From: Klebsiella pneumoniae
GTDB lineage: Bacteria; Pseudomonadota; Gammaproteobacteria; Pseudomonadales; Azotimanducaceae
Assembly (NCBI GenBank): GCA_945861675.1
Contig: CAMAVY010000021.1
Coordinates: 1 to 34,744, forward strand
DNA length: 34,744 bases
Direction of reading: 5' to 3'
The position numbers and the translations under genes were made by a program. Positions 1 to 34,744 of this stretch are shown piece after piece (the first letter of the stretch is position 1; each line of letters starts with the position of its first letter). Under the pieces are notes generated by a model. The model saw only the letters and a list, made by a program, of their open reading frames with translations. It was not told the DNA's origin and made no database searches.

Positions 1-19
1 CTGTACTGATACGTTGAGC

Positions 20-1537
20 ATGACAGTGAGCGTGAAACGGACGCAGCGGACGGCCGATCCGTCGAGCACACCGGCCCCGCCGTCGATCGCCGCTGCACAG
101 CCGCTGCCCGCGGTGGGATTGGGTGCGGGCAGAGCAGAGGCGCTTGCGCTGCGTCTTGCCGAGCGCATCCATGCGCAGCAACTGCCGCCGGGCGCGCGTT
201 TGCCGTCGGTGCGTCAGTGCGCGCAATTGCATGGCGTGAGCCCGACGACGGTGGTTGCGGCGTATGACCGGCTGCAGGCACAGGGCCTTGTTGAAGCCCG
301 GCGGCAGCGCGGTTACTTCGTGCGCGCGATTGCGCGGCGGCCACTTCTGTCCGCTGATCTGGCTGCAGGCGAATTCGATGCGGCTGCTTCGCGACTCGGG
401 CCGCAGCTGGCGCCGCCTGTGGATGCCCATGCGCTGATGCGCGGCATGTTCCAGCAGAGCGGTCGCCCGCCGGGTCCCGGCATGGGCACGTTGCCGGAGG
501 CCTGGCTGGATGCGCCGCTGCTGCAACGTGCGCTTCGGCACGCGCTGCGTGATGTCGATGCGTGCCTGCGCTACGGCGATCCCGCGGGCGATCCGCACTT
601 TCGTGCGGTGCTTTCTCAGCAGCTGCAGCGGCTTGGCATCGCAGCACCGGCGTCCCAGATCGTCACCAGCGTGGGGGCCACGCATGCGCTCGACATCATC
701 GCGCGCACGCTGCTTCGCGCGGGCGACACCGTGCTGGTCGATGAACCTGGCTGGGCGGTGGAGTTCGCGCGTCTGTCGCACATGGGCATGCGATTGCTGC
801 CGGTACCGCGTGGTGCCGATGGCCCTGACCTGAACGTCATGGCGCGGTTGCTGCAGTCCGAGCGTCCGCGCCTCTATGTGACTGTTTCTGTCCTGCATAA
901 CCCCACCGGAAACTCACTCAGCCTTGCGTCTGCGCATCAGATACTGAAGCTGGCCGAGGCCAATGACATGCAGATTGTCGAGGACGATACCTACGCCTGG
1001 CTGGGCACGGGACACGAGCCAAGGCTGGCCGCACTGGATGGCCTGCAGCGCACGATCTATGTCTCAGGCTTTTCCAAGATCCTGGCACCCGATTGGCGGG
1101 TGGGCTATCTCGCGGCGCCGGCCGCAATTGCCGAACGCTGCGTGGACACCAAACTGCTGATGACGCTGACGGCGCCGAGCCTGTTTGAGCGCGCCCTGAC
1201 CTGGCTGCTCTCGCAGGGCTTGCTGCGCCGTCATGCCGAGCGCCTCACCACACAGCTGGAGGCCGCGCGTACGCGAGTTGTGAAACTGGCTCGTGAGAGT
1301 GGCTGTGAGTTTGTCGCGCCAACCCAGGGGTTGTTCGGGTGGTGCGACACACATGTCGACACCGCAGCACTTGCGGCGTTGCTGGCCGAGGACAACTGGC
1401 TGGTGGCACCTGGCCACCTGTTTCTTGCAGCGCCGCAGGCAAGCAGCTTGATGCGCGTGAACTTCGCAACCGCCCAGGACGCGAAGTTCTGGCGAGCACT
1501 GGTGCGCGGACGGGCGACGTTGATGCAGGGAAGGTGA
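20..1537 (+). CDS. MocR/PdxR-type transcriptional regulator (GntR winged helix fused to aminotransferase-like domain)
   Basis: A 505-residue two-domain regulator. Residues about 40-101 form a GntR winged helix (LPPGARLPSVRQCAQLHGVS, then YDRLQAQGL). The rest is a fold-type-I PLP aminotransferase-like domain with NPTG at 294-297, an EDD-Y cluster at 321-325, the PLP lysine in SGFSK at 353 and the phosphate/carboxylate-binding Arg at 360. MocR proteins normally bind PLP or an amino compound as an effector rather than catalysing transamination. The length is typical. ATG at 20 is chosen over the TTG at 14, but the upstream signal lies at the window edge and cannot be judged. The first 35 residues are Pro/Ala-rich and probably disordered. 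The target is unknown; MsrB, convergent downstream, is not an obvious candidate. The stop codon lies inside a 14-bp tandem repeat. Confidence 0.9.
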   Translation: MTVSVKRTQRTADPSSTPAPPSIAAAQPLPAVGLGAGRAEALALRLAERIHAQQLPPGARLPSVRQCAQLHGVSPTTVVAAYDRLQAQGLVEARRQRGYFVRAIARRPLLSADLAAGEFDAAASRLGPQLAPPVDAHALMRGMFQQSGRPPGPGMGTLPEAWLDAPLLQRALRHALRDVDACLRYGDPAGDPHFRAVLSQQLQRLGIAAPASQIVTSVGATHALDIIARTLLRAGDTVLVDEPGWAVEFARLSHMGMRLLPVPRGADGPDLNVMARLLQSERPRLYVTVSVLHNPTGNSLSLASAHQILKLAEANDMQIVEDDTYAWLGTGHEPRLAALDGLQRTIYVSGFSKILAPDWRVGYLAAPAAIAERCVDTKLLMTLTAPSLFERALTWLLSQGLLRRHAERLTTQLEAARTRVVKLARESGCEFVAPTQGLFGWCDTHVDTAALAALLAEDNWLVAPGHLFLAAPQASSLMRVNFATAQDAKFWRALVRGRATLMQGR

Positions 1538-1575
1538 TGCAGGGAAGGTGATGCAGCGAAGGTGATGCAGCGTGG
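1521..1575 (+). repeat. 14-bp tandem repeat, about 3.9 copies, spanning the mocR stop codon
   Basis: Unit TGATGCAGGGAAGG at 1521-1534 and 1535-1548, TGATGCAGCGAAGG at 1549-1562, and a partial copy to 1575. The gene ends inside the second copy. Each copy carries ATG followed by a TGA that shares its A with the next ATG, so short frames (ATG CAG GGA AGG TGA type) are chained head to tail. This probably arose by slippage duplication. Confidence 0.85.
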
Positions 1576-1633
1576 TTGAGTGCTGGTGGTATCTGCCCGT
1601 GCATCGCGTCGCGGCGACGAACCGGCTGCCGAC

Positions 1634-2113
1634 CTACCAATCCATCGCGTCCCCACGCTCGAGCGGATCGGGCAATGCGTCTGGCCGCGCGACAAACGCC
1701 AGCGAAACGGAATTGATGCAGTAGCGATGGCCGGTGGGCTTCGGGCCATCGGGAAACACGTGACCCTGATGGCTGTCGCAGCGACCGCAGCGTGTTTCAA
1801 CGCGCACCATGCCGTGTGATCGGTCGGTCACGAGCGTGATGTGGCTGGCATCGATCGGCGCATAGAAGCTCGGCCAGCCGGTCCCGCTCTCGAACTTGGT
1901 CTGGCTGACAAACAGCGGCAGGCCGCACAGGCGGCAGCAGTACACACCAGCCTGTTTCTCACCGAGCAGGCCGCCACAGAAGGGGGCCTCGGTGCCATGC
2001 CGCAGCAGGACTTCGCGCTCCGCCGGGGTGAGGTCGGCGGCCAGTGTCGCGGCTTCGGCCGGGCTGGGCGGGGTGAGATCGAAGGTGTATTTGCGTGCGG
2101 GTTCTGCGGTCAT
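1634..2113 (-). CDS. msrB: Peptide-methionine (R)-S-oxide reductase MsrB
   Basis: A 159-residue enzyme that reduces methionine-R-sulfoxide in proteins. The catalytic Cys is in RYCINS near the C-terminus (Cys type, not selenocysteine). Two CxxC pairs that bind structural zinc are present: CRLC in the middle and CGRC before DSHQGHVF. The substrate-binding GTGWPSF motif is also visible. ATG at 2113 is chosen because the conserved domain begins soon after (residue about 9) and an AGGA lies about 9 bases upstream of it. A longer reading frame extends to 2281 but codes for nothing MsrB-like. It converges with the mocR-type gene and diverges from the guanidine operon. Probably cytosolic, as no signal peptide is seen. 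Confidence 0.95.
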
Positions 2114-2516
2114 GGTCGTAGTCCTGAAGACTGGTCGAGAAGTTGCCGATGCTCCGCCATTGGCCGGGCGTTCGTCGAGTGCTGGGATCTGTTCGTGAAT
2201 TCGCGCGGCGCAGCGGCCTGCAGGCGCACTGTAGGACGAAGTGCAGGTCGCCTGGCGTTTTGTCTGGGTGACTACGACCACTATTGGTGCGACATCGGGT
2301 TGACGTCTGTCGCCCTCCGCACCAAAAGGCAGCGCAATCTCTGCCTCACGCAGTCGATTCCTGTCCTGCGGGGCTCTAGCGTCGTCGGGGGCGGTTCTGG
2401 CACGTATCTCGCTTAGCCACAGCGGGGCGGTTCAGCGGGCGGTGACTTTCACAGGGTCACGGCTGAGTTCCGAAGCAGGCGGCAGACACACGTAGCTGAG
2501 ATCAACAGGAGGGCAC
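2114..2516. other. Divergent intergenic region between msrB and the guanidine operon
   Basis: About 400 bases with no convincing gene. It must hold the msrB promoter and the promoter and leader of the cgd operon. Two hairpin-forming segments are visible, at 2284-2325 and 2442-2460. I looked for the conserved cores of guanidine-I (ykkC), guanidine-II (paired ACGR loops) and guanidine-III riboswitches and did not see them. An AGGAGGG Shine-Dalgarno sits at 2507-2513. Confidence 0.6.
2284..2325 (+). promoter_or_regulatory. Possible structured leader or hairpin upstream of the cgd operon
   Basis: TTGGTGCG (2284-2291) pairs perfectly with CGCACCAA (2318-2325). A competing stem, GCGACA (2289-2294) with TGTCGC (2308-2313), shares bases 2289-2291, so the two cannot form in full together. 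A run of A follows at 2324-2327. Whether it is transcribed with the operon is unknown; it lies about 190 bases before the first gene. Confidence 0.3.
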
Positions 2517-3347
2517 ATGAGCGCCGTAGCGGTTCCGCGCGAACACATTCTGTACGAGGAAGACCTGCCCGGTGGCTGCCACTGGTCGATTGTGATCAAT
2601 CGCGGTTGGACGTTGCGTCTGACGGATCTTGAAGGGGGCGCCAACGTCGCCGCCTTGCTGGTCAACAAAGACGACAAGGCCGAACGCTACTGCATGCCCG
2701 ACACGTTGAAGGCACAGCACACGGCAGTGCTCACGGCCGGCTTCGTCTGTTACTCCGACATGGGCCGGATTCTGATGTCCATCAGTGCGGATACCTGTGG
2801 CGGGCACGACACGCTCTGTGGCACGACCAACGCCTCGTTGATCAACGAGAAGTTCGGAGAGCGCAGTTATCAGGACGCGCGCAACGAGTATCACCGCAAT
2901 GGTCGCGACAGCCTGTTGATCGAACTCGGACGATGGGGACTGGATCGGCGCGATCTGGTGCCAAACATCAACTTCTTCAGCCGCGTGACCGTGGACAACG
3001 ATGGCCGCACACAGTTGCTGGCTGCGCACTCGAAACCAGGCAGCTACGTGGACCTGCGGGCTGAGATGAATGTACTGGTGCTGCTGAGTGCAACGCCACA
3101 CCCGTTTCATCCGGGCTCGGAGTACCCGCGCAAGCCTGTTCGTATGACGGTCTGGAAGTCCGGTGTTGCCGGCCCCGACGACGTGTGCCGAACGTCGCGC
3201 CCGGAGAATGAACGCGGCTTCCGCAATACCGAAGCGCTGTTTGCGCACGAATCCTTTGCTGGACTGGATGGCAGCGATACACCCGGGGGGAAATCGCCGG
3301 CACACGTTGTTGCATTCAAACCGCGTGGTATCGGAGATCCTGCGTGA
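2517..3347 (+). CDS. cgdA: Carboxyguanidine deiminase subunit A (urea amidolyase-associated protein 1, DUF1989 family)
   Basis: A 276-residue DUF1989-family protein, formerly annotated as urea carboxylase-associated protein 1. Members of this pair have been shown in Pseudomonas to form a heteromeric carboxyguanidine deiminase that converts carboxyguanidine to allophanate plus ammonia, linking guanidine carboxylation to allophanate hydrolysis. The family signature DTCGGHDTL is at 92-100, and NINFF is conserved with its partner. The start is firm: AGGAGGG at 2507-2513 lies just upstream of ATG 2517. It carries about 40 extra C-terminal residues that its partner lacks (rich in E, R, G and D), probably flexible. 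It is the first gene of a four-gene operon and overlaps the next gene by GTGA. Confidence 0.9.
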   Translation: MSAVAVPREHILYEEDLPGGCHWSIVINRGWTLRLTDLEGGANVAALLVNKDDKAERYCMPDTLKAQHTAVLTAGFVCYSDMGRILMSISADTCGGHDTLCGTTNASLINEKFGERSYQDARNEYHRNGRDSLLIELGRWGLDRRDLVPNINFFSRVTVDNDGRTQLLAAHSKPGSYVDLRAEMNVLVLLSATPHPFHPGSEYPRKPVRMTVWKSGVAGPDDVCRTSRPENERGFRNTEALFAHESFAGLDGSDTPGGKSPAHVVAFKPRGIGDPA

Positions 3348-4027
3348 GTGCGCGATTGCAATCCGCGACGCCCGCAGATGCGCCGCCGGGGCTGCACAAC
3401 GCAACCTGCATCCATAGCGTCGTTGTGCCGTCTGGGGCGCCGTTCATGCGCACCGTGCAACGGGGAGAAACCGTCTGCATCACGGACCTGTACGGCAATC
3501 AGGCCGTCGACACGTTGTTTTTCAATGCAGACGATCCGCGTGAGCGCTATTCGGCTGTAGACACGATCCGCGCGCAGGGCGCGCTGTACCTCAGCACCGG
3601 CACTGTGCTGATCTCCAGCGAGAACCGGCCGATGCTGACCATCGTGCACGACACCTGTGGAAGGCACGACACGCTGGGCGGAGCGTGTGCGGCTGAAAGC
3701 AACATGGTGCGCTACGACCTTGGTACCAAGTTCATGCACAACTGTCGCGACACGTTTCTGCTGGCGATCGCCAACTGGGACGGCGTGCCAATCGATAAAC
3801 GTCACATCAGCGCGAACATCAACTTCTTCATGAACGTTCCGGTCACGCCGGCGGGTCAATTGACGTTCGAAGACGGCATCTCGGAGGCGGGCAAGCGGGT
3901 CGCGTTGCGCGCTGAAATGGATGTGATCATGTTGGTGTCCAACTGCCCGCAGCTGAACAACCCATGCAACGGTTACGACCCGACACCCGTGCAGATAGAC
4001 ATCTGGCGCGAACAGGCCATGGGCTAG
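3344..4027 (+). CDS. cgdB: Carboxyguanidine deiminase subunit B (urea amidolyase-associated protein 2, DUF1989 family)
   Basis: A 227-residue paralogue of the preceding protein, with the same DTCGRHDTLGG signature and NINFF segment, so both subunits descend from one duplicated ancestor. It is expected to pair with CgdA to deiminate carboxyguanidine. The start is GTG at 3344, overlapping the cgdA stop as GTGA, so translation is probably coupled and the two subunits are made in equal amounts. The carboxylase gene follows after 4 bases. The older annotation 'urea degradation protein' reflects the neighbourhood only. Confidence 0.9.
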   Translation: MSARLQSATPADAPPGLHNATCIHSVVVPSGAPFMRTVQRGETVCITDLYGNQAVDTLFFNADDPRERYSAVDTIRAQGALYLSTGTVLISSENRPMLTIVHDTCGRHDTLGGACAAESNMVRYDLGTKFMHNCRDTFLLAIANWDGVPIDKRHISANINFFMNVPVTPAGQLTFEDGISEAGKRVALRAEMDVIMLVSNCPQLNNPCNGYDPTPVQIDIWREQAMG

Positions 4028-4031
4028 CGCC

Positions 4032-7000
4032 ATGAGCAATCCGACAGCAGCGGCGCTGCCGCCAAGCGCGTTTCCCGTGTTCACGCGCGTTTTGATTGCC
4101 AACCGCGGTGCAATTGCGTGTCGCATTGCCCGCACGCTGCGCAGCATGGGGCTGGGATCGGTGGGTGTGTATTCCGATGCGGATCGTGCCTCTGCCCATG
4201 TGGATGCGATGGATATCGCGGTACACATGCCGGGCGATCGCGCGGCCGTGACGTATCTGAACGCCGCTGCCCTGGTCGAGATCGCGAAGGCGAATGGCGC
4301 AGGTGCAATCCATCCCGGCTACGGATTTCTGGCGGAGAATCCGGCGTTCGCCGAAGCCTGCGAAAAAGCCGGCATCATCTTTCTCGGACCACGCCCGGAC
4401 AGCATGCGTGCATTCGGTCTGAAAGACGCGGCGCGCATGCTGGCCGAGCTCATGGAAGTGCCTGTGCTTGCTGGCACGTCGGCGCTGCCGGATGTGGATA
4501 CTGCATTGATCGAAGCAGCACGCATCGGCTACCCCGTGATGCTGAAGAGCACCGCAGGAGGTGGTGGCATCGGCATGCAGGTGTGTGCGGACGCAGCGGC
4601 GTTGCCCGCTGCATTTGCCAGCGTCACCCGTCTGGCGCAGAGCAGCTTCGGTGATGCAGGCGTCATTCTCGAGCGCTATGTCGCCAATGCCCGGCATGTT
4701 GAAGTGCAGCTGTTCGGCCAGGGCGACGGCCGCGTGTGTGTGCTTGGCGATCGTGACTGCAGTCTGCAGCGGCGCAATCAGAAGGTGATCGAAGAAGCCC
4801 CCGCGCCGGGTCTGTCGCAGTCCGTGCGTGCAGACATGCATGCCGCAGCGCGCCGTCTGCTGGCCGGTGTGCGCTATCGCTCTGCCGGCACCGCGGAGTT
4901 TCTGTATGACGCAGCGCGCGAGCAGTTCTATTTCCTGGAGGTCAACGCGCGCCTGCAGGTGGAGCATGGCGTCACCGAGCTGGTGACCGGCGTGGACATC
5001 GTTGAGTGGATGCTGCGTCTTGAGCTCGGCACCCTGGGCGACCGCGCAGACGCCGACCCGCGCACGCAGGGCGTGGCCATGCAGGCGCGCATTTACGCAG
5101 AGGATCCACTGGCCGAGTTCCGCCCTGCGACAGGACTTGTCACACGTGCCGAGTGGGCCATGCCAGAGCACGGTCGCGTGGACACATGGGTGCGTACCGG
5201 CGTGCAGGTGAGTGCGCATTACGACCCGATGCTTGCGAAGGTGCTGGTGCATGCGGGCGAACGCAACGCCGCGATTGCCGCGCTGCGTGACGTGTTGCAA
5301 CGTTCGAGTATCGATGGGCTGCAGACCAATCGACGCTGGCTGCTGGGCGTGCTGGCATTGCCGCAGTTTCGCGATGTGCAACACAGCACTCGCACGTTGG
5401 CCACGGTGGCCATCGCAGAGCGCGCCATCGAAGTGCTGCACGCCGGCACGTTTACGACTGTGCAGTGTTGGCCCGGGCGCGTTGGCTATTGGGATGTCGG
5501 CGTGCCGCCATCGGGACCCATGGATGCGCTGTCGTTCCGGCTGGGCAACAGGCTGCTTGGCAACAGCGCCGATTGCGCGGGCCTGGAGTTCACGGCACTT
5601 GGCGCAACGCTGCAATTTCGCAGCGCAACCCGCATCGTGCTGACGGGCGCGGACTTTGCGGCGTGCATTGACGATGCACCGCTGCCGCGCTGGATCGCGT
5701 TGCAGGTGCGCGCCGGCCAGACGCTGAAGCTCAGCACTGTCCGTGACGGCGGCATGCGCGGCTATCTACTTGTGCAGCATGGTCTGGATGTACCGGATTA
5801 CCTGGGGAGTGCTGCCACATTCACGCTGGGTGCCTTTGGTGGTCATGCCGGTCGCGCGCTGCGGTTCGGCGACGTTCTGCCACTGAGCGACCTTCCGGCA
5901 CAGCGCGCTGATAGCGCGACACAGGCTGACACGGACGAAGATGTTGCAAGTGCTGATGCGCGTGCATCGTCGCCAGCGAACCTGGTTTCATCCCTGCAAC
6001 CGGTGATGCGCGACGACTGGACTTTGCGCGTGTTGATGGGGCCACATGCTGCACCGGACTTCATCACGGAACGCGGCATGGATGTGTTGTTGGCCGCGCA
6101 ATGGGAAGTGCATTTCCAGTCCAGCAGAACGGGTGTGCGTCTGATCGGCCCAAAGCCTGACTGGGCGCGTGCGGATGGCGGCGATGCCGGGCTGCATCCA
6201 TCGAATCTGCATGACAACGCCTATGCCATCGGCGCGGTCGACTTCACTGGCGACATGCCAGTCATTCTTGGTCCTGATGGCCCGAGCCTTGGTGGTTTTG
6301 TCTGCCCATTCACAGTGATTGCTGCAGATCAGTGGATGCTTGGCCAGCTGCGTGCAGGGGACCGTGTGCAGTTCGTGCCGGTGAGTGCCGAAGATGCGTT
6401 GCATCTGTTGGCGCGTCAGGACGCAGGCATCGAGTTCCTGCGGCCCGAGAACGGTGCGCCGCCACGCCCGCAGGTCTGGCAACGCAATGGCTCGGTGTTG
6501 TCGAGTACCGGTGAAGGCGACACGGCGCTGGTGGCGCGCGCGTCGGGCGAGTGCAATCTGCTCATCGAGGTAGGCCCCGCAGAGCTCGACCTGCGGCAGC
6601 GCTTTCGCATTGAACGCCTGCAGCGTGCGCTTGCCGACGTGGCGCCGGCAGGTATGCAGGAACTCACTGCGGGCGTGCGCTCGCTGCAGGTACATTTCGA
6701 TCCGCAGCGGTTGGCGCGCAGCAAGCTGCTGGGTCTGATTCAGGAACTGGACAGCGACGTGCGCCGCAGCGAAGACGTAAGTGTGCCTGCGCGCATCGTG
6801 CATCTGCCGTTGTCCTGGGATGATCCGGCGGTGCGGCTGGCCATTGAGCGCTATATGCGGGTGGTGCGTGCCGATGCGCCGTGGTGCCCGAGCAACATCG
6901 AGTTCATTCGGCGCATCAACGGGCTGGCCGATGAGGCCGAAGTGCGGCGCATCGTGTTCGACGCAAGCTATCTCGTGCTGGGGCTCGGCGATGTCTATCT

Positions 7001-7820
7001 CGGCGCGCCCGTCGCGACGCCCATGGACCCGCGGCATCGTCTGGTGACCACGAAGTACAACCCCGCGCGTACCTGGACGCCGGAGAACGCAGTCGGCATT
7101 GGCGGTGCCTACCTCTGCGTGTACGGCATGGAAGGGCCGGGTGGCTATCAGTTTGTTGGCCGTACAGTGCAGATGTGGAATCGTTTCCCGCATGGGCATG
7201 CGCCGGCGCCGCGCGGCCGGGTTGCGCCCCTCCAGACGGCAGATGACCTGTGGACGCAGCCCTGGTTGTTGCGCACCTTCGATCAGATTCGTTTTCACCC
7301 AGTCGATGCAGCGGAACTGCTCGAGATGCGTGCGGCGTTTCCGCACGGGCGCTATGTGCCACGCATTACGCCTTCCGAGTTCAACCTGACGGCATACGAA
7401 GACTCGCTGCGCGTCAACGCCGGATCCATCGCGGAGTTCAGAACCACACAACGCACAGCCTTCGCGGCCGAACGTGAGCGTTGGCGCGTGCAGGACGCGC
7501 TGGATGAGCAGAATCCTGTGCGCAAGCTGGCGGCATCGAGTCCGACAGGTGCGTCCCCTCTGCCTGAGAACGAGGTGCGTGAGGACGAGGTGCCCGAGGA
7601 CGCGGTACGCGTCGTCGCTGATGTGGCTGGCGTCGTCGCTGCTGTGGATGCGCAGATTGGCGATACCGTGCTGGCGGGTGATCGGCTGTGCGTCATCGAG
7701 TCGATGAAGATGGAAATTCCAGTGGTTGCGCTCGCTGCCGGCTGCATGCGTGGTTTGTTTGTACAGCCGGGTGATGCCGTCCATGCCGGACAATTGCTGG
7801 CATGGTTCGACGCAGCGTGA
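4032..7820 (+). CDS. Biotin-dependent guanidine (urea-type) carboxylase
   Basis: A 1,262-residue single-chain carboxylase. In order: biotin carboxylase/ATP-grasp domain (about 10-450, with FTRVLIANRGAIACRI and the STAGGGGIGM ATP loop); carboxyltransferase regions related to KipA/AHS2 (from about 475, PGRVGYWDVGVPPSGPMDAL) and KipI/AHS1 (about 850-1080); then a biotinyl domain at the C-terminus with biotin Lys1226 in ESMKMEIP. It uses ATP and bicarbonate to carboxylate the substrate. Family members next to cgdAB and allophanate hydrolase prefer guanidine over urea; substrate choice cannot be read by eye here. An acidic linker with a 15-base repeat (EDEV/EDAV) precedes the biotin domain. It starts 4 bases after cgdB, and allophanate hydrolase follows after 10 bases. 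Confidence 0.93.
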   Translation: MSNPTAAALPPSAFPVFTRVLIANRGAIACRIARTLRSMGLGSVGVYSDADRASAHVDAMDIAVHMPGDRAAVTYLNAAALVEIAKANGAGAIHPGYGFLAENPAFAEACEKAGIIFLGPRPDSMRAFGLKDAARMLAELMEVPVLAGTSALPDVDTALIEAARIGYPVMLKSTAGGGGIGMQVCADAAALPAAFASVTRLAQSSFGDAGVILERYVANARHVEVQLFGQGDGRVCVLGDRDCSLQRRNQKVIEEAPAPGLSQSVRADMHAAARRLLAGVRYRSAGTAEFLYDAAREQFYFLEVNARLQVEHGVTELVTGVDIVEWMLRLELGTLGDRADADPRTQGVAMQARIYAEDPLAEFRPATGLVTRAEWAMPEHGRVDTWVRTGVQVSAHYDPMLAKVLVHAGERNAAIAALRDVLQRSSIDGLQTNRRWLLGVLALPQFRDVQHSTRTLATVAIAERAIEVLHAGTFTTVQCWPGRVGYWDVGVPPSGPMDALSFRLGNRLLGNSADCAGLEFTALGATLQFRSATRIVLTGADFAACIDDAPLPRWIALQVRAGQTLKLSTVRDGGMRGYLLVQHGLDVPDYLGSAATFTLGAFGGHAGRALRFGDVLPLSDLPAQRADSATQADTDEDVASADARASSPANLVSSLQPVMRDDWTLRVLMGPHAAPDFITERGMDVLLAAQWEVHFQSSRTGVRLIGPKPDWARADGGDAGLHPSNLHDNAYAIGAVDFTGDMPVILGPDGPSLGGFVCPFTVIAADQWMLGQLRAGDRVQFVPVSAEDALHLLARQDAGIEFLRPENGAPPRPQVWQRNGSVLSSTGEGDTALVARASGECNLLIEVGPAELDLRQRFRIERLQRALADVAPAGMQELTAGVRSLQVHFDPQRLARSKLLGLIQELDSDVRRSEDVSVPARIVHLPLSWDDPAVRLAIERYMRVVRADAPWCPSNIEFIRRINGLADEAEVRRIVFDASYLVLGLGDVYLGAPVATPMDPRHRLVTTKYNPARTWTPENAVGIGGAYLCVYGMEGPGGYQFVGRTVQMWNRFPHGHAPAPRGRVAPLQTADDLWTQPWLLRTFDQIRFHPVDAAELLEMRAAFPHGRYVPRITPSEFNLTAYEDSLRVNAGSIAEFRTTQRTAFAAERERWRVQDALDEQNPVRKLAASSPTGASPLPENEVREDEVPEDAVRVVADVAGVVAAVDAQIGDTVLAGDRLCVIESMKMEIPVVALAAGCMRGLFVQPGDAVHAGQLLAWFDAA

Positions 7821-7830
7821 TGGTGCCGCG

Positions 7831-9705
7831 ATGAACGAGCCGGACCCGCGTATGGACATCCCGATGGACATGCCGATGAACATCCCTTTGGACATAGGCG
7901 GCCTGCTCACGGCCTACCGCGGGCACACACTCACACCGCGCGCTGTGGTTGCATCGTTGCGTGCGCGCATCGAAGCAGATCGCGCGTATTGCGCCTGGAT
8001 CCACGTGTTGTCGGCCGCCGAACTGGAGCCGTATCTGGCCCGCCTTGAGCACGCGGCGGCAACCCAGGACGCACTGCAACGCCTGCCACTGTATGGCGTG
8101 CCCTTCGCAATCAAGGACAACATCGATCTGGCGGGCGTGGCAACGACTGCGGCATGCCCTGCGTTCAGCTATGAACCTCGTGAGTCCGCGCATGCAGTAG
8201 CGCGTTTGCTTGCCGCCGGCGCGATTCCCATCGGCAAGACGAATCTCGATCAGTTCGCGACTGGCCTCGTCGGCACGCGGTCGCCGTACGGCGTGTGTCG
8301 GAACGCGATCGACACTGCGTATGTATCGGGCGGTTCGAGTTCCGGCTCCGCAGTTGCGGTTGCGCGCGGTCACGTCAGTTTTTCATTGGGCACCGACACG
8401 GCAGGGTCGGGGCGAGTACCCGCTGCACTGAATGGCCTGGTGGGTTGGAAACCCAGCAGGGGGCTGGTGAGCGCGCGTGGCGTTGTCCCTGCGTGCCAGT
8501 CGCTTGATTGTGTGAGCGTGTTCACCGGTTCGGTCGGGGAGGCGCAATCCGTAAGCGCCGTGCTTGCAGCGTTCGATTCAGGTGATCCCTACAGTCGCGT
8601 GCCAACGGAAATGCCCTGGCGCACGCCTGCCCGCGCTGGCACAGCAATTCGCATTGGCATTGCACAGCCTGCACAACTGCAGTGGTTCGGCAGCGGCGTG
8701 ACGCACGGTGGTGCCGCTGCGCGCTATGCCGCCGTGTGCGACCAGCTGCGTCGTGCTGGCAACGAACTTGTAGAGCTGGACATCGGCGCGTTGCTGCGCG
8801 CCGGACAACTGCTCTATGGCGGTCCGTGGTTGGCGGAACGCTGGCTGGCGGTGCGCGAGACGTTTACGCGATCCCCGGAAGCTGTTCATCCGGTGCTACG
8901 GGAAATCCTGCCGCCGGCCGAGCGCATGAGTGCTGCGGATGCGTTTGTTGGTCTGCATGAGCTGGCCGTGCTGCAGCAGGCCACCAATGCGCTGCTGGCG
9001 AACGTCGATGCGTTGATGCTGCCAACGGTGGGCGGCGGTTTCACCATCGAGGAAGTGTTGGCTGAGCCGGTGCTGCGCAATGTGGAACTTGGCCGCTACA
9101 CCACCTTCGCCAACCTGCTTGATCTGGCGGTGATCTCGGTTCCTGCAGGCAAGGATGTCGTCGGGCTGCCATTTGGCGTGAGCTTCATGCAACGCGCCGG
9201 CAGCGATGCGGCGCTGTTTGACTTGGCGAAGCAGTTTGTACAGGAGACGGATATGAACCCGGTTGCGACGACCAGTTCAGAGGAGCAGATCGAGTTGGCG
9301 GTATGCGGCGCGCACATGACCGGACTGCCGCTGAACCACGAACTCACAGGGCGCGGTGGTGCCTTCGTGCGCGCAACACGCACCGCGCCGGTCTACCGGC
9401 TATTTGCGCTGCCAGGCGTGCAGGCTCGTCCGGGATTGCTACGGGTTGCAGCTCCCGCAGCGGTCGAAGGTCCGTCTGCCGCAGGTCCAGCAGGCAGTGA
9501 AGGCGCGGCCATTGCACTGGAAATCTGGACGCTGCCGGCCGCGGCCATTGGTGGCTTCCTGCGCGGCATTCCATCCCCGTTGGGGCTTGGTCGTGTGCAG
9601 TTGGAAGACGGTGGCAACGTACTGGGCTTTCTGTGCGAAGCCGCAGGCGTGGTCGGCGCACAGGACATCAGCGCGCATGGCGGATGGCGCGCTTTCCTGG
9701 GTTGA
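7831..9705 (+). CDS. atzF: Allophanate hydrolase (AtzF-type amidase-signature enzyme)
   Basis: A 624-residue enzyme that splits allophanate to two ammonia and two CO2, completing the guanidine pathway. The amidase-signature domain carries the Ser-cisSer-Lys triad: Lys95 (FAIKDN), Ser169 (SGGSSSGSA) and nucleophile Ser193 (GTDTAGSGR). The C-terminal domain (about 490-624) opens with the conserved TGLPLNHELTGRGG. ATG 7831 is chosen because it leaves a 10-base gap after the carboxylase; the frame is open further upstream but would overlap that gene. The N-terminus is odd: residues 8-22 read MDIP-MDMP-MNIP-LDI, a 12-base tandem repeat, possibly a recent expansion upstream of the fold. Last gene of the operon. 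Confidence 0.93.
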   Translation: MNEPDPRMDIPMDMPMNIPLDIGGLLTAYRGHTLTPRAVVASLRARIEADRAYCAWIHVLSAAELEPYLARLEHAAATQDALQRLPLYGVPFAIKDNIDLAGVATTAACPAFSYEPRESAHAVARLLAAGAIPIGKTNLDQFATGLVGTRSPYGVCRNAIDTAYVSGGSSSGSAVAVARGHVSFSLGTDTAGSGRVPAALNGLVGWKPSRGLVSARGVVPACQSLDCVSVFTGSVGEAQSVSAVLAAFDSGDPYSRVPTEMPWRTPARAGTAIRIGIAQPAQLQWFGSGVTHGGAAARYAAVCDQLRRAGNELVELDIGALLRAGQLLYGGPWLAERWLAVRETFTRSPEAVHPVLREILPPAERMSAADAFVGLHELAVLQQATNALLANVDALMLPTVGGGFTIEEVLAEPVLRNVELGRYTTFANLLDLAVISVPAGKDVVGLPFGVSFMQRAGSDAALFDLAKQFVQETDMNPVATTSSEEQIELAVCGAHMTGLPLNHELTGRGGAFVRATRTAPVYRLFALPGVQARPGLLRVAAPAAVEGPSAAGPAGSEGAAIALEIWTLPAAAIGGFLRGIPSPLGLGRVQLEDGGNVLGFLCEAAGVVGAQDISAHGGWRAFLG

Positions 9706-9896
9706 GCGTGCATGGCCTGAGCGCGGTCCCGGGCTGAACCTGGCGCGACTTGATCCGCGCGCGCGTCGCCGCATGCCGCGCCATGTCTTGTCGCGCCATG
9801 TCGTGTCGGATTGCGTGCTGTGGCGTCTCGGGTGATTGACGCTTTCGTCCGGGGTCGCCCAGCATAGGCGGCTCACCGGCACCGGCAGACTCGCCA
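9706..9896 (+). other. Gap between allophanate hydrolase and PIG-L gene, with a 15-bp direct repeat
   Basis: 191 bases without a convincing gene. It contains a 15-bp tandem pair, CGCGCCATGTCTTGT at 9777-9791 and CGCGCCATGTCGTGT at 9792-9806. No strong terminator hairpin was seen, so read-through from the guanidine operon into the following genes cannot be excluded. Confidence 0.5.
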
Positions 9897-10748
9897 ATGA
9901 CTACAGCTGCAACACAGCCACGCCTGCCGGGCGCTGGCCAGACGGTGCTTGCGATCCTGGCGCACGCGGACGATGCCGCGCTGTTCATTGGCGGCACGTT
10001 GCGCAGGATGAGCGACAACGGCGCGCGTGTGGTGCTGCTGCGTGTAACCGATGATCGCTATGACTCGGTGGGTTACAGCACGGCCGAGACCATCGCACGC
10101 AATACCGCCGAACTGCAGCATTCAGCGGCGGTGCTCGGCATCGCCGAGATCATTGAGATGGGTTGGGAGACCGACAGGCTTGGCGATGCGCAGGAGACTG
10201 TGCTGCGCGAGCGCTTCATTTATTTCGTGCGCAAGCTCAAGCCTTACGCGGTCATCTCCTTCGACCCCTATGGCGCGTATCACGAAGACAATCAGGACCA
10301 TATGGTCATTGCCCGCGCGGTCGATGAGACCTATTGGACCGCGCAGTTCGACAAACACCATCCTGAGCATTTCGCCGAAGGTCTGGCACTGCACGGGGTG
10401 TATGAGCGTTGGTACTTTGCGCGCAGGCTCACCGAAGTAACGTCGGTAGTGGATGTGTCGAGCACGATAGAGCAGAAGGTCGATGCGGCGCTCGCCCACG
10501 ACACCATGTTGCGCAACTACGTTCAGCAACTGCGCCTGCAGGCGCGCACAGGCGGGCATGTCATAGCGCAGCTCGAGCAGGCGCAACACGGTGATCTGCG
10601 TTCGCTCATGGAGCCGATGATTCGCGGCGGTGCGACGGCGTGCGGCCGACGGCATGGATTGGTCATGGCGGAGGAGTTTCGGGTGGTGCGCTTTGGTGGC
10701 CTGGAGCGGTACCTGGGCATAGCGTCTGCGCCGCTCGACAAAGGCTAG
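9897..10748 (+). CDS. PIG-L/LmbE-family de-N-acetylase-like hydrolase
   Basis: A 283-residue member of the zinc-dependent PIG-L/LmbE family, which removes N-acyl groups from amino sugars, pseudo-disaccharides and related compounds (MshB, BshB and BtrD are known examples). The usual HPDDE metal/catalytic motif reads HADDA at 23-27: the zinc ligands His23 and Asp26 and the catalytic Asp25 remain, but Pro and Glu are replaced by Ala. The downstream ligand region is HEDNQDH. No signal peptide, so cytosolic. ATG 9897 follows a poor ribosome site. It is followed after 93 bases by an aminotransferase and a dehydrogenase on the same strand, suggesting a small biosynthetic or catabolic unit acting on an acylated amine. 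The substrate is unknown. Confidence 0.8.
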   Translation: MTTAATQPRLPGAGQTVLAILAHADDAALFIGGTLRRMSDNGARVVLLRVTDDRYDSVGYSTAETIARNTAELQHSAAVLGIAEIIEMGWETDRLGDAQETVLRERFIYFVRKLKPYAVISFDPYGAYHEDNQDHMVIARAVDETYWTAQFDKHHPEHFAEGLALHGVYERWYFARRLTEVTSVVDVSSTIEQKVDAALAHDTMLRNYVQQLRLQARTGGHVIAQLEQAQHGDLRSLMEPMIRGGATACGRRHGLVMAEEFRVVRFGGLERYLGIASAPLDKG

Positions 10749-10802
10749 TTCGGCGTCAGGCAGTTCACCCTTTCCGGCAAGTCACTGGCTTAGGCCGATA
10801 AC

Positions 10803-10840
10803 CAACTCATGCAGGCAATCAACTCATGCAGTTAATCAAC
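10803..10840 (+). repeat. 17-bp direct repeat just upstream of the DegT-type gene
   Basis: CAACTCATGCAGGCAAT (10803-10819) and CAACTCATGCAGTTAAT (10820-10836), followed by the start of a third copy (CAAC). The repeat ends one base before the ATG of the aminotransferase gene. Each copy holds an ATG that opens a frame of only 7-8 codons; the second one ends inside the aminotransferase gene. Confidence 0.75.
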
Positions 10841-10841
10841 A

Positions 10842-12071
10842 ATGAGTAAGCTCGCGCTGCGCGGCGGCGTGCCGGTGCGGGTTGCGCCCTACCCGAGTTG
10901 GCCGCAGTGGGACCAGCGCGAGCAGGATGCGCTGCTGCACGTGCTGCACTCGGGTCACTGGTGGTCGACTGAGGGTGACCAGGTGTCGCGCTTCGAAGCT
11001 GCATGGGCCGCCTACTGCCAGGTGCCCAACTGCATCGCGGTTACCAACGGTACGCACGCCATTGAAGTGGCGTTGCTTGGGCTCGGCATTGGCGAAGGCG
11101 ACGAAGTGATCGTCACCGACTACAGCTTCTTTGCCTCAGCGTCTGCGGTGGTTGCCGTAAATGCAGTGCCTGTGCTGGTCGACGTCGATCCGCAGACGTT
11201 CTGTATCGACAGTGCTGCGGTGGCGTCCGCGATCACGCCGCGCACCCGCGGGGTCATTGCCGTACATCTGGCCGGCCACCCGTGCGACCTCGATCAGCTT
11301 GTTGCGCTATGCACGGCGCACGGCCTTGCGCTCATCGAGGACTGCGCACATGCCCACGGTTCGACCTGGAATGGCCGGTCGGTGGGCAGCTTTGGCGCGG
11401 CCGGTACGTTTTCCTTTCAGCAATCCAAGCTGCTGACGGCGGGAGAAGGGGGCGCAGTCGTGGTCCGCGATGCTGAGCACGCGGCGCAGATCCGCTCATT
11501 CTCCGATTGCGGTCGGCGCCCCGGTGAGTGGTTCTACAAGCACTTCGCATTGGGTGGCAACTTCCGCTTGAGCGAGTGGCAGGGCGCCATGCTGCTGGCG
11601 CAACTGGCGCGTTTTCCTGAACAACACCGGCGCAGGAACGAGAACGCTGTGTTTCTGAACACGGAACTGCTCAAAGTGCCGGGTGTGGTGCCGCAGTGGC
11701 GCGATCAACGCACCACGTCGCAGGGCTACTACTGCTATCTGGTGCGTATCGATGAAGCGCAGTTCGGTCTGCCGCGCGACGTCATTCGTGAGGCGCTCGT
11801 GGCCGAGGGCATTCCACTGACGATGAGCTACCCGGAGATTCACGCAACTGATGCATTCCGCACGCCAGGTGCTTTCGCGCCGCGGCAGCGCGGCCGGTAC
11901 CTGCATCCGGACTATGGTGCGCAGCATCTGCCTGTCACCCGGCAGATGGCCAACACCACACTGTGGTGCAAGCACCAGCTGCTGATGGGTGATCGGCAGG
12001 ATGCAGCTGCGCTGGTTGAAGCGCTCGCCAAGGTCTACGCGCATCGCGATGAACTGCGGGTTCCCACGTGA
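10842..12071 (+). CDS. DegT/DnrJ/EryC1/StrS-family PLP-dependent aminotransferase
   Basis: A 409-residue sugar/cyclitol aminotransferase-type enzyme. The PLP Lys is at about 196 (FSFQQSKLLTAGEGG), preceded by the cofactor-contacting IEDCAHAHG (about 165-173). The opening MSKLALRGGVPVRVAPYPSW closely resembles the AHBA synthase and scyllo-inosose aminotransferase (StsC/BtrS) subgroup rather than UDP-sugar aminotransferases. It would transfer an amino group from Glu or Gln to a keto-sugar or keto-cyclitol. No Shine-Dalgarno is evident, and a 17-bp repeat sits directly before the ATG. It overlaps the next gene by GTGA, so the two products probably act together. The exact substrate cannot be told. 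Confidence 0.88.
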   Translation: MSKLALRGGVPVRVAPYPSWPQWDQREQDALLHVLHSGHWWSTEGDQVSRFEAAWAAYCQVPNCIAVTNGTHAIEVALLGLGIGEGDEVIVTDYSFFASASAVVAVNAVPVLVDVDPQTFCIDSAAVASAITPRTRGVIAVHLAGHPCDLDQLVALCTAHGLALIEDCAHAHGSTWNGRSVGSFGAAGTFSFQQSKLLTAGEGGAVVVRDAEHAAQIRSFSDCGRRPGEWFYKHFALGGNFRLSEWQGAMLLAQLARFPEQHRRRNENAVFLNTELLKVPGVVPQWRDQRTTSQGYYCYLVRIDEAQFGLPRDVIREALVAEGIPLTMSYPEIHATDAFRTPGAFAPRQRGRYLHPDYGAQHLPVTRQMANTTLWCKHQLLMGDRQDAAALVEALAKVYAHRDELRVPT

Positions 12072-13147
12072 GCCCGCCTGACGCTGCGACTGACACCGCC
12101 CCTGGGGGGTGGCCGCTGCTGCCATTGCTCGAGGCACCGCTTGCCGAGGTGCTTGCTGGCGCAGGTCGCTACACCCTGTGTGCGAATGACCCGCCGTGGT
12201 CGCGCATTGCAGCGAGCTTGCCTGCGCCCGCGCGGCTCATTCATGCGGGCGATATGACGTTGGGCGGGCTTGAAGCTCTGCTGCGTGCACAGCCCGACAG
12301 CGGCGTTACTGACAGCGCCATCCTGGATTGCGAAACCGTGGTGGGTCTTGGCGGTGGCTCTGCGATGGACACGGCCAAATTCATCGCCTGGAAGACCGGA
12401 AAACCGTTGCTGCAGATTCCGTCCATCACCTCCGTGGACGCCGCGTTTACCGATGCGATCGGCGTGCGCGTTGATGGCCGCGTGCGCTACATCGGCAACG
12501 TGTTGCCGCAGCGCGTGGTGCTGGATATCGCGCTGGTTCAGTCGGCGCCAAAGCACATGAACCGCGCTGGAATGGGCGACGTGCTTTCGTGTCACACCGG
12601 CTTGTGGGACTGGCAGATGGCGGTGCTGCACGGCAGAGGTGTGCCCTGGCACGATGAAGCGGCGGCATTGGGTCAGACGCTGTTGCGCGAACTCGATGCT
12701 GCGGCGGAGGACATATCGGCAGTCTCTGCAGAGGGTGTGCGCTGGCTGGCGTCTGCGTATCGTCGCATCGGCGCTGCCTGCGCGCAGCTTCGGCACTCGC
12801 GATTCGAGGAAGGCGCCGAGCACTTCCTTGCCTACGCCTACGAGCATCAGACCGGCGCACACCCATTGCACGGCGAGTTGATTGCGTTATGCGTGTTCGC
12901 GATGAGCAGTCTGCAGGGCAACAAGGCGCAGCTGGTGCGCAGCGTGATCAAGCGCAGCGGTGTGCGTGCGCACCCTGAAGATCTTGGCATTGGCGAAGCG
13001 GATTTCGTGCGCGCCCTGATTGGCCTGCAGGACTATGTACAGCGCGAGGCATTGGATTTCTCCATTGCTCACGTGCGTCCCATCGATGCACAGCTGGCGG
13101 CCGAAACCTGGCAGCTGGTGCAGTCGCTGCCACGGGTTCAGATCTGA
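12068..13147 (+). CDS. Glycerol-1-phosphate-dehydrogenase-like (iron-containing ADH superfamily) oxidoreductase
   Basis: A 359-residue protein of the G1P dehydrogenase/dehydroquinate-synthase-like fold. NAD(P)-binding GLGGGSAMDTAK lies at 93-104. Metal ligands are probably Asp171 (GMGDVLSCHTG), His252 (GAEHFLAYAYEH) and His268 (PLHGE). Family members include EgsA/AraM and other enzymes that reduce keto or aldehyde groups on phosphorylated or polyol substrates. The start is GTG at 12068, overlapping the aminotransferase stop as GTGA. This tight coupling suggests it generates or uses the carbonyl handled by the aminotransferase. A role in archaeal-type lipids is unlikely given the neighbours. 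It converges on the TetR gene, and both gene ends lie in one hairpin. Confidence 0.82.
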   Translation: MSPPDAATDTAPGGWPLLPLLEAPLAEVLAGAGRYTLCANDPPWSRIAASLPAPARLIHAGDMTLGGLEALLRAQPDSGVTDSAILDCETVVGLGGGSAMDTAKFIAWKTGKPLLQIPSITSVDAAFTDAIGVRVDGRVRYIGNVLPQRVVLDIALVQSAPKHMNRAGMGDVLSCHTGLWDWQMAVLHGRGVPWHDEAAALGQTLLRELDAAAEDISAVSAEGVRWLASAYRRIGAACAQLRHSRFEEGAEHFLAYAYEHQTGAHPLHGELIALCVFAMSSLQGNKAQLVRSVIKRSGVRAHPEDLGIGEADFVRALIGLQDYVQREALDFSIAHVRPIDAQLAAETWQLVQSLPRVQI

Positions 13148-13182
13148 CGCTGCGATCCACCGATCACACTGCAGCGCAGATC
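13141..13182. terminator. Bidirectional terminator-like hairpin shared by two convergent genes
   Basis: GATCTG-a-CGCTGC (13141-13153) pairs with GCAGCGCAGATC (13171-13182): 12 base pairs with one bulged A and a 17-base loop. It contains the stop codon of the dehydrogenase (13145-13147) and overlaps the last codons and stop of the TetR gene (13164-13166). No long T-tract was seen on either strand. Confidence 0.5.
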
Positions 13183-13763
13183 AATCGAACCGACTGTCTG
13201 GCGAATTGCCGAAGGGTGCTACGCCGCTCGCCGGCGCGTGCGCGTAGTGCCAGTCCGTGCAGCACGCTCTGGCTCAAGCGTGCAAGGTGCAATGCGTTCT
13301 GGCTCTGCGCCACCTGGCCCTGCTGCTGCGCCAGTGCGAAACGCTTTTTCAAACGCAGATCCAGTTGCCGGATGACTTGTCGCAGATCGTCGCGGATGTC
13401 GTCGTTGTTGCCGGCGTCAAGCGCTGCTGTGCACATGGCGAAGCAGCCCAGGGCTGGCGTCGCCTCGAAGTACACCTGCAGCGCGCGCTCAAAGAATGCC
13501 GTCAGCGCCACATTGATGTCGGTGTGGTCCAGGGCTGTGCCGACTTCCTGTTCCATCCTGTCAACGAACGTCTGCAACGCAAGGCGATACACGGCTTCCT
13601 TGCCGCCAAATGCGTTGTACAGGCTTGGCTTGTTGATACGCATCGCGGCTGCGAGCTGATCGACCGATGTGCCCGTCAGGCCGTTCCGCCAGAACAGCTG
13701 AAGTGCGCCATCCATCGACTGGTCGTGATCGAACTGTCTGGGCCGTCCGGCGGTGCGCGCCAT
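13164..13763 (-). CDS. TetR/AcrR-family transcriptional repressor
   Basis: A 199-residue regulator. The N-terminal HTH includes DGALQLFWRNGLTGTSVDQL and INKPSLYNAFGGKEAVY; the C-terminal helical domain should bind an unknown ligand. The opening ARTAGRPRQFDHD and the GCFAMCTA segment fit the large TetR subgroup that controls glutathione transferases, reductases and efflux proteins in response to electrophiles. It is transcribed away from the GST gene with a 12-bp-arm palindrome between, so it probably represses both itself and the GST gene. Confidence 0.9.
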   Translation of the reverse strand: MARTAGRPRQFDHDQSMDGALQLFWRNGLTGTSVDQLAAAMRINKPSLYNAFGGKEAVYRLALQTFVDRMEQEVGTALDHTDINVALTAFFERALQVYFEATPALGCFAMCTAALDAGNNDDIRDDLRQVIRQLDLRLKKRFALAQQQGQVAQSQNALHLARLSQSVLHGLALRARAGERRSTLRQFARQSVRLICAAV

Positions 13764-13829
13764 GTGTCCTACCTCCAGGAATGAAACTGCATGAGCCGGC
13801 CGAACAAAGGGCTTGCCAAGCGGAAGGTG

Positions 13830-13857
13830 TCTTTATGTACTAGGCAGTACATAAAGA
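13830..13857. promoter_or_regulatory. Palindromic operator between tetR and gst
   Basis: Inverted repeat TCTTTATGTACT-AGGC-AGTACATAAAGA: two perfect 12-base arms around a 4-base centre. It lies 18 bases before the GST start codon and about 66 bases before the TetR start. The AT-rich arms stand out from the GC-rich surroundings and overlap any likely GST promoter -10 region, so a bound repressor would block RNA polymerase. Confidence 0.8.
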
Positions 13858-13875
13858 TGCCGGAGCTGTTCAATC

Positions 13876-14820
13876 ATGCCAAGGTTAGCCAACCCGCCAA
13901 GCCCCCTGGTAGAAAAGCTGCAGGGCGTGCATCTGTTTCATTTCGATGGTGCGCCGTGCGCGCAGCGCGTTCGGTTTGCGCTGGGCGAGAAGGGTTTGGT
14001 GCGCGGTGTCGAGTCGGCGTGGAATTCCACAGCGCCAGAAACCCTGCTTGCTGCGCCGGGCACATGGATCAGTCGTCAGGTGTCACTGCTGAAGAAGCGG
14101 CACCTGAGTGACGAATACGCTGCCATTCAACCCAACATGGTGGTGCCCGCACTGCTGCACGATGGTGTGCTGTATGTCGAGTCGATGGACATCATTCGTT
14201 ACGTTGACGAGCAATGGTCCAGGCCGCGGCTCTTCCCGACAGAACCCAATGCCGCGCAGCTGAATGAACAACTCATCAAGCAGGGCGTAGAGCTGCATGT
14301 GTCTGTGCGCTACGTGTCGTTTCGGTGGGGGCTGGGCAGGCTCGGCAAACTCAACGCCAAACACGAGCAGACGCTGAAGCGCCTGGAGCGCGCAGACTCG
14401 CCCGAGCACATGGCAAGCTTCTACGGCCGCTTTGACCGTGACGAGATCGATGAACAGATCTACTGCCAGCACTTGATGGCGCTGAATGGTGGTTACTCAG
14501 GCATCGACCAACTGCTGGCCGAGGATGGCAGGCCGTTCCTGTGCGGCGATGCGTTGTCTGCGTCGGACATTCTCTGGGCGCTGAAGGTACTGCGCATCCA
14601 TGAGTGCGGCTACCCGTTCCGCCAACGCCATCCAGCGCTGCACGCGTGGTTCGAGCGCATCCGGGCGCGGCCGGCGTTTCAGCAGAGTGTGATGGGTCAC
14701 CACAGGTTCATGAGCGGTGCCTTCAGAGCCAAGGCGGCCATCGAGCACATGCTTGGCATTGGCATTCGTCACGCAGATTGCTGGAAGACGAGCGTCGCGA
14801 GTTCTGCGAGCCGGCTCTGA
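13876..14820 (+). CDS. Glutathione S-transferase family protein
   Basis: A 314-residue GST. The thioredoxin-like N-terminal domain starts at VHLFHFDGAPCAQRVRFALG; the glutathione-binding cis-Pro/Ser segment appears as MVVPALLHDGVLYVESMDII. The C-terminal helical domain includes GDALSASDILWALKVLR, the usual capping motif. It is about 80-100 residues longer than a plain bacterial GST because of an insert between the domains (about residues 120-190) and a C-terminal tail. The active residue cannot be assigned safely; Cys or Ser near residue 28 is possible. GGAG at 13862-13865 fits ATG 13876. Probably controlled by the divergent TetR protein through the palindrome upstream, suggesting a detoxification role. 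Confidence 0.88.
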   Translation: MPRLANPPSPLVEKLQGVHLFHFDGAPCAQRVRFALGEKGLVRGVESAWNSTAPETLLAAPGTWISRQVSLLKKRHLSDEYAAIQPNMVVPALLHDGVLYVESMDIIRYVDEQWSRPRLFPTEPNAAQLNEQLIKQGVELHVSVRYVSFRWGLGRLGKLNAKHEQTLKRLERADSPEHMASFYGRFDRDEIDEQIYCQHLMALNGGYSGIDQLLAEDGRPFLCGDALSASDILWALKVLRIHECGYPFRQRHPALHAWFERIRARPAFQQSVMGHHRFMSGAFRAKAAIEHMLGIGIRHADCWKTSVASSASRL

Positions 14821-14866
14821 GAACGACCGCTGAGCAGCGCGTTGCTGGACGTAGCGCGCCGCTTGT

Positions 14867-15961
14867 TCACGTCGTCAGGATGTTGCCCTGCGCGCGTTTT
14901 GCCTGCAGTTCGGCGGTCAGCGTCGGATCGTCGCCCACCTGTACGAGCGTCTTGCCGAAGTTGCCGCCGATCAGCATGGCGCTGAACGCTTCCGGCGCGG
15001 ACGCGAGGCCGCTCCACAGGTCTTCGCGGTACTTCACCTGTCCCTGTCTGATCCAGTCCGCCATCTGCTCGAGAAATTGCGCCTGGTGTGTCGGCACGTA
15101 GCTGCCCACGGCAAGGTTGTGTACGTGGACCGCGCGCGACGTGAATACGGATTCGCCCGCCGCCTGCCAGACTTCGCGCGGATTGCGTCCGTCCTCGTTG
15201 CCGTACTGCGAAATCAGGCCACACACCGTGATGCGCGCCTGCTGATTCAGCAACGGCAACACGCCTGCAAACACGTTGCCGCCGACATTCTCGAAGTACA
15301 CGTCCACCCCATCGGGACAGGCAGCGCGCAGGTCTGCGCTGAAGGTCGGGCTCAGGTGCGATACGCAGGCGTCGAAGCCCAGTTCTGCCTGCACGAAGGC
15401 GCACTTTGTCGCTGCGCCCGCAATTCCCACGACTCGACACCCCAGAATGCGTGCGATCTGCCCGGCGATCTGCCCGACCCCGCCCGACGCAGCCGAAACC
15501 ACCACCGTCTCGCCTGCGCGTGGAGCGCACTGCAGGTAGCAACCCGCGTAAGCGGTCAGTCCGAGCATGCCAAGCGCACCCACGGCCGTGGAGATGGGCG
15601 CGGCGCTCGGGTCGAGCTTGCGCGGAAACATGTAGTTGAACGTGCTGATGCCGGCGCCGGTCAGGCCGTAGCGTTGCCAGCCGTTGGTGTTGAACAGATA
15701 GTCACCTTCGGCGTAGTCCGCGCTGCGTGATGCAACGACCTGCGAGACCGTGCGGCCATGACATACCTCGCCGACGGCTTCCGTACCGCTGCGTCTGCGG
15801 CCCCATTGGTATGGGTCCAACGACAGATAGATGGTGCGGGTCAGGAGCTGGCCGGCGCCTGGTTGTTCGGCAGGCAGTTCGCTGAATGCAAAGTCGCCGT
15901 CGCTCGGCATGCCAGCCGGCGGTCGACGTGCAAGGGTCCAGCGTTGGTTCAACAGGGCCAC
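14867..15961 (-). CDS. NADP-dependent medium-chain oxidoreductase (CurA/leukotriene B4 dehydrogenase type)
   Basis: A 364-residue zinc-free MDR-family double-bond reductase. It has YLSLDPY near residue 50, a Rossmann fold with AASGGVGQIAGQIARILGC, and the VDVYFENVGG and CGLISQYG segments typical of CurA/PTGR enzymes that reduce enones with NADPH. None of the Zn-binding Cys clusters of alcohol dehydrogenases is present. The start is ATG 15961. It converges with the GST gene 46 bases away; both enzymes handle electrophilic enones, but shared control is not shown. The GNAT gene lies 76 bases upstream on the same strand. Confidence 0.9.
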   Translation of the reverse strand: MALLNQRWTLARRPPAGMPSDGDFAFSELPAEQPGAGQLLTRTIYLSLDPYQWGRRRSGTEAVGEVCHGRTVSQVVASRSADYAEGDYLFNTNGWQRYGLTGAGISTFNYMFPRKLDPSAAPISTAVGALGMLGLTAYAGCYLQCAPRAGETVVVSAASGGVGQIAGQIARILGCRVVGIAGAATKCAFVQAELGFDACVSHLSPTFSADLRAACPDGVDVYFENVGGNVFAGVLPLLNQQARITVCGLISQYGNEDGRNPREVWQAAGESVFTSRAVHVHNLAVGSYVPTHQAQFLEQMADWIRQGQVKYREDLWSGLASAPEAFSAMLIGGNFGKTLVQVGDDPTLTAELQAKRAQGNILTT

Positions 15962-16037
15962 AGATGAGTCCTCGTACAGTTTTCGGGCGATGACGCTGGT
16001 CCATTGGTAGCGCCGGCAGTTCGGGTGCTGCTGCGGT

Positions 16038-16652
16038 TCATGCGTCGTTGCGCGGTCGCGTCAACTGGTGCGTGAGATGGGCCTGCACAGTCGGCCATTC
16101 GCTTTGGATGATGCTGTATACGCAGGTGTCGCGCAGTGTGCCGTTGGCCGCGCGTTGATGGTTGCGCAGCACGCCGTCGAGTTTTGCACCCAGCCGCTCG
16201 ATGGCGCGCCGGCTCTGCATATTGAAAAAGTGCGTGCGCAGTTCCACCGCGATGCAATCCAGCACGTCGAATGCATGGGTCAGCAGCAACAGCTTGCAGC
16301 TGGTGTTCAGTGGCGAGCGTTGAACGGCGCGCCGATACCAGGTGCCACCAATTTCGACGCGCAGATTGCGCGCGTCCACGTGCATGAACGTGGTCATGCC
16401 GACCGCACGGCCCGAGCGCGGCTCGATGACCGCAAATGGCAGCATGTGCCCGGCGCGATGCTCGGCCAGTCGGCGCTCTATCTCCTGTGCAAGATCGGTG
16501 GGCTTCGGCACGTGTGTGTACCAGAGGGCCGACAGGTCACCATCCTGTATGGCATCGACAAGGTCGTTGTGATGGCTTGGATCGAGTGGCACCAGATGGG
16601 CCGCATCCGAGCGCAGCGTCACGGGTTGCAGCCAGGCCTCGGGCGCGGACAT
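16038..16652 (-). CDS. GNAT-family N-acetyltransferase (RimJ/RimL type)
   Basis: A 204-residue acetyl-CoA-dependent acetyltransferase. The RimJ/RimL-like pattern is visible: FAVIEPRSGRAVGMTTFM (central beta strands), NLRVEIGGTWYRRAVQRSPLN (the acetyl-CoA-binding stretch), then ELRTHFFNMQSRRAIERLGA and DTCVYSI near the end. The substrate (a protein N-terminus or small amine) is unknown. ATG 16652 is chosen over a TTG six bases upstream because AAGGAG lies 7 bases before the ATG. It could share a transcript with the oxidoreductase downstream. Confidence 0.88.
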   Translation of the reverse strand: MSAPEAWLQPVTLRSDAAHLVPLDPSHHNDLVDAIQDGDLSALWYTHVPKPTDLAQEIERRLAEHRAGHMLPFAVIEPRSGRAVGMTTFMHVDARNLRVEIGGTWYRRAVQRSPLNTSCKLLLLTHAFDVLDCIAVELRTHFFNMQSRRAIERLGAKLDGVLRNHQRAANGTLRDTCVYSIIQSEWPTVQAHLTHQLTRPRNDA

Positions 16653-16729
16653 TTGCAATCTCCTTCAGCGTGTCGCGAGAGTTTGCACCTGCGGCTCACG
16701 TGGTACGCAGGGTCCTCGCCTTCCAGCCC

Positions 16730-17290
16730 TTACCAATCCAGATCGTCCGGGACCTTGAACTTGGCGTAGTGGTCGTCCAGTTCGGCACTCCCGCTCTGGG
16801 TGGCGTGGCCGCTGGCGTTGTCCTGCTGTCGAAGCGGCGCGACGCGGCGTGCATCGCGCGCCTGAATCTTCTCGGCGATGGCTGGCGGGACCAGATCGAA
16901 TTGATCGCCAGTAACGACCACGCGCAGGCGCCCGGCCATCAGGTCATCGCGCTGCTCCGCATTCACGTACATCTTCTTGATCTTCGTGCCGAGCACGAAG
17001 TTGTACGCAATGTCGCCCTTGGCGCGCGGCACCCGATGCGTTTCAACGATCTGGCGAATCTCTGCCGCAAGCGCGCGCGCCTTCAGTTTCTCCTCGCGCT
17101 TGAGGTTCAGCAGGCGGTCCTGTTCGGATTTCTCTGCAAGTTGGGCTTGTGCCAGTTGCTTCAGGGGGTCGATGACAGGCGTGGGCGTCTTGCGCCGTTG
17201 CACCTGTTCGGCGTGCTGGCGCTTCTGGACGTTCTTGACCTGTTTTTCCTTGACCAGACCTGCCAGGCGCAGCTGATCCTGCAACGACAT
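16730..17290 (-). CDS. DUF2058 (YaiL-type) protein
   Basis: A 186-residue protein of the gammaproteobacterial DUF2058 family; its molecular role is not established. It opens with the characteristic MSLQDQLRLAGLV, followed by a long Lys/Arg/Gln-rich helical stretch (about 15-90, probably coiled coil), a small globular part (IAYNFVLGTKIKKMYVN) and the conserved end KFKVPDDLDW. The ATG at 17290 is preferred to the GTG two codons upstream because it matches the family start. It supports assignment of the window to Gammaproteobacteria. Confidence 0.9.
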   Translation of the reverse strand: MSLQDQLRLAGLVKEKQVKNVQKRQHAEQVQRRKTPTPVIDPLKQLAQAQLAEKSEQDRLLNLKREEKLKARALAAEIRQIVETHRVPRAKGDIAYNFVLGTKIKKMYVNAEQRDDLMAGRLRVVVTGDQFDLVPPAIAEKIQARDARRVAPLRQQDNASGHATQSGSAELDDHYAKFKVPDDLDW

Positions 17291-17457
17291 AGCCACAGTG
17301 AACCTGAGCCGATGAGAAAAGATGACGCGATGCTAGCAGCATGTTCGACGGCCGCGAACGTTCGCTTGCGGACATCGGTCCTGTGCAGTGGCGGTCAATC
17401 TGAGCGCAATCAGTGCGGGTGTTCCGGCGGTGCCTGACATGTTCTTCGCGCCCTTGA

Positions 17458-17646
17458 TTTGAGAAGGCCTTCCCAATCCGAGTCCTGACGCTGTCGTGTC
17501 TGTTGGTCGCACTGGTCTCTGTTGCTGCATCAGTGGTCTGGGAGGAATCCGCAGAAGCGACGACGCAAACCGAACCTTCCAGCCTTATGTTGATTGGCGC
17601 CGGAATACTCAGCCTCGGGTTGTTGCGCTTCCTGCGCGGAAGCTAG
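17458..17646 (+). pseudogene. PEP-CTERM-like small protein or remnant (signal peptide joined almost directly to sorting tail)
   Basis: An open frame of 62 codons. It reads a signal-peptide-like hydrophobic stretch (RVLTLSCLLVALVSVAA), a short acidic linker (WEESAEATTQ), then TEPSSLMLIGAGILSL and GLLRFLRGS before TAG. The end matches a PEP-CTERM sorting tag: the proline motif (here TEPSS instead of PEPSS), one membrane helix and a basic end. These tags are recognised by exosortase at the inner membrane of exopolysaccharide-producing Gram-negatives. No ATG is available in frame. A GAGAAGG at 17461-17467 lies 8 bases before an ATC codon (17476) where a signal peptide would begin, so the start may be mutated; TTG 17503 is an alternative. 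Either a very small tagged protein or a deletion remnant. Confidence 0.5.
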
Positions 17647-17655
17647 TGATCCTCT

Positions 17656-17681
17656 GAACAAGCCGCTCCTGCGGCTTGTTC
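17656..17681. terminator. Hairpin 1 of 4: perfect 11-bp stem
   Basis: GAACAAGCCGC, loop TCCT, GCGGCTTGTTC. It begins 9 bases after the PEP-CTERM-like stop, consistent with a terminator for that frame. No T-tract follows. Confidence 0.6.
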
Positions 17682-17706
17682 GGGTCGGAGCGCGTTGCGT
17701 TCCTCG

Positions 17707-17736
17707 CATTTTCCCAGCGTTCACGCAGGGAAAATG
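17707..17736. terminator. Hairpin 2 of 4
   Basis: CATTTTCCC (17707-17715) pairs with GGGAAAATG (17728-17736). An A-A mismatch and an inner GCG/CGC stem with loop TTCA continue the helix. Confidence 0.5.
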
Positions 17737-17756
17737 GTGGGGCATCCATGCCCCAC
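17737..17756. terminator. Hairpin 3 of 4: perfect 8-bp stem
   Basis: GTGGGGCA, loop TCCA, TGCCCCAC. It directly abuts hairpin 2. Confidence 0.5.
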
Positions 17757-17758
17757 AC

Positions 17759-17786
17759 GGGAAGCTCTGCTTGATCAGAGCTTCCC
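17759..17786. terminator. Hairpin 4 of 4: perfect 11-bp stem at the end of the selenoprotein gene
   Basis: GGGAAGCTCTG, loop CTTGAT, CAGAGCTTCCC. Its last base is the final base of the stop codon of the minus-strand selenoprotein gene, so it probably terminates that gene. Confidence 0.6.
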
Positions 17787-18706
17787 TAGTTCGTCTCGCC
17801 GACCCATATGCAGGTAGGGCAGCCGTCCCGTGCGAGCGCAGCTGTGGCCGCCAGCCGGTCGGCATCAAGCTGATACTGCGGCCCGTCGGCGCGCTCTGTG
17901 CGGCTATCGCCGACGGGGTTCAGCACGTCGATCTTCCAGTTGTCGTCGCTACCCCAGCAGTCAGAGAACTGGCGGATGTCGCCGGGTGTTCGAATGTCCG
18001 CAAATGCCGCCAATGTGCGGGTGAGCAGGTTGTCCTGTTGCGTGGAGTCGAACGGTTTGCCGCTGGTGTGGCCGAGCGGAAAGTCCACGAACACACTGCG
18101 CGGCGCATTCACCGACTGCGTGATGGAGAGTGCGCTGGACATGCAAAGCGTTGGAATGCCGGAAGCTTCCAGTGCTCGCGCGATCAGTCCCACGGACTGA
18201 TGACACACGGGTCAGACCGGGACGAGCAGCGCCAGGTCGGTCTGGTCTTCGCGCAGCCGCTCGATAAGCGCAGGCGCGAGCAGCTCACGCACCTTGCGCG
18301 CGCTATAGATGCCGCCCATGAAGGTGTAGGCGCGCTGTGCCAACGCGCCCAGCACGCCGGCCTGCACCAGCCGCTTCAGCGTGTCCTTTGGAAACACCAC
18401 GTTTGGATCCGCGCGTGCGTCGGACTGATCGTAGGCAAAGTGACTGGTACGCAGCGCCGACGTCGGCGTGTCGGTATCGATGATGCGCAGGCTCACGTCG
18501 TCCTTGTGGTGAAACGCAACCTGGCCCGCAACGTACACACCGCCGGACGCGATGAGCGTCAGCCTGCTTGCGCTGACAGGTTTCTGCAGGGGTACGAAGG
18601 GCGGCGGCGTGGTGTTGTGCACCCAGCTGTAAGGCGTGTAGCCCAGGGCGGTATAGCGTGCCCGGGTCAGTTCAATCTGGTCGATGGGTGGAAGCCGGTT
18701 GGGCAT
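17786..18706 (-). CDS. Selenocysteine-containing glycine/betaine/proline-reductase selenoprotein B-like (GrdB/PrdB family) protein
   Basis: A 306-residue protein if the in-frame TGA at 18212-18214 is read as selenocysteine (residue 165). The sequence across it reads LALLVPV-Sec-PVCHQSVGLIARALE: a UxxC redox pair in the place where GrdB/PrdB-type proteins carry their catalytic Sec or Cys. The frame is open and family-like on both sides: LPPIDQIELTRARYTALGY and HNTTPPPFVPL before, and DFPLGHTSGKP and CWGSDDNWK after. A SECIS-type hairpin begins right after the TGA. ATG 18706 has AAGGAG 7 bases upstream. Proteobacterial members are not part of the clostridial glycine reductase; their substrate is unknown, probably a thiol/selenol-based reduction. 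It sits 75 bases behind an NAD(P)-binding protein gene. Standard gene calling would yield two false fragments (18212-18706 and 17786-18208). Confidence 0.88.
18178..18214 (-). promoter_or_regulatory. Bacterial SECIS element and selenocysteine UGA codon
   Basis: Reading the minus strand from the UGA (18214-18212), nucleotides 16-21 (CAGUCC) pair with 25-30 (GGACUG) around the loop GUG. The stem extends downward through U-A and A-U, one C-C mismatch, then U-G, G-C, U-G and G-C. The loop begins 18 nucleotides after the UGA, contains G, and falls within the 16-37-nucleotide window known for SelB-recognised bacterial SECIS hairpins. Confidence 0.8.
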
Positions 18707-18781
18707 GTGCTGACTCCTTGCCGGTGTTGGCCGGGCCTGATGCTGCGACGTTGGCACCGTTTCGTTCGCGCCGCAATTTGT

Positions 18782-19756
18782 TCAGTTGCCGGTGCTGGCA
18801 GTCCGCGCAGGTATCGCGCCGCCGACCCGCCGCGGCGTGCGCCCCAGCAGTTCCGGCAGTCGATTGTGCGTGGGCACATTGTCATTGCGCAGCAGTTCCC
18901 AGTGCCCGAACGAAAACGGGGTGGCATGCAGCATGTCGCAGACGTGCGCAACCAGGCGTGCCAGCCAGCCCGGCACCGGAACACACCACGCCTGCCGCGG
19001 TGTATGGGCGCGCCGCAGCGCCCGGATGTACTCGCGCAGCGTCATCTCCTGTGGACCACCGAGGTCGTATTCGCGAGCCGTCGCCGCTGCATCCGACGGC
19101 TGCGATGGTGCGCTCGTGCACAGATTGGCCAGCGCCTCCCCCAGCTCACCTACATCCAGTGCGGCAATGCGGCCGCGCGCGTCGGCCGGCACTGCAAACA
19201 GGGTTAATCGCGCCACGGCCCGCAGCCACCAGGCGCCGAATCCGCCTTCACCGTCCAGCAGCGATGGACGAACGATGGACCAATCTGCGCCGCTGGCCTT
19301 GATAGCGGTTTCACCGGCCAGCTTGGACGTTAGAAATCGGCTGCGCGCCCCTGCATGCAGCCCAAGTGCGGATACGTGGATGAAGCGCTTCGTCTGCTCA
19401 CGGCATGCGTGCGCAAGTGCTGCCGGCGCTTCGTGATGTACGCGCCTGTAGGTGGCGCGACCGCGCTGGCGCAGGATGCCTACGCAGTTCAGCACCACGT
19501 CGATATCGCGAATTGCCGGGCGCCAGTGCTCGGCTTGCGTGTGTTCTTCAAAGCGTACGAGGCGCCACGCAAAGCCCAGGGCGACCTCCGGCAGGCGTGG
19601 CTGGATCTGTGTCGGTCGCCGGCTGCCGATGACCACCAACGCACCCTTCGCAATGAGGCTCGCGACCGCATGCCGCCCGATGAATCCCGATCCGCCCAGC
19701 ACCAGTACTTTGATTGGCTGTGTTGGCCCCGGGCAGTCGTGTGTTTCCGGCATCAT
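18782..19756 (-). CDS. NAD(P)-binding atypical SDR (NDUFA9/epimerase-like)
   Basis: A 324-residue extended/atypical short-chain dehydrogenase fold. The N-terminal dinucleotide-binding motif is VLGGSGFIG (about 19-27), followed by VVLNCVGILRQRG, FIHVSALG and SKLAGETAIKASGADWSIVRPS, a pattern typical of NDUFA9-like and NmrA-like proteins whose catalytic Tyr-Lys pair is not conserved. Bacterial homologues are often called complex-I-associated or ubiquinone-related NAD(P)-binding proteins; the role here is unknown. Two adjacent ATGs (19756, 19753) are equally possible and no clear ribosome site is seen. It lies immediately upstream of the selenoprotein gene on the same strand, so co-transcription is likely and an NAD(P)-linked redox partnership is conceivable. 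Confidence 0.82.
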   Translation of the reverse strand: MMPETHDCPGPTQPIKVLVLGGSGFIGRHAVASLIAKGALVVIGSRRPTQIQPRLPEVALGFAWRLVRFEEHTQAEHWRPAIRDIDVVLNCVGILRQRGRATYRRVHHEAPAALAHACREQTKRFIHVSALGLHAGARSRFLTSKLAGETAIKASGADWSIVRPSLLDGEGGFGAWWLRAVARLTLFAVPADARGRIAALDVGELGEALANLCTSAPSQPSDAAATAREYDLGGPQEMTLREYIRALRRAHTPRQAWCVPVPGWLARLVAHVCDMLHATPFSFGHWELLRNDNVPTHNRLPELLGRTPRRVGGAIPARTASTGN

Positions 19757-19843
19757 GTGACGTGGACGCGGGCCGCGGTCGACCGCAGGTGTGCTGCACT
19801 ATAGGCGCCTCGACCAACAGGTTGGCCCGGACTGGAGCAGATA

Positions 19844-19911
19844 GATGACCGGAGCAGGCAGATGACCGGAGCAGGCACATGACCGGAGCAGGCACATGAA
19901 CGGAGCGGGCC
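19844..19911 (+). repeat. 17-bp tandem repeat (4 copies) forming chained mini-ORFs before the cyclase gene
   Basis: Copies: GATGACCGGAGCAGGCA (19844-19860 and 19861-19877), CATGACCGGAGCAGGCA (19878-19894), CATGAACGGAGCGGGCC (19895-19911). A diverged half copy precedes them at about 19829-19843. Every copy contains an ATG plus a GGAG placed 7-9 bases before the next ATG. Each ATG opens a six-codon frame (MTGAGR, MTGAGT, MTGAGT, MNGAGQ) ending in TGA that overlaps the following ATG as ATGA. The last one overlaps the cyclase start at 19913. Confidence 0.9.
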
Positions 19912-19912
19912 A

Positions 19913-22900
19913 ATGAGCGATCAGCAACGCGCATTGCTGAACGAATGGGTGAAGTACGTGCCCGAGCTCATCCTCTCCCGGCTGATGGCGGAAGGGCGGC
20001 CGGACGGTCCGACGCTGGAGGTGACCGAGTGCGCGGTGCTGTTTGTCGATCTCTCCGGCTTCACGCAGCTGACCGAAAACTATGCCCGCCGCGGGCCAGA
20101 GGGCGCGGAACTGCTCACGCGCATCCTCAACGACTTCTTCGGTCGCGTGGTCGATGTGATCCAGTATCACGGCGGCGACGTGGTCAAGTTTGCCGGCGAT
20201 GCAATCACCGCCATCTGGCGCGAAAACGATCACGATGATGGCGACGTGGCACTGACACTGCGTGCCGCCAACGCAGCACTGCAGGTGCGTGCTGCGGTTG
20301 CGGGTTACAACGCGGATGGCCATGCCTTGTCGTTGAAGCTTGCCATTGGCGTAGGTCGCATCGCCGTTGTCCATGTCGGCGGCGAGTTGAATCGATGGGA
20401 GTTCGCGATCTCCGGTGAGCCCATGCATCAGGTGTCCGCAGCGGGTCACCTGGCCGAAGCCAACGATGTGATTGCGTCGCCGCGCGCCTGGGCGCTTATC
20501 GGTCCGTTCGCGGCAGGCGATGCGCTGGCCGATGGTCACTACCGCCTGCAGCAGCTCAATCGCGTGCTCGTTCGCCATGAACCAACACCGATCGAAGTGC
20601 CACTCGAACTCGAAGAAGCCGTACGCAGCTACCTGCCTGCATCGGTCACGCGGCGCATCATCGCGGGTCAGAGCGAGTACATCGGCGAGCTGCGCACCCT
20701 GACGATTCTGTTCGTGAACCTGCCCGACATGCGTTACGACACGCCGCTGGCAGACGCACAGACCGCCATGCGTGGGCTGCAGCGTGCGTTGTACTTTCCG
20801 TTCGAAGGCAGCATCAACAAACTGTCGGTCGACGACAAGGGCGTGACGTTGATTGCGGCTTTGGGCATGCCGCCGTTTGCCCACGAAGACGACCCGTCAC
20901 GCGGCGCACGCGCCGCGCTGGCCATGCATGCGGTGCTGCAGGGCCTGAAGCTGCGCTGCAGCATCGGCGTGACCACGGGGCGCGTGTATGTAGGCACTGT
21001 GGGCAGCCCGCTGCGGCGCGAGTACACGATCATGGGCGACCGGGTGAACCTCGCGGCGCGTTTGATGCAGAACGCGCAGGGCGGCGTGCTGTGCGATGCA
21101 GAAACCCAGGGCCGGGCGCGCGATGACGTGGAGTTCGGTAGCGGCCGTGACATCAGCGTCAAGGGCAAGTCAGAACCGGTGCGCGTGTACGAGCCTTTGT
21201 GTGCCCTGAAGCGCACAACGCGTCGCGAGCAGGGCGGTGCGGCAACCGGGTTGATCGGACGCCAGATCGAACTGGCGCTCATGCAGACCAAGCTCAAAGC
21301 GCTGCTCGACGGCGGACGCAGCGGCACGGTTGTCATAGAGGGTGAAGCGGGGATCGGCAAGTCGCGCCTGCTGGCAGCGTTTCTTGAAGGGGCGGCCGAA
21401 CGTCCGATGCGCGTGCTCACGTCTGCGGCTGATGCGGTTGAACAGTCCACAGGCCACCTGGTGTGGCAGGAACTCCTGTTGCAGTTGCTGCAACTGGGCG
21501 ACGTGGCACCGTCCGCACGTGGCGCGCACGTTCAAAAACTGCTTGCGCACGATGCCGCTATTCACGAGCTGGTGCCGCTGCTCAATGCCATCCTGAATCT
21601 CGATCTGCCGGACAGTGCGCTCACACGTGAGATGAGCGGCGCGGTGCGCGCCAGCAATCTGCACGTGCTGGTCACGAACCTGCTGTCGTTCTCTGCAGCA
21701 CGACAACCGTTGGTGATTGTGATCGACGACGTGCACTGGATGGACTCGGCATCCTGGGCATTGCTGATGGCGGTGTGGCAGCAGGTGTCGCCGGTGATGT
21801 TCGTATTGCTCACTCGGCCGATGGGCGCGTTGCAGCGGCCGGAACTGTCTGCGCTGCGCGCAGACAACAGTGTCCGCAGTGTGCAGCTGGATCGCATGTC
21901 GCCCGACGACACAGTAACGCTGGTCGCACGCCGGTTGGGCGTTGGCAGCCTGCCCGCAGACGCTGCGCGTTTCATTCGCGAACGCGCCGAGGGTCATCCG
22001 TTCTTCGCCGAGGAAATCGGCTATGCGTTGCGCGATGCGGGCTTTCTGCACATCGAGAACGGCACGTGCACGGTACGCGAAGGCCAGAGCCTTGAGCACA
22101 CCAACCTGCCCGGTACAGTCGAAGGCATCATCACCAGCCGCATCGACCGGTTGTCGCCACCCGAGCAGTTGACGCTGAAGGTGGCCAGCGTGATCGGCCG
22201 AACCTTCTCGACCGGGTTGCTTCACGATGTGTTTCCGCAGGAATCGGAACGCGAGCATCTGGGTGCGCATCTCGATGTGTTGCGCGGGCTCGATCTGACG
22301 CCGTTCGAATCTGCGGCGTCAAAGGACCTGTATCTGTTCAAACACATCGTGACGCAGCAGGTGGCCTACGACCTCATGCTGCGTGAACAACGCAAGCAAC
22401 TGCATCGCAGTGTGGCCGCCTGGTACGAACGTGAACGTGCCTTTGAACTACCGCAGTTTCATGGGCTGCTTGCGCATCACTGGTCGCAGGCGGATGAGCC
22501 AGCCAAGGCCATCGAGTATCTGGAACTGGCCGCGGAAAACGCCTGCGCCGCCAACGCGAACACCGAGGCGCTGCGCTTGCTCGATGAGCTGGATGCACGC
22601 CTCGCGGCCATGGCCCAGGCTGCCGCGTTGGCGCCATCGGGCGCAAGCAACCTGAGCCAGGCATTCAAGCGCGCACATCGGTTGCGGCTGCGCGCAACGG
22701 CGAATCACTCGCTGGGGCGATTGGAGCCGACCGAGTCTGCGCTGCGATCCGCGATGTCGGCGCTGGCATTGCCGATGCCGACAGGTAACGGGCGCGTGAT
22801 GTTGCGCGTTGTGCGCGAGTTGCTCGTACAGATCAGCCATCGCAGGTTCGGCATGCCGAAGGCACCAAGCAATGCCGATGAGCGTCGGCGGCTGGTGCTC

Positions 22901-24055
22901 GGCAGTGTGGTCTCGGAAGAGCTGTTCCTGGTCTATTTCTTCAACAATGATGTGCCGAACCTGCTGCTGTCGACCCTGCAGGCAATCAACCTGTCCGAAA
23001 AAGCGAATGAGGTTTCGCCGGGTCTGATTCGCGGCTACGTGAGCTTCGCCATTGCGCTGGAAGCGATCCCGTTGCGGGGCGTTGTCGATGCGTATATGCA
23101 GCGCGCTCGGGAAGCCCTGCTCGTTCAGGAAAACCAATCGATTCGCGCCTGGGCGCATCTGGCGTTCACCGTGGTCGCGGCCGGTCGGGCGCAGTGGCAG
23201 CGCGCGGAGGAAATGACGGCGGTTGCGATGCAGATCAATCGTCAGCTGGGTGACCATCGTGGCTGGGAAGAGTGCGCCGCCAACATCGAACTGATCCGCA
23301 ACATGTATGGGCGCTTCGATTCTCCTGAGGAAGCGCTTGTGAACGCGGTGCTTGAGTCGGGGCTGCGCCGGCAGTCCATTCAGGTGCAAGGCTGGGGTTA
23401 CGCACTCAAGGCGCTGCTTGCGCATCACCAGCAGCGTATTGAAGACATGCGTGCGCCACTCGCGTCGTTCATGGCCGATGTTGATCCCGATCCGGCGTTC
23501 TCCGATGAGATCAATCGCCTCGAGGCGATCGGCCTTGCGGGGCAGCTAGCGGTGCATGATCAGGATTGGCAGCGCGCGCGTGAACTGCTCATGCGTGGCG
23601 CCGGGGTCATCAAGGCACTCGGGCTGCCGAGCCAGTTCCGCATTGTCACTGCCACGCAACTGTACGCAGAAGGTGCGTTGGAGTTCTGGCGTTGTCACCC
23701 GGACGAAACGCTGGCGCCAGCCTGGATCGAAACCGCGCTTGGCTTCATCGGCGCTGCAGCGCGCAGTTTTTCAGTCGTTCGGCCGAAGCTGAACTGGTTG
23801 CGCGGCAAGCATGCGCTGTACGAAGGCAAAACCAAACGTGCATGGCAGTACTGGAAAAAGAGCAGCGAATTGGCGGTTACCCTGGACATGCCCTACGACG
23901 AATTGCTGGTCGCCTGCGCGCGCTCGCAACTGCTGCATGACCTGGCCGCCGGCGCGCGCGTGACCGCGTTGCGGGCACGCATGCGCACGGGGCTGCCGTT
24001 GGAGGTGGCCCATCTGCTGCCAGCAGACGTGCCGAATGCACCCCGGGCGCGTTAG
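19913..24055 (+). CDS. Soluble-adenylyl-cyclase-like class III cyclase with AAA/STAND ATPase and helical repeats
   Basis: A 1,380-residue cytosolic protein with the domain order of mammalian soluble adenylyl cyclase. Cyclase domain C1 (about 37-225) has metal Asp46 (FVDLSGF), Lys92 and Asp96 (VKFAGDA). C2 (about 260-430) lacks the metal Asp (FVNLPD) but keeps adenine-side Lys303 (INKLSVDDKG) and Asn379/Arg383 (GDRVNLAARL). One composite C1-C2 active site is therefore expected to make cAMP. Next come a nucleotide-binding domain (GEAGIGKSR at 477-485; IDDVHWMDSASW about 604-615) and a long TPR-like helical C-terminus. Such ATPase/TPR parts usually regulate. ATG 19913 overlaps the last mini-ORF of a tandem-repeat leader as ATGA, with GGAG in the last repeat as ribosome site. 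The bicarbonate Arg of human sAC seems to be Ser here. Confidence 0.9.
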   Translation: MSDQQRALLNEWVKYVPELILSRLMAEGRPDGPTLEVTECAVLFVDLSGFTQLTENYARRGPEGAELLTRILNDFFGRVVDVIQYHGGDVVKFAGDAITAIWRENDHDDGDVALTLRAANAALQVRAAVAGYNADGHALSLKLAIGVGRIAVVHVGGELNRWEFAISGEPMHQVSAAGHLAEANDVIASPRAWALIGPFAAGDALADGHYRLQQLNRVLVRHEPTPIEVPLELEEAVRSYLPASVTRRIIAGQSEYIGELRTLTILFVNLPDMRYDTPLADAQTAMRGLQRALYFPFEGSINKLSVDDKGVTLIAALGMPPFAHEDDPSRGARAALAMHAVLQGLKLRCSIGVTTGRVYVGTVGSPLRREYTIMGDRVNLAARLMQNAQGGVLCDAETQGRARDDVEFGSGRDISVKGKSEPVRVYEPLCALKRTTRREQGGAATGLIGRQIELALMQTKLKALLDGGRSGTVVIEGEAGIGKSRLLAAFLEGAAERPMRVLTSAADAVEQSTGHLVWQELLLQLLQLGDVAPSARGAHVQKLLAHDAAIHELVPLLNAILNLDLPDSALTREMSGAVRASNLHVLVTNLLSFSAARQPLVIVIDDVHWMDSASWALLMAVWQQVSPVMFVLLTRPMGALQRPELSALRADNSVRSVQLDRMSPDDTVTLVARRLGVGSLPADAARFIRERAEGHPFFAEEIGYALRDAGFLHIENGTCTVREGQSLEHTNLPGTVEGIITSRIDRLSPPEQLTLKVASVIGRTFSTGLLHDVFPQESEREHLGAHLDVLRGLDLTPFESAASKDLYLFKHIVTQQVAYDLMLREQRKQLHRSVAAWYERERAFELPQFHGLLAHHWSQADEPAKAIEYLELAAENACAANANTEALRLLDELDARLAAMAQAAALAPSGASNLSQAFKRAHRLRLRATANHSLGRLEPTESALRSAMSALALPMPTGNGRVMLRVVRELLVQISHRRFGMPKAPSNADERRRLVLGSVVSEELFLVYFFNNDVPNLLLSTLQAINLSEKANEVSPGLIRGYVSFAIALEAIPLRGVVDAYMQRAREALLVQENQSIRAWAHLAFTVVAAGRAQWQRAEEMTAVAMQINRQLGDHRGWEECAANIELIRNMYGRFDSPEEALVNAVLESGLRRQSIQVQGWGYALKALLAHHQQRIEDMRAPLASFMADVDPDPAFSDEINRLEAIGLAGQLAVHDQDWQRARELLMRGAGVIKALGLPSQFRIVTATQLYAEGALEFWRCHPDETLAPAWIETALGFIGAAARSFSVVRPKLNWLRGKHALYEGKTKRAWQYWKKSSELAVTLDMPYDELLVACARSQLLHDLAAGARVTALRARMRTGLPLEVAHLLPADVPNAPRAR

Positions 24056-24108
24056 GAAGTTGCTTGGGAATCTGGCAGCCCGCAGACGAATCGATGCGAT
24101 GATGCGCA

Positions 24109-25485
24109 ATGACTAGCTTTACCGAAATCGATATCAGCCCAGCCCTTCGCCAGGGTGTCGAAGCTGCCGACTATGTTGCGATGACGCCGGTGCAGGCCGC
24201 GAGCCTGCCGGCCATTCTGGCGGGCCGAGACGTCATTGCGCATGCCAAGACCGGCAGTGGCAAGACCGCTGCGTTTGCACTCGGTCTGCTGGCCGCCATC
24301 GACGTCTCGGTCACGCTGCTGCAGGGGTTGGTGTTGTGCCCGACGCGCGAGCTCGCGGACCAGGTGAGCAAGGAAATCCGGCGCCTCGCACGCTTCATTC
24401 CCAATCTCAAAGTGTTGACGTTGTGTGGCGGTATTCCCTTGCGGCCGCACCTTGCGTCGCTGGTGCACGAGCCGCATCTGGTCGTGGGCACGCCCGGCCG
24501 CATTCCGGATCTTCAGCAACGCGGTGCCCTGCCGGTGACCGGCATCCGCGTGCTGGTGCTCGATGAAGCGGATCGCATGCTGGACATGGGTTTCACCGAC
24601 GACATTGCGACGATCACCACGCATATGCCGCGACGGCGCCAGACGCTGTTGTTTTCTGCAACCTACTCCGACGCAGTGCGTGATATCAGCCGGCGCTTTC
24701 AGGAAGACGCATTGGACGTCAGTGTCGAGGCCACGTTGTCGCGCGACGAGATCGAACAGGCCTTCATCGAGGTGGACGAGGATCGCAAGTTCGATGCGCT
24801 GACCACGCTGCTCGGCCAGCATCGATCGGAAGCCACGCTGGTGTTCTGCAATACCAAACACGAAACCCGTGCACTGGCGGCGCAGCTCAGCGAGCGTGGT
24901 TACTCGGTGCTGGCATTGCACGGCGAGTTGGAACAGCGCGATCGTGATGAAGTGCTGGTGCGCTTCGCCAACAACAGTTGCGCGGTGCTGGTGGCAACCG
25001 ATGTGGCAGCGCGCGGACTCGACATCAAAGATATGCCGATGGTGATCAACTACGACGTGGCGCTGGATCCGGACATTCATCTGCACCGCATCGGTCGTAC
25101 AGGACGTGCCGGCAGGAAAGGACTGGCCTTGACGCTGTGCTGCGGCAAAGAGCGGTCACGTGTGCAGACCATTGAAGAAGATCAAGGTGCGCCGTTGAGC
25201 TGGCGCAAGCTTGTGCCGAGCCGCAGCACACCGAAAGCGTTGGTGGCCGGCATGGTGACGCTTGTCATCGATGGCGGGCGACAGGAGAAGTTGCGGCCGG
25301 GCGACCTGCTCGGCGCGCTGACGGGCGACGCAGGCCTGCCGGCAGAGGCAGTGGGCAAGATCGACATCTATACGACGCGTTCTTACGTCGCTATTGGCAG
25401 GCGTTCCGTTGATCAGGCGCTGCGCGCATTGAGCGCGGGGAAGATCAAGGGCCGCAAGTTCCGCGTGCGCAGAGTGGACGCCTGA
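24109..25485 (+). CDS. dbpA: ATP-dependent RNA helicase DbpA (DEAD box)
   Basis: A 458-residue helicase that acts on 23S rRNA during large-subunit assembly. The helicase core shows the Q motif (MTPVQAASLP), motif I AKTGSGKT, PTRELADQ, GTPGRI, motif II DEAD (LVLDEADRMLDMG), SAT, and motif VI HRIGRTGRAG. The C-terminal domain (about 385-458, ending KGRKFRVRRVDA) is the DbpA RNA-binding domain specific for hairpin 92 of 23S rRNA, separating it from RhlE/RhlB. It follows the cyclase gene after 53 bases and may be independent. The stop codon opens a 12-bp tandem repeat. Confidence 0.93.
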   Translation: MTSFTEIDISPALRQGVEAADYVAMTPVQAASLPAILAGRDVIAHAKTGSGKTAAFALGLLAAIDVSVTLLQGLVLCPTRELADQVSKEIRRLARFIPNLKVLTLCGGIPLRPHLASLVHEPHLVVGTPGRIPDLQQRGALPVTGIRVLVLDEADRMLDMGFTDDIATITTHMPRRRQTLLFSATYSDAVRDISRRFQEDALDVSVEATLSRDEIEQAFIEVDEDRKFDALTTLLGQHRSEATLVFCNTKHETRALAAQLSERGYSVLALHGELEQRDRDEVLVRFANNSCAVLVATDVAARGLDIKDMPMVINYDVALDPDIHLHRIGRTGRAGRKGLALTLCCGKERSRVQTIEEDQGAPLSWRKLVPSRSTPKALVAGMVTLVIDGGRQEKLRPGDLLGALTGDAGLPAEAVGKIDIYTTRSYVAIGRRSVDQALRALSAGKIKGRKFRVRRVDA

Positions 25486-25516
25486 GCGGGCTCCTGAGTG
25501 GCTTCCTGAGTGGATT
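25481..25516 (+). repeat. 12-bp tandem repeat (3 copies) starting at the dbpA stop
   Basis: CCTGAGCGGGCT (25481-25492), CCTGAGTGGCTT (25493-25504), CCTGAGTGGATT (25505-25516). Each copy carries a TGA, so tandem in-frame stops follow dbpA. The methyltransferase gene converges from 25526. Confidence 0.8.
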
Positions 25517-25525
25517 GTTGTGCTG

Positions 25526-26860
25526 CTATTCGGGCACGCCGATGCGGCGCAATGTGGTGGGCGGCAGTCTCATGCGCATCGATTCGCGCGCAATCGCGAT
25601 GCCGCCGTGTCGACCGGCCAACGCGTTCATGGGGGTCTCGCTCGCCGCCATGCTGCGCAATGCTGCATTGGTTGCGACGGCGTGTGGCACGCCGGTTGGC
25701 GGTTCGGCTGGAGTGATCAAGCCCGCCATCCACATGGCATCGACGGTGTTCAGCAGATCCACTGGCAACATGTCGGGCACGGCGCCTAGCGGCATGGGAC
25801 CTTGTTGCAGATGGGCCATGATTGCGCGCGCAGCTTCGTTGTCGAATTTCAGTTTGCCGCCGGGCGTAGCCAGCGCGTAGTCCACCTGGTCTGCAGGCTG
25901 CGCCGCGTACCAGTAGGCAGCCAGCCGGCCGGCGCTGCGTGCCTCGTCTGAGATCGTCGCCATCGGTCCGTTGCAGAACACGTCCACCCTGAAGGTGCGA
26001 TTGATCAACAGGTCTATGGCCAGCGTGCGGGCAATTGGCGACGCGATGTCGGCCAATGCACTGCGCCACTTTGCCTGTAGCGCGAAGTCTTCACGCAAGC
26101 ATTGCGGGGAGCCTTCGGCAATGTGTTCCAGACCGGCGGCGGCCATTGTGTTCAGCACATCACTGCACCACAGCGGATTCCAGTGTGCGTTCAGATACTC
26201 GTGGGCAAAGTAGTCGGCCGGTAGCCCCTGCAGCCGTTCGTCGAAGAGCGTCGTGATTTGTGCGTCCAGCGTGCCGGTTGCGAGTGCAAGGGCGCGTGCC
26301 TGCTCGAAGCGCTCGGCGGGCGTGCCGGACAGTTCTTCAGCAAGGGCTGCGACCAGGCGCTGGAACGGCATCAACCAGGCCCAGCCGGGCATCGCGTTGT
26401 AGCCCACTGAAAACACGCCGCCGGGCCGAAGTTGTTGTGCGGCCAGGTCGATCAACGCCTGCTGATTCTCGGGGCTGACCCAGGCGAGCACGCCTTGCGC
26501 GCAGACGTAGTCGGCCGCGAAGCTAGGTAGCGCCAGCGCTTCCTGGAACGTTGCCTGGCGCAGTTCGATGTTCGGCAGCGCAAGACGTTCGATCAGCGCC
26601 CGACCACGGGCGATGTGTTCCGGCATGGCGTCGATGCCGACGAAGCGGCCTTCGGGATAACTGGCCGCCGCAACAATGAGTCCGAGACCATCGCCACAGC
26701 CGAGGTCCACGTAGCTGAATGGGGCACGCGGCGCACGCGGCGGCGGCCGGCCATCCAGCAGCAACAGTGCGTCGGTCCAGCTCGGTTGGAAGTGCAGCGG
26801 AAAGTTGGCCGGGTAGCTCGAGCCGGCGACGTAGCCATCGATGGTCTTGTGTTGGGTCAT
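25526..26860 (-). CDS. SAM-dependent methyltransferase with C-terminal regulatory domain (PKMT_reg type)
   Basis: A 444-residue protein. The N-terminal class I methyltransferase domain (about 25-200) has the SAM motif VDLGCGDGLGL (about 51-61) and acidic loop VGIDAMPEH. The middle and C-terminal part (about 215-400) resembles the regulatory domain found with predicted protein-lysine methyltransferases (FAHEYLNAHWNPLWCSDV). The target is unknown. ATG 26860 opens with MTQHKTIDGYVAGSSYP, a normal family start. It converges with dbpA. An inverted repeat (26872-26880 and 26924-26932) lies just upstream. Confidence 0.83.
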   Translation of the reverse strand: MTQHKTIDGYVAGSSYPANFPLHFQPSWTDALLLLDGRPPPRAPRAPFSYVDLGCGDGLGLIVAAASYPEGRFVGIDAMPEHIARGRALIERLALPNIELRQATFQEALALPSFAADYVCAQGVLAWVSPENQQALIDLAAQQLRPGGVFSVGYNAMPGWAWLMPFQRLVAALAEELSGTPAERFEQARALALATGTLDAQITTLFDERLQGLPADYFAHEYLNAHWNPLWCSDVLNTMAAAGLEHIAEGSPQCLREDFALQAKWRSALADIASPIARTLAIDLLINRTFRVDVFCNGPMATISDEARSAGRLAAYWYAAQPADQVDYALATPGGKLKFDNEAARAIMAHLQQGPMPLGAVPDMLPVDLLNTVDAMWMAGLITPAEPPTGVPHAVATNAALRSMAASETPMNALAGRHGGIAIARESMRMRLPPTTLRRIGVPE

Positions 26861-27169
26861 TCGCAGGTCTGGTCAGTTGATTTACTGGCTGGCTGACTGA
26901 GAAACCTGAACGTGTGACTTGGGTCAACTGACGGCGGGCTGTGGAGCGCCGATCGGACGTGCAGTGTGAACAAAGCGTTCAGGGGGCGTGCCTCGCGCAT
27001 CCATCCGAAGGAGTACATACACACGGCAGACGAAAAGAAGACGCTGAACAGGCGCAGGGCGGTGCGATCGACACGCACATCAAGATAACGTCGGCCGGCG
27101 TGACCGGCATCACGCAGACGATCACCAGCAAGTTTGGTCAGGCGCTGCTCCCGTAGCGCAAAGCGTGAA
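26861..27169. other. Intergenic region upstream of the methyltransferase gene
   Basis: About 310 bases with no gene I can support. Frames at 26941-27156 (plus) and 26857-27078 (minus) are open, but their products look like no known family and lack ribosome sites. An inverted repeat GTCAGTTGA (26872-26880) / TCAACTGAC (26924-26932) lies 12 bases before the methyltransferase start. Confidence 0.5.
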
Positions 27170-27655
27170 TCAACGCCGCTGCGTTTGAAACGCCCGATCC
27201 GCCTTCTTGCCGCGATACACCGTCATGTCGATGGCGCGCAGCACGTCCGGCACCAGCCGGAACAGCAGCCGCGGTTCAGTGCGCATGTTGGCGAAGAAGG
27301 CGTCAGTACGCGGCGCATTGGCCGGGTCGCCGTGCCCGATGTATTTGTCAGCCAGCAGCCGGGAGATCGGCCAGATATCAAACGCCGGCAGCTCATGCGG
27401 GGTACAGCTACCGTCTGCTTCCACGTGACCGGCGGCGGGCGTCAGGGTCTCAATGCACAACGAAGCACGTGGATCAGCCAGCAGTTGCTTGCACCACACG
27501 CGTGGGTAGGTGCCGGTGATCCAGAACGCGTCTTCGTGCCACAACCACCAGACCGGCACCGTATAAGGCCGCCCATCGCGACGCAGCGTCGCCAACACCC
27601 CCACGAAGGGTTGCTGCAGAAACGCGTCGAGCATGTCCGATTGCATGCGGGGCAT
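27170..27655 (-). CDS. Pyridoxamine-5'-phosphate-oxidase-like (split-barrel flavin-binding) protein
   Basis: About 161 residues from ATG 27655. The split-barrel PNPOx pattern is visible: FLQQPFVGVLATLRRDGRPYTVPVWW near the start, then FWITGTYPRVWCKQLLADPRASLCIE. Family members bind FMN, F420 or heme and act on small redox substrates; the cofactor cannot be told here. Three possible ATGs (27655, 27646, 27634) exist with no clear ribosome site; 27655 is preferred because it keeps the most sequence without overlapping the upstream gene. It ends with a basic tail, GKKADRAFQTQRR. It lies 40 bases behind the hydratase gene on the same strand. Confidence 0.75.
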   Translation of the reverse strand: MPRMQSDMLDAFLQQPFVGVLATLRRDGRPYTVPVWWLWHEDAFWITGTYPRVWCKQLLADPRASLCIETLTPAAGHVEADGSCTPHELPAFDIWPISRLLADKYIGHGDPANAPRTDAFFANMRTEPRLLFRLVPDVLRAIDMTVYRGKKADRAFQTQRR

Positions 27656-27695
27656 GGGCTGTGTCTCGTGGGTGCTTGGCGGCTGTCGGAAGAGC

Positions 27696-28454
27696 TCAGC
27701 CGGTGAACGTGACAGTAACTTCGCCCAGACCGCTGAAGCTGCCCACATAGGTGCCGGTGCCTGCGTTGTTGCTGCGGGTGAACGCGCCCGTGATTACATG
27801 CATGCCGGCGTCCAGCGCCAGGCCGAATTTCGACAGTTCACGTGCCAGCGCTGCAAGCGATGCGAAGTGATCGTCGATGTGTCCGGCGGCGTGCACTGTT
27901 TCCTGCAGCGCGCCATCGAGATGCTGGGTCACCACGATCGAGGCCAGGTCTGGTGCATTCACAAGCGCCAGCTCCGGGCCGATGACGATGCCCCATTGCG
28001 ACAGATTGTCGGCGACGCGAACGCCGCTGTCGGCGCCGCCATCGGTGCGCTTCTGGTTCAGCTCAAAGGCAGGCATGACCGCGGCGACGGCGCTTCTGGC
28101 CTCGGCGGCCGTTACGTCTTTGCCTTGCAAACGTGCGCCGATGCGAAAGCACACCTCGGTTTCAAGACCAAGATTCGGAATGCTGGCCGCGGGAATCTGC
28201 GCGCCACTGGTAAAGATGCGCTGCTTGAGCACGTTGCCGAATGGCCGGATGCCCGGTCCGAATGCATTGCGGGATTGCCCGGAGGTGAGCCCGACCTTCC
28301 AACCACCCAGCTCAAGACCTTGCGCGCGCCATCGATCCAGCACCGCAAGCTGGATGCCTTCGCCTTCTTCGACAGTGATGCTGCCCGACAAGTGATTGGC
28401 CTGCGTGCTGCCCACTTGTTGACCCTGCCAGAACAACTCGAGATGGGGATGCAC
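27696..28454 (-). CDS. 2-keto-4-pentenoate hydratase/decarboxylase-like (fumarylacetoacetase-fold) enzyme
   Basis: About 252 residues. It resembles the MhpD/XylJ/DmpH hydratases and 4-oxalocrotonate decarboxylases of meta-cleavage pathways. Visible are GWKVGLTS, GLETEVCFRIG with the metal-binding Glu cluster, VMPAFELNQKR, and the C-terminal GTGTYVGSFSGLGEVTVTFTG. The start is assigned to GTG 28454 because AAGGAG lies 9 bases upstream; a TTG at 28463 touches that ribosome site and is less likely. The gene begins 5 bases after the stop of the SDR gene, so the pair is an operon, possibly for degradation of an aromatic-derived or keto acid. Confidence 0.82.
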   Translation of the reverse strand: MHPHLELFWQGQQVGSTQANHLSGSITVEEGEGIQLAVLDRWRAQGLELGGWKVGLTSGQSRNAFGPGIRPFGNVLKQRIFTSGAQIPAASIPNLGLETEVCFRIGARLQGKDVTAAEARSAVAAVMPAFELNQKRTDGGADSGVRVADNLSQWGIVIGPELALVNAPDLASIVVTQHLDGALQETVHAAGHIDDHFASLAALARELSKFGLALDAGMHVITGAFTRSNNAGTGTYVGSFSGLGEVTVTFTG

Positions 28455-28459
28455 TGCAC

Positions 28460-29416
28460 TCAACTCCTTCCGATATCTGTTGTTGCTGCATTCGCAGCAG
28501 CGCGCAACTCAGCTGCCAAGCCTGGATGCACGTTGGGGTAGCGATGATCGGCGATGGCCTGTGCGCGCGCCAGTTGGCTGGTGCGGACATCGTCGTGCGG
28601 GAACACGTAGAACCGACCGCTGCGAATGCTGTCCAGCACGCAGGCTGCAACTTCGGCAGGCGGCATGCCGTTCGCCAGGGCCGCGTTGTAGTTGTTCAGC
28701 AACGACTGTGCGGCAGCATTGCTCGGCGGAGCAGAAGCGCCGAACTCCGCTGGGCGATTGCGTGCCGCCTGCATGACCAGTGTGTTCACGGCACCCGGAC
28801 ACAGCACCGACACACGGATGTTGGCGCCCGCAATTTCCAGATCCTGGGCGAGATTCTCGGTCAGACCCAGGGCGGCGAACTTGGACGCGTGGTAAACGCC
28901 GACGAAGGGGCGCGGTGAGAAGGCGGCTTCCGACGCCGTATTCACAATGTGCGCGGCCTGGCCCTGCGCCAGCATGCGCGGCACGAAACTGCGTGCGCCA
29001 TTGGCGAGGCCCAGTACGTTGACGGCGAATACCCAGCGCCACTCGGCGTCGGTCTGTTCCCAGACCGGCGCAAAACGACCGGTCACGCCGGCGTTGTTGC
29101 ACAGCACATGAACTGCGCCGAACTCCGAGAATGCACGTTCGGCCAGTGCGTCCACCTGCTCGGGGCGCGTCACGTCGCATACCTGCGCCACGATTCGGCC
29201 GTTGGTGGATTTGGTGGATTTGGTGGGGATGCTCTGCGCGGCGCGTTGCAACGCCTCGGCTTCGACGTCGGCCAGAACGACATGCATCTCAGCATCGGCA
29301 AAGGCCTGCGCCAATGCCAGACCGATACCGCTGGCGGCGCCTGTGACAACTGCGACCTTTCCTGCCTGAAGCAGGCCTGCCTGAAGAGGACCGGGCTGTA
29401 GAAGCTCCCTGCTCAT
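28460..29416 (-). CDS. Short-chain dehydrogenase/reductase (SDR)
   Basis: A 318-residue classical SDR: TGAASGIG cofactor motif (about 25-32), CNNAGV, catalytic Ser in NTASEAAFS and Tyr-Lys in YHASK, then LCPGAVNT. The acidic residue after strand 2 (VVLADVEAEAL) suggests NAD preference. Two small in-frame duplications show at DNA level: a 15-base repeat near the start (PLQAG-LLQAG) and a 9-base repeat giving TKS-TKS-TNG around residue 68. ATG 29416 overlaps the stop of the upstream GHKL gene as ATGA, so it is translationally linked to an apparently unrelated regulatory protein. Confidence 0.9.
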   Translation of the reverse strand: MSRELLQPGPLQAGLLQAGKVAVVTGAASGIGLALAQAFADAEMHVVLADVEAEALQRAAQSIPTKSTKSTNGRIVAQVCDVTRPEQVDALAERAFSEFGAVHVLCNNAGVTGRFAPVWEQTDAEWRWVFAVNVLGLANGARSFVPRMLAQGQAAHIVNTASEAAFSPRPFVGVYHASKFAALGLTENLAQDLEIAGANIRVSVLCPGAVNTLVMQAARNRPAEFGASAPPSNAAAQSLLNNYNAALANGMPPAEVAACVLDSIRSGRFYVFPHDDVRTSQLARAQAIADHRYPNVHPGLAAELRAAANAATTDIGRS

Positions 29417-29880
29417 GAATCGGCTCTCCTGTTCGGGTTCAGCCGCAACCGTATGCGGTTGCGGTCATCCTGGTAGACATAGCTTGCGCTGTCGGACAAC
29501 TGTGCAAGCAGTACGGCACCAAGCCTGCCGACGGGTCGGTCTTCTACGGCGAGGTCTGTTGTTGCGAGCTGCTGATCGCGCAGCCATTGGAAGGGATCGT
29601 AGGGCGCGGCATCGTCTTCGTAGGTCAGGGCCACGTCGCCATCGGGCAGCAACTCAAGCTGAACGCGGATGCGGGTTCTGACAGGCGATGCACTTTCCAA
29701 AGCGTTACGTTCCTGAACGCCGTGGCGCAATGTGTTGGTATAGAGTTCCTCCAGCATCAGGACCAGTGTGAGTGCAGTTCTGTGGCTGAGACCAAGTGTC
29801 AGGGCGCGCGCTTCCAGCTCAGCCGTTGCGCGCGCCAGTGCTGCTTCGGTTGCATCCCAATTGGCCGTGTAGTGCTGCAC
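29413..29880 (-). CDS. Anti-sigma-factor-type GHKL ATPase (RsbW/SpoIIAB-like)
   Basis: A 155-residue HATPase_c_2 protein. The N box is EELYTNTLRHG (about 45-55), the G1 box is DDAAPYDPF, and the G2 region is VGRLGAVLLAQLSD, all weaker than in histidine kinases, as usual for anti-sigma kinases. Such proteins bind and release a sigma factor or another partner and phosphorylate an STAS antagonist. No STAS gene is in the window, but a SpoIIE-type phosphatase is encoded nearby (32067-34286), the enzyme that would dephosphorylate the antagonist. The start is GTG 29880. It diverges from the FecR gene across about 127 bases and overlaps the SDR gene downstream as ATGA. Confidence 0.85.
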   Translation of the reverse strand: MQHYTANWDATEAALARATAELEARALTLGLSHRTALTLVLMLEELYTNTLRHGVQERNALESASPVRTRIRVQLELLPDGDVALTYEDDAAPYDPFQWLRDQQLATTDLAVEDRPVGRLGAVLLAQLSDSASYVYQDDRNRIRLRLNPNRRADS

Positions 29881-30007
29881 GTTGCGGCTCGTGGATCAGG
29901 TTTGGTTGAGTTGGACCGCATGGTTGCCGTTTCCATGAGAGCTGGCAACCAGAGGCAGTGCAGACGATTCGGAAGTGCGCGAGTTTCCTCAACAGTGAGT
30001 GGTGAAT
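29881..30007. promoter_or_regulatory. Divergent promoter region between GHKL ATPase and FecR genes
   Basis: 127 bases separate the two divergent starts and must drive both. No operator palindrome stood out by eye. Confidence 0.4.
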
Positions 30008-30520
30008 ATGAGCAGTAAGCGAGTCAGGGTGTGGTGTAGAAACGTGGGCATGAGCCTGCTGGTCGGCGCATTGGGATCGGCATCGTTGTCGATGCTGTCT
30101 CTGGACGCAGTCGCAGCGGTCGCTGCCGGGGTGTCCCCTGCCGGCATGGCGTCCGCGGGCATGGTCAAACGACTTGTCGGCGCGGTGACCGTCGTGCGCG
30201 GTGGCCAGAGCATGCCTGCAAGCGTAGGCATGCAGGTGCTGGCGGGGGATGAATTACGGACGGCGCGCGGTGCGAGCTTGGGCGTGACATTCGCCGACAA
30301 TTCCGTAGTGTCGCTGGGACCGAACAGCCGGTACAGCGTCGAGCGGTTCCGCTTCAATTCCACGACCCATCAAGGCGAATTCGTCTCGCGGCTCGGTCGC
30401 GGCTCGTTGGCGATGGTGTCGGGCAAGCTTGCGAAACAGTCGCCGGATGCGGTGACCGTGCGCACCCCGTCGACCATGCTCGGTGTGCGTGGCACGCATT
30501 TCGTGGTGGACGTGCAATGA
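30008..30520 (+). CDS. FecR-domain secreted/periplasmic protein
   Basis: About 170 residues. The first 45 are a long signal-peptide or membrane-anchor-like region (KRVRVWCRN, then a hydrophobic stretch, ending AVAAVAAGV). The FecR beta-sandwich follows: VKRLVGAVTVVRGGQSMPA, GMQVLAGDELRTARGASLGVTFADNS, VVSLGPNSRYSVERF, and TPSTMLGVRGTHFVV. FecR domains in this setting are extracytoplasmic and often sit beside CHASE2-containing sensors, as here. ATG 30008 is chosen; two GTGs just upstream (29999, 30002) are possible. The stop overlaps the OmpA-like gene as ATGA. Confidence 0.85.
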   Translation: MSSKRVRVWCRNVGMSLLVGALGSASLSMLSLDAVAAVAAGVSPAGMASAGMVKRLVGAVTVVRGGQSMPASVGMQVLAGDELRTARGASLGVTFADNSVVSLGPNSRYSVERFRFNSTTHQGEFVSRLGRGSLAMVSGKLAKQSPDAVTVRTPSTMLGVRGTHFVVDVQ

Positions 30521-31161
30521 GCCCGCGCGCGCTGTCATTCAGGTTGGGCCGCTGCGCAGCGTTGGTGTTTGCGTTGTTGGCCGGGTCGCTCGTCGCAGGC
30601 TGCGCTAGCGATCGCGTTGTGCTGTTGCCGAATGCAGACGGCCACGCCAGCAAGCTGGTTGTTCAACACGGTGTCGCACAGACCGAGCTGGCGGCGCCTT
30701 ACGCGGCGGTCTCGGTGAGTTCAAGCGGACGCCCGACACGCAGTACCGCAAGCGAAGCCGACATTCAGAAGAAGTACGGCGCCTTGCTTGCGGCCATGCC
30801 GGTGCTGCCCGGCAGCTATGTGATGAACTTCGCCACTGACGCGATCGATGCGGCATCGCCGGAAGCACAGGCGGAGTTGAACCGCGCGCTACAGGACATC
30901 GCCATCCGCGCTGCGCCTGAGATCACCATCATCGGCCACACCGACGAAGTAGGCGATGTTGAGTACAATGACAAGCTGTCGCTGGAACGCGCGGCCGTGA
31001 TTGCCGAACAGGTGCGGCGCCGGCTGGCGTCGTTGAAGCTCGACGCGCGGCAGGTCGATGTTGCCGGACGTGGCGAACGTGAACCCTTGCCAGCCATCGA
31101 AGGCGAAACTGCAGAGCGGCAGAACGCGCGCAATCGACGCGTCGAGATCAACGTGCGTTGA
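30517..31161 (+). CDS. OmpA-family peptidoglycan-binding lipoprotein
   Basis: A 214-residue lipoprotein. The signal sequence ends in the lipobox LVAGC (Cys near residue 29). The C-terminal OmpA/Pal domain (about 105-214) contains ITIIGHTDEVGDVEYNDKLSLERA, with the Asp and Arg that bind diaminopimelate in peptidoglycan, and ends with QNARNRRVEINVR. It anchors the outer membrane to the cell wall or senses wall state. It is coupled to the FecR gene by ATGA overlap, so the two probably work together in the envelope. Confidence 0.9.
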   Translation: MSPRALSFRLGRCAALVFALLAGSLVAGCASDRVVLLPNADGHASKLVVQHGVAQTELAAPYAAVSVSSSGRPTRSTASEADIQKKYGALLAAMPVLPGSYVMNFATDAIDAASPEAQAELNRALQDIAIRAAPEITIIGHTDEVGDVEYNDKLSLERAAVIAEQVRRRLASLKLDARQVDVAGRGEREPLPAIEGETAERQNARNRRVEINVR

Positions 31162-31175
31162 TCGGGTTTGCTGGT

Positions 31176-31205
31176 CCGGTCCGGCAACCTGCGCTGCAGG
31201 ACCGG
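31176..31205. terminator. Possible bidirectional terminator between the OmpA-like and barrel genes
   Basis: CCGGTCC (31176-31182) pairs with GGACCGG (31199-31205). An alternative small hairpin CCTGC-GCT-GCAGG lies inside at 31188-31200. It sits in the 102-base gap between two convergent genes. No T-tract. Confidence 0.35.
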
Positions 31206-31263
31206 GTGTCAGTGCAGTTGCGTCATGCTGGAAGCGCCGCTTTCGCAACACCTCCAGTCTCGA

Positions 31264-31851
31264 TCAACGCAGCTCAAGCCGCGCCGACGCGGCCGTTGTG
31301 AACACGTCGGCGTTGTCGTCCGTGGACACTGCCAGGCCTACAGAGAACGCAGGCGTGAAGTGGTAGCGCCCCGACACGTTGAAGCCGTAGTCGCCTTCGT
31401 CGTCAATGTCTGTGTAGTCGATTCCCGCACCCCACTCAACTTGCTCGGTGACCATGCCACGCAGACCCAGGCCCACATTGAGGCCGTTGTCGTTGCCTGC
31501 ATCTTCGGCATCTACCTTTACCCACGACAGTGTGCCGACAACGTCCAGGTTGTCCTGCAGCGGCAGGTGCGCGCCAACACCGACTTGATACGAATCGAAG
31601 TCTGCATCGACATCGCTGTGGTTGAAGTCGACCTTGGTGTGGCCATAACTTGCGATCGCGAACAAGCTTTCCGTGAACGCGAATGAGCCGGACAGGCCGA
31701 TGCCGCCGCCATCAAAGTCGACATCACCCGTCTCGCCCATAACGCGCGCGTAACCTGCTTCACCGTAGGTGTAGCTGAGCTCATCTGCATGTATTGCGCC
31801 CGTAAGACCGAACACCGGCACCAGAACCAGTAGTGATTTCATTGACAACAT
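31264..31851 (-). CDS. Small outer-membrane beta-barrel protein
   Basis: About 195 residues. Signal peptide SLLVLVPVFGLTGAIHA, cleaved before DELSYTYGE. The mature part alternates polar and hydrophobic residues in repeated strands (GGGIGLSGSFAFTESLFAIAS, then YQVGVGAHLPLQDNLDVVGTLSW) with many Asp in the loops, typical of 8-strand OmpW/opacity-like barrels. It ends in SARLELR rather than with the usual terminal aromatic residue. ATG 31851 has GAGGA about 10 bases upstream; a further in-frame extension upstream lacks a signal peptide start. Its function is unknown. It stands between the OmpA-like and phosphatase genes of the envelope locus. Confidence 0.8.
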   Translation of the reverse strand: MLSMKSLLVLVPVFGLTGAIHADELSYTYGEAGYARVMGETGDVDFDGGGIGLSGSFAFTESLFAIASYGHTKVDFNHSDVDADFDSYQVGVGAHLPLQDNLDVVGTLSWVKVDAEDAGNDNGLNVGLGLRGMVTEQVEWGAGIDYTDIDDEGDYGFNVSGRYHFTPAFSVGLAVSTDDNADVFTTAASARLELR

Positions 31852-32066
31852 ATGCGTTTGATCCTCAGAGAGTGAACCAGACAAGGCTCGAACAATCCGG
31901 ACGCTGGCAGCGGAAAGCAGCACGCCGTCGTGCACCTTGTGGCATGCGTGTCGTTCGAGTGAAGTCAGGGTGCAACCCAAGGGCTGAACTCAAACTGAAT
32001 GAAATTCACTGAGCAGGTGCGCGCCTGGATGAACAAGCAGCATCTGCAGCGCGTTGCAGCGGCTGC

Positions 32067-34286
32067 TCAAAGCGTTGGTGGCGGCGGGCCCTGCCACGTC
32101 AACGCGACCATTGCGATGTCGTCTGGCAACTCCGTGCCATTGGCAAACGCGAGCACGTCTACGTGCAGCGCGTCGATCAGCTCGGCCGCTGTCGCGCGCT
32201 TCGCTGCATCGCCGTGCATGCCGCGTTGCACGAGCGCTTCGAATCGATCCCGCCCATACAAGTGCCCAGCGGCATCCTGCGCCTCGGTGACACCATCGGT
32301 GATCAACAGCAGTTGATCACCCGCGTGCAGCGTGAATGAGGCAGAGGTGAACACATAGTCATCCAGCACACAGATAGGCGGCCCGCCGCCATCCTCGAGC
32401 AGCTGCACGCGCGGCCTGTGTTCGCTTGCATCTGGGTCTGCGCGCCGAACGATGATGGGTGTTTCATGCCCGGCGTTGACATAGCGGCCGTGGCCGTCGC
32501 GCAGGTCGATGACGAACGCCGCCAGCGTCATGAACATCAGTTCGCTGTTTTCGCGGCTGATCTCGAGTTGCGCGCGGATGATCACCTCAGCCAGCGCTGC
32601 GTCATCGCGCAACGCACTGCTCTTCGTCAGCGACTTCGCCAGCGCCATGAACAGGCTTGCGGGGACGCCTTTGCCCGACACGTCGCCGATGCTCACGAAC
32701 AGGTGATCGGCGTCGAGCATGAAGAAGTCGTACAGATCGCCACCCACGCTGCGCGCAGGCAGGATGAACGCAGCCACATCCACACGGCGTTCGTTGGCCA
32801 GCACAACAGCGGGCTTCGGCAGCAGCCCGAGCTGAATGCGCTGAGCTGCTGCAAGTTCGCCTTGTACGCGTGCCTGCGCCTCGCGTTGCACCGCGAGGTC
32901 CCGAGCCAGGCGCCGGCGATTGCGTTCGGTGTCCGCCAGTGTCAGCGACAACATGATGGCGAACAGCATGGCGACTGCGATGCCTGGATTCACGACATCC
33001 ATCAACCAGCCCAGTTCCTGAAAGGCGAACAGACCCGCAGCAACGAGCAATCCGACTACGCCGATCAGCAGTAGCGATGCCTGCAGCGCACTCAGCCGTG
33101 GCACCGCGAAGACGACGAGCAATGCCAACAGAAACGCTACGCACGCTTCTGCGGCAAGGGCGAACGACGGCCGAAAGATGAGCCGTCGATCGAGCACGTT
33201 CTCCAGCACTTCAGCATGCACTTCAACGCCAGCGCGGCGATCACCCAGCGGCGTGCTGACGACGTCCAGCAGTCCGTGGGCGTAGAACCCGATCAACACC
33301 AGCTTGTTGGTGAGTGCATCGTTGTGGACCTTGCCTGCAAGTACGTCGGCAGCGCTCAGAATGCGCTCGGGCTGGAAGGGCGCAAAGTGCACCCACATGC
33401 GTGCATCGGGATCTGTGCGCGCCAGGAACCCTGCAACCTCGGCGCTGCGTACGCCGCTGCTGTCCGTTGCGAAGTTGAGTGCGGGCGCTGACGCGGCGAC
33501 GCGCAGAAGGTCCATGGACAGCGCCGGCCATAGCGAAGCGTCCACACGGCTGAGCAGACCAACGCGCCGAACCACACCGCCCTCGGGTTCCGAGCTCAGC
33601 GCGGCAACCCCGGCGGCCGCAGCTTCCAGCGCTGGCAATGAACGCAACGCGCCACGGTAGCGTGTCAGCTGGTCGATGGGGTCGGGCCCTGTGATGCGCA
33701 CGGCCGGCAGTGCATTGTGCAGCGTGTTGCCGTTCAGCTTTTCCAGCAATGCATCGTTGTGCAGCGTGGCACCAAGCACAACCGGCGCATCAAACAGTGC
33801 GGCGGCAAGCTGATCATCGTGGTGCGGCAGCGCTTGCAGCGCACGTGCCAGATCCGTCTTCACGCTTGCATGCTGCGCCTGCGCGATTACCTGTCGCATG
33901 TGCAACGCCACTTGTTCCGGCGAACTGCGGTCCGGTTCTGCAAACACGATGTCGACGCCGATCGCGATCGGGTGCGCTGCATTGATGGCCCGGATCAGGC
34001 GCGCGAACTGATCACGCCCCCAGGGCCACTGGCCGTAGCGATGCACTGCGGCCTCATCGATGGCGACGATGGTGACCGGGTTGCTGTGGCGTACACGCGG
34101 CAGCAGACGTTGATAGGCATCGAAGCTCGTGCGCTGGCCGGGTGCGAGCCATTGCGGCAACAGCAGTGGCGTGAGTAGCACTGCCGTCAACACGGTGACC
34201 ACGGGCAACCAGCGCAGCAGCAGCCAACGCATGGCTGTGTGCGGCGCCTGCTCGTGTGGATTGGTCACGGGCAGACCGTCAGACAT
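32067..34286 (-). CDS. CHASE2 sensor - SpoIIE/RsbU-type PP2C serine phosphatase
   Basis: A 739-residue membrane sensor phosphatase. One N-terminal membrane helix (about 20-45) is followed by a periplasmic CHASE2 domain (about 50-350; IVAIDEAAVHRYGQWPWGR, then IAIGVDIVFAEPD), three membrane helices (about 370-450), a short coiled stretch (RNRRRLARDLAVQREAQARV) and the SpoIIE phosphatase domain (about 490-739). Metal motifs are intact: GGDLYDFF, IGDVSGKGVPASLFMA, TDGVTEA and PDDIAMVAL. It should dephosphorylate an STAS antagonist in response to an envelope signal, matching the RsbW-like ATPase encoded at 29413-29880. ATG 34286 has GGAG just upstream and overlaps the preceding gene's end by 8 bases (ATGTCTGA), so translation is coupled. 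Confidence 0.9.
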   Translation of the reverse strand: MSDGLPVTNPHEQAPHTAMRWLLLRWLPVVTVLTAVLLTPLLLPQWLAPGQRTSFDAYQRLLPRVRHSNPVTIVAIDEAAVHRYGQWPWGRDQFARLIRAINAAHPIAIGVDIVFAEPDRSSPEQVALHMRQVIAQAQHASVKTDLARALQALPHHDDQLAAALFDAPVVLGATLHNDALLEKLNGNTLHNALPAVRITGPDPIDQLTRYRGALRSLPALEAAAAGVAALSSEPEGGVVRRVGLLSRVDASLWPALSMDLLRVAASAPALNFATDSSGVRSAEVAGFLARTDPDARMWVHFAPFQPERILSAADVLAGKVHNDALTNKLVLIGFYAHGLLDVVSTPLGDRRAGVEVHAEVLENVLDRRLIFRPSFALAAEACVAFLLALLVVFAVPRLSALQASLLLIGVVGLLVAAGLFAFQELGWLMDVVNPGIAVAMLFAIMLSLTLADTERNRRRLARDLAVQREAQARVQGELAAAQRIQLGLLPKPAVVLANERRVDVAAFILPARSVGGDLYDFFMLDADHLFVSIGDVSGKGVPASLFMALAKSLTKSSALRDDAALAEVIIRAQLEISRENSELMFMTLAAFVIDLRDGHGRYVNAGHETPIIVRRADPDASEHRPRVQLLEDGGGPPICVLDDYVFTSASFTLHAGDQLLLITDGVTEAQDAAGHLYGRDRFEALVQRGMHGDAAKRATAAELIDALHVDVLAFANGTELPDDIAMVALTWQGPPPPTL

Positions 34287-34744
34287 CCAGCTCCATGCCG
34301 TCGTAGGCGGCAGAGACGCGCAGTGCTGCGCGGTCGTCGCGGGTGATTTCTTCCAGGCGTTGGGTCTCCGCAAGAATGGCCGCGATGCGCGCGTCATCGA
34401 ACACGGGTTCGTGATGAAACAGCACCAGGTGCCGCGCGCCAGCCATCTGACATAGTTCCACTCCGACCACATTGCTTGAGTGGCCCCAGTCTTCCTTCAT
34501 GGACACTGCGTCGGCCAGTGAGTACATGGCGTCGAACACCACCACGTCGGCGTTGCGAAAGAACGCTGCGAACGCATCCATCTGCGCAATGTCTTCCGGC
34601 TTGTGTTCCGAGTCGGTGGTGTACACGCATACGCGATCCTGATGCTCGAGCCGATAGCCGTACGAGTCGCCTTCGTGCAGTTGCAGTTTGGGCGTGACCT
34701 GCACACCGGCAATCGCGCGTATTTCGCCCGGTGTCAGCTGTACG
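34279..34744 (-). CDS. Metallo-beta-lactamase-fold hydrolase, C-terminal part (runs off window)
   Basis: At least 154 residues, open to the window edge; the start lies beyond. The fragment shows the second half of a metallo-beta-lactamase fold: GDSYGYRLEHQDRVCVYTTD (the metal-bridging Asp region), VVFDAMYSLADA, WGHSSNVVGVELC with the conserved His, and LVLFHHEP with the final metal His pair. The substrate is unknown; related proteins include phosphodiesterases. It overlaps the CHASE2-phosphatase gene by 8 bases, so it is part of the same transcript. Confidence 0.82.
   Translation of the reverse strand, partial: VQLTPGEIRAIAGVQVTPKLQLHEGDSYGYRLEHQDRVCVYTTDSEHKPEDIAQMDAFAAFFRNADVVVFDAMYSLADAVSMKEDWGHSSNVVGVELCQMAGARHLVLFHHEPVFDDARIAAILAETQRLEEITRDDRAALRVSAAYDGMELDV

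Follow-up and report, generated by a model that had tools for sequence, protein, structure and literature searches.

The DNA analyzed here (the window, 34,744 nucleotides) is the whole of one contig, C21, and toward its end it carries a group of genes in which the components of a partner switch lie among those of envelope proteins. From Pfam matches over the window genes, a 155-residue GHKL kinase of the RsbW/SpoIIAB type, that is, an anti-sigma-type ATPase, is encoded on the minus strand at 29413–29880 (HATPase_c_2, 5.6e-10). Across an intergenic region at 29881–29998 it diverges from a plus-strand gene (29999–30520) for a small FecR-domain protein of 173 residues (FecR, 6.3e-12), which has a hydrophobic N-terminus, is probably exported, gives no LysM match in Pfam, and contains a further in-frame ATG at 30008. 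The following gene on the plus strand (30517–31161), overlapping the FecR stop by 4 nucleotides, encodes a 214-residue OmpA-family lipoprotein (OmpA, 4.7e-11) with a lipobox-like LVAGC followed by Ala; a simple lipobox pattern is found in 32 of 57 orthologues. On the minus strand beyond this pair are a small OMP_b-brl/Ax21-like barrel protein (frame 31264–31980, likely start near 31842; OMP_b-brl, 9.7e-12), whose match to the NCBIfam OmpO family (1.3e-13) is below the cut-off, and a 739-residue membrane phosphatase (32067–34286) that combines a CHASE2 sensor (1.1e-45) with a SpoIIE domain (3.4e-40). These are the five genes on which a sequence-only reading of the locus had been built, and all five give significant Pfam matches.

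Alignment with relatives, together with the sequence itself, places the start of the phosphatase at the ATG at 34286, which overlaps the stop of a further minus-strand gene. A simple scan finds hydrophobic segments on both sides of CHASE2 (in the orthologue from genome G226 only the segment after CHASE2 was picked up), and no receiver domain is matched in Pfam. The overlapping gene (34279–34744; Lactamase_B_2, 1e-9) is broken off at the contig end and encodes the C-terminal half of a metallo-β-lactamase (MBL)-fold metallohydrolase. Its N-terminal half is found on a second contig of the same genome, C279 (4768–5262, plus strand, in L008), directly downstream of a STAS gene (4352–4771, plus strand). 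Because each contig bears one MBL half (residues 173–323 at the end of C21, residues 1–170 at the end of C279) and the two pieces together tile the intact MBL of a relative, the contigs are probably joined here; a third MBL match in the genome, on C108, belongs to a paralogue with 30 percent identity. On this junction, which is deduced from the MBL halves and on which STAS linkage in this genome depends, the STAS gene would lie two genes upstream of the phosphatase, giving the unit STAS-MBL-CHASE2/SpoIIE, convergent OmpA-FecR, and then RsbW. The sequence-only reading had named as missing both a STAS antagonist and a sigma factor or other output: the former exists and is linked, whereas across 80 loci the cassette has no recurring sigma-factor neighbor. 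A sigma gene encoded with its switch is a feature of many partner switches and no strict criterion. The MBL gene between STAS and phosphatase had gone unmentioned in that reading.

The recurrence of this arrangement was followed by way of two of its members. The MBL led to 80 loci: all six genes are present in 48 (in identical order, by ORF midpoints, in 42), a contig end truncates another 15, 7 are partial, and in 10 the MBL stands by itself; the divergent order of FecR and RsbW is repeated in most of the complete loci. The partial loci (L096, L100, L102, L114, L126, L140, and L157) are incomplete despite continuing sequence, and in L100 and L114 FecR and OmpA are present with no adjacent RsbW match. 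A phosphatase search of 200 sampled genomes from the order of Duganella found 20, of which 19 have all six genes, so that this compact switch of nearly fixed gene order occurs in at least 19 of the 200, a lower bound as up to five candidates were scored per genome. Of 19 phosphatase-selected loci that were fetched, 18 hold all six genes and one is a cyclase variant. With the full set in 48 of 80 loci selected in one way and 18 of 19 selected in the other, the six-gene arrangement is far beyond chance, and the conservation of the neighborhood that the sequence-only reading had proposed to check is borne out, including the joint occurrence of ATPase and phosphatase in relatives. The pairwise divergences of the six families are correlated at 0.71 to 0.87 (26 loci). 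In three Duganella loci the same flanks and the MBL persist, but STAS is absent on one side and the phosphatase, OmpA, FecR, and RsbW on the other; in the two of these genomes that were searched whole, no phosphatase match was found at 1e-40.

The boundaries of the cassette are also apparent from these comparisons. Outside it, no gene recurs across clades in the 80 loci: the two largest flank clusters consist of frames that run antisense to genes of the cassette, and the remaining shared flanks are limited to close relatives such as those in Duganella. A seventh conserved gene that might serve as the output was accordingly rejected. The barrel gene, which the sequence-only reading counted among the components, lies inside the cassette here and is nonetheless judged not to belong to it, since among the matches listed for the 80 MBL-selected loci a one-sequence model at 1e-5 gave none to the barrel.

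Beyond the order of Duganella, the cassette occurs in scattered other Gammaproteobacteria; its cultivable bearers include Noviherbaspirillum denitrificans (L125) and Panacagrimonas perspica (L094). In the 145 genomes nearest the window, 37 gave a phosphatase match (with at most 7 candidates scored in each), and among the matches listed only the window's own spans both CHASE2 and SpoIIE. Inspection of 14 of these loci by eye showed 11 matched via SpoIIE, in response-regulator or other-sensor SpoIIE proteins, and 3 matched via CHASE2, in proteins with cyclase-like ends. A class-wide search of 370 genomes at 1e-45 gave at least 6 with a match (a lower bound, with two candidates scored per genome), namely the window's own, a full orthologue in G226, and four CHASE2-cyclases. 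A single-protein phosphatase scan of a contig collection returned 16 pattern matches, none confirmed as a relative, and of 15 plasmid records with a phosphatase match none covered 80 percent of the query.

The residues expected of each partner are well conserved across these sets of homologs. In the SpoIIE domain, Asp517, Asp535, and Lys539 are found in 60 of 60 aligned sequences and Asp722 and Asp723 in 59, so that the metal-binding Asp residues of PPM/SpoIIE phosphatases are in place. The STAS protein consists of a single domain whose profile finds TM1442/SpoIIAA in the PDB; Ser70 and Ser71 are invariant in 66 sequences, and in the profile alignment Ser71 coincides with the phospho-acceptor serine of SpoIIAA, Ser58. 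The family profile of the kinase has as its best PDB matches RsbW (6m36, 3.6e-10) and SpoIIAB (about 6e-6), a model of the window protein (pLDDT 89.6) has SpoIIAB, RsbW, and UsfX as top Foldseek matches, and Glu44, Asn49, and Asp89 are kept in 45 of 45 sequences. The genome has seven HATPase_c_2 matches, and the six besides this kinase lie in frames of 504–1180 residues. For the MBL, all 81 sequences retain the metal ligands; at 1e-8 the PDB offers no sequence match, only fold matches.

Gene content, order, conservation, residues, and folds thus provide the basis for regarding the locus as most of a partner-switching cassette that has six genes and includes an envelope sensor, composed of a STAS antagonist, an MBL-fold metallohydrolase, a CHASE2-SpoIIE phosphatase, an OmpA lipoprotein, an exported FecR-domain protein, and an RsbW-type kinase. 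This interpretation, to which a probability of about 0.77 is assigned, includes a proposal for how the switch would work in four steps. From family membership and conserved residues, RsbW would phosphorylate STAS at the equivalent of SpoIIAA Ser58, the second Ser of YISS, while holding a partner protein. Next, FecR and OmpA might report a change in the outer membrane, peptidoglycan, or periplasm and thereby alter CHASE2, as the constancy of their neighborhood suggests. By analogy with RsbU, for which such a linker is described in the available text of PMC12143880, the change could travel through the membrane segments and a helical linker to switch on a SpoIIE phosphatase dimer. Dephosphorylated STAS would finally bind RsbW, freeing the partner.

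Comparison with known systems illustrates how familiar elements appear to have been brought together. As in the Bacillus RsbU-RsbV-RsbW and SpoIIE-SpoIIAA-SpoIIAB switches, there is a SpoIIE-type phosphatase, a STAS protein with a conserved serine, and a GHKL kinase of the SpoIIAB/RsbW fold, but here the phosphatase has a membrane CHASE2 sensor, genes for FecR, OmpA, and MBL proteins belong to the set, and no sigma gene recurs. That CHASE2 and FecR are frequent neighbors, as the sequence-only reading held, agrees both with the CHASE2 proteins of SpoIIE or cyclase output found beside FecR in this study and with the FecR-containing clusters of CHASE2-adenylate cyclases described for Campylobacterota in the available text of PMC9239204, which also include a cAMP phosphodiesterase; the output of those clusters is a class III cyclase, whereas the cassette has SpoIIE with STAS and RsbW, and in the loci here OmpA sometimes adjoins as well. 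The BiofilmReg operon of Burkholderia contaminans likewise has a CHASE2 sensor, and its periplasmic FecR-domain protein is believed to bind peptidoglycan (PMC5192318), but its output consists of a histidine kinase with a response regulator, its FecR domain is fused to LysM, and the published operon is without STAS, RsbW, and MBL. FecI-FecR-FecA systems share the FecR domain, there in a membrane protein with a cytoplasmic anti-sigma part and here in a small, probably exported protein; no FecI or FecA family member was found among the window genes scanned or as a recurring neighbor. BspP of Burkholderia glumae, which in the available text joins SpoIIE and HATPase to PDC2 and PAS sensors (PMC7444824), was set aside as a separate system. 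Partner switching and CHASE2-FecR neighborhoods are known; of a six-gene cassette uniting them with OmpA and an MBL, no description was found in the papers searched.

Two alternatives concern the parts of the switch itself. FecR and OmpA may be passengers, with CHASE2 alone sensing and the convergent pair merely adjacent, as might be supposed from their position on the strand opposite the phosphatase and from their absence beside it in L096, L102, L126, and L157, where the sequence continues. This is improbable, however, as both genes accompany all 19 fetched phosphatase-selected loci (the 18 cassettes and the cyclase variant), both are lost together with the switch in the three Duganella loci, and FecR, or FecR with OmpA, also flanks some CHASE2 proteins with other outputs; in L055 and L205 the pair stands beside a CHASE2 protein with a cyclase rather than SpoIIE output, which fits FecR and OmpA as part of the sensing side. 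Another confounding issue is the state of the window's own kinase, which shares only 34 to 36 percent identity with the four nearest relatives of the initial alignment, has Arg119 where the second Gly of the G2 box is expected (43 of 45 sequences have Gly), and reads DDAA in the G1 box, with the Gly lost. From these G-box changes its kinase activity is possibly weak or absent, and the homolog might then simply sequester partners in a switch that is partly degenerate, as the interruption of the cassette by the barrel gene could also indicate. The intact N-box (Glu44 and Asn49) and Asp89, the variation of the G1 Gly in relatives too, the presence of the G2 change in L103, and the confidently predicted RsbW fold all weigh against this, making a degenerate switch a rather unlikely explanation.

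A major question for the six-gene cassette is what it controls, and here the partner of RsbW appears to be either encoded outside the cassette or the MBL itself. Control of RpoS would parallel the Gram-negative switches HsbR-HsbA and CrsR-CrsA, which act on this lifestyle regulator according to the available text of PMC6482189. Those systems differ in having receiver, phosphatase, and kinase in one protein, a fused layout absent here, where RsbW is a separate gene; HsbA moreover binds FlgM (PMC6482189, available text). The window's genome does have an RpoS-like gene, which a contig end truncates and whose NF004207 match (E 4.9e-104) stays under the cut-off. Upstream of RsbW, -10-like CTAnAAT sites are present in 28 of 69 regions, a set in which some genomes appear more than once. 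A C preceding TAnAAT is a hallmark of sigma-S, and it is enriched, being found in 28 of 31 cases toward RsbW and 26 of 36 upstream of STAS, as compared with 8 of 42 control upstream regions. The Fisher p-values overstate this enrichment, given the relatedness of the loci and the double entry of some records fetched from both collections. Yet the same sites occur in L196, L199, L200, and L204, from genomes in which no RpoS match passes the cut-off, and the -35 region shows no conspicuous element (best matches average 2.75, versus 2.65 in shuffles), so that CTAnAAT was rejected as a sigma-S mark. As 11 of 19 cassette genomes in the sample, G694 among them, fall below the RpoS cut-off that the other 8 reach, RpoS as the general target is refuted; it could still hold in some species, and overall it is highly unlikely. 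A less remote prospect, if still a doubtful one, is that the MBL is the regulated output, with RsbW or STAS binding it and changing its activity, so that the target would be an enzyme of the cassette and no sigma factor. In the window's genome, in G226, and in Duganella flavida, the STAS gene overlaps the MBL gene, the metal ligands are invariant as noted above, and no alternative target lies nearby in the 80 loci. Moreover, all 18 fetched loci with a SpoIIE-type protein include the MBL while the MBL also stands alone (10 of 80 loci, and in one order 7 of 11 MBL-bearing genomes give no phosphatase match), an asymmetry expected of an effector that has gained a regulator. In Duganella, the three switch-less MBLs depart slightly more from conserved columns (1 to 3 versus 0 to 1). 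They have also diverged further (84 percent identity versus 91 with the switch). Against this, the switch-less MBLs overall show 1 to 3 departures in 101 cassette-conserved columns, compared with 0 to 3 in sister groups that bear the cassette; the conserved columns are thus kept and no clear sign of a lost interface is visible, and an MBL merely sharing the operon explains the same data.

Taking the six-gene cassette as a partner switch, the little understood FecR-OmpA-CHASE2 neighborhood becomes tied to a defined readout, the phosphorylation of one STAS serine, and what CHASE2 senses thereby becomes testable. The occurrence of similar sensor genes beside cyclases in the loci here and beside a histidine kinase in the published operon represents a natural experiment in which one sensor is connected to different outputs. 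Speculatively, FecR-OmpA-CHASE2 might be a portable sensor for phosphatase, cyclase, and histidine-kinase outputs, with dephosphorylated STAS, or freed RsbW, gating an MBL of the RNase Z/phosphodiesterase fold; were this tentative picture true, hydrolysis of a nucleic acid or nucleotide signal would follow directly from the state of the envelope. The target of RsbW is in any case a concrete question, for which the MBL provides a candidate within the cassette.

The CHASE2-SpoIIE phosphatase of the window belongs to a cassette of six genes that recurs in many relatives, the others encoding a STAS protein, a metallo-β-lactamase-fold protein (MBL), an OmpA protein, a FecR protein, and an RsbW-type kinase. 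All of the genes named in the sequence-only reading are present: an RsbW-like HATPase_c_2 gene (29413-29880, minus strand), FecR (29999-30520, plus) and OmpA (30517-31161, plus) genes, and, separating OmpA from the phosphatase gene (34286 down to 32067, minus), a gene for a small barrel protein (31264 to about 31842, minus). The C-terminal half of an MBL gene (34279-34744, minus) follows, cut by the contig end. The RsbW gene is the sole free-standing one among seven HATPase_c_2 matches genome-wide, the other six lying within frames of 504-1180 aa.

That reading had also held the STAS antagonist to be missing. It is indeed absent from the window, which is the entirety of one contig (34,744 bases) in a genome of 343, but a single-domain STAS gene (PF01740 at 1.2e-17; NCBIfam ant_ant_sig at 68 bits, over the cut-off) lies at 4352-4771 of contig C279 (5,262 bases) of the same genome, one of six matches in a genome-wide STAS search. 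The stop codon of this gene and the start codon of an MBL gene overlap, and the MBL gene is truncated by the contig end. Against an intact relative, the C279 piece corresponds to residues 1-170 and the window piece to residues 173-323, and the frame is continuous if the two are joined with a one-base overlap; besides these two pieces, the MBL search of the genome yielded one further match, a paralogue at 30 percent. Because the halves tile the relative and the frame reads through, we infer a contig junction that would place the STAS gene two genes upstream of the phosphatase.

In G226, a genome of the same class and another family, STAS, MBL, and phosphatase genes are consecutive, followed by OmpA and FecR on the opposite strand and then RsbW. 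When named genomes were scanned with an MBL alignment and the best 80 of 388 relatives taken, all six genes (matches over 40 bits) were found in 48 of the 80 loci, with identical order by ORF midpoints in 42 of these 48. Among the remaining 32, 15 are cut by a contig end, 7 are partial despite flanking sequence, and 10 have the MBL alone. Hosts include Duganella, Pseudoduganella, Rugamonas, Noviherbaspirillum, Panacagrimonas, Nevskia, and many betaproteobacterial MAGs. Since this sample had been chosen by MBL, a phosphatase-based search was added, in which the protein of Duganella sacchari, itself a cassette bearer (L116), matched at least 20 of 200 genomes of its order at a cut-off of 1e-60. 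The six genes are present in 18 of the other 19 loci (matches over 30 bits; one RsbW weak, at 48 bits), the exception being a CHASE2-cyclase with FecR and OmpA; the two samples share several genomes and differ in the gene used for finding. The neighborhood conservation proposed earlier as a check is evident in both, as is the co-occurrence of ATPase and phosphatase, whose complete lack in relatives was to have refuted the sequence-only reading.

Three Duganella loci resemble cassette-bearing relatives over both flanks and the MBL, in alignments at about 77 to 90 percent, with STAS on one side and phosphatase, OmpA, FecR, and RsbW on the other all absent. The breakpoints are closely similar, and all three absences may go back to a single event in a shared ancestor. 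Two of the three genomes, searched whole, gave no phosphatase match at 1e-40. Across the order of G226, the MBL occurs in 11 of 36 genomes and the phosphatase in 4, all among the 11. From these loci and counts, the five genes other than the MBL are gained and lost together, and the MBL can occur without them. Over 26 non-redundant loci, the six families correlate in pairwise divergence at 0.71 to 0.87, as co-inheritance predicts. Inclusion of the barrel as a system component was not borne out, no barrel match being listed in the 80 MBL-selected neighborhoods. A protein of about 132 aa (L071 1137-1535; L078 8982-9383) is a neighbor of the MBL in several members of one order, whether or not the switch formed by STAS, RsbW, and phosphatase is present; the L071 copy gave no Pfam match.

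Residue counts are restricted to matches that score above 40 bits and cover more than 85 percent of the model. STAS S70 and S71 are conserved in 66 of 66 sequences, S71 being placed opposite Ser58 of SpoIIAA in the profile-PDB alignment. In the SpoIIE domain, D517, D535, G538, K539, and G540 (60/60) and D722 and D723 (59/60) are retained, as are RsbW E44, N49, D89, G118, and G121 (45/45). Profile searches of the PDB matched STAS to TM1442 (7.7e-18) and SpoIIAA, and RsbW to RsbW 6m36 (3.6e-10) and SpoIIAB; the predicted RsbW structure (pLDDT 89.6) has SpoIIAB, RsbW, and UsfX as its best fold matches. MBL H108, H110, D112, H113, H188, D209, and H253 are invariant in 81 of 81 sequences, including the 10 without the switch. 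An MBL sequence search of the PDB at 1e-8 gave no match. The folds nearest to its model (pLDDT 83.5; poor at 244-258) are an ELAC homologue, YhfI, RNase Z, arylsulfatase, and PhnP, followed by β-lactamase PNGM-1, yeast PDE1, and Apyc1, so that the predicted neighbors are mostly phosphodiesterase-type MBLs.

On the sensing side, the FecR protein is small with a hydrophobic N terminus, and OmpA is probably a lipoprotein, a simple lipobox pattern occurring in 32 of 57 orthologues. CHASE2-class III cyclases neighbor FecR and OmpA at two loci (L055 and L205) and FecR at two more (L056 and L058); at L057 neither lies within the stretch examined. In pBN1, both adjoin a CHASE2 protein without recognized output. 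In the literature, gene clusters of Campylobacterota combine CHASE2 adenylate cyclases with a cAMP phosphodiesterase and an outer-membrane protein containing a FecR domain (PMC9239204), the BiofilmReg operon pairs LysM-FecR with a CHASE2 histidine kinase (PMC5192318), and RsbU-type phosphatases are activated via a coiled-coil linker and dimerization, proposed to make sensors exchangeable (PMC12143880). The cassette shares CHASE2 and FecR with the Campylobacterota clusters and BiofilmReg, whereas its output is a partner switch rather than a cyclase or histidine kinase. These neighborhoods and parallels support FecR-OmpA-CHASE2 as a sensor module, here joined to a partner switch, along which we infer a physical signal path. 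Elsewhere in the window, 19913-24055 encodes a 1380-aa protein with class III cyclase and AAA_16 ATPase domains.

The HsbR-HsbA and CrsR-CrsA switches act on RpoS (PMC6482189), which made it an attractive target. The window genome has 16 sigma region 2 matches, among them an RpoS-like gene left incomplete by a contig end. As a general target, RpoS is rejected: of 19 cassette genomes, only 8 exceed the RpoS cut-off and the other 11 fail to reach it, a count in which some RpoS genes could be missing from incomplete assemblies, and G694, one of the 11, is an apparently complete chromosome. CTAnAAT sites, whose C is enriched before TAnAAT relative to control ORFs, lie within 200 bases upstream of STAS in 26 of 86 cases (on C279 in the window genome) and upstream of RsbW in 28 of 69 regions, there always pointing toward RsbW, some records being counted twice; they occur also in genomes whose RpoS matches, if any, stay below the cut-off. 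Across clades, the 80 MBL-selected loci share no recurrent gene family beyond the six of the cassette. As the only cytoplasmic non-switch protein of the set, the MBL is the sole in-cassette candidate for the output, a role that we offer as conjecture. Where the switch is absent, no clear overall loss of conserved MBL columns is seen; within Duganella, such MBLs depart slightly more than those of cassette-bearing relatives.

No description of the six-gene cassette was found in the PMC papers searched, including passages of PMC9239204, PMC5192318, PMC8256260, PMC6482189, PMC7444824, and PMC12143880. Its parts, taken singly, belong to known types. Their combination appears to be new, as does its wide conservation in order.

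Other genes lie near these loci. In the window (28460-29416 and 27170-28463), an SDR gene begins inside the RsbW stop, overlapping it by 4 nt, and FAA_hydrolase-like and PNPOx genes come next; here RsbW may share a transcript with metabolic genes, and no such neighbor recurs across the 80 MBL-selected loci. The stretch 2-9705 holds a GntR-aminotransferase regulator followed by DUF1989, urea carboxylase-like, and allophanate hydrolase-like genes. Contig C157 of the same genome (L017, 1219-2555) has a second, different switch-like pair, a SpoIIE protein of 282 aa and then one of 163 aa that matches STAS weakly. In L096 (18016-20675), from a MAG whose cassette is incomplete, a cluster of GAF-SpoIIE, RsbW, and STAS genes adjoins a frame judged by eye to be ECF-sigma-like; this cluster is a distinct partner switch near the six-gene type. 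Three MAG contigs labelled Klebsiella pneumoniae (L081, L088, and L092) have loci close to those of unclassified Gammaproteobacteria MAGs, and their organism names look wrong.
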